From: Owenia fusiformis
Taxonomy: Eukaryota > Annelida > Polychaeta > Sabellida > Oweniidae
DNA: 64,000 nucleotides
NCBI GenBank assembly: GCA_903813345.2
Contig: CAIIXF020000007.1
Location: forward strand, 2,547,730 to 2,611,729
Direction of reading: 5' to 3'
Under the pieces are notes generated by a model. The model was given only the letters and a program-made list of their open reading frames with translations. It ran no database searches and was not told the origin of the DNA. Position 1 is the first letter of the stretch, and every line of letters begins with the position of its first letter. Position numbers and translations under genes: made by a program. This document shows, piece after piece, positions 1-64,000 of the stretch.

Positions 1-180
1 GCATGTTTTATGTTTTACAGTTTATGTACAAATGGTACGTCCTAATTGTCAAGTGAACACTTTTTTTAGTGGAAGTGTAGGTAGAAAAAGGTCAGAGTGT
101 TCACCTGACAGGGCGGCCTATGTTAATGACTACATGGAAATCAAAGAAAGAAAAAGTTTGCAAAAAAATATCTATACTGT

Positions 181-340
181 ATATATGGTTAATATGTTCA
201 CAAGGGGAGTTGTCATTAGAGAGGTGTTCAGAGTTGTGTTCTCTAGAAGGCTGTTTACTAGAGTGGCCTCCAATCACTAGTCATGTTCTCTAGAGAGTTG
301 GTTTTACTGGAGTGACATTTACTAGGAAGTACAGTTCACC
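181..340 (+). repeat. Degenerate tandem repeat with GTGTTCACT-type units, left flank
   Basis: Short degenerate repeats around the words GTGTTCAC, ACTAGAG and GAGAGG. The same words reappear beyond the right DIRS edge at about 6098-6255, so the DIRS element landed in one repeat tract. No coding function is seen in the short frames that cross it. Confidence 0.55.
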
Positions 341-553
341 GTTCACTGAAGTGAAATGCTCATCATTTACAAGAGACTTGGAGTCTTCATCATAATAGAC
401 TTGTTCACTAACTCAGGTCTTGTGTATTTTGAGGTATTTAAAAAAACAATAAGAGTTAGCTTAATAAGAAATAGTAGTGCCATCTATATGATACAACACA
501 ATAAAAATGATTATATGAAAGAGATGTTTAAAGTAATTTCACACTCACTCGCT

Positions 554-672
554 CATAAGTTAGAACTTACAATGCTATTGGTCAAGGTGAACAGCCTTTT
601 TACGTATGAATGAATTCAAATTAATGAGCTACGTAATGCAGTAAACCTCGGCCTTATTCTTTCTGGCTGTCG
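554..672 (+). repeat. Left inverted terminal repeat of the DIRS element
   Basis: This stretch is the reverse complement of 5731-5848 with one small gap near the inner end. Outside the shared part, 535-553 is specific to the left edge and recurs, complemented, in the internal complementary region. It lies 140 bp upstream of the first ORF, so it probably also holds the promoter; no clear TATA box was identified. Confidence 0.85.
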
Positions 673-810
673 ACGAAGACACACGTTTAGTTACGAGATT
701 CAGTTTTTCATTTTTACACGTGCCTCGAAAACTAAAAAGATGGACGTTTTTCTCATTTGGACTTAGTTGTTCCTTTGAATTAGTGTTCAACAACTACTTA
801 TTTATTCAAT

Positions 811-3800
811 ATGGATAAACAAAATAGTCCAGTTAAGGGACGTCAAGGAAATAGCCCAGTCAAGGGGCCAACAACTGATAGCTCAGTGAAGGAGCAAAGG
901 AAGAAATCAACTTCAGGGAAAGAAGTAAGACCAAGTGGTTCTAAGGATATTGACTCTATTAGTGAAAACAGTGGTCATGAGTCTCCTGCTAGCATCTCAG
1001 ATGGTGATAATCATTCTGTAAGATCTTGGAATAACTACAAAATCCCTAAGAAAGTTGATTCAAAAGTTGACAATGTCAGAAGACGATCTAACAAATCAAA
1101 AAAGAGACCCCACTCTCATTCACGAAGCAAGTCAAGAAAGAAAGCTAAAACATCTCGCAAGTCAAAGTATGATTATGACAGTAGCAGTAGTAGCTCTTCT
1201 GACACTGATACTAGTTTTTCAAGCTATGAGTCAGCATCCTCTTCATGCTCTCAAAGTTGTTTCGATCCTCTCCATGAGGTAGAAAAGGAAAGATTCCATC
1301 TTGACAAAAACCAAGAGAAAGTGGTTTACAAATACTGGCGTAAGGAACTCATGTCAAAAAATGACGTTAAAAAACACATTTTAGATGAGTGTCCAAAGCC
1401 CACTTCCAAGGGTCTCAAACCATTGAAAAAAAATAGGAAAATTACCAAACTAATTAACAAACATGTAAATAATTATGACCAACAGTGGAAGGTTGTACAA
1501 GAGAAAATTGGTGACATCATGGGACCATTGTCCAAGTTATGGAATCTCATTGACATGGGCTCACATACAGCGGAGTTAGACATCGAGTACATTAAAAAAC
1601 TGCTCGACTCCACTGTAATCTTGGCAGGACAATCTAGCCAAATGATAACATATTACAGAAGATACAATTTTCTCAACCCTTTGTTTGGGTACAATAAAAC
1701 TGACACAAAAGAGTTTATTGAAGAGAACAAGAAAAACTTTCGCAAAGACTTGGACACAGATGAGTTGATAGGCAATAAAGTCTATAAAGAATTGATAAAT
1801 TCAAGTAAAGCAGCAAAAGAAATTGAAACCTTAAAAAAGTTGCTGCCAAAAAGAAACAGGCGCTTTCAGAACAACCCCTCTAACGCAAACAGTTACCAAG
1901 GTAGAGGGGGATTCAGAAGAGGTAACAATTCAAACTACTCCAACAAAGGAAACAGAAGTACAGCATATGGCTCCTCAAACAGAGGACGCAGAAATTCTAC
2001 CAACACTGGTGGACAAGGAACCAATGCCAAACAAAGGTATGTGCATTTCTTCTTCACAAAATCAAAAAGAAGTATTAGTTCAAATCCAACCATGGGAGCT
2101 CGATACAAAAAAGGTACATCTATTGGTGAAACAATTAAACATGTTTCCAATACCAAATCACCCAATCCCAGTAGGGGGAAGGCTAGCTTTGTTTCAAACA
2201 AATTGGGAAAAAATAACAAGCGATCTCGAAATTCTAGGCATCGTCTCGGGTTATCATCTGGAGTTTTCAGAAACACCAGTACAAAGGCAAAATGTCAATA
2301 TGACAAAGCTGAGTCCAGAAATAGAAAAGGAGGTATACACTTTACTGGAAAAAAATGCAATCGAAAAGGTAGATTTTCCAAATCAAGCTCAATTTCTGAG
2401 TCATATATTTCTCAGGGAGAAGAAAGACGGATCAATGAGACCCGTCCTAAATCTAAAACCGCTAAATGCATTTGTGACTTACAAACATTTCAAAATGGAA
2501 ACGCTTCCAATGCTAAAAGAATTGATTCAAAAAGAGGATTTCTTCTTGAAGCTCGACATGCGCGATGCTTATTTTGTGATTCCCATCGCAGCGCAGCATC
2601 GGAAATTCCTCCGATTTCAGATCAAAAACAATCTATACCAAATGACTTGTCTGCCATTCGGACTGGGATCTGCCCCGAGGGTGTTCACCAAGTTATTGAA
2701 AGTACCAATGGCAATCCTAAGAAAGATCGGGATCAAACTAATTATATTTCTCGACGACATATTGATCATAAACGACAATCCAGAGACTCTTCTTTGCCAT
2801 CTACACACAGCAATTTTCCTCTTGACCCACCTAGGGTTTCTAATAAACTGGGAAAAATCAATTCTAGTCCCGTCAAAACAGATCGAATATCTGGGGTTTC
2901 TCATAAATTCAGAAACAATGGAACTAAAACTCCCACAAGGGAAAGTCAATGCAATAAAGGAAAAATGTCAACATATGGCAAGTCTAAAAGAAACGTCTGT
3001 AAGAGATCTAGCCAGCATAATCGGAAAATTATCGGCATCGGCAACGGGAGTCCTTCCGGCCCCCCTTCACTACCGTCACTTACAAATGTCAAAGACAAAA
3101 GCCCTAATAAAAGGAAATCTCTCTTATGCAACCAAAATGATTGTAACGCCAGAAATAAAAAGAGAACTTCTTTGGTGGGTTTCAGAAATAGACAATTACA
3201 ACTCAAAACCAATAAAAATCCCAGAACCAAATCTCATAATATCAACAGACAGCAGCAAAACAGGTTGGGGGGCGGAATGTCAGGGAGAAACCATCCAGGG
3301 GAAATGGAGCCCTCAAGAGAGGGAAAATCACATCAATTACCTAGAATTGAAAGCAGTTCTATTTGCACTCAATGTATTCACAAAGAATCTGCAATGCATC
3401 CATGTTCATGTTCGAACAGACAATGTTTCAACCATGACTCACATAAACAAAATGGGGGGAACTCACTCAGTGAACCTTGTCAATCTCACGAAAGAGATAT
3501 TCAACTTTTGCATATCAAAAAAGATCACTCTTACTGCCGAATTTCTACCGGGGAAAATGAACACTCTGGCAGATCAAGCCTCCAGATTGTTCAAGGACGC
3601 TTCAGACTGGTCTCTGAACAATCAAATATTCAATCAAATTCAAAAAATTTGGGGGAATGTGCAAATGGACCTGTTCTCCAATCGACTGAATGCAAAGACA
3701 AAGCATTATGTCAGTTGGAAACCAGATCCACATGCGATTGCAACAGACGCGTTTACAATCAGCTGGAAAGAGAAGTTGCATTACAGCTTTCCACCGTTCT

Positions 3801-4980
3801 GCCTTATCAATCGTGTAATCTCAAAGATTCGGAGGGAAAAAGCGGAAATGATTTTGATAACACCAACTTGGCACACACAGCCATGGTGGCCTCTGCTACT
3901 GGAACTTTCAATAGAAAATCCAATTCTCCTTCCATCATTTCCAAATCTGTTAACATCCCCAGAAAGTCAACCACATCCTCTAATTCTCGAGAACAACCTC
4001 ACTCTAGCGGCATGGAGAGTCTCAGGGAACATTACTCTGCAAAAGGGTTTTCTGAAAAATCTACCGATTTGTTACTCAAATCCAGAAAAAAGGGTACATC
4101 AAAAGCTTACAATGGGCCCTGGGAAAAGTGGGTTAGCTGGTGTGAGGGAAAATCGATTGATCCATTTCAGTCATCTGTGGCCACTATAGCAGACTTTCTA
4201 TCACACATGTTTTCAGAAGGTAAGGAATATTCTACTTTGAATATTTTCAGATCTGCAATTTCAGCATATCATCCCCCCATAGATGGTGCTAAGGTAGGAC
4301 AACATCCTATTATTTGTAATCTGCTCAAAGGCATGTTCAACTCCAGGCCTCCATTACCAAGATATGAAGACACTTGGGACGTTGATATTATTCTCCGTCA
4401 CATCAAAACCCTTGGAGAGAATAGCTCACTTACTAGGAAAGATTTATCTCATAAACTTGCCATCCTTATGGCGCTGAGTAGTGCATGTAGAGGCTCTGAA
4501 CTACACAGAATTAACCCTTCAAAAATGTCAGATAAAGGTGTGGAAATTGTTTTTTATCTAGATGGAACAGGTAAGACATCTACACCTTCTGATCCACAGA
4601 ACATTCTGAGTTTTCAAGAATTTTCCCACAATTCCAAAATTGATGTTTTAACATGCATCAGGGCATATTTGAATGCCACTGTCTCATTCAGGAAATCCGA
4701 GCAACAGAAAGGTAAACTTTTCCTTTCTATTACCAAACCTCATAATCCAGTTTTACCATGTACAATAGCTAACTGGATAAAATGCATCATGGCTGAGGCA
4801 GGTATTGATGTCTCAAAATACAAAGCCCATTCAACCAGGTCTGCAGCAACATCGAAGGCCAGTAGTTGTGGTTTCTCCACCAGTCAAGTCATTAAGGTGG
4901 CTAACTGGTCAAATGCAAAAACATTTTTCAAATTCTATAAAAGACAAACAGCATCTTTCTCAGAACTAGTACTGAATTAA
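811..4980 (+). CDS. DIRS ORF1: Gag-like protein in one open frame with the recombinase
   Basis: One ATG-to-stop frame of 1389 codons. The first ~410 codons look like a real Gag-like protein: a Ser/Lys/Arg-rich start with SR-type and poly-Ser tracts (about residues 1-155), a mixed helical region (about 155-350), then an Asn/Gly/Arg-rich tail with RGG-like pieces (about 350-410), plausible for RNA binding. No zinc knuckle is seen. The middle third (about 2050-4010) overlaps the RT-RNase H gene in another frame; its Ser/Lys/Asn-heavy, domain-free translation looks like a shadow of that gene. The last 322 codons are the recombinase, annotated separately. Whether a single 1389-residue protein is made is unknown. 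More likely Gag ends early in practice and the recombinase is produced by internal initiation or another recoding step. The start at 811 is the first ATG of the frame and precedes the Gag-like composition. Confidence 0.7.
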   Translation: MDKQNSPVKGRQGNSPVKGPTTDSSVKEQRKKSTSGKEVRPSGSKDIDSISENSGHESPASISDGDNHSVRSWNNYKIPKKVDSKVDNVRRRSNKSKKRPHSHSRSKSRKKAKTSRKSKYDYDSSSSSSSDTDTSFSSYESASSSCSQSCFDPLHEVEKERFHLDKNQEKVVYKYWRKELMSKNDVKKHILDECPKPTSKGLKPLKKNRKITKLINKHVNNYDQQWKVVQEKIGDIMGPLSKLWNLIDMGSHTAELDIEYIKKLLDSTVILAGQSSQMITYYRRYNFLNPLFGYNKTDTKEFIEENKKNFRKDLDTDELIGNKVYKELINSSKAAKEIETLKKLLPKRNRRFQNNPSNANSYQGRGGFRRGNNSNYSNKGNRSTAYGSSNRGRRNSTNTGGQGTNAKQRYVHFFFTKSKRSISSNPTMGARYKKGTSIGETIKHVSNTKSPNPSRGKASFVSNKLGKNNKRSRNSRHRLGLSSGVFRNTSTKAKCQYDKAESRNRKGGIHFTGKKCNRKGRFSKSSSISESYISQGEERRINETRPKSKTAKCICDLQTFQNGNASNAKRIDSKRGFLLEARHARCLFCDSHRSAASEIPPISDQKQSIPNDLSAIRTGICPEGVHQVIESTNGNPKKDRDQTNYISRRHIDHKRQSRDSSLPSTHSNFPLDPPRVSNKLGKINSSPVKTDRISGVSHKFRNNGTKTPTRESQCNKGKMSTYGKSKRNVCKRSSQHNRKIIGIGNGSPSGPPSLPSLTNVKDKSPNKRKSLLCNQNDCNARNKKRTSLVGFRNRQLQLKTNKNPRTKSHNINRQQQNRLGGGMSGRNHPGEMEPSREGKSHQLPRIESSSICTQCIHKESAMHPCSCSNRQCFNHDSHKQNGGNSLSEPCQSHERDIQLLHIKKDHSYCRISTGENEHSGRSSLQIVQGRFRLVSEQSNIQSNSKNLGECANGPVLQSTECKDKALCQLETRSTCDCNRRVYNQLEREVALQLSTVLPYQSCNLKDSEGKSGNDFDNTNLAHTAMVASATGTFNRKSNSPSIISKSVNIPRKSTTSSNSREQPHSSGMESLREHYSAKGFSEKSTDLLLKSRKKGTSKAYNGPWEKWVSWCEGKSIDPFQSSVATIADFLSHMFSEGKEYSTLNIFRSAISAYHPPIDGAKVGQHPIICNLLKGMFNSRPPLPRYEDTWDVDIILRHIKTLGENSSLTRKDLSHKLAILMALSSACRGSELHRINPSKMSDKGVEIVFYLDGTGKTSTPSDPQNILSFQEFSHNSKIDVLTCIRAYLNATVSFRKSEQQKGKLFLSITKPHNPVLPCTIANWIKCIMAEAGIDVSKYKAHSTRSAATSKASSCGFSTSQVIKVANWSNAKTFFKFYKRQTASFSELVLN
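1967..4189 (+). CDS. DIRS reverse transcriptase-RNase H
   Basis: A 740-residue protein in the +1 frame relative to the Gag/recombinase frame. It copies the element RNA into DNA. Seen: RT fingers/palm with LDMRDAY (catalytic Asp about 197), LPFGLGSAPRVF (about 229-240) and the FLDD box (about 261-264). RNase H follows with Asp 428, Glu 460, Asp 485 and Asp 536 in the expected order. The C-terminal part (about 565-700), with DLFSNRLN and FPPF, is a segment common in DIRS elements that may correspond to the methyltransferase-like region; that link is inference. The first ATG lies inside the Gag frame, so expression needs +1 frameshifting or internal initiation. The end overlaps the recombinase start at 4012 by about 180 bp. 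No stop or missing catalytic residue was seen. Confidence 0.9.
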   Translation: MAPQTEDAEILPTLVDKEPMPNKGMCISSSQNQKEVLVQIQPWELDTKKVHLLVKQLNMFPIPNHPIPVGGRLALFQTNWEKITSDLEILGIVSGYHLEFSETPVQRQNVNMTKLSPEIEKEVYTLLEKNAIEKVDFPNQAQFLSHIFLREKKDGSMRPVLNLKPLNAFVTYKHFKMETLPMLKELIQKEDFFLKLDMRDAYFVIPIAAQHRKFLRFQIKNNLYQMTCLPFGLGSAPRVFTKLLKVPMAILRKIGIKLIIFLDDILIINDNPETLLCHLHTAIFLLTHLGFLINWEKSILVPSKQIEYLGFLINSETMELKLPQGKVNAIKEKCQHMASLKETSVRDLASIIGKLSASATGVLPAPLHYRHLQMSKTKALIKGNLSYATKMIVTPEIKRELLWWVSEIDNYNSKPIKIPEPNLIISTDSSKTGWGAECQGETIQGKWSPQERENHINYLELKAVLFALNVFTKNLQCIHVHVRTDNVSTMTHINKMGGTHSVNLVNLTKEIFNFCISKKITLTAEFLPGKMNTLADQASRLFKDASDWSLNNQIFNQIQKIWGNVQMDLFSNRLNAKTKHYVSWKPDPHAIATDAFTISWKEKLHYSFPPFCLINRVISKIRREKAEMILITPTWHTQPWWPLLLELSIENPILLPSFPNLLTSPESQPHPLILENNLTLAAWRVSGNITLQKGFLKNLPICYSNPEKRVHQKLTMGPGKSGLAGVRENRLIHFSHLWPL
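4012..4980 (+). CDS. DIRS tyrosine recombinase (C-terminal domain of the ORF1 frame)
   Basis: A 322-residue recombinase counted from the in-frame ATG at 4012. It would join the circular cDNA to the chromosome, replacing the DDE integrase of LTR elements. Seen: an N-terminal SAM-like core-binding stretch (about residues 15-110), then the catalytic set Arg 160 (ACRGSELHR), His 273 and Arg 276 (HSTR), Trp 299 at the third histidine position, and nucleophile Tyr 309 (FKFYKR). All are present and in order. The frame is continuous with the upstream Gag-like frame, so this could be a domain rather than a separate start; ATG 4012 is a convenient boundary, not a proven one. Confidence 0.88.
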   Translation: MESLREHYSAKGFSEKSTDLLLKSRKKGTSKAYNGPWEKWVSWCEGKSIDPFQSSVATIADFLSHMFSEGKEYSTLNIFRSAISAYHPPIDGAKVGQHPIICNLLKGMFNSRPPLPRYEDTWDVDIILRHIKTLGENSSLTRKDLSHKLAILMALSSACRGSELHRINPSKMSDKGVEIVFYLDGTGKTSTPSDPQNILSFQEFSHNSKIDVLTCIRAYLNATVSFRKSEQQKGKLFLSITKPHNPVLPCTIANWIKCIMAEAGIDVSKYKAHSTRSAATSKASSCGFSTSQVIKVANWSNAKTFFKFYKRQTASFSELVLN

Positions 4981-5006
4981 ATATTAAGGTAATATACTTT
5001 AAACTA

Positions 5007-5116
5007 GCATTGTAAGTTCTAACTTATGAGCGAGTGAGTGTGAAATTTTTAATTTCACAAGAGATCTCGCCAGTGAAATTGTAATTTCACGAGCGAGATC
5101 ATAAGTTAGAACTTAC
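5007..5116 (+). repeat. Internal complementary region of the DIRS element
   Basis: The first part (about 5007-5045) is the reverse complement of the left edge (about 535-575). The second part (about 5042-5116) is the reverse complement of the right edge (about 5830-5904). Side by side they form the bridge known in DIRS elements as the template that closes the two cDNA ends into a circle. Its position 30-140 bp after the recombinase stop is normal for the group. The match to both edges is what fixes the element boundaries. Confidence 0.88.
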
Positions 5117-5730
5117 ATCACTCCCTCCTCACCCTCCCTGTTAAATTAATATTTAATTTGTTCATTATATATTTCCAGGACCTGAAGAGTAGGTGTTGGA
5201 CCAGTTGTGGAGTTGTCTTCCGAGGATCGAGGAGATTCGAAGAACATTTTCTTCAATGACACTAATGGAACTAATATGTTTCACTTAGACTTACTAATCA
5301 CGCAGTTATTAGGATAAGAAGACTTAGTATATTACTTCACTCAGTGGAGAATTAACTTAGACCCCACACGAAGTGAGAGGACAGTTTTATTTGAATTATC
5401 AGAACCGTCAGTTGCTGACTATTTTAATTTCTTCACAAGCAGTGAATGTTTGACTCACAAGAAGTGAGATCACAAGTTTATCTTACTGGAGTAATCTTCA
5501 TATTAAGTGAATGTTGTCTCAAAGTCATGAGAACAATAAGCAATAATGACTATGATTTATTATGGAGGAATTTTTCTTCAACAATAGTGGAAATTTGGTC
5601 TCACAAGTAATGAGATCACTGAATTGAGTAAGAATTCCGCATATTTGTAACTCACAAGGATTTAAATATACCATGGTTAATATTAAGGATGCGTTATTTA
5701 ATTTACATCATACCAAACTGTTAGTGTGTG

Positions 5731-5904
5731 TCCGACAGCCAGGAATAAGGCCGAGGTTTACTGCATTACGTAGCTCATTAATTTGAATTCATTCATACGT
5801 AAAAAGGCTGTTCACCTTGACCAATAGCATTGTAAGTTCTAACTTATGATCTCGCTCGTGAAATTACAATTTCACTGGCGAGATCTCTTGTGAAATTAAA
5901 AATT
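5731..5904 (+). repeat. Right inverted terminal repeat and right edge of the DIRS element
   Basis: 5731-5848 is the inverted copy of the left terminal repeat. 5849-5904 is an extension specific to the right edge, with its own small dyads, and it recurs complemented in the internal region. The stretch between the internal region and this repeat (about 5117-5730) has no ORF. Confidence 0.85.
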
Positions 5905-6097
5905 GTGCAATACGATTTGGTGCATTTGATTAATTGAGATTGTATTTTTGTGTATTGTAGAATTTACTGTATTTAAATGTCTTGTAGTGTATTGTACAGC
6001 CATGTTTATCTGTATTGAATGAATATAGAAAAGTGTGACCCTTATCAGGACTTACACATTTGTCTTTTGTTTTATTTGATATTACAGTAATCACCTG

Positions 6098-6255
6098 TAT
6101 AAAGTGAACACAAAGTGTTCATTGTAGATAGGTGTTCACTACAGAGAGGGGATTTTATACAAGTATCCATGCAAAACGTGTCTTGAAGTGGTGTTAACTT
6201 GCTAAACACAGGTGTTCACTAGAGAGAGGTGTTCACTAAGACAGGTTTCACTGTA
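6098..6255 (+). repeat. Degenerate tandem repeat with GTGTTCACT-type units, right flank
   Basis: Continuation of the tract at 181-340, with units such as AGGTGTTCACTAGAGAGAGG separated by diverged spacers. It supports a single pre-insertion repeat locus split by the DIRS element. Confidence 0.55.
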
Positions 6256-6571
6256 TATGTTTTAGAATTGCTCGTCTAGCATAACCCAATCAAAAATAAA
6301 CATCAAAATGACCTGTTATTTGCACCATCATAATTTGGTACAGATGTTTTATCCTGTTGAATTCAATGCTTTTCCCAGTAAACAATATCAGTAATGTTTG
6401 GAGTATTTTTGAAGGTTTTGAATTTTCTGATCAATTTTGAAGTTTTTGAAAGAGTTTCATTTATATTGGTGTATTTTTGGCTCAGGCGGGTATGATTTGC
6501 CTTATTAAAAAAGGAGGTGCAATTTATAAAGTGCATTTGGCAAAGTTAGATTATTTCGCTTCTACTAATAT

Positions 6572-6882
6572 CACCGGCGATTCACTCGATTACGCTGGTT
6601 GTTCGTTTCGGTAACAAAATGTCGGAACCTCGAAGGTATAACCGTTTCTGAAGTTCCGTTTACGTAGTGAGGTATTCAGTAAATCAACGATTCTGTGGTC
6701 TCGTGAACTATTTGTTCGCAAACATAAACATTTTCCTAGCTATAGACATATGATACTGACACATGACACATAGAAATATCACAGGAATTTTGCCTACAAC
6801 GCGCGGAAGAAGAAAAAAATAATCGCACATTCGAGGTTCCGACATTTTGTTACCGAAACGCCAATCGAGCGGATCACCAGTG
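6572..6882. mobile_element. MITE-like element, 311 bp, with TAATAT flanks
   Basis: Inverted ends of about 55-60 bp: the left begins CACCGGCGATTC and the right, read inward, begins CACTGGTGATCC. Both continue into a shared block around TTTCGGTAACAAAATGTCGG. The word TAATAT stands directly outside both ends (6566-6571 and 6883-6888), as a target duplication should. There is no ORF inside. The family is not identified from the ends alone. Confidence 0.65.
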
Positions 6883-6889
6883 TAATATA

Positions 6890-9800
6890 TGCGGTCTCAA
6901 CGTAACAACATTATTATTCAGATGACATGGATCAGTTAAGTGTGGTAATGAACGATGTCATCGTAATATCGTATATTATGCAATTGTGAAATATTTCATG
7001 TCAAAGTAATTACACTTTTTCAATGGAACAATATAGGAAATGAATGATTCACTCGACGGAGTTTGTTAAAGAAAGTAGCACTTCATCTGCTTGGGCATTC
7101 ATTCATTTTGATAGATAGGTGATGAGGTAACATTAAATAAATATTAAATACATTTAGTATTCACTTCCTCCAACCCCAGGCAGCGGGAGCATTTTCTAAC
7201 CTTTGAAACGATATTCTGGATCGTGTAGCTTGCCATTATAGGACCCTAAAAGTCTGTACTATCCATTGGAACCACGAATTCAGATCTCTCCAAAGCGTTA
7301 GCTAGGTAAAAAGGGGCTCTGGTGAATCAGAATGGTAACTTACCCATTTTGTTGGATGCCAACACGTGACTTTGTAATGGTTGTTTCTGCTCATTCATTT
7401 TGTACTATTTCAATAGTGACTTTGCTCGGTATGGTACAAGAAAGGCGAGGCATCGCCAAATCTTACAGAAAACTATTTTTCTGACATCCTTTTATAGATT
7501 GAAACTTAAATAACAAAATGATTTAGTTTCGCAATATTTCGATTTATAAGTAACGTGTAAATCTTTCTTGCAACTTTTAATTGAAAATGAAATTGGCTCA
7601 CTCTGTATAGCTATGAAGATTTTACCCAAAGCTATCATGAGTAACTATCGTTTTTCACATTTGCTTGTCAGTCTTAGACAATGTTACCGTTGCATGTTGC
7701 CTATACTGATTTCAATATAAATATTTGATTTTGCAACTCTAAACCAAGTTAGCAGGAAATGGGATGATTTTGTTGATTAAACTTGATTAATGCCGCACGA
7801 AATCTATAATTACTATAATTAAGCATCTTGGAAATAAACATACTAAATATGTTGTTTGGGTTATATTTTTGCTTCCGACTGTACCCAGGACTGGGGGTAG
7901 ACCTACATGCATATTAAAGCACCATCGAGCTAACGCTAACTGTAATACAATAGAAATGAACATGTATTCAACTTTTTCGTATTTGACAAAACATTAAGGT
8001 ACAGATGTTACTATATTACATCCGACTCAAATCTTCAAAAATTGTTATTTAAACAATACCCAGTAAGAAATGACGGTCTCTCTCTCGAATCAGATTGCCT
8101 CCTCGTGTTTTCGACGTCATTACCGCATCACTTTATAAAAAGTGGATTACGCAACTCTTCACATTTCCTATTAAATGTAAACTAAACAGACATTCAATTT
8201 GGTATTCTGTTCCATCGATACCACATTTTTTCTCCAAATAAAATACACATTCTTTCGCTAGCTGTTATTAAATAAGCTATTTACACCAGTATCGTACTGT
8301 TTTAATTCCCAGAGTGAGTTTCTTGCCACGTTCATGAGTTGGGATGCCCCAAAATGTGATCGTGCTGTCTGTATCAAGTCCCAATTGATCACCGAATAGT
8401 TTTTTTTAATGTCAAGTTGTTCTGATAAACTTGTATTTATTGCATTTATCAACATTATAGCACAATTTGTAGAACTTTTTGAATGACTAATTCTCTAAAA
8501 AATAAACAAAAGTTAAAAGAACACATTAATTTGCTCAAATATTGTATTTCACACTAGTGAATCACAAAATGCTAAATGGTTGCTAAGGTAAACTCAGTCT
8601 CAAAAGCTTTAGAGTCAAATAACTTTTTAGGTATTTTGATGTTGTAATTATTCAAAATCGTGACAGTTACTATTAAAACTATATAGTAAAATAGGGCTTA
8701 ACAGGGACATGCAATCGTTTAAGAGATTCGATATCTTCTCAAAACAACCAAGAAAATAAACCAAAAAATAAATCATGTCAGGCGTGGTATTTTGTGTGTG
8801 TGATTTAGAAGTATTCTGTTATTAAGGTAACTAGAGTCTCGCATGCTCGGGGACATTTCTTTTAAGTTGAGAAGGTGGTGATATGGATTTGACCTTTAAA
8901 AATAATGCAATTTTATAACAAACATACTCTTTGGATAATGCAATAGCTAATGGTGGCATTTTGACGATTGATTCTTTCATATGAACGAGTAATAAATCAT
9001 ATAAGATGAACCCATCGGAGTATTTATCTAAATAGCGGAAGAACAACGCAATGATCAGATGATTGAAGATGAGAAATGGAGAGATGAAAGTGACGCAACC
9101 AGTGAAACAGTTCACCGTACATCGCTAGACTCTCTTGAACTGAACAACGAAAGAGAAGATGATTTCAGAGGGAATTGAAATGTGATCGATAGAGGTAAAT
9201 CAAGCATGGGTATTTGTACTTTCAGTTAGTGCACTCACTGTGGCACTTGTATAGTGTAATGCTCCCAGGTTATCGATATTCGAATTCCAAGCTCCAAACC
9301 TTGTATAAGATGATTATATTCTATCTTGTATATCGTCTTGTAATGAACGATCAATCTATCAGTATATCACCAAAACATAAAGTGTTTTAAAGGTGTTAAG
9401 TCATTATGTTTAAGAGTAGGTACAGAGATTGCCCAGGGTAGCATGGACTTCTTCAACAAATGTCATTATATTAATTTGACAAATACGTTTGGCTGTATAT
9501 GCGGTTATGCTGTTTCAACTCACAATAATAATGTTGTGATAAAAGGCGATGAATACCTAAACAATCTCAAAAGCCTTTAAACATACGCAATCACAACTGA
9601 AATTGATATAAACAATTTGTTTTAAGAAGCCAAAAGAAATAAGCCCCAATCGCGTGCATTTTGCATTCTTACTTGTAGGTCTCGTTGTTTATCCTTATTA
9701 ACGTAAATTACGGTTTGATGCAATAATGCCATTCAGTAGTAATTAGATTTCCAGAGATCAATTGTTCTGCTATAACATAGAAATAGCACTATGATTCCTA

Positions 9801-11965
9801 TTGCTTGAGTTTCTGGGCTTAAAGTTAAACTACACATTCTCTTATAGTCTTTAGCGCGTAATCTTATGCATGTTGCTTTGATTCAGAATAAATGGCGCTG
9901 CGAGATTGCTTTCAATTTTGATAATTCCCTGTAAGTATACAATAAATCGCATATGGGATAAGAGGGATCTGCGTCCATATGAACGCAAGTTTGACCATTT
10001 ATGAACTCGAGGTGACCATTTTGCACGAAGTAAATGTTTTAACCATACATGGATCCAAGAAGGAACACAACCTGTCGGTAAGTACGATGTTGCATTGTTC
10101 TCTATCAGTTTATACCTGTATCAGAAATATTCATCATGGTAAACCATGTCTCATTTCTTATTTTATATCTCGTTTCTGATCCAGGGACCCAAATTCTAGG
10201 CTTTTGAGATATTTCGTATTTATTATGGGCTAGCTATAGCTATCAATATATAATAACGCAATATCATAAAATGTTACCAGGTAAATTCAGATAAAAAGGA
10301 AACGACCACAATACAACAGAGATGAGATAAAAAGTGCCAGAGCTAGAACACATTCTGATCTATCAGACCACAGCCTCTTTTGCTTTTGTACTTTTCTTTA
10401 TTAAGAATTCTCCTGTGGGTGAACAATCTATGCTGCCCTGCATGTTGCAAGTAAAACAATGACTTTATCAGAATGAGAAATGAAACATTACTATATGTAA
10501 TTATATTCTATTAAACAAACAATACAATACAATACAATACATTACAATTACAATACAATAAAATTACAAAACCTCGCTTGTCGAACAGCATGGTAAGTGG
10601 GGTGAAACGCCTAAATTGAATAACATATGTTTTTTGCAAAGTTCGCGTGTATACATTTTTTATATGTCAAGTTGTTTTTATCTTTGACATCGCATCTTTT
10701 AATGGCTCGGCTCTAACCCATTTTTGACAAGGTCTACAATATTAATCTGACAAAATAGCAGATGTTGCATTATTAAAAAGATATTTTAAAAATTGTTCTG
10801 TAGCAATCGGCTTATTTGACAGGTTCATGGTGCTCTCTGGAACAAGCGTTTACCATCGATCAGTACCTGATTGACAAGCCTTTTAGGCAAAACTCAATAT
10901 ATTAGCATAGATAAACGAAAGATTCTCTATATGTCAAGGGTCATTGTTACAACATCGTAACCCCGAAACATCTTGTCCAATTCAATTAGGATACAGTCAA
11001 TTTATTCCCATAAAGACATTTCGTGTTAAACTGATGTCGTGTTTTATTTTGACATCCATATGACATTAAAATCATATTCAAGTTATAATATCCGTGTATA
11101 GCACTATCGCATCATGCTTTCATCTCTATTAAGCTTTTCAGTGTTATGATCCATAGTCCGGTAAATCACTGGGTTACGTTTGCCAGTACCCTTTTTCACA
11201 TCGTGGGGCCCATAGTCCCTACCCCTCTCTCAAGTTATAGAAAAAGAGAGACTCTGATAAATCAGAATATCTTTTTCATAGTTTAATTTCGTTTACAATA
11301 TTTAAAGAGAGCTTATCATTATTTTTTGTTATTGCCTCAGGAAAGCATTATATGTGATGTTGAATTTTGAACATTACAATTGTTATATGTCTCTGTTTTG
11401 GCTTTGTTTTGATGATATTAAAATAACTTAATAAAAAGCACAATCAGAGGCAGAGAGCAAGCAACCTCTTCAACCTTATCGCAATTTGATCGGTTTAACT
11501 TGATCTTGTGGTAATATGTTTCCTAAAGTTAACATTATTTTCTGCATGTTGAATCTAAGACAATGTATTTATTGACACAGTTTAGAAGGAATGGTAAAGA
11601 ACGATTTTACAATGAGCGTAATTAATTGTAAATAGCCCATTACTTGACTTTTTTGAGCTCGCCCCATTGATTCTATTTCTCTCAATTTATGACTATCATT
11701 ACATATCAAGTTCCTAATCAAAATGCCAATATATTTTTTCGGGGATAACACGTAATATGCTCAAATACACTTATTAACCTGGTCTTGGTACAAGCCCTTG
11801 TGACCCTCCCTCACACTAAAACCTGTACACAAGCAAAGTGGTGGAAACGTATTAACATAGGGGGGGGGGGGGTGGTTGAAACTTGGAGCAACACAATTAT
11901 AAAGCCGAATCTAAAGTTCCCAGTGTAAGGATTCATCATCAACGTCGGTATTTCACGTTGACTAT
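6890..11965. other. Long stretch without recognised genes
   Basis: About 5 kb of AT-rich DNA with only short random frames (for example at 8258-8455, 8831-9115 and 9979-10179), none with a recognisable domain or convincing splice context. The only local structures noted are an ACAAT-type microsatellite and a G run near its end. Intronic or intergenic status cannot be told. Confidence 0.5.
10518..10572 (+). repeat. ACAAT-type microsatellite
   Basis: Several consecutive ACAAT units, ending in interrupted ATTACAA variants. A simple tandem repeat with no other signal. Confidence 0.8.
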
Positions 11966-11969
11966 CCAG

Positions 11970-12247
11970 ACCCCGTGTATCTCGAGAAAGTTCCCGCTGA
12001 CATCGCGAGCAATGTGCGCATGTTAAGCGGGGCCTTGAGAGAAATGGTAAAATATAGTTGTAGTTGAAGTACGTCCTTGCCCTGTAACTAAAATAGCCTT
12101 TGTACTATGAAATAAAGTTGTGCTGAAATTCACTTACCAACGTTTCGTAGAAAATTTATATTTCAATATTTATCATATTTCTCAAGGCCCCGCTTCTAGC
12201 ATGAGCTCATTGCCCGCGATCTCAGCGGGGCCTGGCTTGTCCCCGTG
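11970..12247. mobile_element. Foldback element with GC-rich inverted arms
   Basis: Left arm about 11970-12045 and right arm about 12176-12247 are imperfect inverted copies about 70 bp long. Both contain a block near AAGCGGGGCCTTGAGA and a shared GATCGCG/CATCGCG segment. The GC-rich arms stand out from the AT-rich surroundings. No target duplication was recognised and no ORF belongs to it. Confidence 0.5.
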
Positions 12248-12249
12248 GT

Positions 12250-13610
12250 ATTTGCTGATAAAGAAAATAATTGTCTCCTTGGCTTTAAACCAAGACGGTT
12301 CGAAACCAAATATTGGAATTGTCTGACTAAGTGCACGATAATCCGATTTTTGATCTTATGCAACAAACGCCACTACATGTGTGTACATAGCCCATGTCTT
12401 ACTCATAGCACTTTCCGTTTATATGCAATCTAATTAGCCATTTAATTGATGAGCGAAGATTCAATTATCATATTGATTATTGATCGACGTTTCCTCAAAG
12501 TATTTAATTAAAATCATCGGGTAGTATTCTTTGACAACATTCTGATACTCATCACATCTATATGTCTTGCAATTAGCAATCCAAACCCGAAGAGAGGGGA
12601 GAGAATTGAAGAATAGCAGACAGGCGTACTGTGCCCTTTTACAAAAGGCCGGGCTCTTCGCAGAAGTGGAGTATGTTTGAAAAAGACCATAGTCCCAATT
12701 TGAAAAGATTATAGCTCCAAGGGCATAATAAATCATTTCACTGTGAAAGAATATGCCCCCAAGAAAGCTAGATCCAATAGGATAATGTCTTTAATGTTTC
12801 TTTATTTGGATCAAGTACCCAGAGATTAAAGATTCATGATTCTGATCGCACATATGAATAATTAGTTTTACATAGTAACAATAATTCAATATATTGAATA
12901 AGCACCTAGGTGTCCAAGGGAATATGAGAGGTTATAGGAGTTCATTGCTCCCTATCATATTGATAGTCGGCATATGTTTCTGTTGTCAAACTAGCAATAC
13001 GATAGGAAGAAGTTGTAAGAAGACTAATATGTCATGTTGTTTAAACTTTCTCTATGTAGAATGTTGAATTTGTGTACTGGTTTTTGTACCCAAACCCTTG
13101 ATTTTCAGAGCTATAGTACATTCGGTGTAGACGAAGCCCTCTTTTAAAGAACGAATCTAATTATCGGAAAGGGTACAAAACGCGAACGTGACACGAAGGA
13201 ATAGTCTTGACGACCTTATTTTTACACAACAATTGTAATAGACAAAGGATATAGAATATAAAGGCAAATGTGTTATGTTTTGTATTCTCTAGAACTTGAA
13301 TGGAAATTGTAGAGTTGATATGTTCAGGTGTTGATAAATTAAAAGCTATCATTATCCGTTAATACATCGACTTCACCAGTTCCGAAGAAACAATGGACTG
13401 GGTCCCCCGACCGGCTGTCCATTCAATGCTTAAGGTGGTTGTTTACCCGCCCGTTCGTTTTTACTTTTAGAGTTAGAAAACATTTTCATCCCTATGTTAG
13501 GAAATAAGAGATTAGGGCAATAAAAGACAGTATTATCTGAACAACATGATTTTTTAATTTTTGCACACTCTGGAAAGTTTAATAACTGATTTTAAGAAAT
13601 AAATATCTTT
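12250..13610. other. Stretch without recognised genes
   Basis: AT-rich DNA between a foldback element and the LINE tail. Frames of 60-91 codons occur on both strands, but none shows a domain or biased composition. Nothing else was identified. Confidence 0.45.
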
Positions 13611-13616
13611 ATAATT

Positions 13617-15240
13617 ATAATATAATAATAATAAGATTTTATTTCATATAAGGCCTCTGGCCCATTGTGTACATAGTATGTTTACAATAGTTTAATATTG
13701 GTTGCTTCAATAATTAATAGTGATAACTTCTTTAGGAGGATAGCATTTTTTGTTTTCATCAATTGGATGAATTGATCTGTGCTATAGTTTTCTACAAAGG
13801 TAATGTCAAGACTTAGTCTAATATTATGGTATCTAGGACACTTACACATTACATGGTACTCATCCTCTATTATTATGGTACAATATTTACACATTCTATT
13901 GTCTCTTACAATATTACGGTGTCTTCCCGTTTCAATTTCAAAACAGTGGTTCGAAACTCTAAATTTTGCTAGAGCTTTAATACATCTATATTCTAAATTA
14001 CATAATAAATAAAATTCAGGCTCTAAAATATTTTTAAATTGCATATATGTATATAATTTGGGGCTTTCCCTGAGTTTCCCTAGCCAAGCTTGGCTGTACA
14101 TATCCTGAAGTCTTTGCTTAAATATAAAAATAAAATATAATTGGTTCCCTACACTTTGCTCAAACCATGCATGTCCAAATCCCAGTGAAAAAAGCAAATA
14201 TTTGATTTTTGATGCCCAAGTTGTTTTTCCCGATTGATCTAGTTGATAAAGCATTGTATAGCATGATTTAGGATGTCTATGATTAGGCATTTCTGTTAAT
14301 TTTATCCAGTATTTTATGGTTTTAAGCATATAAGTGGTACAAAGTGGAAGTCTGCCACATTCGCCTAATGCTGCTGCATCATTTGATTGTGGTCCCACAC
14401 CTATATAATATTTACAAAATTGAGCTTGTGTACATTCAATTACATTACACCATTCATATCCCCACATCTCTGAACCATAGCACAAGATGGGTGTTACCAT
14501 GGCATCAAACAGAGAGAACATAAGTTTAAGTGGTATTCTTCCACACTTTTGGTTAAGTTGTTTGAGTAAAATAATAGATTTCTTTGCTTGTGAAGCAAGC
14601 TGACTTTTAGCTGGAGACCAGGAGAGTCTTGTGGAAAATAGTATACCTAGATACTTATAATATGATATTTGTTCTATCTCTGCTCCTTCGAAATAAAATT
14701 TTTCATTTTGCCTGAGGGGACCACCATTCCTGAACACCATCACATTTGTTTTCGATAAATTTACTTTCATTCCCCATTTACGTGAAAAGCTACCTAAGGT
14801 ATCAAGTTGTTTTTGCACATTTGGTACAGTGTTACCTATACAATTTAAGTCATCCACATAACACAATGCCATTATATTAGGGGAACCTTCTACAATATGG
14901 ATTCCTTGGCAGTTTTGTTCCCTCAGCATGTTAAAAAATGAGTTTACATACATAATGAACCACGTTGGGCTGAGTGAATCTCCTTGAAATATACCCTTTG
15001 TACATGGAAAAAAATTTGTAATTCCTTTTACATGTTTAATAGTATGGATATCTTGCTCTATATTTGCATTTATCTCGCATTTAACACAGCATTGAAGTTT
15101 ACTGTACATCGATTGATATAGTTTTAACACGTTACCATGGATACCTGTAGTCATCATTTTATAAAATAGGTGGCGGTGGGGTATATTATCAAACGCTTTT
15201 GAGAAAGTTACCGACTTCGTTTTTACGCCCCCACCACATT
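13617..15240 (-). mobile_element. 5'-truncated non-LTR retrotransposon (LINE)
   Basis: A minus-strand LINE remnant. The 3' end carries an AATAAA-like stretch followed by a short run of TTA repeats (about 13617-13645 on the plus strand), as in many invertebrate LINEs ending in a microsatellite rather than poly(A). The 5' end stops abruptly near 15230-15240, in the middle of the reverse-transcriptase domain at motif A. Truncation there is the normal outcome of incomplete target-primed reverse transcription. No target duplication was identified. Confidence 0.85.
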
Positions 15241-15316
15241 GTCTGGTCGGCCTAGGCGCGTCCGTATATCTGTTCGTACATCTGGCAGAAGTGTTCTCCA
15301 AAAATGCAGATATCAT
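13682..15316 (-). pseudogene. LINE reverse transcriptase, C-terminal part, 5' truncated
   Basis: A 544-codon open frame that is real LINE protein from about residue 34 on; the first ~33 residues are flanking DNA read through. Seen: the end of motif A (SKAFDNIPH) with Thr where the catalytic Asp should be, right at the junction; GIFQGDSLSP (about 108-117); the YVDD box (about 153-156); NLSKT and YLGILFS of the thumb; then a long C-terminal region ending in a CX2CX8HX4C knuckle (Cys 476, Cys 479, His 488, Cys 493). This layout is typical of I/Jockey-type LINEs; the exact clade is not settled. It lacks the endonuclease, motif A Asp and the upstream ORF, so it cannot move itself. That 500 codons remain open suggests a fairly young insertion. 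Confidence 0.85.
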
Positions 15317-15319
15317 TTT

Positions 15320-17350
15320 AAATTTTCAGGTATAACTTTTGAGAGCAGGAGGTTGAAAAAAAATTCGACTCGATAAATACTTCCTGTCGGCCATTTTGAA
15401 GTCAAATGCCTAATGTTGCTAAAAAACTGCCGTACATGGAATATTATTATTCGTTACATTATTACACGTAACAATTGGAGGAAGTCCATAACGGGAACCA
15501 AAGATTTGAAGCACAACCAACACCACTATGCCTTCTCAATCTGCTTTGACCAGTTGAACTCACTTTAGAAAAAGTTCCTCGTGATTGACCACATGACCAC
15601 AACTTAAGATATATTTTTATTTACGGATTCTTATTGATGTCTCCCCCGACGCTCGTTTATCAAACTCTGCTTCATTCGTTTGTATTCTAATATTCATGGA
15701 ACACTTTTATGCCTTTGTGTTCAAAGTAAATGGAAATGCGAAGTTAGTAAACTTAGACATGCTAATAAATTTAGTTAGTTCAATCATTCGCACACATTAT
15801 TCATTTGAATTTGATCTCTAGGGTTAATTGAGTCATATTTATCCGTCATATCTTCAATCTAATTTTGATATATGGCATGATCGGTTAGCAAAGTTACTCT
15901 GATGAAACGTTTTAAGTTTTGGGTCACACAAATCTTGTTCACTGAGGAAAGGTTGAAAATACCTCAAATTTCCTGAGTGAATTATTGCAATTTGAAAGCT
16001 AGAGGGAACTATGAATGTTGCTGGTCATTTATCAACGGTTTGTTTATGACTATTTGTTGCGTTCTTCAATCGCAATATTCCTCGTGGTTATTTGTGGTTT
16101 AGTGTTGGAATTAAGAAGAATACGTCTGGAAGGCAAACAAATAAAGTAGATGGTTACTGGGCGATATTTCACGATTAGTAATTTCAAATGCTCATTATGA
16201 GATACTGTTCTTCTTTGCAATACATTTCCCTTAATGATTCACGGGGTATTCATCGAGCATCATTACGTAAACAATTCGCTTATAAATAGTTTGAATTATT
16301 TCATGTTTCTTTTTGTCTGATCCATAATTCTTCTGTGGAAGAACCCTGGAGATTGAGTTGTTAATGTGTATTATCCCAGTCCATCGTCCAATTTCGGTCT
16401 ACATGAACGTGAAGGTTCGAATTCAGAGCGGAAAGGGTGCAGTGTTGACCTTGAAGTTGATATCACATCTCGGAAAGAGAGCTTTATTTATAACGTGGTC
16501 ACATTTGCTCCGATCTTCAAGACCGGCGCCCCGGCCGATGAGTAATTTGTTCAAAACCGATTTGCAATTTTGAACAAAATACTCCCATTCTTTCGAAGGA
16601 AAACCGAATCATCGAATAAATTCAGCAATCGATTTCAAACTCATGGCCACCGTGACAAAAAGTCAAATAACATTTGAAGTAAATTGTATAATTCCATCAC
16701 TTTATACATGATTATACACATATAAAGAACAAAATAAAAAGTAAAAGAAAATACTTTTGATTTTACTAATATGATGTTTTTCTTTCATCAGTGCATATTT
16801 ATCATTTCAAAATTTGATCAACGTTTGATATCGTGAGAGATTACAATTTTTATCAAATAAATATATGAAACTACAAAGGGAGTTCAACAATGCTGCTATT
16901 GAAGCTTAGGTCCTCCCTAACAATTTTAAATGTTACTATACAGTAAACACAATAACCTATACAAAGTTACATTGAATAAAAGTAGTGTCAAAATACTCAA
17001 CTGAAAATTGCAATTTTATATTGCGAACGTTGAACACTTATCGAAAAATTCGGTTAATTGTTTGAGGATAGGCCTCTCATTTATTGTGTTTGGCCATTCA
17101 ATGACATTGCTTTGCTGATCCAGAATGATAGCATTTCATAATTGCCTCCTAAGACAATCTTGTCCAAAGACGTCATCCGATGGAAGTTCAAGGTCAAGCT
17201 GTTTCTGTAGATTGATATATGGTGCAGCATTTTGGGGTATTTCTCCTTGTCTTGCTCATTTGTTTCTGGATGTGCCCATTTGATGCTTCAATTAAAGAAA
17301 CCCTATACAATTGATCTACGAAATATTTATCCCACTGAATGGGAAGCCTA
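15320..17350. other. Stretch without recognised genes
   Basis: Two kilobases of AT-rich DNA between the LINE junction and the palindromic element. A 71-codon frame at 16358-16573 has no recognisable domain. No repeats were noticed beyond short A/T runs. Confidence 0.45.
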
Positions 17351-18033
17351 GAATACCAGTAGATAGAAAACTGAGGGCATCAGGCCGCCACGGGCCGCCA
17401 CGGGCCCGGGGCTTTCAAAATCTCTGAAGATGAGCAGGAGATATAGATGAGCAGGAGATAAATTAATTGGATGGGGATTAGGAGATAAATTAATTGGATG
17501 GGGCTTTCATCTTAAATGTGTAAAAATGATAGATAAGATGCGCATGACATCATTGTTATCTTAAATGGGTGAGAAATGTATTTCTTGGACTGAATAGTAA
17601 AGTACAAAATAAATCCTTTTAATATTATTTTAAATTTGGTATAATCCATTAACAGTGTTTACAATTCTACTTTCAATATTAACCCAACATTGAAAAGAAT
17701 CAATAATCCTATTGAGCTGGTCAAACAAATACTGTTCGCATAAAAGGAAAGAGAACTGGATTTTGGATTAAATATGTGTACAGATGAAAAGGTTTATTTA
17801 TTTAAGTCCAATATTGAATTGACCGTTGAAAAGGTTTATTTATTTAAGTCCTATATTGAATTGACCATTTGATCTTACTATACTTGATTTCAACAATAAT
17901 GGTCTTTTAATGTAATAATTGAATGTTGACATTTAATTGTGTCATCACAGTGTTAATCCTTCATATTCTAGAACATCTTTTGTTTACAGTATAATCCCCT
18001 TTTTCAAAAACAGATTATAGCGATGAGTCATTA

Positions 18034-18051
18034 TTCTGGAAGGTTCCAGAA
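18034..18051 (+). promoter_or_regulatory. Heat-shock element, four alternating boxes, left arm
   Basis: TTCtgGAAggTTCcaGAA: four perfect alternating TTC/GAA boxes spaced by 2 bp, the arrangement bound by trimeric heat-shock factor in animals. It lies about 245 bp upstream of the gene start at 18297. A weaker copy, TTCtaGAAcaTCT, lies at 17966-17978. Binding is inferred from the motif only. Confidence 0.65.
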
Positions 18052-18296
18052 GTTTGACAGAAAAATCTATTGAATGTATCTTAAGAATATAAATAATCTT
18101 TCAACTTTCTAATCTGGAATGGTCAATAACAACAAGAACTACATTAATTCACGACATCAGTTTCTAAGAATATCACGACATCAGATGTTGATAAGAAGTT
18201 GATATTGATGCCACTTGACAATATATATTGAGTGAAATATTCAAATCTTTATCATTTCAATCCTCATACTTGATATATACACATCAACTAAAAACC

Positions 18297-18671
18297 ATGA
18301 AACTAGTACCATATGTAGACAACCCAGAACACTGGTTGAAACTTATTCGAGCTGGGAGACAGAATAGATTGAAAGTATCTCAAACAGGAAGAGGGTGGAT
18401 AGGCATAGATGACATTAAAGAAGATACTAAACCGGTATTAATCATATCACCCATGACTGCAGTTGTCGACAGAGCAAAGGCACAATTGAAACGTCAACAT
18501 GAAGATATGAAACATGAAGAGTATAGACCATCTAAAGAGAAACAACAAAACTCTGTAAATATAAAGAAGAAACATCCATTTAAACAGAAAAAACAAAACA
18601 CTTCGAATACAAGAAAGAAACGGACATTCTTATACAAACCACCTGGTATCCCAGCAAGGATGGACGATTAA
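18297..18671 (+). CDS. Small basic protein of the palindromic element, left copy
   Basis: A 124-residue protein of unassigned function, the only gene in the arm. I start it at ATG 18297, which has A at -3 and an MKLVPY start typical of small virion-type proteins; an upstream in-frame ATG at 18228 would add 23 unremarkable residues. Residues 1-65 are mixed, with a PEHW segment and a Gly-rich turn (QTGRGWIGID, about 29-38). Residues 66-115 are strongly basic and hydrophilic (KKKHPFKQKK, TRKKRT), suggesting nucleic-acid binding. The tail is PPGIPARMDD. No signal peptide or membrane segment. A poly(A) signal follows 30 bp after the stop. In a Polinton-like context it could be one of the small unassigned proteins (such as PX) or a DNA-packing core protein; this is only inference. 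Confidence 0.7.
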   Translation: MKLVPYVDNPEHWLKLIRAGRQNRLKVSQTGRGWIGIDDIKEDTKPVLIISPMTAVVDRAKAQLKRQHEDMKHEEYRPSKEKQQNSVNIKKKHPFKQKKQNTSNTRKKRTFLYKPPGIPARMDD

Positions 18672-18701
18672 AGTTATTTGTATATAATACTGAACGATAT
18701 G

Positions 18702-18707
18702 AATAAA
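18702..18707 (+). terminator. Poly(A) signal of the left-arm gene
   Basis: AATAAA 30 bp after the stop codon, in an AT-rich stretch. It gives the small gene a compact transcription unit. The mirrored signal is at 21247-21252. Confidence 0.6.
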
Positions 18708-18774
18708 AATAAATAACTAAAGTTTCAAATGTTGTTGCTATTTACAGTCATTTACAAATGGTTTGAATATGTAT

Positions 18775-18970
18775 GAGCATTAGTTAGCATTACCTCATTA
18801 GCATCTGTTAGCATTATCATTAGCATATGTTAGCATCTGTTAGCATTATCATTAGTATCTGTTAGCATTACCATTAGCATATGTTAGCATCTGTTACCAT
18901 TACCATTAGCATATGTTAGCATCTGTTAGCATTACATCATTAGCATATGTTAGCATTATTTAGCATTAGT
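18775..18970 (+). repeat. TTAGCAT short tandem repeats, left arm
   Basis: About 200 bp of irregular units built on TTAGCAT with CTG, ATG, TAT or ACC joins. Mirrored at 20984-21179. It separates the gene from the larger TGTTCAC array. Confidence 0.8.
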
Positions 18971-19922
18971 TTTACAAATGTTCACTGATGTTCACAAATG
19001 TTCACTGATGTTCACAAATGTTCAAAAATGTTCACTAGTATTGTTCACAAATGTTCACTGATGTTCACAAATGTTCAAAAATGTTCACTAGTATTGTTCA
19101 CAAATGTTCACTGATGTTCACAAATGTTCACTAGTATTGTTCACAAATGTTCACTGATGTTCACAAATGTTCACTAGTATTGTTCACAAATGTTCACTGA
19201 TGTTCACAAATGTTCACTAGTATTGTTCACAAATGTTCACTGATGTTCACTAGTATTGTTCACTGATGTTCACAAATGTTCACTGATGTTCACAAATGTT
19301 CAAAAATGTTCACTAGTATTGTTCACAAATGTTCACAAATGTTCACTAGTATTGTTCACAAATGTTCACTGATGTTCACAAATGTTCAAAAATGTTCACT
19401 AGTATTGTTCACAAATGTTCACTGATGTTCACAAATGTTCACTAGTATTGTTCACAAATGTTCACTGATGTTCACAAATGTTCACTAGTATTGTTCACAA
19501 ATGTTCACTGATGTTCACAAATGTTCACTAGTATTGTTCACAAATGTTCACTGATGTTCACTAGTATTGTTCACTGATGTTCACAAATGTTCACTGATGT
19601 TCACAAATGTTCAAAAATGTTCACTAGTATTGTTCACAAATGTTCACAAATGTTCACTAGTATTGTTCACAAATGTTCACTGATGTTCACAAATGTTCAA
19701 AAATGTTCACTAGTATTGTTCACAAATGTTCACAAATGTTCACTAGTATTGTTCACAAATGTTCACTGATGTTCACTAGTATTGTTCACTGATGTTCACT
19801 GATGTTCACTAGTATTGTTCACTGATGTTCACAAATGTTCACAAATGTTCACTAGTATTGTTCACAAATGTTCACTAGTATTGTTCACTGATGTTCACAA
19901 ATGTTCACTGATGTTCACAAAT
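18971..19922 (+). repeat. TGTTCAC satellite array, left arm
   Basis: About 950 bp of tandem units of three kinds: CTGATGTTCA, CAAATGTTCA and CTAGTATTGTTCA. A higher-order period of about 311 bp is visible: the segment TTCAAAAATG followed by CTAGTATTG recurs at 19299 and 19610. Short frames across it only reflect the repeat. Its position next to the core could mean a replication or protein-binding role, but no function is shown. Confidence 0.85.
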
Positions 19923-20031
19923 GTTCACAGGGAATGAGGAGGAGGAGGAGGGGATGAGGAGGAGGGAATGAGGATGATGGAATGAGGAGGAGGATTAGGA
20001 GGGAATGAGGAGGAGAAGGAGGAGGAGGGGG
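19923..20031 (+). other. Purine-rich core spacer of the palindrome
   Basis: 109 bp, almost all G and A, built from GGAATGAGGAGGAGGA-type units. It is the only part of the element not duplicated in inverted form. A polypurine strand at the turn of a perfect palindrome could favour triplex or loop structure; it may also be the fold-back point where the second arm was copied. Confidence 0.75.
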
Positions 20032-20983
20032 ATTTGTGAACATCAGTGAACATTTGTGAACATCAGTGAACAATACTAGTGAACATTTGTGAACAATACT
20101 AGTGAACATTTGTGAACATTTGTGAACATCAGTGAACAATACTAGTGAACATCAGTGAACATCAGTGAACAATACTAGTGAACATCAGTGAACATTTGTG
20201 AACAATACTAGTGAACATTTGTGAACATTTGTGAACAATACTAGTGAACATTTTTGAACATTTGTGAACATCAGTGAACATTTGTGAACAATACTAGTGA
20301 ACATTTGTGAACATTTGTGAACAATACTAGTGAACATTTTTGAACATTTGTGAACATCAGTGAACATTTGTGAACATCAGTGAACAATACTAGTGAACAT
20401 CAGTGAACATTTGTGAACAATACTAGTGAACATTTGTGAACATCAGTGAACATTTGTGAACAATACTAGTGAACATTTGTGAACATCAGTGAACATTTGT
20501 GAACAATACTAGTGAACATTTGTGAACATCAGTGAACATTTGTGAACAATACTAGTGAACATTTTTGAACATTTGTGAACATCAGTGAACATTTGTGAAC
20601 AATACTAGTGAACATTTGTGAACATTTGTGAACAATACTAGTGAACATTTTTGAACATTTGTGAACATCAGTGAACATTTGTGAACATCAGTGAACAATA
20701 CTAGTGAACATCAGTGAACATTTGTGAACAATACTAGTGAACATTTGTGAACATCAGTGAACATTTGTGAACAATACTAGTGAACATTTGTGAACATCAG
20801 TGAACATTTGTGAACAATACTAGTGAACATTTGTGAACATCAGTGAACATTTGTGAACAATACTAGTGAACATTTTTGAACATTTGTGAACATCAGTGAA
20901 CATTTGTGAACAATACTAGTGAACATTTTTGAACATTTGTGAACATCAGTGAACATTTGTGAACATCAGTGAACATTTGTAAA
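20032..20983 (-). repeat. TGTTCAC satellite array, right arm
   Basis: Mirror image of the left array, reading GTGAACA units on the plus strand, with the same order of unit types at the inner end over the part compared. Confidence 0.85.
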
Positions 20984-21282
20984 ACTAATGCTAAATAATG
21001 CTAACATATGCTAATGATGTAATGCTAACAGATGCTAACATATGCTAATGGTAATGGTAACAGATGCTAACATATGCTAATGGTAATGCTAACAGATACT
21101 AATGATAATGCTAACAGATGCTAACATATGCTAATGATAATGCTAACAGATGCTAATGAGGTAATGCTAACTAATGCTCATACATATTCAAACCATTTGT
21201 AAATGACTGTAAATAGCAACAACATTTGAAACTTTAGTTATTTATTTTTATTCATATCGTTCAGTATTATATACAAATAACT

Positions 21283-21657
21283 TTAATCGTCCATCCTTGC
21301 TGGGATACCAGGTGGTTTGTATAAGAATGTCCGTTTCTTTCTTGTATTCGAAGTGTTTTGTTTTTTCTGTTTAAATGGATGTTTCTTCTTTATATTTACA
21401 GAGTTTTGTTGTTTCTCTTTAGATGGTCTATACTCTTCATGTTTCATATCTTCATGTTGACGTTTCAATTGTGCCTTTGCTCTGTCGACAACTGCAGTCA
21501 TGGGTGATATGATTAATACCGGTTTAGTATCTTCTTTAATGTCATCTATGCCTATCCACCCTCTTCCTGTTTGAGATACTTTCAATCTATTCTGTCTCCC
21601 AGCTCGAATAAGTTTCAACCAGTGTTCTGGGTTGTCTACATATGGTACTAGTTTCAT
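21283..21657 (-). CDS. Small basic protein of the palindromic element, right copy
   Basis: Second copy of the 124-residue protein, with an identical translation, on the opposite strand. Both copies point inward toward the core, each with its own upstream box and poly(A) signal. Two intact identical copies mean either very recent formation or homogenisation; since one copy would suffice for selection, identity more likely reflects the inverted-repeat structure than function. Confidence 0.7.
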   Translation of the reverse strand: MKLVPYVDNPEHWLKLIRAGRQNRLKVSQTGRGWIGIDDIKEDTKPVLIISPMTAVVDRAKAQLKRQHEDMKHEEYRPSKEKQQNSVNIKKKHPFKQKKQNTSNTRKKRTFLYKPPGIPARMDD

Positions 21658-21902
21658 GGTTTTTAGTTGATGTGTATATATCAAGTATGAGGATTGAAAT
21701 GATAAAGATTTGAATATTTCACTCAATATATATTGTCAAGTGGCATCAATATCAACTTCTTATCAACATCTGATGTCGTGATATTCTTAGAAACTGATGT
21801 CGTGAATTAATGTAGTTCTTGTTGTTATTGACCATTCCAGATTAGAAAGTTGAAAGATTATTTATATTCTTAAGATACATTCAATAGATTTTTCTGTCAA
21901 AC

Positions 21903-21920
21903 TTCTGGAACCTTCCAGAA
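21903..21920 (-). promoter_or_regulatory. Heat-shock element, four alternating boxes, right arm
   Basis: Mirror of 18034-18051, TTCTGGAACCTTCCAGAA on the plus strand, about 245 bp upstream of the right-arm gene. Confidence 0.65.
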
Positions 21921-22602
21921 TAATGACTCATCGCTATAATCTGTTTTTGAAAAAGGGGATTATACTGTAAACAAAAGATGTTCTAGAATATGAAGGATTA
22001 ACACTGTGATGACACAATTAAATGTCAACATTCAATTATTACATTAAAAGACCATTATTGTTGAAATCAAGTATAGTAAGATCAAATGGTCAATTCAATA
22101 TAGGACTTAAATAAATAAACCTTTTCAACGGTCAATTCAATATTGGACTTAAATAAATAAACCTTTTCATCTGTACACATATTTAATCCAAAATCCAGTT
22201 CTCTTTCCTTTTATGCGAACAGTATTTGTTTGACCAGCTCAATAGGATTATTGATTCTTTTCAATGTTGGGTTAATATTGAAAGTAGAATTGTAAACACT
22301 GTTAATGGATTATACCAAATTTAAAATAATATTAAAAGGATTTATTTTGTACTTTACTATTCAGTCCAAGAAATACATTTCTCACCCATTTAAGATAACA
22401 ATGATGTCATGCGCATCTTATCTATCATTTTTACACATTTAAGATGAAAGCCCCATCCAATTAATTTATCTCCTAATCCCCATCCAATTAATTTATCTCC
22501 TGCTCATCTATATCTCCTGCTCATCTTCAGAGATTTTGAAAGCCCCGGGCCCGTGGCGGCCCGTGGCGGCCTGATGCCCTCAGTTTTCTATCTACTAATA
22601 CC

Positions 22603-23343
22603 CCTTTTTGACCGGTCACTCACTCGGAGATTATGTTTTTGATCTGAAACAAAAACAACATAATCAGCGTTGCTTCAGTCTCTATAACAATAAGATGTAA
22701 ATGATAAAGAAATATACTGAATTGTAATCGGGATGAATAAACTAAATGGGAGACAAATCGAATTTGAATCCACATCTTTGCTCGTTATTAGTTCATTGAT
22801 GCACTTTAATCCAACACGACGTTGTCTCATTTCTCTTGCTGTTATTAACACGATAAATAGATAAATACAAATGCTGAAATGGGGATCAACAAAAGCAGAT
22901 CAAACATAATTGAAAGAAACATTTTTGTAGTAGATTACTGGGATAAACAAACTTAAATGCGTTTTTGAGTAGGCAACTGCTGGTCAACTTTCAAAGATAG
23001 GATAAACAAGCAAATGCTGTGTTGTTGATGTGAGGCTCTAGCAAGCAAGAATGCAGACCAAACGAGGCGCTTGCCTGGTGGCTTTTGAACACCCTTTGAG
23101 AAATATTCCTCTAGAGCAATGATCACGAGTTGTAAATTAATTGTACAACTTTTATTGATTTCTAATCTTAAATCATGAATTTTTGATTCAATTGTGAACA
23201 ATTTCATTACGTAAGGGTTATCATCATGTTCTTTTGTTGCCAGGTAAGCGAGGCCAGGTTTGGAAATATTTTTCGCCTCGTCGCTTTTTTCTTCCTGGCT
23301 ACGTCACTGTAATTGGCTTGCAAGATACTTTTTATCGTACCTA
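22603..23343. other. Stretch without recognised genes
   Basis: Unique-looking AT-rich DNA between the palindrome and the next inverted-repeat element. An 84-codon minus-strand frame (22953-23207) has no recognisable domain. Confidence 0.4.
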
Positions 23344-23819
23344 AAAGGAGTGGTATCGATATGGAGAACTTTTTGAACACACGTTTCTCTTAAACCAGTC
23401 ATAAAAAATGGAAAAATTTAACACATCATCAATTAAATGGTCATCTTTTGAATGGTAACAATATGATTTGAAATATATATACACTATATACTTTCATCTA
23501 TATTGCTTTAGAAAACACATCAAACACTTGTTTTGTTCTTGGTATCATGTTTCCAGAGTGAAATGAAACATCTTTTCGAACCTCATTGGGACAAAATGAC
23601 TTAAACACAACATGTTTAGGTCTCTCAATATTGCACTAAAAAACAAAAAAATGTTAACAAAAACAGTTATATAAAATATTTCTAAATAATTTTCGCATTA
23701 AATTGTTGTCAATCAGTCAACATTACATAAAATATCGTGTTTTTACAGAATGTTTTCAATGATTGGTTTAAGAGAAAAACATTGTTGAATTCAGTTCTCC
23801 ATATCGATACCACTCCTTT
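23344..23819. mobile_element. Inverted-repeat element with TATCGATA-containing ends, copy 1
   Basis: About 476 bp. The left end (AAAGGAGTGGTATCGATATG, then GAGAAC) recurs inverted at the right end (about 23790-23819), and an inner block around TCTCTTAAACCA also recurs inverted. No transposase frame. The same family appears at 63609 to the window end with high similarity over the left ~290 bp, which confirms it as a dispersed element. No target duplication was recognised. Confidence 0.65.
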
Positions 23820-23824
23820 GGGCG

Positions 23825-24830
23825 AGTGGTCACGTCTCATTTTTTATTGTCTACACAATTGAAATAATCAGAGATGTTTATTTGGTATAAAATAAGTTTT
23901 TAAGGCTACGTTTGATGTTTAAGTACGATATTGTTCACCACGTCGTATGTCTTGTTTCTATTATATGACGTTGACGTATTCATTGTATCTCCGTGAGAAT
24001 ATTGAAGAAAAACATGCATTGTAGAGCTATTGTTCGCACAACACATGTGAATAATATACAAATAAAAAGAAGGGAAATAAAGATCGTAAAACCCTTTCAA
24101 AAAATTGTATTTTTAAAAAGAACATGTGACCACTGACCAGGTCAATTTTTATTCTAAAATAATTAAGGAACTACTCGTCAAAATGAAAGAATATTTTTCA
24201 GTAGGTAGGAAGGACAGGTATGATGCTAATGATAAAAGCCAGGCAATCTTAGAGACATCCAATTCTTGTAAGATACTAAGTTAAAGGTCAGCAACAAAGA
24301 GGAAGGCTTCTGCATTACCGTGGGTGTTAATACCTAAATGGGGATATATTTCGTCATTTGTTACCTTGATGAATGTTTGATATAGAAAAAGCTGTTAGCA
24401 ATTGTTTCCTAATGAACTATCATCCGACATGCATATCTAAGGAGGACAGCAGTAGAATCTGAAATTCTTCGTCTCAGGTACTGGGAATACGAATATTCAC
24501 CATTTTTGATTACCAAAGGTATGACACTTTCATAATGATTGCAAATCAAACTGGTGAGCGTGTATGAATAATCACCGTGCGCAAATGAATTCCATTTGGA
24601 GTTGTTGAGATATATTCGAATTAATTTAGCTTTTGAAATTTTTAGTTTGGACATGGGCAGCCCATGGTTTGGACTTCTCTTCTACGCGAGTTTAAGGTGG
24701 ACATCCGTTTAAAAAACGCAACCTAAGAGTAACACAATTTTGACAAAACGTTTACATTTTAATCTCTAAAATAGTTTGAACTACAATAATCTGAACAAAC
24801 GTTTGTAGAAATAAAAGAAAAACTTTGATC
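23825..24830. other. Stretch without recognised genes
   Basis: AT-rich DNA with short minus-strand frames at 23906-24100 and 24409-24654 that show no domain. Nothing else was identified. Confidence 0.4.
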
Positions 24831-24835
24831 AAGTT

Positions 24836-25395
24836 ACAGAATGACAATCAAACTACAGCCAAATAACACAATCATCATAGTCAGTCTACATCCAAATAAC
24901 ACAATCGCCACAATCAAACACAGCCAAATAGCACAATCGTCACAATCAAACACAGCCAAATAGCACAATCGTCACAGTCAAACACAGCCCAATAGCACAA
25001 TCTCCACAGTCAAACACCGCCAAATAGCACAATCGTCACAATCAAACACAGCCAAATAGCACAATCTTCACAGTCAAACTACATCCAAATAACACAATCG
25101 TCACAATCAAACACAGCCAAATAACACAATCATCACAGTCAAACTACATCCAAATAACACAATCATCACAATCAAACACAGCCAAATAGCACAGTCGCCA
25201 CAGTCAAACACAGCCAAATAGCACAATAGTCACAGTCAAACACAGCCAAATAACACAATCATCTGAGTCAAACTTCATCAAAATAGCACAATCGTCACAA
25301 TCAAACTTCATCCAAATAACACAATCGTCACAATCAAACTTAATTCAAACTTAATTGGCACAATCAAACTAAAGCAAAATAGAATAATCATCATA
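24836..25395 (+). repeat. 32-bp minisatellite
   Basis: About 17 imperfect units of roughly 32 bp containing AATCAAACACAGCCAAATAG and CACAATCGTCA. Variants alternate AACACAG with AACTACATC and AGCACAATC with AACACAATC. Copies decay toward the right edge. Confidence 0.85.
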
Positions 25396-25399
25396 ATTG

Positions 25400-26060
25400 A
25401 TGTTCATTGCAATTGGTGCTCATTGCTGTACTCGGATTGGGTAATGGCATATTAGCACCGATGTTGCACCGAGTCAAAACGTAAGAGGAATGTATGTACA
25501 TGTATAATTAACAAATTAGTATTTCGTGCCTTGGGAATATTTCTAAATATACACACAGTGTGTGGTACATATTATGTATCCATCTATAAATATGTTGTAA
25601 TATATATGAGTATATGTGGGGGCTACTAATGATGTAACATGTTCGCGATTATACAGCAACTGTGATTTATCTGACATTTTGATCATCCGGTATAAACAAA
25701 CTGGGGGTTTTCTTGATCTACGATCGCAATAAATTGCAGCCAGACAATAAATAAATAATTAATATGAAACTTATATGAAATGTATGTAATTCGATATGTG
25801 AGTTACAATAAGCACGAAACACTCGACTGACGAAAGTAAATAAAAAGAGCGATGATAAATTGAATTGGATATTTCATGTTACTTAAGATAAGGTAAGTCA
25901 CTAGTTAAATTGTTTGTGTTAGCTAAACATATTTGCAAGTATTTTCTGAGATCATCTTGACTCATTTATTTTGCATTTTTATGTGTATGTGCTAAGAGGT
26001 ACGTGTATTTAAACGGGAGTTAAACATTTTTATTCCCAAATCGTCCGATTCCAGTTCACA
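25400..26060. other. Stretch without recognised genes
   Basis: AT-rich DNA between the 32-bp minisatellite and a TTAA-flanked element. No ORF, repeat or signal that I can support. Confidence 0.4.
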
Positions 26061-26065
26061 TTTAA

Positions 26066-26689
26066 AGGCCCAATGTAAAGCTTAAAGCACTTTGGCTAAT
26101 ATCGTAGTGTTACCCAATATTACCAAAAAAGTGATACGTGAACCTTTTTTGAATTTAAATAAGTTGTTTTTGGAGGCATTTAAAAATGAAGTTATTAAAA
26201 GTAAAACGATACGTTGTTGCTCAGTTTGATCTTAATGCACAGCAACGCACACTCTCTCCCTGTGCACCGAGTCTAATTATAAACGAAGGCGAAGCTCTCT
26301 TTGGAGAAGCAAAGTCGAACGAATGCAAAGGGTATACATTCTCCCAACTATTCTTTGATGAAGCAATTTAGAAGGTTAAAAATTAATAGAGAAATTGTAA
26401 TTGCTTTATTTTGAAAGTTAAGCATTTTTGAAAATACTTTAAATCAAATGTATTTGTATGCATACAATTTTAATTAAATGGTTGAAATAAGACTTGACGT
26501 TACCTGAGGAGAGTAGAAAATGAAATATTTTACATTGGTTTAAGTCCTGTATTTCATGATGTTTAAACTATTGCTGCTAAAATGGTGGGAATATATTTGA
26601 GAATTGAAAGACAACCACCTTATTTTTCAAAATTTTCGTCATGATAAATATTATGATTTAACAATATTTTCAAACATTGAATAGGGCCT
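26066..26689. mobile_element. TTAA-type inverted-repeat element, older copy
   Basis: The left end reads AGGCCCAATGTAAAGC after TTAA. The right end, read inward, reads AGGCCCTATTCAATG, with TTGA outside. The ends match the better-preserved element at 34146-35108. A 61-codon frame inside (26186-26371) has no recognisable domain. Decayed flank and ends indicate an older insertion. Confidence 0.5.
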
Positions 26690-26785
26690 TTGATATGGCA
26701 TACACGTAACACAATCATTGATGCGTCTAAATGAATGATTATGATATACGCGTATCGATATGCAATGAGTCTATGATATGGAACA

Positions 26786-27076
26786 TTATTATATCACTAT
26801 CTAGCTAGCGACAGTATGATTGGTCAAAACCGGGTCACATGTCGTGGGATATCTGGCGATATTCAATGGCAATGCTAATCAGATAAGACAACCGTGAGAT
26901 ATCTAGCGATATCCCACGCTCCCGGGAATTTTCAAAGAATTTGTTTTCGTCCAGTGTAAATAATTTAGTTCAGTTTAAGTCAAAATGGCAGACGAACCGA
27001 GTAGATTCGTAAAAATATCTGAAGACTTAATGACTTAATAATATTAGGGATGTTTAGCTAGACAGTGATATAATAA
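26786..27076. mobile_element. MITE with TTATTATATCACTATCTAGC ends
   Basis: 291 bp with inverted ends of about 22 bp and one mismatch. Inside is a second inverted pair around GGGATATCTGGCGATAT and GAGATATCTAGCGATATC (about 26848-26920). No ORF. Its right edge abuts the hairpin at 27077-27214, so the two may form one composite unit. Confidence 0.6.
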
Positions 27077-27214
27077 AACAAATATTTCACTCTATTTTCG
27101 GTGAATACCTGTAGCACTTTCACAAGGTGATATTCCACTTGCCCTTCGGGCTTCGTGGAATATCACTTGTGAAAGATGTACAGGTATTCACCTCAATAGA
27201 GTGAAATATTTGTT
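27077..27214. repeat. Long hairpin, 138 bp
   Basis: Near-perfect inverted repeat: AACAAATATTTCACTCTATT pairs with its complement at 27195-27214, and pairing runs inward through GTGATATTCCAC to a small loop at GCCCTTCGGGC. Arms are about 60 bp. It could be a compact foldback element; transcribed, it would give a long stem. Confidence 0.7.
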
Positions 27215-27219
27215 CAATA

Positions 27220-28440
27220 TCTCTAAAATGGAAATGTTATTTAGAACCTTTCAGTATTTAGTGAAACTGTTCCAACGTTGAACGATTTCGACGCTGTTAT
27301 CTCATAATTTACTACCTCATCGCTTTTGATTTCTAAATGCACAGGTGAACTCAGGAGGATTATATAATATACCTTTACATATCAATTTCGCATGGGCATG
27401 TGTCAAAATGTGTAACGTGTTAGGCAAGAAACGATTTTAGAAACAATTCAGGTAATCACATATTCTATAAATTGTGGATAGCGTTGAACAATTGGATAAA
27501 CAGAGAATGTACACCGTTGCTCATATATTTTGGAAAATTCTTTTTGCCCTTAAAAGTAATTTTAACAGAGTTGAAAGATTATTCTCAAAAAACATAAAAT
27601 AACAACATTTTTGTGGGTATTGTTTCCAATTTGATTTAACATCTTACCTATGCTTCTCAATTGAAATATCAACTAACGAGGCGAAGCAATTGGTCAGCCC
27701 TGTTAGGTGTTGTTTTGGAATAAGTCATGACGGAATATTGCGAGTAAAACTATTGTTAAATTGCAGTGTTGATTTATCATGATAATGAAACTATACTTCG
27801 ATACTAATCCAGTAGAATTCTTATTGTAATTTACTGTATCTTGTTATGAAATAACAATAAATGATATTCAATTTACTGCAAGTTTATTAACAGACCATCT
27901 GCGCAACCAGTCTGGGCCCATGGTGATCTTAGGGGCATCTTGTACCATAAATCAGCCAAGGAATTTGTAATTAAAAGAAACCACGACCCATCCTTTTAAG
28001 ATAATCTTCAAGCTCAATCATCATTAGGTTTAAAGCATAACTATACTTTTTTCTGTATTCCTGAAGGCAAAAGTCAAACACATTTGCAGAAATTTGTTTT
28101 TATAAATACACCCCCTGGGAATTTTAGTTGTCATATTGAGTCTTTAACGACATCATTTGTCTTTAACTGAAGGGTGGCATCACCTTCGATCTCTCGTTAT
28201 GCTAAATCTATGTCTGCAAGAGTCTAATCTGTGAATATGGCATTGATCATGTCACCATCTTTCAATACATCCGTATCAATCAAGTAGAAAATAAGAGTAG
28301 ATTCTAATGGTGAGTTGATGGGTTAAGCACATGTATCTGTCAAAGGATGAAACTTATCCGCTTCCCAGGTACAATAAATCCTGGAGGGTCAGGACGAATT
28401 GAGCGCTTGATAGCTATTTAACTCGTCGTATGACTGATGA
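27220..28440. other. Stretch without recognised genes
   Basis: About 1.2 kb of AT-rich DNA with no coding frame or repeat that I can support. Confidence 0.4.
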
Positions 28441-28448
28441 TTATTAAT

Positions 28449-30741
28449 GGTACGTTCACACCAACGGCGCTTTGATGGCGCTTTAAAGCGGCTTGTAAAG
28501 CGGCACCAAAGCGTAACAAAGCTTAATTAAAGCGTCGGAGTCGTAATAGGTCGTAGAAAAGCTCGGGAGTAAAGCGGGATATTCGGCAAGAGCGCTAAAA
28601 AATGTAAACTGTTTAAGCGTTCGCACCAACGGCGCTTTGATGGCGCTTTAAAGCGGATTGTAAAGCGGCACCAAAGCGTAACAAAGCTTGATTAAAGCGT
28701 CGGGATTGTAATAGGTCGTAGAAAAGTTCGGAGTAAAGCGGGATATTCGGCAAGAGCGCCAAAAAATGTTAAACTGTTTAAAAATTTTGGGCGCTCTGTT
28801 ACGAATTGATTGAAGCGCCGAGAGCGTATCAAAGCTTAACAAACCGTAACAAAGCTCAACAAAGCTTGACTCAAAGCGTAGGAAAGCTTAACACAGCTTG
28901 GTTCAAAGCGGGGACCCCAGTCTATTCACGGTCTGTTACCACTTGACACGGTTCGTTAAGATGTCTCAAGATTTGCTACGATCTGGCATGAAGATCTGAC
29001 ACGAGGTCAGACGCTTTCATCAATATCTGACACTCTTTGTTACACTTTCCTGAGGGACTCTCAAGCTTTCCAACGAATTGAGACGCTTTAATCAAGGATT
29101 GAAACGCTTTGCTAGGCTTTGTTACGCTTGAAAGTTTTCACACGCTATATCACGCCGTGCGACAAACATCATGTCTTCTTCAGATAGGTCATGCTCTGGT
29201 CCATCTGGAATTTCTGGATCTCGTTGTTCTGCCATCGTGTTCTCGAGTCAAAGATGCTATGGTTTTATGGATCTACTGCATCTTTATATTGTCATTGGAT
29301 CAAAAGCGGCATGGAATCGGCGATCTCGACATTTTCCAATGCGTGACAGAGCTTAACAGAGCGTAACAATGCACAACAGAGTTTTGCAATCGTATCAGAG
29401 CCTGATTTAAAGCGTCATAATCGCATCAAAGCAGTCGAAATGTTGAGGCATGCGCAGACCTCTATTTAGTGATATTTTCATTTCAAATATGGCGGCCAAT
29501 CCGATGTCTGACGACCCTTACAAAGAATCTAGGCAGTTTGCATTTTTACCTCCTGTGAAATAACAAGTGGAAGTTAGTAGTTGTTTTGTGTTTTATTATC
29601 ATTCTGCATCGTAATTCTATGTGATGTGGTGTTGAAATGTCAGCAGAAATGCATATCCATACGATAATCGAGTGAATCAGATAACAGATTTTTCGAAAAC
29701 CCGTCTCGTGCTAAGCGTGTAAAAACTTGTATTAACATGCTCAAAAGTGCCAATGTGCACATCAATGTCAAGCTAAATCAATGTTGTGTCTAAAACAGGT
29801 ACCCGATCTACTCAAAACAGCTTGTCATTCACGTATACACGCTTAGCAAACACGGCGAAATGACCTGAATCTTGGAATTTCGTTCAAGAGCTAGTAATGT
29901 TTGCTCCGGTCTTCGTCATAATTGTTCAACAGACTTCACGCATGCGCAGGAGAAAAACCATCAACCAATAAGGCTTATAAATTAATTTTGCGCATGCGCC
30001 TTACAACGGTAAAGAAATTGGTATTTATAAACGAACCAGTTTGAGATAACCCGATATCAGTCGGAGAAATCTGACGATCTACGAAACTCACTTCAAAAAA
30101 TTAAATGCGGACTGACGGCGTATTCTACTATGTTTGGATCTAAGATTTTCAGTATAGATAAAGTCTTTTATGATCTTTCGAATGAGGTAAGTCTCTAGTT
30201 CGAAAGACAATCGTATCAACTTGAACAAAAGTTGAGTTTTGACGAAAAATTTTAACATGCGCAGAAGTCCCATTTTCGTTGTACCATATTGACTGAAAGC
30301 GTAATAATGCTTATCAAAGCTTTTCAAAGCGTGATTTCAAGCGTAACAAAGCCTGATCAAAGCGGGATCAAAGCGTGAGGAACCTTTTAGAGCTATGTTA
30401 AGCTTTCCTACGCTTTGGATCAAGTTTTTCTGAGCTTTGTTACGGTTTGTTAAGCTTTGATACGCTCTCGGCGCTTAATCGATTCGTAACAGGGCGCCCA
30501 AAATTTTTTAAGAGTTTGAACTTTTTTGGCGCTCTTGCCGAATATCCCGTTTTACTCTGAGCTTTTCTACGACCTATTACGACCCCGACGCTTTAATCAA
30601 ACTTTGTTACGCGTTGGTGCCGCTTTACAAGCCGCTTTAAAGCGCCACCAAAGCGCCGTTGGTATGAAGAAAAATGACAAAAATGACGGCGCTTTGCTCG
30701 CCGATTTAAAGCGTGGCATTCGCCGTTGGTGTGAACGTACC
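28449..30741. mobile_element. 2.3-kb foldback element with AAAGCG-rich arms
   Basis: Ends are inverted copies starting GGTACGTTCACACCAACGGC. The left arm (to about 29440) and right arm (from about 30290) are packed with AAAGCG, ACAAAGC and GCGCTTT words in both directions. A direct duplication of about 160 bp lies in the left arm (28455-28600 and 28617-28775); its inverted counterpart is at about 30500-30665. The middle (29450-30280) is less repetitive. Frames inside (28648-28842, 29109-29366, 30526-30816) follow repeat sequence and show no domain. No transposase and no clear target duplication, so it is probably non-autonomous; the superfamily is not assigned. Confidence 0.7.
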
Positions 30742-30744
30742 TTT

Positions 30745-32185
30745 ACTAAAGAAAACGTAAGAGGACAGCTATGGAGAGATATCTACATTCCCCTTAAAAT
30801 GTTTGGCAACCACTAAACCCAGAATCGAACATGCGTTCAAGTCTGTTTATGTACACGACGATTTACAAATTCATCAGGTTATGATTTCCGACCTAAAATT
30901 TTCGACCAATTAAAATATAAGCAGGCATTAACATACTATCCCATGTGGAGTATGGGTTGCTAAAGCTTTTTAAGTCTAATTTCCTTAGCTGAAAGGGATG
31001 AAGCGAGCATCAGGTATAATTGTGATTTATTTGATACCCTTTAACAATACGAACCTCCTTGGAGCAGGGGCCGACCAATAACGCAATTGTTTCCGCCACA
31101 AGGATGTATACTTCATTTGTATTTCCCTTGGCTTGTAATTATTGCACAACTCCGTAAGTGAACACATAGTGGATATCATATGATTTATGAGTCATAGGAT
31201 TTTTATCCACGGGTGAATATGAAAGTCGTTCTATGATTTTCGTAAAAAAGGCATTAACGTGGAAAATGTCACCACCTATCATTTGTTACAAACGCCGAAC
31301 ACAAACCGCCGAAAACTGCACCGTCCACAAAATAACCATATGTCACTACTTCTGGTGGTGACATAAAAAAAATAACCAAAATACGATACTAGTTTTCCAC
31401 GGGGTCACAAAATACCGTATAAATTTTGAAATAACTAACTATAGAAACTATAGAATAAAAGTAACTATAGTAATTTCTAAACTGCTAAACTAAGTAGAGT
31501 TCAATTGGGATATCAAAGCAGATATTATTGGTCTCGTGTCTCGTATTTTTTATTCACAATAAGACATTTAATTTGCGATAGTTGAACTAATAAACAAGCA
31601 ATTTTATTTCTTTATTGTTGCGCAAATACGTTATTTACAGACATTTTGATAGTGTTTTTGTAGTTAGAAATAAAGATGCACGGTAATTGAGTGTGGGCAC
31701 TGCTACTGTTTCGTATTTTATTATTAATTCTAAGAAATGTGTTCCATGATGAATTAATTCATCGTTATTGCAATGTTGCACGTTAACGGACCACAAGAAC
31801 ATGTCTACGTGTTTAAGGGGCGGTGGATCGTTGGATCTATAGTGGTGAATATTTATGAATAATCAGGTAATCCTCCACCCGAATCATCCGCCCTGATCTG
31901 TCTCTGATTGTCTGTTGTAACAAACGAAACAGGTACAATGCAGGACAACATTTCGGGTCAATTTTACATAAATAAATACAGGAGCAAGGATCCATCAAGT
32001 ATTTTCTCACATATACTTCGCCTGCTCTACGTTAATTGTACTTTCCACCTATAATGCGTTACGTAAGCCTATATAATACGTTATCAACGATGTTTAATTA
32101 AAGAAGTATTACGATAACATATCCAATCGATTAAGCCTCACCCGGTCTATGTCACAAATAGTCTTCAATAAATCGGTTTACATAA
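30745..32185. other. Stretch without genes, holding one small repeat copy
   Basis: AT-rich DNA without coding frames. The only recognisable item is the 99-bp repeat at 31266-31364. Confidence 0.4.
31266..31364 (-). repeat. Short copy of the GGTGACAT-ended repeat family
   Basis: 99 bp starting ATGTCACCACC and ending GGTGGTGACAT. In reverse orientation it shares TGTGG(A)CGGTG, GGCGGTT(T)GTGT and CTGTAACAAA-like blocks with 42806-43434, but lacks the minisatellite that fills the longer copy. Confidence 0.6.
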
Positions 32186-32188
32186 AGG

Positions 32189-32571
32189 ACGATTCTCGGT
32201 TTGGAGAACAGTCTCCTGGGCTAATAATTTTTTCATGAAAAATATGGAAATATTACCCAAATTAAACTATGAATATTCAAAAGACCCATTTAAATCTACA
32301 AGATGTAAAAATAACAAATTGGTCTGAAGCAGGGATAACGCTCAATTAGAACGATTCAATAAAATACAAGTCTCGATTTGGGGAAAGAAGTTCATCAGTG
32401 TACTGCGCAAATATTTTTTTGCGAAAAATCTAGAAATATTACCCAAATTAAATTATGACTATTCAAAAGAAGACATTCAAATCTATATTATGTAAAAAAA
32501 ATCAAATTTGTCCGAAGCAGGGATAATGCTCATTTAGATTGTTGAACTTCGTTCTCCAAACCGAGAATCGT
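32189..32571. mobile_element. Inverted-repeat element containing a tandem duplication
   Basis: The ends are 20-bp inverted copies around GATTCTCGGTTTGGAGAAC. Inside, a block of about 180 bp is directly duplicated (about 32194-32360 and 32374-32545), with shared words such as AATATTACCCAAATTAAA and GAAGCAGGGATAA. No ORF. Confidence 0.6.
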
Positions 32572-32574
32572 TCT

Positions 32575-34140
32575 TTCTTCTAAAGATATGCTCACGTGAA
32601 TCTTTTGAATCCAGAAATAACCGTTCTTTGCACGAATGATAACGCGACCCAAATCTTGAACTAACTTTTCGACTTACCTGATGCGTAAACACACCTTGGA
32701 AAAAATCACCTCAAAATGTCGTGGTTTCAGATTATATTAAAAATTATGGTAAATGCACCGCGCACATTGTGCACTGTAACTATATAGAAAGTAAATACAC
32801 AGAATGGAGAAGCCTTACCCTAGAACACAATAAGCGCGTGATAATTCCTTCCGAGTTTTCTCAGCAACCACGCATATTTGTAATTTAGCAGTAATTGTTT
32901 TTACAATAAAATTATCTTTTGTGGGTTAATAGATTGTACTAGAAACTCACTTGACTTTTGAAACATAAAATTGGTATTAACGATTTCGCGACAATGAAAA
33001 GGAATAATAGACACTTGGTTATGCTCTTGAGAGTCATATAAGGGACGTGTTACTTCAGGTAACATCATACACTTAAATTACTATAGCCATTATTTTGTTC
33101 TTTTTTGCAGGGAGTTGAGTGTATCTACAGTGGATTAACACCGGTGATTCCATTCGTCCATTAACACGTGTTCTTTCTCACATCAGAGAGAACATTTACC
33201 TTACAAAGACCCATGATAATATAAAAGACTGGAATGGGAGATTAAACATGCACTTGCCATAATACTAGGCTTATAAATAATTGTAACGCAAAATAGCGCC
33301 AATTTCTGTAGCAGTTGTTACATCTAAGGACAGTACATTGTTGAGCTCCTGAGACGTATCAACAAGTTACGTTAATAATCAGGGAAATCAGTCCAAACCT
33401 TACGTACTCCGGTGCAAAATAAGTAAAGTATTAACGAAAATTCATCGCACGAAACGTCAGACAAATGAATATGATAGTTCCAACCTAATCTAGAACTATT
33501 GACCAGACAGTTTGTCTTCTGTCTGAGGACAGCTAATTCTCAAAGGTGTGGAGAAATGTAACGGATATTTGAGCTATATTTGTAGACAGTTACATAATAG
33601 ATTATGACACCGACTGCTTCCTTGAATAGCATAGTCTAAAACAATCACGGTAATTTTAAGAGGTAGAAGACGCTAAAGAACATGGATTTACTGCATCCTT
33701 GATTAAAGACAAAGTAGAGTCTACCTTACAGAATTGTTATTTCTCATGCAACCTACTTCTCGTCTACCTGTATTTGGAAACTTCAACGCATAAAGAAAGT
33801 TTATGATGAAAACATAAGAGGCTAGTTAAGTTTAACAACTTCGTGTCACATAATAGGAGAATGTTGGATTTTCTATGGATCTGGCTTAGGCATTGTTCAT
33901 AGGCTCATAGTCTATAAGATAGTTTCACCTTTGATAAACCGTTGCGAGCGTCTAGCTGAGGGGACGTATTCTTCATTGGACACATCTAGTTGCTATGACA
34001 CGTTGTCACATTTGGTTTCTAACAGTGTACTCTGCCATAGCGACGACACAGGTGAGTGATTTTCAAAATAAATTCAAATCGATGTATTGTAAAACATTAG
34101 AGAGTAATTTTTCATAATGAGTGACACATAGAAATTTCAT
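32575..34140. other. Stretch without recognised genes
   Basis: About 1.6 kb of AT-rich DNA with no coding frame above background and no repeat that I recognise. Confidence 0.4.
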
Positions 34141-34145
34141 TTTAA

Positions 34146-35108
34146 AGGCCCTGCATAAAGTTTAAACCACTTTGACTTATATTATAGTTTTGTCCTGTTA
34201 TCAAAATGTGATATCTGAAACTTTTCAATTACTATCAAAAAGTGGATTTGAAGGACTTTTTGTTTGAAAAGTTGTGAATTTATTTCAAATGAAATAAAGT
34301 TGTCAAGCACATACGCTTTTAAGCAATAATTTACTCCAACGGATAACATACATCCTAGTCTACTTTCAAGCTTGTTGATAACAAAATGAACGGAAGGGGG
34401 GGGGGCAGGCGATTTTTGCAAGAAGATTCATCAGATCTTGATTAATTTTTTTTCAGATTTGTTGAATTTTCTCGCAGAACGTCTGCTCCCCTCCGTCATT
34501 TTGTCCGATCACCGGTTGTAAATGTGTTGAATTTTTTAAATGGTTGAAAATGAGCAAGAGATCAACTCATATAAGCGCAGAAAAGTTGTTTAGAGAAAAA
34601 AATTATTTTTCCACCTGAATGACATCACAGCGTATCCTTTCACAAGTTTTTAAATATCACGGGGGTAAAGCAGACCCGATGATGCAATGAGCTTGCTCGG
34701 CGGTATCATGACTGTGTAACGGGTCTTAATGTATAATTGTGCTCGGCGGTAGGTTCAAACAACGCGGATCCTCAAAGCATGTGCTCATGGTATATTCGTG
34801 TTTTAACACCCATGAATATGCTTTAAAGGTTTGTGTATGAATAAAATCATATCTAATGAATGGTTGAAACAATTTTTGTCTGATCAATTCAACGGAGTAG
34901 AGCACATAATGTGTTTCATGGTGTTCAGTGATGTTTCTTATGATCCTAAAATCTAAACGTTCGTTTCTGTGGCGGGAAATTCAAATATTTGAAAAAAATA
35001 AGATGAAGTCACATTTTTTTAAAAAATGTCTCAAATATTTTTTCAAATCATGAAAAATAATATTTGAATGACTAAAGTAGCTATATTTTCAAACTTTGCA
35101 TGGGGCCT
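34146..35108. mobile_element. TTAA-flanked inverted-repeat element, 963 bp
   Basis: Starts AGGCCCTGCATAAAGTTTAA and ends with the inverse of AGGCCCCATGCAAAGTTTGA. TTAA stands outside both ends (34142-34145 and 35109-35112). TTAA duplication is the hallmark of piggyBac-type transposition, though these ends do not begin with the usual CCC. It includes a short G run (about 34396-34405) and a 79-codon frame without a domain. Probably a MITE mobilised in trans. Confidence 0.65.
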
Positions 35109-35239
35109 TTAACAAAAATAAGCATACAGATTATTGTTATACTTAATGTTTATTTCGTAAACAAACTAAGAAAGGTTCGTAAAATCAAACTATAATTGTA
35201 AAGTGAATAAAGAACAAAAATAGAAATGTTTTATCAAGG

Positions 35240-35438
35240 TTATCAAACAAAAATACCTTTTAGGTATGTACCTCATTTGTTAAGCTTATGTTACAACATG
35301 GACAACCGACCCAGGAATTCCACCCTGATGCCATTTGTTAGTAAATGTAAGTTGCAATCATTGATCTCAAACGGGAATCGAACTTGGTATCTCATACACC
35401 TGAACCAGATTTGCTGACACTAATCCAACTGAGAAAGC
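35240..35438 (-). mobile_element. Probable tRNA-derived SINE
   Basis: On the minus strand, an A-box-like TCTCAGTTGGATTAGTG (about 35420-35435) is followed at tRNA spacing by a B-box-like AGTTCGATTCCCG (about 35371-35383). The arms do not fold into a proper tRNA, so a tRNA-derived SINE head is more likely than a tRNA gene. The tail extent is a guess. Confidence 0.45.
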
Positions 35439-36014
35439 TTGTTTATTGTGTATTTAAAATATTACAACATTAGAAAACAACACTGACCCTTAAAGTAAAC
35501 CGCCATAATATTCGTTTAAATGTCATTACACAACATACCTGCTGGCCAACAGTCGCTAATCATGAATTCATCCTTTGAATATCAAAAATGGGTCATTATC
35601 GTAATCATTAATGATAACGTAATTTTTACATAATCATTTTTTGCATGTTAAATAGGATAGTACCATATGTTCGTTAAGATTTTGACTGTAAGTTTTATAG
35701 CCATGTGCATATGTTAAGCACAAAATGACATTAACCTACTTAATAATAATACCGGTTAACCCTCATTAATATACAACTGTTACTCAATCAATAGGGTGTT
35801 TAGTTCTCCAATCGGATTTTAGGAATTATTCTTTTAATGATTATTTTCATGTGGATATAGTTGATATAATATTGATACAGTTCATTTTGTTATTAGGGGT
35901 TTTCACATGGTGCCCCATTTGCTTTGTGGTTGTAAACGCCATAACTATAATTTAAAATTTAAAATAAACACTAAATATCGCATGTGGTATGCAGGACTCT
36001 TTCAAAAACATATA

Positions 36015-36780
36015 CTGTAAAAGCCCAAATATGCTGAAGAACCATTGAATTAATTTGCGTGCCCTTAAATTCGCGTACTCTTAGACCAGTGGATTTTACC
36101 AAGAATTTCGACCCAGGAGAATTAAACATTAATGTCCCCACTTAGGTAAGCTATTTGAGACACTAACCTCATACTAAACTACACTTCATTACTGTAGAGT
36201 ATCTGCCATTTGATCAGTAATTGTCCATGCAAGACGCAGTTAGCCATGTTGAACAACTGGTTAAAATGCAAAACCTGGAGGATCTGCATGAAGTTTACCT
36301 TTAACTTTGCCAAAAACAAATGAAGCCTTTCATCTGGATGTTGGTTTAGTTTTAATACATTACAAAATTATATGTCATACCAGTTCATATTAGTTTAGTC
36401 TTACTTACAAATAGATATCATATTTCATCATAGAAGACCCGGATGTGTGTCCTTCAACTTATGTCATTATTTTAGCGGTATTTCTAAACACAAAATTATT
36501 GTCTTTCCATTCTGTTTTACCTAAATCAACCCGACTTATCATTCAATAGAATAGTGTAGATTGGTTATGAGGGGCATCTCACTAATGTACTGTTTAAATA
36601 TGATAAGATATTTCAATAAATGATACGGTAAGGAAATCTTTAATAATTTTTTTAGACTGGGCTTTTTCTAACTTTGACTTTGAATCCACGTACCACTGAA
36701 TCAATGTGCCCTTTAATCCCGCCTTTAATCCACGTGCTTTTGAATTCGCGCTAAACACCCAGACGCGATGAATATAGCGG
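36015..36780. mobile_element. TA-flanked MITE, left part, split by the LTR element
   Basis: Begins CTGTAAAAGCCCAAAT after TA. The inverted end, ATTTGGGCTTTTACAG followed by TA, is at 42227-42244, beyond the LTR element. Removing that element and one GCGG leaves about 800 bp with matched ends and a TA duplication, a Tc1/mariner-like MITE layout. No ORF. Confidence 0.7.
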
Positions 36781-37041
36781 TGTTACAGTAGTGAGCTACA
36801 TGTATATTATATTCTACTATATTCACCTATAGTTTAATTTGTAATGTATGCTTGCTGTATATGTTGAGCTATTCTTTATTAGAGATCTTAGGTCAAGGTC
36901 ACAATGACATTATACACTGTATCTTGTAAACAAAACTAAACTGAATGACTCATTAACCCTTGACCATCCAGATAGTTCTAGAAATTATAACCATTCATTA
37001 AAATGTAATCATGTCACTAAAGATGTCCAATCAAGATGTAG

Positions 37042-37054
37042 TTCCAGAAGATTC
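37042..37054 (+). promoter_or_regulatory. Heat-shock-type element in the 5' LTR
   Basis: TTCcaGAAgaTTC, three perfect alternating boxes, followed by an out-of-phase TTC. It ends 23 bp upstream of the TATA box. The spacing resembles animal heat-shock promoters. The copy in the 3' LTR is at 41588-41600. Confidence 0.6.
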
Positions 37055-37077
37055 GTTTCTGGATCATTCTTTCACAT

Positions 37078-37085
37078 TATAAAAA
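37078..37085 (+). promoter_or_regulatory. TATA box of the 5' LTR
   Basis: TATAAAAA. Transcription would start about 25-30 bp downstream (near 37108), which marks the U3/R boundary and leaves the ATTAAA signal inside R or U5. The copy in the 3' LTR is at 41624-41631. Confidence 0.65.
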
Positions 37086-37662
37086 GAACAGCACAGTGAC
37101 TCTCATTAGCAGATAATTAAATCATCATATAACTGGACATCTCAAAGGAACTAAATAGAGCAGAATTTCAAAGTTTATCAAAAGGACATCTTCTTAGCAG
37201 AAAATTACAACAACCTACTGTGGGAACATTTATAACAATACAAACATACAACCTGAGGACTTTACATGGACATATATTACAACACACACTATATACGGAT
37301 TATCATATACATTCGTGGATTACCATAAACATTTGTGGATTATCATCAAACATTTGTGGATTATCATCAAACATTATTGGATACAAACATTATAGGATTA
37401 CAACAAACATTATTGGATTATTACAAACATTGGAGAACTATTAACGATTATTGAAACATTTCGTGATCTGGAACTTTCTCAAGGATCGTCAACGACATTT
37501 ATCGACATCAAGAATAAGCCGTATCATTGATTGGACATCACTTAAGTATTAAACCTCCTTTATATTATTGTTATATTATTTAGTTTTTCAAAATATAAAT
37601 ATATTGTTATCATATTTTAATTGCTGTTTTTACTTTCTGTTATTTTCGAACGTAACAGAAAT

Positions 37663-37680
37663 TGGGGGCTTGTCCGGGAT
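37663..37680 (+). promoter_or_regulatory. Primer binding site, tRNA-Pro type
   Basis: TGGGGGCTTGTCCGGGAT, 5 bp after the 5' LTR. It is complementary to the 3' end of animal tRNA-Pro with one mismatch (CTT for CTC). It would prime minus-strand cDNA. Confidence 0.85.
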
Positions 37681-37769
37681 ACAACTACAACAAGCTAAAA
37701 TTCAAATATTTTAAAATTCAATATCCAACCCTTGTATATTTAAATTGTGAAGACAGCAATTAATCGAAA

Positions 37770-40691
37770 ATGAGTTTTGAGGTTGAGACATTTTTAGAAG
37801 CGCCCTCTTTGGAGGAATTTGATGATTTAAAGAAAACTGAACTTCTGGCAATTGCAAAACATGTTGGCCTGTCAGTCAAAAGCTCATACAAAAAGGATAC
37901 AATTAAAAACTTTGTACTTCAGTATTTGGTTGCAGAATCACTTCTGCCTGAGCAGCCAGCCCAGCATGTTGAGCATGATCCTATTAGACTTAAAGAGCTT
38001 GAATTTCAACAAAAATTGCAACTGAGAGAGCTTGAACTTAAACTACACAATGAAATCAGAGAGAAAGAAATGCAAAATGAAAGAGAAATAAGGGAACAAG
38101 AAATGATTAAATACAATGTAGAAAAGGAAATAGAATTAAAACGTCTTGAGTTAGAAATTAAAAACAAAACTGAAGAACATGCTCTTGAGCATCAATGTTT
38201 TAAAAATAGGTTCGATGCAGCAGATAACATTGAACTTGTACCAAAGTTTGAAGAGAATAATGTTGATAAATATTTTCCTCATTTTGAAAAAGTAGCCTTG
38301 TGCCTAGATTGGCCAAAATCAGTATGGCCTGTGATGCTTCAAAGCAAGCTTACTGGTAAAGCTAGCGAAGTGTATTCAGCTCTCTCCATTGAAGCAAGCT
38401 CTGATTATGATCAAGTTAAAAAGGCTGTTCTTAAAGCCTATGAACTAGTGCCAGAAGCATATAGGCAAAAATTTAGGTATACTTATAAACAAGATGATCA
38501 AACCTATGTAGAGTTTGCTAGGGAGCAAGAGCAATTTTTTGACAGGTGGCTTGTCTCTAAAGATGCATCTGAAAACTTTAAGAAGCTCAGAGAGCTTATG
38601 CTTATAGAACAATTTAAAAATTGTGTTCAGCGCCGTATTAGAATTTATTTGGATGAACGCAAAGTAGAAACTTTGAGTCAGGCTGCCACCCTGTCTGATG
38701 ATTATGCGCTTACTCACAAAGGTAGTTTTATTAAAGGTAATCCTAACTTTAGAGGTTATCAAGGTAACAAACCTTCATATGATACTAAATCAAATCAGTC
38801 CTCATCATCAAATACATCACACAAAGCAAAAGACCAGTCTAATTCATCACAGAGTTCTAGCTCAAAATCAGATCAATCAAAATCGTCAGGTCCAACATCA
38901 AATGTCACCTGTAACTATTGTAAAAAGCCTGGTCATCTTATTTCTGAATGCTATAGGATTAAGAATAGAAGAGAGATGTCTGGTTTTGCTCATTCAAATG
39001 GTTGTGCTACAGTTCCCATTTCAAGAAAGCCCATTGTTTGGGATTCATATACTCATACTGAGAAATCTACTCATGGTGATATTATGGAGGATTATAAGCC
39101 TTTCATGTCCGAAGGATCTGTGTCACTGTCAAGTGATGGTACCAATTCAAAGCCAATTAAGATTCTTAGAGACACGGGTGCATCTCAGACTTTGTTGTTA
39201 GAAGGCGTCCTTCCTTTATCTGAGGAGTCATTCACAGGTACCCATATTTTGATGCAAGGCATTGAATTAGGATTTACTAAAGTTCCCCTCCATCGTATTC
39301 ATATCACATCAGAGTTAGTCAAAGGGCCAGTTATTGTTGGTGTTAGGCCACAACTTCCTGTTGAAGGAGTCGCATTGCTTTTAGGCAATGATTTAGCTGG
39401 GGGTAAGGTATCATTAGACCCCATTGTTTCAGATCAGCCTTGTTCTATTGAGGATTCTGTCCAAGAGGACTCTGATATATATCCTGCTTGTGCTGTTACT
39501 AGGGCTATGGCTAAAAAGTTAGCTGATAGCGGGGATTCGTCTGTGGGAGATGACTTTGATAGTGGGTTTTTAAGCTCCTTGTTTGATGATGAATGTCACT
39601 CACCACTTGTTAAAGATGATCCTTATCCTATTTTAAAGGCAAATTCTTCATTGAAACAGCCTTCTGTTCAAGCAAAGCAGTCATCTATTGAGGCAAATTC
39701 TTCATTGAAAAAGCCTATTGCCAGAGGTGATTCACCTTCTGAGCAGGATCACTATTTTAATGCGGTTCCGCCCGCTCTTGCTAGTCCTGATGAAGTTTCA
39801 TCTTCTTCTGCTAGTGTTCATGAGGTTTCATCCCCTCCTTGTTCTGAGGTTTCATCCTCTTCTAGTTCTGAGGTTTCATCCTCTATTTCTGATAGTGATT
39901 CTTTGAAAAATGATCCTCATTCTAAACACATGTTAATTTATGAACAAGAGCATGATCCATCACTCATTGATATTCATAAAAGATGTCTTACTATTGATGA
40001 AGCTGACAAGGTCCCTGTTTGTTTCTACAAAAAGGATGGCATATTAATGCGAAAGTGGAGACCTCCTGAAGCTTCCCCTAAAGATAATTGGGCAATTGCA
40101 CATCAAATTGTTGTCCCAAAATCGTATCATAAGGAAATCTTGAGTCTAGCTCATGATTCTCCCATGGCAGTTCATTTAGGAGTAACTAAAACATACCATA
40201 AAATACTCAATCATTTCTATTGGCCCAAATTAAAACAAGATGTCCAAGAGTATTGTAGGTCTTGTCATACATGTCAAATGGTAGGGATACCTAACCAGAA
40301 AATCTCAATTGCTCCTTTACAACTTATACCTGCATTTGATGAACCATTCAGTAAGGTTCTTATTGACTGTGTTGGTCCATTACCAAAAACAAAGTCTGAT
40401 AATCAATATCTGCTCACTATTCTGTCTATGGCCACACAGTTTCTAGAAATAAAATCACTCCTTATGCTTGGGAATAACAAAACCAAGTATATTGTGAAAT
40501 CACAAATCAATAATTTCACATTAGTGGAGCTACCAAAGGAGCTCATATCTGACTTACAATCTGACTCAGTGCTGAATGATTTCATTTGCATTGATAGAAC
40601 TACTCCTGTGAGGTGTAGAGAGCTACACATGATGAAAAAGTATGTTGAGCGTGATAAAATTTCTTTACTCAACATGAGCTTGTGCTCTTAG
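37770..40691 (+). CDS. Gag-protease-integrase fragment polyprotein of the LTR element
   Basis: 973 residues. Order seen: a short SAP-like N-terminus (about 15-55); a long Glu/Lys/Arg-rich coiled coil (about 70-140); a capsid-like helical region (about 145-315), similar in type to Gmr1/SCAN-related capsids; Ser-rich linker; a CCHC knuckle (Cys 381, Cys 384, His 389, Cys 394); an aspartic protease with DTGA (468-471) and LLGNDLAGG (537-545); an acidic Ser-rich linker (about 585-715); and the integrase zinc domain (His 795, His 802, Cys 832, Cys 835). The integrase core starts normally (Asp 866 in LIDCVGPLP), then degrades. An Asp (about 928) may be the second catalytic residue, but the Glu is missing and the end is unrelated sequence. 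RT-RNase H is absent, yet the frame is fully open. It could make particles and cut them. Start chosen at the first ATG, 90 bp after the primer site. Confidence 0.88.
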   Translation: MSFEVETFLEAPSLEEFDDLKKTELLAIAKHVGLSVKSSYKKDTIKNFVLQYLVAESLLPEQPAQHVEHDPIRLKELEFQQKLQLRELELKLHNEIREKEMQNEREIREQEMIKYNVEKEIELKRLELEIKNKTEEHALEHQCFKNRFDAADNIELVPKFEENNVDKYFPHFEKVALCLDWPKSVWPVMLQSKLTGKASEVYSALSIEASSDYDQVKKAVLKAYELVPEAYRQKFRYTYKQDDQTYVEFAREQEQFFDRWLVSKDASENFKKLRELMLIEQFKNCVQRRIRIYLDERKVETLSQAATLSDDYALTHKGSFIKGNPNFRGYQGNKPSYDTKSNQSSSSNTSHKAKDQSNSSQSSSSKSDQSKSSGPTSNVTCNYCKKPGHLISECYRIKNRREMSGFAHSNGCATVPISRKPIVWDSYTHTEKSTHGDIMEDYKPFMSEGSVSLSSDGTNSKPIKILRDTGASQTLLLEGVLPLSEESFTGTHILMQGIELGFTKVPLHRIHITSELVKGPVIVGVRPQLPVEGVALLLGNDLAGGKVSLDPIVSDQPCSIEDSVQEDSDIYPACAVTRAMAKKLADSGDSSVGDDFDSGFLSSLFDDECHSPLVKDDPYPILKANSSLKQPSVQAKQSSIEANSSLKKPIARGDSPSEQDHYFNAVPPALASPDEVSSSSASVHEVSSPPCSEVSSSSSSEVSSSISDSDSLKNDPHSKHMLIYEQEHDPSLIDIHKRCLTIDEADKVPVCFYKKDGILMRKWRPPEASPKDNWAIAHQIVVPKSYHKEILSLAHDSPMAVHLGVTKTYHKILNHFYWPKLKQDVQEYCRSCHTCQMVGIPNQKISIAPLQLIPAFDEPFSKVLIDCVGPLPKTKSDNQYLLTILSMATQFLEIKSLLMLGNNKTKYIVKSQINNFTLVELPKELISDLQSDSVLNDFICIDRTTPVRCRELHMMKKYVERDKISLLNMSLCS

Positions 40692-41315
40692 CTCATAGGC
40701 CAAACTCGTATGTCAATGACAACTATACATGTATGTTATTCAAGAGTCAGATATTGTAAATTATCATGATTAACTCATGAAGATTATATTATATGGTAGG
40801 CAAATTAGAGATTTGTGATAACTGTCACTTTATTTTAACAATATATAAAAACATTTGCCTAAATAGTGAAATTGATATTATGTGTGAGCATTATAGGTGA
40901 TCATTAAATAGCATCACAAGATTACTTGATAATATGAGAGTGTACTATTAGAAGTACTAAAGTAAGATCATGTGATAATTTAAAACATTGTACTAGTTTA
41001 GTGTTTGTCAGACTCAAAAAAATGTATGCTATTGTACATGTTATATGATCTATTGCATGTATTGTATTTATGACTTTTAATGCATAACTTATGTAGATAT
41101 TATTGTAGTATGGGATTATAAGAACATTATATGTTATTAGATTGTACTCACACTGTAACGATAGAAAGTATTATATACTTGTAAACATACTGCACATAAA
41201 AAGACTATTGTAAACAAATATTATGTAAGTCTCAACCTCACTTTTAGAAATTGCAACGCTCACTGCTCAAGATATTATTGTAAAAGTTTTTCATTGCATT
41301 CAAAACTTTTCTTTT
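40692..41315 (+). other. Non-coding 3' part of the LTR element
   Basis: About 620 bp with no ORF between the polyprotein stop and the polypurine tract. RT-RNase H would be expected here in a complete Gmr1-type element, so this marks where the deletion joined. No remnant of RT motifs is visible. Confidence 0.6.
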
Positions 41316-41326
41316 AAGGAGGGAGG
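41316..41326 (+). promoter_or_regulatory. Polypurine tract
   Basis: AAGGAGGGAGG directly before the 3' LTR; primer for plus-strand cDNA. Confidence 0.85.
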
Positions 41327-42203
41327 TGTTACAGTAGTGAGCTACATGTATATTATATTCTACTATATTCACCTATAGTTTAATTTGTAATGTATGCTTG
41401 CTGTATATGTTGAGCTATTCTTTATTAGAGATCTTAGGTCAAGGTCACAATGACATTATACACTGTATCTTGTAAACAAAACTAAACTGAATGACTCATT
41501 AACCCTTGACCATCCAGATAGTTCTAGAAATTATAACCATTCATTAAAATGTAATCATGTCACTAAAGATGTCCAATCAAGATGTAGTTCCAGAAGATTC
41601 GTTTCTGGATCATTCTTTCACATTATAAAAAGAACAGCACAGTGACTCTCATTAGCAGATAATTAAATCATCATATAACTGGACATCTCAAAGGAACTAA
41701 ATAGAGCAGAATTTCAAAGTTTATCAAAAGGACATCTTCTTAGCAGAAAATTACAACAACCTACTGTGGGAACATTTATAACAATACAAACATACAACCT
41801 GAGGACTTTACATGGACATATATTACAACACACACTATATACGGATTATCATATACATTCGTGGATTACCATAAACATTTGTGGATTATCATCAAACATT
41901 TGTGGATTATCATCAAACATTATTGGATACAAACATTATAGGATTACAACAAACATTATTGGATTATTACAAACATTGGAGAACTATTAACGATTATTGA
42001 AACATTTCGTGATCTGGAACTTTCTCAAGGATCGTCAACGACATTTATCGACATCAAGAATAAGCCGTATCATTGATTGGACATCACTTAAGTATTAAAC
42101 CTCCTTTATATTATTGTTATATTATTTAGTTTTTCAAAATATAAATATATTGTTATCATATTTTAATTGCTGTTTTTACTTTCTGTTATTTTCGAACGTA
42201 ACA
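41327..42203 (+). repeat. 3' LTR
   Basis: 877 bp, the same length as the 5' LTR and identical wherever compared, including the heat-shock-type box (41588-41600), TATA box (41624-41631) and ATTAAA (42094-42099). Confidence 0.92.
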
Positions 42204-42207
42204 GCGG

Positions 42208-42242
42208 AAATTAGGACACCTTGAAAATTTGGGCTTTTACAG
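42208..42242. mobile_element. TA-flanked MITE, right part
   Basis: Right end of the MITE split by the LTR element; ends ATTTGGGCTTTTACAG with TA outside, inverse of the start at 36015. Confidence 0.7.
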
Positions 42243-42430
42243 TACACATCTCTTGATTATTAATTCCAAACGAATTACATTTAATCGCCAAATCACAAAT
42301 AGGGAGGTTACTTTGTCACAGTTATCAACGGGGGTCGTATTATTTGTAACACGTTCACGTTCAATAGAGAGATTTCGCAACTCACTTACAGTATTTTATT
42401 ATTCCCGTACAACGTATAACTTATAAAGTA

Positions 42431-42557
42431 GTTGATTACGCCATCATGCACAGCACTATACGTCCATAGGTGTGGTATTCTTACGTATAGACGACGATTT
42501 ATAAGAATATCACACATGGACGTATAGACCTGTGCAATGAACGATGACGTAATCAAA
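42431..42557. repeat. Foldback hairpin, 127 bp
   Basis: TTGATTACG..CTATACGTCCAT on the left pairs with ATGGACGTATAG..CGTAATCAA on the right, with a few mismatches and a loop of about 18 bp near 42490. It looks like a tiny palindromic MITE. Confidence 0.65.
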
Positions 42558-42805
42558 CGCAGAAAAAGCTCCTCTAAACTTCAACATCCATGCGATATAT
42601 TGGATCGATTTTCATAAAACCTTCTTTAGTTTTATAATTATACAATTGAAAATATATCCAGTAAAAGAAAATAGTAGCTGTCCATTAGAAGAAAATATAT
42701 TTTACTTTTCCTAAATTCATTACATCAAGTTATGGGGAATCTATCCAACCAGCTAGATCTAGACGTCACGTCACGTTGATAAACAATCTTGATAGCCAAT
42801 TTTCT

Positions 42806-43434
42806 ATGTCACCAATAGAAAGTGGTGACATATTGATGTGGTCTCCATTTTTTGTGGCGGTGTTTGGCGGTTGGTGTCTGTAGCATATCTTGGCGTCTGT
42901 AACAAACTCTTAAAACTTCCAATAACTTAACAAATGACTGACTTCAGTTTTTTCAAAATCATCTACAAGTTTTCAGAAGTTCAAATCTGACTTTAGATTT
43001 TAGATTTGACCTTCTCAAGGTCAAAAAAGGTCAAAAGGTCTTTTTCAACTGGCTTCAAATTGACCCATTTTTCAAAATCATCTACAAGTTATCAGTAGTT
43101 CAAATCTGACTATAGATTTGACCTTCAGTGACATTCTCAAGGTCAAAAAAAAGATTTGACCTTCAATTACCTTCTGAAGGTCAAAAATGTATTTTTTCAA
43201 CTTGCTTCAAATTGACCAATTCTTTTTTTCAAAATCATCAATAAGTTCTCAGAAGTTCAAATCTGACTTGAGATTTGAGATTTCACCTTCAATGACCTTT
43301 TCAGGCTCAAAAAGGTATTTTTTCAACTTGCTTCAAATTGATCAATTTTTTTTCAAAATCATCTACAAGTTCTCAGAAATCCAAATCTGACTTAGATTGA
43401 ACTAATAATATCGTGAGCAACTAGGTGGTGACAT
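42806..43434 (+). repeat. GGTGACAT-ended repeat expanded by an internal minisatellite
   Basis: Starts ATGTCACC and ends GGTGACAT, like the 99-bp copy at 31266-31364 in inverse orientation. Between them lie four units of about 120-160 bp (42952, 43071, 43229, 43352) containing TTCAAAATCATCTACAAGTT and AGGTCAAAAA words. The 67-codon frame at 43187-43390 is a repeat artefact. Confidence 0.65.
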
Positions 43435-43439
43435 TTTGT

Positions 43440-44855
43440 CATGTTAATGCCTTGTTTCTACTTGTATCTAGTCAATATTTCAACATTTATCATGCATTTG
43501 ACTACTTTTCCAAATCAAGATATGGTATTAATCGTATATTTAAACTAATAAACCAGACAAAAAAACGGTTTCAGGTTCATTAAGTCGCACTATAAGTACC
43601 AATAGACTACAAATAATTCAGTGTTTACTGGTACAAGATGACATTCTAATAGTAAGTTGCATACGATTTGTCAGTAATAGCATTTCATTCCCCGGGTTTC
43701 ATCCCGACTAGCTTATAAAAGACTATTATGATACAACAGCTCTAGAAACGTATTTCAAACAAACCCATCCAGGAAATTAATGGGAATACACAAAAGTATT
43801 TAGTGAAGAGTTTTTCATTCAATTTAGCAATTAGTAATTCGTAGAGCTGGGGGGTTATCGTTACTGAAGTAAAGTAGTATAATATGTTAATTTCGACATC
43901 AGATTCAAACTACTTGTTTAATTTCATACGATTTCTGAGTACAGTTTGTTATTAAAGCTCAGATCCACCGTGGGATCCTCAGGCTCTACTATCCCTCTCA
44001 CAGGTTGTATGCCTCAGTTTGAATTTCATTTGATCTACGACAACCGTACGGCGGCCGAAGCTTCCCAAAATCGAGATTTTGAGAAGCTACGGCCGCCGTG
44101 CGCCCGCCGTAGAGCAAGTGTGACTGGGGTTTCAGATAAAGAGAGAGTCTGATAAATCAGAATGACTCAAATCAGGAATTTCAAAAAATTATTTTCAACC
44201 TAGATAGGCCAACGGTGTTGCTTTATCTTGAAGGCTTAGCATATTTAGAAAATATTTATACGAAAAGAAATTGACATATCTAGTCACCTATTCAAGATGT
44301 ACCTAACCCGAAAGGGTTGGGCTGTTCTTGAGCTCTTTTCGAAATGATTAAATGATATATTTTCTATATATTACGCTGTGGAAAGTATATTGATATTCAT
44401 ATGTTTTCAAATCGATTTTGATTTGACATATTAATGATACCAGCAAACCTAAAGTACATTGTGTCATCATAAGGTTCTGTCCAAAGATCGATGTAATATA
44501 CAGTAAGAAGGTTATGTAATGTTTAAAAACACTAGTATAAACGAATTATCAAAATGAACGCCTCGAGTATTTTAATTATTGGAGACACTAGGCAAAATAT
44601 AAACCTAATGCAGGCGAAAACCTCCCCTTCAGTATTATCACTGTTCCACAACTAGTTACCTTGACGGAACGTCAATGTAACAAAATGGATGAACTTCCTG
44701 GATATGAGTTTTTTATTTTCTCGATTTAAACTTACGTATAAGTCATCTTTCGGATTATCATTTGGCACAAAGTTAGACAATATAGTCTAGGTTTTAGAAA
44801 TGCTAGATCCGTTTGGTTTGGTTTTTTAATAACGCTGTAATTCATGCATTAGACC
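43440..44855. other. Stretch without genes, with one GC-rich hairpin
   Basis: AT-rich DNA. The only structure noted is a hairpin at 44045-44103 whose arms read CGTACGGCGGCCGAAGCTTC and its imperfect complement around a 2-4 bp loop. The 68-codon frame crossing it has no domain. Confidence 0.45.
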
Positions 44856-44857
44856 AT

Positions 44858-45382
44858 CGCTTTTGTTACATTGACATACGTTTTCACATTAACATACCTT
44901 AGGCCATAAGAAGTAGATTCTTTGTTTTGCGTCCTGGCAAAATTCAAATCATGCAAGGGTACAAGGAAAACAAACACAAACTCAAGAAAAAACACAAACT
45001 TGTTATTGAGAAATGTATACATTTTATGGGCATAAAAAGGGATGGCATACCAATTTGCAGTGATTACAAACACATATCTATACATTTTATACAATATATT
45101 TAAACATAGCTATTATTCAAGGGTAAAAAATAAGAAAATACACAATGTATGCCAAACTAATTAATACACTGTCACTTTTGACGCACGTCAAATTATCCGC
45201 CACTTCGTCTGATTCTGATTGAACGAAATGTGATGGTACTTTCAGACCCTTGTGATTGCTACTTGGATGTGTTTGTTTTTTCTGATTTACTTAAAATCGT
45301 GCAAGCAAGGGGACGCAAAACAAAGAATCTACTTCTTATGGCCTTAGTAATATAACGGACTTTCGTCAATGTAACAAAAGCG
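44858..45382. mobile_element. MITE-like element with CGCTTTTGTTACATTGAC ends
   Basis: 525 bp. Outer inverted pair: CGCTTTTGTTACATTGAC with its complement at 45365-45382. Inner inverted pair: about 35 bp around AAGGCCATAAGAAGTAGATT (about 44899-44935 and 45311-45346). The 81-codon frame inside has no recognisable domain. Confidence 0.6.
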
Positions 45383-45389
45383 AGGGGCT

Positions 45390-48040
45390 AGACATATGAA
45401 TTTCAACTTCATTTACAAAACAAGTTCCAAATCGAAGAAAGTTAGTAAAACTAGACTATATTTTCTAGCTTTGTGCCTAATTATATATAATCTGCAACTT
45501 GGCTTATAAGTACAGGGTGGGCCAAAAAACGTCCATATTTTTGTTTTGCTACAAAATTTTTAATACTACAGACAAATGTTTGAATCATATGTCATTGGAA
45601 AGACAATTCAATTTCCAACAAAATGATGCATAACTTCTCTCACATAAATAAGCATTTGTTTCAAAATACTGTTTCGATTACCACAGGGGTCAAAATCATG
45701 ATTTACTGATTGCTGAAGACGGAATGCTAAAAACTGACCAGACAGATATAGCCCCTCTGTCAACTCTGGGGATATAAGTCTAATTATAGAAGGTCAAAGT
45801 TGTTGAGTTACGTATCAAATGAAAGCAAACTAATTTACAAATACAATATAATTGAGTTATTTTACCACTTTGATAGATATTATGGTTATATTATAGTCTA
45901 AATGATGCGGAGAAATCTGCCTCAAATGGTTAAATATTAACTCACTTCAAGACATTGTTGCTCAAAAACAAAGGATAGAAATATTTAATCTAAATAAAAA
46001 GGCTTGCAACAGAGTTATTTTGTCAATAAAGATTGGAAACAAACAATTGTCCTATAGGGGCGAGACACACTTCCCTACATAACTACTTTGGCAACCAAGC
46101 GTCCCCCTTTGGATCATGTACCAAAGCCTGTTGTAAATAAAGGAACGTATGTAAGATTAAATCACCGACATACCTTAATATTATGCTACCCAATGAAGAC
46201 TTTTGGTCGCCAAACTTATGAGTGTAACATATATCAGAGATTAATAAATTAAAATTAAGTAAAAATCAAGTTAAAAGCCAGCTTATCTGGTATTTGAGGC
46301 CTCTATTTTGATCAACAGGATTTCTACGATTAACATGATCCTCAAAATAATCAATAAGAAGGCAGTATTCCTGATTAAATACATTCGAGCATCTGTGTCC
46401 GCCATGTATACGTATCTGTATGACTCTATATCAAACGAAGCAAAAGTGAAATGCTTGGAAATGTTACATTTGATATTAACAAGAAGTCAAGACGACCCAG
46501 GATATTATATAAGTATAGGCTATGTCACGAACACACCAAACTTACTTTTCTTCTATTTTTATTTTTGTCTCATTAAAGGGCACGGCAATGAACAGGAAGT
46601 TAATAGAAGAGTCGGTATGATATGTTGCTGGTGGCACGAAACAAAAACATTTTTTCTTGGCCTTAGTAATACATTTACATGTTTTTCAATTACTCATCGG
46701 TGATGTCAAAAATGAAAATGAAATGAAAAGTGCCCTCATCGCTCTTTCTTCACATCTTTTATCTCTAGATGTAAAAAAACGTAAACATTCTGAGCTTTCA
46801 AAAACATTCTTGTCATAATCATGTTCCTTGGGTCTGGATGTGATTAAGTGGTGTTTGTTCAATAAAGCCAATTTGTTACATGAACGTAAGAAGATGAAAG
46901 CATGTATTTTCGTTAAAACATGGATCGGTATAGAATTAGGCAACCAAAGCTAGAATTGATACATCATTTGCCCCAGGTCTGGCAAAAACATTGAAAATAG
47001 GAAAGTGAAATGACGGACCCCAAAACAGTAATGCCATAAAATAAAAGATATACTAGTAATTCACTTAACTTTCCAACTTGGTGACGAAAGCGTTAATTTA
47101 CCAACCGTGTATGCACCTGCCACTGTACCGATCAGATTTGGGAGTATTGTGCTCTGCTTCAACCATTATAGCGGTCGCATCTTTGAAACGAATATCATGA
47201 ACACCGCAGTCGATGGATAAGTGGAAAATCATGGAAGCAAAATTAAACAAATGATACTGACGATTTTTTCCTTAAATAAAAAAAATTGCCAATGGTATAA
47301 AATTTCTTAAACACTAACGTTTAACCAATACTGTATTGTAAAATGTACGTTCATGTTACTGTATTGTTATTGTTTTTGCAATTGCTTTAACATGTCTTTT
47401 CTTTGAAATAAAAAAAAATAAAAAAAATGAAATAGAAAAAATAAAAATAATTCATGACAAAAAGTATGTCATATCCACTAGTCCATCCACTTTGGCCCAT
47501 TGGCAGAACCAAGGTTACCACTATCGCTTGACCCCGGGTCCGATTTCCGGTTCAGATTTTGATTGTGCGTTGTGTAATTCTGGTTTGACTGAGTGGTTCA
47601 CAACTCGTATAAAAGGCTGTGGTGTAGTTGTATGTGCGCCGAATTCGGTGCGCCTAAAAGAACGTAGGGCTCCTCCAAGGAGGGGTTCTGGCTCTGTCTT
47701 TGAGTGTAAATACGTAAAATACGGAAATATACCAATGAGGTATTGCTTGCCAAAATATGGCGGTAAACCAAAATGCAAAACAAAAAAACTCCGATGCAAT
47801 GCTTTCTTCCACTCTTATTCTGCCGTTGCATTTTAGCAATGTTTTGTCCCGGGTGTTTTGATGACAATGTAAACATAAAAGCCAGACCTTTTGTAGTTGT
47901 GTAATCACACTGATGTATTTGTTGTAATGGTGTGATGGTTCTATATTTGATTTGATCATCAGCTGGTTCCATTTTGACCAATATCTGCAAAGCACGTTTA
48001 AAATGTAAACGTGTTTATGGTTCCACATATAAAAACAAAA
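45390..48040. other. Stretch without confirmed genes
   Basis: Contains the left mariner-like end at 45512 (see the element at 45512-53248) and a possible SINE head at 47490. Frames at 46308-46703 and several overlapping ones at 47492-48028 show no domain; the mutual overlap on both strands suggests chance. Confidence 0.4.
47490..47560 (+). mobile_element. Possible tRNA-derived SINE head
   Basis: A-box-like TTGGCCCATTGGCAG (about 47492-47506) and B-box-like GGGTCCGATTTCCGG (about 47536-47550) at tRNA-like spacing. No full cloverleaf. The downstream extent is unknown. Confidence 0.35.
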
Positions 48041-48044
48041 GTCA

Positions 48045-48145
48045 AATGATTACTATGCTTTTATTCGCGAATGCAACTAGCGGCTGTCAATCCGGTAGCC
48101 GACAGCCGTTTGTTGCATTCGCGAATACAAGCTTAATCATTGAAA
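48045..48145. repeat. Hairpin with TATTCGCGAATGCAAC arms
   Basis: TATTCGCGAATGCAACTAGC..CTGTC pairs with GACAGCCGTT..GCATTCGCGAATA around a 12-bp loop; weaker pairing extends outward to AATGATTA. Stem about 45 bp. Either a foldback element or a structured RNA if transcribed. Confidence 0.6.
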
Positions 48146-48173
48146 ATGGTACGTGTAGGGATCTGTGTATTCC

Positions 48174-48994
48174 CACAGGCTGGTATCGAAATATTTGTCC
48201 GCTGTGACGGAGCATGCTATTTTTCATAAAAACATTAAGAATACTTCACGATTCATTTTTTTAACTCATATGTTTCGTTATACCATACAAAATTACTTAC
48301 TCCATGCAATGGATATATCATTTGCGGGTAACTTTCACTTCTGTTTGAAGTCCAATTACGCTGGGAAGAAAAGCTATTGAAAATGGCGCCGGAGTATCAT
48401 ACTTCAAAATGTACCATTTCTTGTTTAACTTTCTAATGGCACGATATAGTGACACGATAATATTTACACATGGTTTCATCATAACTATGAAGGTATAAAT
48501 GAGATGTTGATGTATTTGGTCTTTTTAAGTCTTTTATAAAAAATAGTGTTTAATTTTTTTGTCCGCTGTGACGGAGCAGTTGCAAATGTGAACTGTGAAA
48601 ATGCTCCGTCACAGCGGACAAAATATATTAATATTATTTTTTATAAAAAAAATTAAGAAGACCCAATGCATTAATATCTCATTAATACATTCAGAGATAT
48701 GCTGAAAACATATGTTAATATTATCGTGTCACTATATCATGCCATTAAAAAGTGGTACATTTTAGAGTTTGATACTCTGGCGCCGTTTTCAATAGATTTT
48801 ACTCCTAGCGTTATTGGACTTCAAACAGAAGTGAAGGTTACACGCAAATGATATATCCATTGCATGGAGTAAGTAATTATCTTTGATATAACGAAACATA
48901 TGAGTTAAAAAATAAATCGTGAAGCATTCTTAGTGTTTTTATGAAAAATAGCATGCTCCGTCACAGCGGACAAATCTTTCGATACCAGCCTGTG
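48174..48994. mobile_element. Foldback element with ATTCC duplication and four TCCGCTGTGACGGAGCA boxes
   Basis: 821 bp, almost a full palindrome centred near 48584. The ends are CACAGGCTGGTATCGAAA and its inverse, with ATTCC outside both (48169-48173 and 48995-48999). The box TTTGTCCGCTGTGACGGAGC stands at each outer end (48197 and 48972, inverted) and on each side of the centre (about 48560 and 48605, inverted). The arms diverge more than those of the 17-kb palindrome. No domain-bearing ORF. Confidence 0.72.
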
Positions 48995-48995
48995 A

Positions 48996-50200
48996 TTCCA
49001 ATTAATTAAAAGCCGTTTTCCTATTAGGTCAATTGTATAGTTTCTAAATAGCTGAATAACGCTGACATAATAGATGTCACCCTTGTTTGTCTTTGATTTT
49101 CTTGGGCCACACCTCCATTCAGTTCAATGCTAGAAACTTGCAATAGTCACTTAATTTCATGATTTGTCAAAAAGTGTTGGTTGAATCTGTCTGAAACTCG
49201 AATGGCATACTATCGGATGATACTGTTACTGTACATATTGTGATTAAACATGAAAATGTTGTTTGTCATACGAATAAGCCAAGGTTTTAATAAATCTTAG
49301 CATTGTACCAATGGAGATTTGGCCCAATTTTTTTTAAATGTCATGGAAAATGATTTAAATGACATAACTGTGTAAATCAAACTTATTATTGGAGAAAACT
49401 TGTCACTGAATTCAAATATGCTATCAAAAATAAAGAAAAGGAAGGCATTAGAGGTAAAAAGTGCAAATCTCTAAAAATTACTTAAAGATTCTTGTAATCT
49501 GGATTTGAAGTTGGGTATATTTTTTGTGGACACTCTGTATAATATACTACACCTTGTTTCGGGATAAATATGTCGTCATCTTAACGAGTTAATTTAGAAC
49601 CATCAAGGGGACAATAAAGGAAATCCCCATCCAATGAAAGGTTACCAATGTATATTAAATTCACAATTTGCATGTCAACAGGTTGAAACTTATGATCTAT
49701 ATGTAAGTCTATGCAATGGCAACTTATAAAGAACATCGCGTGCTGATGTCCTATAGACGTACGTTCGTAAGTGGCTAATTGAAGGACAGTGTTCCCTTAT
49801 GAGAACATTGACATTTATTGAGATTTATATCGATTGTATATCCTCCAATATAAAATGGTTTATTTTTATTAATTTGTAATTAAAACAGTTACATTTATTT
49901 CTTTTGAAGGTCAATACCAGGTTAATATGTTGAGTGGATTAGGTCCATAAAAACATTACTTAGAACTGTTATAACGAGAAAATATCAAATTTTACCTATT
50001 ATCAATTCTGCAGCTCTGCGGAAAGAATTAATATCAACTTCATGTTCATCGAGAAATCAAGTTTGAAACTAAGAAAATTATCTGTTATGAATTTTGGAAA
50101 TAAGACTTTCCGTTGGTAACAAGTCACTCATATACTAGTATATCAATGTGGCATACCCATAACAAAGTGCATATTACGTGGCAACGAGGCGTGTTTATTA
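48996..50200. other. Stretch without recognised genes
   Basis: AT-rich DNA with no coding frame; includes the weak mariner-like end near 49520-49540. Confidence 0.4.
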
Positions 50201-50204
50201 ATGT

Positions 50205-50470
50205 GACATTTGTTCTTGAAAGAAATATTTCACTGTGACATTTGAGTCACTCAATTGTGACAGTTAACGTCTTTGTTAATGAGGAGCATTGATAACTGTG
50301 ACAATCCGTTTTGCTGACACACACTTTAATGTGACATTCCGTTTAGCAGGCACATGCTTCAGTGTCACATCCCGTTTGGTAGGCATACACATCAATGTCA
50401 CATTCCGTTTGGCATGTACGAACTTCAATGTCACACTCCGTTTGGCATGCACTTGTGAAGCTCAAAGTGT
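50205..50470 (+). repeat. Diverged forerunner units of the 33-bp minisatellite
   Basis: Imperfect units with AATGTGACATTCCGTTT, AGTGTCACATCCCGTTT and CACACTCCGTTTGGCATG, about 33 bp apart. More diverged than the main array. The 74-codon frame here is a repeat artefact. Confidence 0.7.
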
Positions 50471-50849
50471 TCTTGCCTACCCAAGTAATCCGACTCCTGC
50501 CGAAATATTCTGACTTGACCCAGGTGTTCGTGGTTTACTCATGTTATCAAATACACTAGATACGTTGATTTTCAGTTTTCAATTCAATTTTATGTTTCTT
50601 CCTTAGATAACTATTGAAATTAAGTTATTTAAACCATTTATAACGATACGTGTATGTTGCTGCCTCATACACAAAATGTCTTCCATTTATTTATAATTCA
50701 ACAGTGTGCCCGTTGAGGAGTGTTAGATCGCCGGATGTTCGATTTTTGCACCCTTGGAAAACTCATGAGCAATATAATACTTAGGCTTTCAGAATAGTTG
50801 GGCAAAAGTCAGAACACTCGAGTAGCCCAGAACAGCTAGACTTACACAT

Positions 50850-52500
50850 TTGTACTTCAATGTGAAATTCCGTTTTGCATGTACATACTTCAATGTGACA
50901 TTCTGTTTGGCATGTACATACTTCAATGTGACATTCTGTTTGGCATGTACATACTTCAATGTGACATTCTGTTTGGCATGTACGTGCTTCAATGTGACAT
51001 TTTGTTTGGCATGTACGTACTTGTGACATTCTGTTTGGTATGTACGTACTTCAATGTGACATTCTGTTTGGCATGTACGTACTTCAATGTGACATTCTGT
51101 TTGGCATGTACGTACTTCAATGTGACATTCTGTTTGGCATGTACGTACTTCAATGTGACATTCTGTTTGGCATGCGCATACTTAAATGTGACATTCCGTT
51201 TAGCATGTACGTTCTTCAATGTGACATTGTGTTAGGCATGTACGTACTTCAATGTGACATTCTGTTTGGCATGTACGTACTTCAATGTGACATTCTGTTT
51301 GGCATGTACGTACTTCAATGTGACATTCTGTTTGGCATGTACGTACTTCAATGTGACATTCTGTTTGGCATGTACGTACTTCAATGTGACATTCTGTTTG
51401 GCATGTACGAACTTCAATGTGACATTCTGTTTGGCATGTACGTACTTCAATGTGACATTCTGTTTGGCATGTACGTACTTCAATGTGACATTCTGTTAGG
51501 CATGTACGTACTTCAATGTGACATTCTGTTTGGCATGTACGTACTTCAATGTGACATTCTGTTTGGCATGTATGTACTTCAATGTGACATTCTGTTAGGC
51601 ATGTACGTACTTCAATATGACATTCTGTTTGGCATGTACGTACTTCAATGTGACATTCTGTTTGGCATGTACGTACTTCAATGTGACATTCTGTTAGGCA
51701 TGTACGTACTTCAATGTGACATTCTGTTTGGCATGTACGAACTTCAATGTGACATTCTGTTTGGCATGTACGTACTTCAATGTGACATTCTGTTTGGCAT
51801 GTACGTACTTCAATGTGACATTCTGTTAGGCATGTACGTACTTCAATGTGACATTCTGTTTGGCATGCGCATACTTAAATGTGACATTCCGTTTAGCATG
51901 TACGTTCTTCAATGTGACATTGTGTTAGGCATGTACGTACTTCAATGTGACATTCTGTTTGGCATGTACGTACTTCAATGTGACATTCTGTTTGGCATGT
52001 ACGTACTTCAATGTGACATTCTGTTTGGCATGTACGTACTTCAATGTGACATTCTGTTTGGCATGTACGTACTTCAATGTGACATTCTGTTTGGCATGTA
52101 TGTACTTCAATGTGACATTCTGTTTGGCATGTACGTACTTCAATGTGACATTCTGTTTGGCATGTACGTACTTCAATGTGACATTCTGTTAGGCATGTAC
52201 GTACTTCAATGTGACATTCTGTTTGGCATGTACGAACTTCAATGTGACATTCTGTTTGGCATGTACGTACTTCAATGTGACATTCTGTTTGGCATGTACG
52301 TACTTCAATGTGACATTCTGTTAGGCATGTACGTACTTCAATGTGACATTCTGTTTGGCATGTACGTACTTCAATGTGACATTCTGTTTGGCATGTATGT
52401 ACTTCAATGTGACATTCTGTTAGGCATGTACGTACTTCAATGTGACATTCTGTTTGGCATGTACGTACTTCAATGTGACATTCCGTTCGGCAGATATACT
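50850..52500 (+). repeat. 33-bp minisatellite, about 50 copies
   Basis: Units of 33 bp, beginning GTACGTACTTCAATGTGACA and ending TTCTGTTTGGCAT. A higher-order period of 693 bp (21 units) is visible from the marker variant CATGCGCATACTTAAATG at 51171 and 51864. One unit near 51020 has lost a few bases. Since 33 is divisible by 3, several frames on both strands stay open, the longest 489 codons (51040-52509) of an 11-residue repeat. That is arithmetic, not evidence of a gene, although an 11-residue repeat protein cannot be excluded by sequence alone. Confidence 0.92.
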
Positions 52501-52599
52501 CCATCTTAATTCCCAAGGTTTCAGATGATCCATCTTCACGTGTGACAACCAACTTGGGAGTCGAAGATAGGCATACACTTCAGTGGGACATTCCATTTG

Positions 52600-55500
52600 A
52601 TAATATTCTTCAAATATCAGTATTCAAAGCAATATTAGTGTCTGTTATTGCCAACTTGAACAATTTGTAAACAAATTCAATGCCAAAGAATTATCAAGTC
52701 TCGTAGATTATTGCCAAATGATTGTAAACGAATCCTTATAAAAGTTGTTGACAATAAATAGACGCATGTAATGAATTTATTGGCCGTTAACATTTATTTT
52801 TGTCTTTTCCACTAAATTGTATCAAAGAGGGAAACACCCAGAATTCATATCTATGGACCTATACAACTCCATACTCCATTCACCCTCTGCACACCATGTG
52901 GTAGAAGAGGGAGGCTCATCGTTGAACTCTGGGGTATTCCCCATATCGATCGATGACAGAAAAGCCCCTTACATCAATGAACAATTACAAATAAATATAG
53001 TTCTATTTGAAATTAGATTAAACTGTCAGTTCAGTGTGTTTTAGTGAAAATGTGAAAATAAAGAATATCGATGTTGCACTCTGGGAGCCAATCCTCCTTG
53101 TAATAGTCAATGACTTAAAATATCAACATACATCCACAAATGTTGTAACCTTTGTACTCATTAATTATTTTTCATGACATTTGGTTCATATGCACTCTTT
53201 TAAATAGAATATATTTGAACGTCCGATTTTTTGGCCCACCCTGTATTTGATTAAAACAATTCAAAACAAAACTAGAAAACATGGAATAAAGTTATATATC
53301 TTGTGGGAAATCCACAATTGAACGTAGGCTTCGGTTTCACTGATTAGGGTGTATTAACGTAAAATGTGGGATACGGTAACCAGTAGTTACGTGTTATTCA
53401 TTCCGAGTGGAAGCTTCCCCGAGCGCAAAGGTTGGCTAAAAATTAACGCGAATCTCACTTTTAAGAAGCGAAGTCGAACAAATGGAAGTGGTAAGTGCAA
53501 GCTGTCATGCGCGTTGGAATGTGGAGTTTTTAACAATAATGGTAATGTGAAACGAATAATATTTCAACGAATTGATTCGGTATTTGAACCTTTTATGGAA
53601 AACAATCAATTTATTTGTTGAGTAAAGGTGAAAAGGAAGGTTTGATTATTTATGACGTTGAACATCCAGATTGGATGGACTTATCCAAAGGTATTGCTTT
53701 TTCCTGTCACTTATCTTGAAGTATCACCCTTACTTAGATCGCTCTTCCTTCTAGCGGCAATTTGTCTACAGCATTGTCGTGTTTTGATATAATTCCATCT
53801 CCTAGTACCCAAGGGTTTACACGATGTTAAACTCATCGCATGAGGATTATTTAGTTTCTACAAAAGCAGATCATTACGTTATCAGGATTTCAATAAGAGT
53901 TCTTTTCAACTTTCATCAGCTTTTATATTAATGGAGACAAATTCCGTGACTAAACAAGGATTTCTTTACTTCAGTTGTCTATTCCGACTCAATTTTTCAC
54001 ATAACTAAAACAATTTAATAGTTAATTAAAGATAAATAAACAGAATGTATCATAATATGTTGTTATATTTTATATAGTTAAATACAAAGTAATGTTTCAT
54101 TCAATGATATTGTACCAAACCCTGCACGCATTATCCCTGAAATACAATCAGTTTAGTAAATGAGTAGGTCATGTGTGGGGAGCGTAAATTACAAACAAGC
54201 TCATATAGTACCCCACACACTAATTAGTCACAACTGTCGTTTCGAGAAATGCATTTAGATGGTGATAGACTGCATAATGTATATAACTACTGTTGATTAA
54301 TCAAGTTTTATGGACACAAACGCAATCTTTCTGACGTCTCCGAGAAATAGCACATCCTGATTGGTCAGTTTTCTCACCATCATTCCCTTTTCTTGTGGTT
54401 GTGTGCGGAACTGAAGCAGAAATAAAAAAAAGTGTATGGATAGTCGGAAAAGCAATTTACTACCTAATTTAGAGCTTATTTAAGGGTATTAACAAACTGT
54501 TGTTTTAATATGATTGCAGCAGTAAGTTTAATTCAACCGCAAAATAGTCACTTTCATTCTTAGGATATTATGCATGCCAAACGTCGACACTTTGCACTTT
54601 TCGATGTTCTGTGTCTTGCTTGTTTCTGTTCACTCTCATTCCTGCCATTCATCATTTCTCATTGACACCCTCCCTTCCTTGCATCCTTCATATCTTCCTT
54701 GCATGTCCTATATTTTCATTACATCCACATTTCCCTCCAGGCTCCTATAACCTCGCCCCCTCAATCCTTACCTCTTCAAAACTTGTCAGATTCGTTCTGG
54801 TAAATTATATAAAAATACCAATTCAAATCATTGGCTTTCTGAAAAATAAAATGTTTTAACCATTGTATAATTAATACCACATATAAATGATTTAATTGAA
54901 GCAAGTTCTTTTAACATCCCTTCCCTCCTCCCCTCTCCAGGTCATTATGCGGGCAATAGGAAAGTATGAATCGTTAACAAAAACCTGGCAAAATTTTAAC
55001 GTTATTTGAGTTGGATAATCTCAAGAACTGAACATAGGTGAATTTAAAGTTCCTTGGAAGAAATGTTGAAGTATGGGCGAATACAATTGAAAAAAAGAAA
55101 GAGTCCTCAATTCCAAAACGTATTTCAAACTTATCTTATTACATAAGTCATTATTTGTAAACTGGCTGTCGTATAAATCATTAAACATTCGCTAAGGATT
55201 TAGAGGATATAGCTACACTGTAAGATGCAGGCCCATCAGATAATTTTCATCCATCGGAGAGCGGTTTTTACTAGAATGAAAAAACTTTTCTGCAACATAA
55301 ATTTAGAATTTTTTTTCAATTAATTTTTGGACCGCGAGGGATGGCCCACTTCTCAAGAAAATTTTACTAAAATACTATTTGGTGATTTCGGAATAGTGTA
55401 TGAGTCAAAAAAGAAATAAAAAAAATCTTTTTAAAACTATTTCAAAATTATTTTTTTCAAAACGCACCCCTCCCCCATCTTACGGACCTGAGATGATGTC
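52600..55500. other. Stretch without confirmed genes
   Basis: Contains one more diverged 33-bp unit (about 52569-52600) and the right mariner-like end at 53230-53248. Frames at 52817-53044, 53364-53621 and 54611-54859 have no recognised domain and no clear splice sites. Confidence 0.4.
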
Positions 55501-55525
55501 ACTGTAAATTATGCTTTTGTTACAG

Positions 55526-55754
55526 ATCCTTGGCATCGAGGTTCCCGTTAGAAAAGAACTGAGAAGCTCACATTCGTCACACCTGCTGAACGCTGAGGAA
55601 ACGCTAGCAATGAGGGAGAAAAGGATGGCTGAGGAGGAAAATGAAGACGATGATGTCTTCTACGGTCTACCTCCGGAACTGAAAGAACAAATTAAAGCCC
55701 ATCCAGATATTGAATGCGAGATTCGATTTAAACTGCAGCCATATCCGAGTACAG
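55526..55754 (+). CDS. Probable internal exon of an unidentified host gene
   Basis: 229 bp in an open frame, between an acceptor-like site (a T-rich stretch ending TGTTACAG at 55525) and a strong donor (ACAG then GTGAGT at 55755). It encodes about 76 residues: a hydrophobic start with EVPVRKEL, a Glu-rich acidic helix (about residues 28-45, with EEENEDDD), then GLPPELKEQIKAHPDIECEI and a PYPS end. Codon use and amino-acid balance look like real protein, unlike any other non-mobile frame here. Phase is 0 at the start and 1 at the end. I do not recognise the protein. No partner exon was found in the window, which fits the long introns of a repeat-rich genome. Confidence 0.6.
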
Positions 55755-55759
55755 GTGAG

Positions 55760-58700
55760 TACAACATTTTCATTGAATAGAAATAGATTCTGTCATCCCC
55801 CTAACATAAGAGCAACCGGGTGCTGCGCGCTATATTGGGAATCAGGAGACTGCATGCCATCCTGTCCATCTATTAAATATCTCTCAAAGGGTGAAATTTG
55901 GATAATTATTTCCCCTTGAGAAAAATGTGAATATTCGCAGTTATCTATGCATATTTGGGAAGATTTTATTTCAGTTTAGGTGCTATAAAACATCCGTTTG
56001 TCAAAGAAACTGGCTGCTAATTTTACCCTTTGTACACCGTAATCGCTAAATTGTAGTTGCGAATTTATATAGCTAGATTTCTTTACAAATAGCAAAATTA
56101 TTCCATTTTATCCCCTTGTCATCGGAACTTATTACGTTTAAATAGCAGGCCCCTTGATGCCATACATTTTGATTTCCCAAATGCAGAATGCAGCTTTCTT
56201 GCCTGCTCTAATCCAAGTGTCGCTCTTTTTCGGGAAATGCATTGTGAATTTGATGCAGAAATAATTGAGTCCAAATACTAAGTTGCTCTGGAAGTAATAT
56301 TTCAAAGTATGCATTTTCATTTTGTCTTTTCTTCATCGTTTTTGTGTCCAGTGCTTAGAAAAGTAACTATTCTTAGAGACCCTGGCATCATAGACGTATG
56401 ACCTCCATATACTGATATCAGATATTTGGTAGTTTCAATACGCAAAAGTTGAACAAAAAGCAATGATCATAGTTCTTCATGAAAATTAAACCAATACAAT
56501 GTATATCAATTTGATTGATTAAACTATATAGATAAACATCGAGGTTAATATTATTCAAATAACTGGGGAGATAAATGATTCGGCTTACTCTTGACAACCA
56601 ATGATTATTTTCCATCGGCCTACATTGTCAATTATAGTCATACCTGTTTTTCGCTTGTTACTATTGTGTTGGCAAGGTATTGCGGTAACCTTGGCAAAAT
56701 ACGCCAATGAAAGTGTCATGGCGACCACGAAACACAATGACAAGCAACAATGCAAAAATGGAAATCTATCTTAGCATCTAATACACAGATGCAGATCGGA
56801 TTGCTTATCCGCAAGATAATTTACGGGAAAATTGTTTTTAATAACTGCTTCCATTCGTGGGGATATGAAGCTGAATTTTATAAACATGTGTTTTTATTAG
56901 CTTTAACACATTTCGCAATATCCAATAATTGAACTCAGTTGCATGCATCATTGATTTGCCCATTGGAAGGATAGGTTTTATTACAATTTGTCTAAACGTG
57001 GAAAAGAAATAGCTTAATTTTTAATTAAAAGTATATAAGCGATACAATAAACAACCTAATAAAGATGCAATCGTTTTAAAAAACGTTTACATAACATAAA
57101 GGTTGCACAATTTAAATCCTCACAAAGTAATATATTTTATTTTACCCATCATAAAAGTAATTCTGTTATAATTAAGAATAACAGTTCCTATAAACTTCAA
57201 GATTGGATTTCGTCTGTTCCACATCATTTGAGACTGGATGCTCTATATTTTATGAATACTAGTATCTACAACTAATTTTGATCTTTTGGCTAACAATTTT
57301 AAAATTCTTCAACACGTATTGTAATGACTTCAGTATTAATGAAATGTCTTTTGGTGTTATGGTCTTATGGTCTAAGGTGTTATTGTGATGTTGGTACTTG
57401 AATGGTGGGGTTGGTCTATCAGAGTGTTTTAGACCACGAATTCACACTTTTTAATGACATATTTTCTCTTGTGTCTTGTGTGTTTAGGGAATGTCCTTGA
57501 TGGAATAATACCGATTTGCGAACAACTATAATGTTAAATTTCATATAAATATGAGTGTCAAGCAAAATATAATTTATCTTTCAAACACAGATAATCATTA
57601 TAATCTGATGCACAGGGAATACCTATTGCGATTTGTTTGTGATTGTGATTTTAGTAAAGCTTTTGGTTCTGTAAAATGCCCGATGTCTTATGGGATATAT
57701 CAATCCTCTTCATCGGTTGATTATAATTCCATACAGTTGATTTAGAACACAAGTGATGTATAGATGGAATATCAATAAACGACTCTGATATTCCAACCAG
57801 AGAGAGAGAAAGATGATATTACCATTAGATTCACTACTTCAGTCACAAAACACAGGTGAAATATAAATATTTGTGTCCGATAGTGGGTATACGTTTAATT
57901 AGTAATGTTCCGGATATTACGCCATACTTTATGAGAGAGATAAGATGATGACATGAAAAAATACCGAGTGAAGACTGTTCTGGTACTCATCACGTCATTT
58001 TTTATTCTGATACCACGATGATGCAGTATACCCCTACACGTGGGCATGTTCGACTTGTGCTAAATTAACCAGGTCCTCATGTTTAGAGAAACACTCGCCC
58101 AGTAAACCCTGAAAATGTGACAAAATCAATGGTGTGTATAGTAGGCTTAAGTTTATTTACTGTGGCCATTTGAGGTATGTATGTAAAGTTGAGGCCAAGT
58201 ACTTTCTAAATGTGCTATTTTTAGAAAAGAAATCGCAAGAATATAGTCCCGTAAACTGGAACTACTTTATTCGTTAATTTTCATCGGTGAAGCGGGAATT
58301 TTACCTAAAAATGAGTCCCTATGTTGGCGTAGTGATATTTAAAAATCGAGACGCAAACCCTATGTTAAATATTGTGTCGAGATGAAGGTTATGTATAGGG
58401 GAACGCAGAAATATAGTCATTGGCCAAACTGGCCTAATTGTATTAGGCTAATACGTCACTTCCGAAAAAAAGTAATTTAAAAAATGAATGTAGTCCCAAC
58501 ACAATTGTGATCATGACGAGTTAGTAAGCTAGTATGTAGGTACAGCAAGGGAAAGATCAATACCCGGTGATTTCAGCGGGAAGTGGCGTTTCGTTCAGTG
58601 GATGAGCTGCGCGCGCACGCATAAATGTGATTATCCAATATAATTAGGGGAGGGCTATTTGAAATAGTTTTTGGTCTCAGGCGCGACCCAGGGCTGTTGT

Positions 58701-60760
58701 CTTAAGGACATTTCGTTGAAAATGAGCCATTCGGCTGATAATTGGTAAGAGTTTGCGATCTTATAATGTATAACTGTAACTCAGACACATATTTTGACAC
58801 GATTCTGTTGGAAATAAGCTTTGAACCGAGAGATATTCACGATTGATATGCACATTTTTGATTGTGCCATTGCTTTTCCATTGCACAATCCATGTATTGA
58901 TAGAAGAAACATTAATAATGCAGATTGGTTTACCTTCAATACATGGCAGACACTACATATCGGTCTATTAATACCAGTTTGTGCCTTAAATAGTTTTATA
59001 TTTCCATCCACGGCCTGGAGCCTGGGTGTGTTTGTCTCTTATGTGTATGCTTGTGCATGGACTTCTAATCACTAGCAGAATTTAACATGATGCAAACTCG
59101 ACATTATAACTCATGCTGTAACATTTTGACTTCGCTGGAAAACAATAGGAATTATTTTTCTTGCCAATCAATCATGAATCACAATCAAAATTTCAGAATG
59201 ATCAATCAGGCAATGGTCCAAATCAAGTTATAACATTATGTGATATTCAGCAAGAAGTCCGGTAGAAATACAGAATATTTAAACATCAAAGCTGAAAGTT
59301 AAAAGCTAATCTGTCAATTTTCTGTCTGCAAAAGAGGGTTCACATTTGACACAATAACAGACTGAGGCTTTGAAATCTAGGATTCCCCAGGGAAATATGA
59401 CGTCATACTAATTAGCATAAGGATTTCCCTATTGGTATGGGTCGAGCCTTGTTCGAAAACACAATCCATAAATACATGCTAATTTCTAAGGAGATAGGAA
59501 GTGTATAACGTGTTTATCGATTTTGTTTAAAGATTTAATCAATTATCAAATTGTTTAAGTGGATAAAGTGGTCAAACTTGCTTCAATTCATAGCGAAATC
59601 GACGGATAGAAACTGACCGAATTCCCGATATCCTACCCCGTATTACTGTAGGCTATAAGCACAGTGACCTACAGAGGGCGCTTTCACAAACAAGTACTGC
59701 ACGAACCGATAAATTCCCGGGTATTGTAACGCCCTTGGGTACAGTTGTCATCTTTTTGCAATGACAACATGCCATTTCTTCTGAAAATGCGTTTATTTGG
59801 GTTATCTGAAATTTCGAGTCAAGTGGCGTATTAATTTTGCCTTGATTTTTGTGAATTTAAATTTCTGTCGGCAGAGAGTAGTGTCACAATTGAATAATTA
59901 TTTCAAAAAGTAGATGTTTGGCCCCTATTGAGTTTTGTGTCAAAATGTAGCTTAGACATAGCTTTAGAACCTCAGATAGGCCAGTGAGGCCACATAAATC
60001 CATAACTCGAGATAAAAAGTCAGGCCGGTTTTGCCCGTTTGCCCATTGACTAGTATGGTGACGTGAATTAGGGCAGTTTGGCCATTGTATGGGCTAATTC
60101 GTTCGAAAATGGCGATATGTACCCCAGAACTTTGTACCCCAGAATTTTGTGATTTTTCAATATTTTTCAATGATTTACCGTAGTGACACCTTATTTGCCA
60201 CTCATAATAATTAGTCTTCTAAAAGTGCATTTTGATAATAAAATAAAAAACGGTTTGAAATTAAGGGTATGATCATTGAAATCAAAACAGGTTGAATGGA
60301 ACAGTCTAGCCAGAAGCAGTCAGAATCAGATTACTTAAGAGTTTGCTGCGCTGCTTTGGAAGCAACAACATCTTCCAGTTGCCTGACTAAACCTGTTAAT
60401 ATTCAATTTAACGCCATGTAATCTGTTCCGACTTAGCCACCTGGTGGTGAAACTAGTAACTACTGGCACTGATAATTGGACACAAGGCATTTTCCAGCAA
60501 GGGAATATACTTTTCCTACTGAGCTACTGGCACTAAAGAGTATAATAAGCCTTCTTTAATGTATATACCTTAACGAATCATAAAAACAAGTCGGATCAGG
60601 TTCAATCATGAAAAAGCAATAATTGACACGTTTCGTATGTCAAGGCCTGCCTTGGTGTAAAATTAATAGCGTAACACAAGGAAGCGCAATACTAGAACAT
60701 GGCTTCAAAAAGGCTAATGATATGGTTATTGGTAGTTTTCTAAAATCTGGATCTCCAAGT
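55760..60760. other. Long stretch without recognised genes
   Basis: Five kilobases of AT-rich DNA, possibly intron downstream of the exon at 55526. Short frames (for example 56750-56932, 57551-57745 and 58821-59075) show no domain. A weak tRNA-like A-box, TAGCTCAGTAGG, occurs on the minus strand near 60520-60535 without a convincing B-box. Confidence 0.45.
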
Positions 60761-60834
60761 TGAGGTCTAAACCAGTCTGAACAAACACGTATGAAAGGAC
60801 GGATGGGAGTAAAAATAAATCGAAGGGAGGGGGG

Positions 60835-62938
60835 TTGAAAAGAAAGGTGGAGAGGATGGTTGGATGGGAAGAGTGGTGGGGGGAGAAGAAAGTTTAATGG
60901 AGGGTAGGGAGGATGGGTCGAAATGAAGGATGCATGGAGAAGAATGGTTAATTGAGGTTAGAGAGGATGGCTTGAAAAGGAGGTTGCGTATAGAATAATG
61001 GTTAATTATGGTTATGGGAGGGTAGTGAGGTTGGCTTGAAAGGAAGGGTGCAAAGAGAAAATGGTTGACTGAGGGTAGAGAGTATGGCTTGAAGGGAAGG
61101 ATGCATAAATAAGAATTGTTAATTAAAGGTAGAGAGGATGACTGGAAAGCAAGGATGCATGGAGAAGAATGGTTATTGGGGGGTAGTATGGATGGCTTGA
61201 AAGGAAGGGCACATGGAGAAGAATGGTTAATTGAGGGTAGAGCAGATGGCTTGAAAGGAAGGGTACATGGAGAAGAATGGTTAACTGAGGGGAGTAAGGA
61301 TGGCTTGAAAGGAAGGGTACATGGAGAAGAATGGTTAACTGAGGGTAGAGAGGATGGCTGGAAAGAAAGGGTGCATAGGGAAGAATGGTAACTGAGGGTA
61401 GAGCAGATGGCTTGAAAGGAAGGGTACATGGAGAAGAATGGTTAACTGAGGGTAGTGAGGATGACTGGATAGGAAGGGTGTATAGAGAAGAATGGTTAAT
61501 TAAGGGTGGAAGGATGGCTGGAAAGAAAGGGTGCATAGAGAAGAATGGTAACTGAGGGAAGAGCAGATGGCTTGAAAGGAAGGGTACATGGAGAAGAATG
61601 GTTAACTGAGTGTAGTGAGGATGGCTTGAAAGGAAGGGTGCATAGAGAAGAATGGTTAATTGAGGGTAGAGCAGATGGCTTGAAAGGAAGGGTACATGGA
61701 GAATAATGGTTAACTGAGGGGAGTAAGGATGGCTTGAAAGGAAGGGTACATGGAGAAGAATGGTTAACTGAGGGTAGAGAGGATGGCTGGAAAGAAAGGG
61801 TACATGGAGAAGAATGGTTAACTGAGGGTAGAGAGGATGGCTGGAAAGAAAGAGTGCATAGAGAAGAATGGTAACTGAGGGTAGAGCAGATGGCTTGAAA
61901 GGAAGGGTACATGGAGAAGAATGGTTAACTGAGGGGAGTAAGGATGGCTTGAAAGGAAGGGTACATGGAGAAGAATGGTTAACTGAGGGTAGTGAGGATG
62001 GCTGGATAGGAAGGGTGTATAGAGAAGAATGGTTAATTAAGGGTGGAAGGATGGCTGGAAAGAAAGGGTGCATAGAGAAGAATGGTAACTGAGGGAAGAG
62101 CAGATGGCTTGAAAGGAAGGGTACATGGAGAAGAATGGTTAACTAAGTGTAGTGAGGATGGCTTGAAAGGAAGGGTGCATAGAGAAGAATGGTTAATTGA
62201 GGGTAGAGCAGATGGCTTGAAAGGAACGGTACATAGAGGAGAATGGTTAACTGGGGGTATTGAGGATGGCTTGAAAGGAAGGGTGCAAAGAGGCGAATAG
62301 TTAACTGAGGGTAGTGAGGATGGCTTGAAAGGAAGGGTGCATAGAGAAGAATGGTTAACTGATGGCAGTGAGGTTGGCTTGAAAGGAAGGGTGCATAGAG
62401 GAGAATGGTTAACTGAGTGTAGTGAGGATGGCTTGGAGGGAAGGGTGCATAGAGGAGAATGGTTAACTGATGGCATTGATGTTGGCTTGAAAGGAAGGGT
62501 GCATAGAGGAGAATGGTTAACTGAGTGTAGTGAGGATGACTTGAAAGGAAGGATGCATAGAGGAGAATGGTTAACTGAGTGTAGTGAGGATGACTTGAAA
62601 GGAAGGGTGCATAGAGGAGAATGGTTAACTGATGGCAGTGAGGATGGCTTGAAAGGAAGGGTGCATAGAGGAGAATGGTTAACTGAGTGTCGTGAGGATG
62701 ACTTGAAAGGAAGGGTGCATAGAGGAGAATGGTTAACTGAGTGTAGTGAGGATGGCTTGAAAGGAAGGGTGCATAGAGGAGAATGGTTAACTGAGTGTCG
62801 TGAGGATGACTTGAAAGGAAGGGTGCATAGAGGAGAATGGTTAACTGATGGCAGTGAGGTTGGCTTGAAAGGAAGGATGCATAGAGGAGAATGGTTAACT
62901 GAGTGTAGTGAGGATGGCTTGAAAGGAAGGGTGTAGGG
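60835..62938 (+). repeat. 54-bp minisatellite, about 38 copies
   Basis: Units of 54 bp containing GATGGCTTGAAAGGAAGGGT and GAGAATGGTTAACTGA. The left part uses ACATGGAGAAGAATGG variants and the right part CATAGAGGAGAATGG, so the array has at least two subfamilies. Being divisible by 3, it leaves long frames on both strands (up to 355 codons) that I treat as artefacts. Copies at the left edge are strongly decayed. Confidence 0.9.
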
Positions 62939-62980
62939 AATGGTGGAGGGTTGGTGAAATGTAGGTAGGCTTGGAGGATG

Positions 62981-63041
62981 GAAGAAGAAGAAGAAGAAGA
63001 AGAAGAAGAAGAAGAAGAAGAAGAAGAAGAAGAAGAAGAAG

Positions 63042-63073
<32 letters not shown>

Positions 63074-63098
63074 GAAGAAGAAGAAGAAAAAGAAGAAG
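62981..63098 (+). repeat. GAA trinucleotide microsatellite
   Basis: Nearly pure GAA/AAG for about 115 bp with interruptions GTA and AAA near the end, directly after the 54-bp array. Confidence 0.95.
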
Positions 63099-63099
63099 A

Positions 63100-63605
63100 T
63101 GAGGAGAAGAGTGGGTTAAAGTGAGAAAGAAATAATGAAAGGAGAAAAGACAGAAACAAACGGCGCAAGTGTGGACGTTTTCTTAATCTTTGATTACTTC
63201 CATACGTCAAATCCAGGGCATATCTAAGGATACTTCAAAAAGTAGTACACTTCTCACGTTTCAACACAGGACAAAGAAAGGTCAATGATGCGTGGATTTA
63301 TAGAAGCAGTCGCAATGTTAAGTAGATTTTTATATAAAACTACAGAGATAGCGCTTTATTTTTAGTACCTGCTATTATTTAGTAGCCTCAACTTGTCACC
63401 TAAACAAGGGTCCCCAATTACGAACGGATTAGATAATCTGAAATACCCTTCAGATCAGTCATCATTATTCACCTCCTTAGCCCGCCATTAGAAACAACTG
63501 ATGCATACCATTATGAACCTATTAATCCAAATGAAATAAGTCACGCGGACTCTTTGATCGAGGTAATTGGGAATTGTTTCTACAAAGACTAAAGGAAGAA
63601 CAGTT
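63100..63605. other. Stretch without recognised genes
   Basis: AT-rich DNA between the GAA tract and the last repeat copy. No frame with a domain. Confidence 0.4.
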
Positions 63606-63608
63606 TGT

Positions 63609-64000
63609 AAAGGATGGGTATCGATATGGCGAACTTTTTGAACACACGTTTCTCTTAAACCAGTCATCAAAAGATTCTGAAAATTTTACACAGTGTCAAT
63701 TTAATGGTTATCTTTTGAATGGTAACACTATAAATTGAAAAATATTTATATACTTTCATCTATATTGTTTTAGAAAACACATCAAACACTTGTTTTGTTC
63801 TTGGTATCATGTTTCCAAAGTGAAATGAAACATCTTTCCGAACCTCATTGGAACAAAACGACATAAAAACAACATGTTTAGGTCTCTCAATATTGTAATT
63901 GTACAAAGGAAATTTTGGTTGATTTTAAAAAAGTATCTTGTTAATGAAATAAAAGGTTTATCTCGATTTTTATCTATTTTGGGGGATTTTGTTTTAATTT
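63609..64000 (+). mobile_element. Inverted-repeat element with TATCGATA-containing end, copy 2, partial
   Basis: Second copy of the family at 23344-23819. It begins AAAGGATGGGTATCGATATG and follows copy 1 closely, with small indels, to about 63895 (TCTCTCAATATTG), then diverges. The right end lies beyond the window. Confidence 0.65.

What the first reader, a model, noticed from the sequence alone, without database searches (positions are those of the whole stretch)
17358..22596. A whole mobile element that is one palindrome: possible captured snap-back genome of a Polinton-like virus
Seen: 2565-bp arms with no net length difference, a 109-bp core, AG..CT ends and AATACC duplicated outside. 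Known: Polintons/Mavericks have AG..CT ends and 6-bp duplications and likely replicate by protein priming; adenoviruses, which also use protein priming, give rise to symmetric defective genomes when the polymerase folds back. Inference: a defective genome made of one virus end copied twice was integrated by a complete relative's integrase. I know of no described Polinton consisting only of terminal repeats plus one gene.
Basis: partly seen in the sequence, partly recalled or inferred. Interest (0 to 1): 0.9.

Follow-up and report, generated by a model that had tools for sequence, protein, structure and literature searches.

The report
Palindromic satellite of mini-Polinton viruses
This is a real mobile element that is almost one perfect palindrome; it belongs to a family of very small virus-like elements (Polinton relatives without a DNA polymerase gene) and looks like a folded-back, defective viral genome that became a lineage of its own and keeps its two halves alike.

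Summary
In detail: 2565-bp identical arms, 109-bp core, AGTAGATAG..CTATCTACT ends, AATACC duplicated. It is not a one-off. The same ends bound three classes of insertion; 23 of 23 read whole have perfect 6-bp duplications. A: 8 kb, packaging ATPase, rve integrase, adenain-like protease and, by synteny, PW and capsid genes, but no PolB. B: 4 kb, PW and a second ATPase. P: palindromes (10 read whole, 3 in part) round one homologous polypurine core. The gene in the palindrome is PW. Arms evolve in concert: in 8 palindromes 74 private substitutions lie on both arms, 1 on one. One non-palindromic relative (L051) shares the core up to GGGGGATTT, then runs into the B ATPase gene; palindromes turn back at that base with 4 nt of microhomology. 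The snap-back idea is largely supported, with corrections: relatives are 8 kb, none read has PolB, and this is an established, re-integrating lineage rather than a fresh capture. Where arms are equalised and which polymerase copies them is unproven.

The parts
17352..17357 (.). left target-site duplication AATACC
17358..19922 (+). left arm, 2565 nt
17358..17577 (+). terminal ~220 bp shared with both ends of class A and B elements, begins AGTAGATAG
18297..18671 (+). PW-like gene, left copy (124 codons, MKLVPYV...)
   Evidence: PW by synteny
18783..18955 (+). TTAGCAT tandem array, left
18979..19928 (+). TGTTCAC tandem array, left
19923..20031 (+). 109-nt unpaired centre with the polypurine core (GGAATGAGGAGG...GGGGG)
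20032..22596 (-). right arm, 2565 nt; 20032 is the A of ATTTGTGAACATC, the fold-back point
20036..20975 (-). TGTTCAC tandem array, right (inverted)
20999..21171 (-). TTAGCAT tandem array, right (inverted)
21283..21657 (-). PW-like gene, right copy, identical to the left one
22377..22596 (-). right terminal ~220 bp, ends CTATCTACT
22597..22602 (.). right target-site duplication AATACC

Best explanation
The element is an integrated copy of a palindromic satellite lineage of a PolB-less ('mini') Polinton family. Origin (inferred from anatomy): while a B-like linear genome was being copied, the growing 3' end stopped just past a polypurine tract, its last four bases (ATTT) paired with AAAT in its own upstream TGTTCAC array, and synthesis ran back to the terminus. 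That gave a genome made of one end twice with a loop of about 110-250 nt. It kept both functional ends, so the integrase of class A elements could insert it with 6-bp duplications (the duplications are shown, the enzyme is inferred). The lineage is now at 13 or more loci (10 read whole), took arms from A and B relatives by recombination, and equalised its outer arms, most simply because single strands fold into a hairpin in which each difference between arms is a mismatch that gets repaired. What 7 of the 10 carry, twice each and under purifying selection, is PW, a small basic protein encoded between the minor and major capsid genes in full Polintons; my guess is a virion core or packaging protein. 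It depends on relatives for capsid, protease and integrase and on an unidentified polymerase.
For: Ends: 23 of 23 elements read whole have perfect 6-bp duplications, all different. Class A genes: A32-type ATPase 2e-7, rve 7.8e-12, chromodomain 2.4e-8, adenovirus-type protease 6.4e-5; A integrase 36% identical over 344 aa to that of a PolB-bearing Polinton here. Gene order int - p109 - p139 - PW - p450 - protease fits int-mCP-PW-MCP-pro of vertebrate Mavericks (PMC8097293 section 7). Core: 14 places in the genome; 10 are palindromes read whole, 3 show the array before and the inverted array after the core, 1 (L051) does not. L051: core, then ...GGGGGATTT|AACAATG = interior of the B ATPase gene, with a B right end 0.6 kb on; L019, L052, L053 and L054 match it for the last 15 nt and all leave it at the same base for GTGAACAT. 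Concerted arms: in 8 of 10 palindromes tested, private substitutions on both arms 74, on one arm 1; end-pairing permutation for 10 palindromes, observed 18, mean 205, 0 of 10,000. Selection on PW: pooled pN/pS 0.158 among 7 palindromes; window versus A dN 0.30, dS 1.46.
Against: No PolB with these ends was found, so protein priming of this family is not shown. L051 was seen over 701 bp plus one coordinate match; it could be a palindrome x B recombinant rather than a relative of the parent. Equal arms could come from gene conversion after insertion. The inner arrays differ in length between arms in 9 of 10 palindromes (all but the window's), so equalisation is incomplete. 56 of the 74 both-arm substitutions are in one element (L049) and may include misaligned columns; without it 18 to 1; L015 and L019 were not in that test. 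In 8 of 23 elements some other element's end is nearer than its own other end, and for class A alone the permutation is weak (327 of 10,000). In L023 the exact snap-back match is only 12 nt. PW is assigned by synteny and 32-33% identity; p450 as major capsid protein rests on synteny (no match). Three palindromes carry no PW.
Confidence: 0.7

Rival explanations
1. Chromosomal origin of arm identity: the palindrome was made once, inserts as an ordinary non-autonomous element, and its arms are kept alike by gene conversion between arms in the chromosome, as in Y-chromosome palindromes (recalled).
For: Would also give both-arm private changes. Inner arrays differ in length between arms in 9 of 10 palindromes, as patchy conversion would leave them.
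Against: Weak: class B ends, only ~250 bp long and 3.5-4 kb apart, also pair within elements more than between (2 of 10,000 permutations), which a replicating panhandle explains as readily as chromosomal conversion. Insertions were not dated here.
Confidence: 0.25
2. Head-to-head recombination between two left ends through their TGTTCAC arrays, not snap-back priming, made the first palindrome.
For: Arrays are long and shared by A and P; the chimeric arms (L016, L021, L022) show recombination among classes.
Against: The inversion point is a 4-nt microhomology next to the core rather than a crossover within the array; the paired stretch ends at the same array unit (next bases GTTCACAG) in 6 of the 8 palindromes that matched the strict pattern.
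Confidence: 0.2
3. A Foldback-type or other ordinary DNA transposon with very long terminal repeats, unrelated to viruses.
For: Long inverted repeats rich in tandem arrays are typical of Foldback elements (recalled).
Against: Same ends and 6-bp duplications as elements that encode Polinton integrase, packaging ATPase and viral-type protease.
Confidence: 0.03
4. Assembly artefact (foldback joining of one arm to itself).
For: Palindromes are a known assembly hazard (recalled); no reads were available.
Against: Matching 6-bp duplications with different flanks at 10 of 10 palindromes read whole; no inverted flank match at the window; an asymmetric core; unequal inner arrays in 9 of 10.
Confidence: 0.02

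Closest known systems
Polintons/Mavericks (Polintoviricetes)
   Same: 6-bp duplications, AGT..ACT ends, rve integrase, A32-type ATPase, C5-type protease, int-mCP-PW-MCP-pro order in class A
   Different: 8 kb instead of 12.7-24.6 kb (intact vertebrate Mavericks, PMC8097293 section 7); AGTAGA not AGTAGT; no PolB; class B has two genes, class P has PW twice or (3 of 10) no PW
AAV snapback genomes (PMC8235507; abstract and outline seen)
   Same: defective genomes in snapback form, made of one end with part of the genes
   Different: parvovirus, extrachromosomal particles; here an integrated, multiply inserted lineage with a shared core and mobile ends
Symmetric defective adenovirus genomes
   Same: protein-primed relative in which one end is duplicated (recalled; not found in the listings)
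   Different: not integrated; no arm-swapping lineage known to me
Foldback/Galileo transposons (recalled)
   Same: very long inverted repeats with tandem arrays and a short centre
   Different: other transposases; no link to viral genes
Phage satellites such as SaPIs that bring their own packaging factor (recalled)
   Same: class B carries only a packaging-type ATPase and PW, so could redirect a helper's packaging
   Different: functional parallel only; not tested

Membership tests
Polinton/Maverick | 6-bp target-site duplication | tested here: met
   23 of 23 elements read whole (20, L028 after correction, L049 and L050)
Polinton/Maverick | (AGT)2..(ACT)2 or (AG)3..(CT)3 ends | tested here: inconclusive
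   AGTAGA..TCTACT: five of six bases of (AGT)2; the four PolB-bearing loci examined have AGTAGT
Polinton/Maverick | protein-primed PolB | tested here: not met
   not among the ORFs of L009 or the B ATPase; PF03175 has 11 matches at 7 loci, none at the coordinates of an A, B or P element read
Polinton/Maverick | rve integrase | tested here: met
   class A only; no such ORF in B or P
Polinton/Maverick | packaging ATPase (A32-like) | tested here: met
   A 2e-7, B 9.9e-10; absent from P
Polinton/Maverick | adenain/Ulp1-type protease | tested here: met
   class A, Peptidase_C5 6.4e-5, 23.1 bits against a cut-off of 21.3
[quoted passage not shown]
   p450 has the position and 32-34% homologues in PolB Polintons, but no Pfam or PDB match; fold not predicted
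Snapback (self-complementary) defective genome | genome is one end twice with a short asymmetric loop | tested here: met
Snapback (self-complementary) defective genome | arises by polymerase turning back on its own strand | tested here: inconclusive
   microhomology and L051 agree; not observed directly
Snapback (self-complementary) defective genome | extrachromosomal or packaged form | not testable with these tools
   no reads available
Foldback-type transposon | its own transposase superfamily | not tested
   no Foldback transposase was searched for; the shared ends belong to elements with a Polinton integrase

The most novel reading that the evidence does not exclude
A three-tier viral society lives in one genome: PolB-less 8-kb mini-Polintons, two-gene satellites (packaging ATPase + PW) that parasitise their particles, and a self-complementary palindromic satellite that replicates as a hairpin, equalises its arms every cycle, swaps arms with the other two and re-enters chromosomes with borrowed integrase: a defective interfering genome that became a heritable, selected lineage.
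Probability: 0.35. Interest if true: 0.9.

Novelty: new variant of a known kind. Interest (0 to 1): 0.76.

Why it matters
Polinton particles had not been observed according to the abstract of PMC8097293 (listing), and their replication is inferred. A chromosomal record of fold-back genomes, with a fixed inversion point and co-varying arms, is indirect evidence that such elements pass through a linear single-strand or hairpin stage outside the chromosome. It also points to a genome where loci of the putative capsid gene p450 (81, fragments included) outnumber PolB loci (7) (both lower bounds), so PolB-less Polinton relatives with satellites of their own may be common and overlooked.

Tried and rejected
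Rejected: assembly fold-back (flanks differ, duplications match); chance; ordinary transposon. The idea that the arm is simply the left end of the 8-kb element was rejected for the window's element: its first ~0.65 kb match both A and B, then B with PW, then the A-type array; of the ten, L024 alone is plain A-left.

Led nowhere: phrogs for p450 and PW (one weak p450 hit at 0.0055 to a family of unknown function); PDB search with p450; IMG/VR scans with p450 and with its alignment, no relative; AlphaFold of PW alone, mean pLDDT 59.2, not interpretable; Rfam on the window, none. Literature: the listings (17 of 17 shown; 2 of 2; 13 of 13; 15 of 183; 15 of 21; 12 of 50; 12 of 453), open-licence PMC only, showed no title or abstract start on a palindromic Polinton; most papers of the longer lists were not seen. 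Of papers I saw section 7 and passages of PMC8097293, passages of PMC11071308, and the abstract and outline of PMC8235507. Two further papers were not held.

Not answered: a search of the genome with the B ATPase (last try) and with the arm interior (last try); so satellites of other families, the left end of L051 and the full number of palindromes are open.
Full report
1. Observation. The window element is as described: arms 17358-19922 and 20032-22596, 2565 nt, 100% complementary, 109 nt between; AATACC on both sides, ends AGTAGATAG..CTATCTACT. The 10-kb flanks show no inverted match to each other. Each arm has one ORF of 124 codons from its ATG, a TTAGCAT array and a TGTTCAC array.

2. Family. 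The first 201 bp of the arm match 47 places in the 498-Mb genome (40 of 80 candidates scored, so a lower bound). I fetched 20 further loci, later two more. With the window that makes 23 elements read whole, all with perfect 6-bp duplications, no two alike. They fall into three classes. A (6 read; 9 loci by p450 at 95-100% identity): 8.0-8.5 kb, terminal repeats ~220-290 bp, a TGTTCAC array and seven ORFs on one strand. B (7 read; 9 loci by their right end besides L051): 3.9-4.5 kb, a PW gene, a TTAGCAT array and a 516-codon ATPase. P (10 read whole): palindromes of 3.8-7.2 kb.

3. Genes. Class A: C2H2/A32-type ATPase, rve integrase with chromodomain, p109, p139, PW-like protein, p450, C5-type protease (Pfam was run on one copy, L009). 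The order integrase-mCP-PW-MCP-protease is that of vertebrate Mavericks (PMC8097293, section 7), and homologues of p450 (32-34%) and PW (32-33% to the window protein) stand next to each other in the two large PolB-bearing Polintons of this genome. A and B ATPases are 40% identical and A and window PW 66%, while their ends are much closer: B is an anciently split partner rather than a recent deletion of A (inference).

4. PolB. PF03175 has 11 matches at 7 loci. Two have open frames of 1485 and 1475 codons inside Polintons of 18.7 and 22.1 kb; these and two more PolB loci have AGTAGT..ACTACT ends, and the printed flanks show 6-bp duplications. p450 has 94 matches, merged to 81 loci, 3 of them within 25 kb of PolB. 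PolB is therefore not linked to the AGTAGA ends in anything I read.

5. The palindromes are one lineage. The ten read whole share the core and, with small variants (L016, L023, L024, L050), its borders. A pattern across the left border, one mismatch allowed, finds 14 places: the ten, three more (L052-L054, 361-366 bp each) that show the end of the array before the core and the inverted array after it, and one that is not palindromic (L051). None of the 13 A and B elements read has such a core; the PolB-bearing elements on C4 and C5 have polypurine tracts of another sequence.

6. The inversion point. In L051 arrays and core are followed by ...GGGGGATTT|AACAATGAATGAGC, which is the interior of the B ATPase gene (96% over 278 nt), with a B right end at C6:19885654 (98%); that junction pattern occurs once in the genome at up to two mismatches. 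In palindromes the same GGGGGATTT (GGAGGATTT in L023, L024) is followed by the array read backwards, GTGAACATC. L019, L052, L053 and L054 leave L051 at the same base. Since ATTTGTGAAC is itself array sequence on the other strand, the two stretches overlap by ATTT: the mark of a short-homology turn-back. In 6 of the 8 palindromes matching the strict pattern the paired stretch ends at the same array unit; loops are 106-253 nt and exact pairing next to the loop runs 12-399 nt, the shortest in L023 (L049 and L050 did not match the pattern and are not counted). If L051 were instead a later recombinant, its breakpoint would have to hit this spot by accident; I judge that less likely but saw only 701 bp of it.

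7. Concerted arms. In the outer arms, measured up to the arrays (for the window and L015 through them), six of ten palindromes have no difference (WIN 2565, L015 2883, L016 2090, L022 1839, L023 1460, L024 1130 bp); L019 has 10 substitutions, L021 2, L049 2, L050 1. Among the 28 pairs of the first eight palindromes none is identical over the first 1100 bp. Private substitutions, gap columns dropped, in 8 of 10 palindromes (L015, L019 left out) sit on both arms 74 times and on one arm once (18 to 1 without L049, whose 56 may include misaligned columns). Against full equalisation: the inner arrays differ in length between arms in 9 of 10, all but the window's. Terminal types pair a/a 18, b/b 4, mixed 1. 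Permuting ends among elements, with substitutions plus gap events over 200 nt: all 23, observed 89 against a mean of 401, 0 of 10,000; P 18 against 205, 0; B 58 against 133, 2; A 13 against 22.5, 327. In 8 of 23 elements another element's end is nearer than its own other end. Whole arm exchanges are symmetric too: L024 has A-left arms, L016/L021/L022 A-left joined to the B PW region at one shared point, the window, L023, L049 and L050 B-left arms, and L015 a ~1-kb stretch of unknown origin, each on both sides.

8. Selection. Seven of ten palindromes have two intact PW copies. Pooled pN/pS is 0.158 within P (21 pairs), 0.070 within B (21), 0.336 within A (15); window versus A dN 0.30, dS 1.46. 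Pairs are not independent, but the direction is clear. L015, L019 and L024 lack the gene.

9. Mechanism. Shown: insertion of palindromes with 6-bp duplications, a shared core, co-varying outer arms, conserved PW. Inferred: snap-back origin, hairpin repair, class A integrase in trans, capsid supply by A. Unknown: the polymerase. The PW model has no value; a basic, short protein encoded next to the capsid genes suggests a core or packaging role.

10. Novelty and limits. Snapback defective genomes are known in AAV (PMC8235507 abstract). I found no report of an integrated, multiply inserted palindromic Polinton relative in the listings named under Tried and rejected, which cover open-licence PMC only and were partly capped.

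Noticed in passing
window 784-4977: ORF with a weak tyrosine recombinase match (PF00589, 8.4e-6, just under its cut-off) and, in an overlapping frame at 1835-4186, a reverse transcriptase: looks like a DIRS-type retroelement.
   Followed up: no
window 13682-15322 (-): Reverse transcriptase ORF (PF00078, 5.2e-20), probably a LINE fragment.
   Followed up: no
window 37297-41977: Two tandem-repeat blocks with the same consensus and scores, 4546 bp apart, flank an ORF with SCAN and H2C2 integrase domains: possibly an LTR-type element.
   Followed up: partly
window 50852-52492 and 60883-62933: Long satellite arrays of 33-bp and 54-bp units; the second lies in a strongly G-skewed stretch.
   Followed up: no
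G000 (PW search): 54 PW hits of other families have no p450 match within 1.5 kb, hinting at two-gene satellites in several families.
   Followed up: partly
G000:C10:22417099 (-) and 22422228 (+): Two PW copies of another family in diverging orientation 4.8 kb apart.
   Followed up: no
L015, element positions ~363-1378 and mirror: A ~1-kb AT-rich stretch of unknown origin present at the same place in both arms.
   Followed up: partly
L046:1827-2149, L048:2818-3224: Polypurine tracts ahead of an ORF with a P-loop motif (my reading, no family search) in two other PolB-bearing elements: such tracts may have a general role.
   Followed up: no
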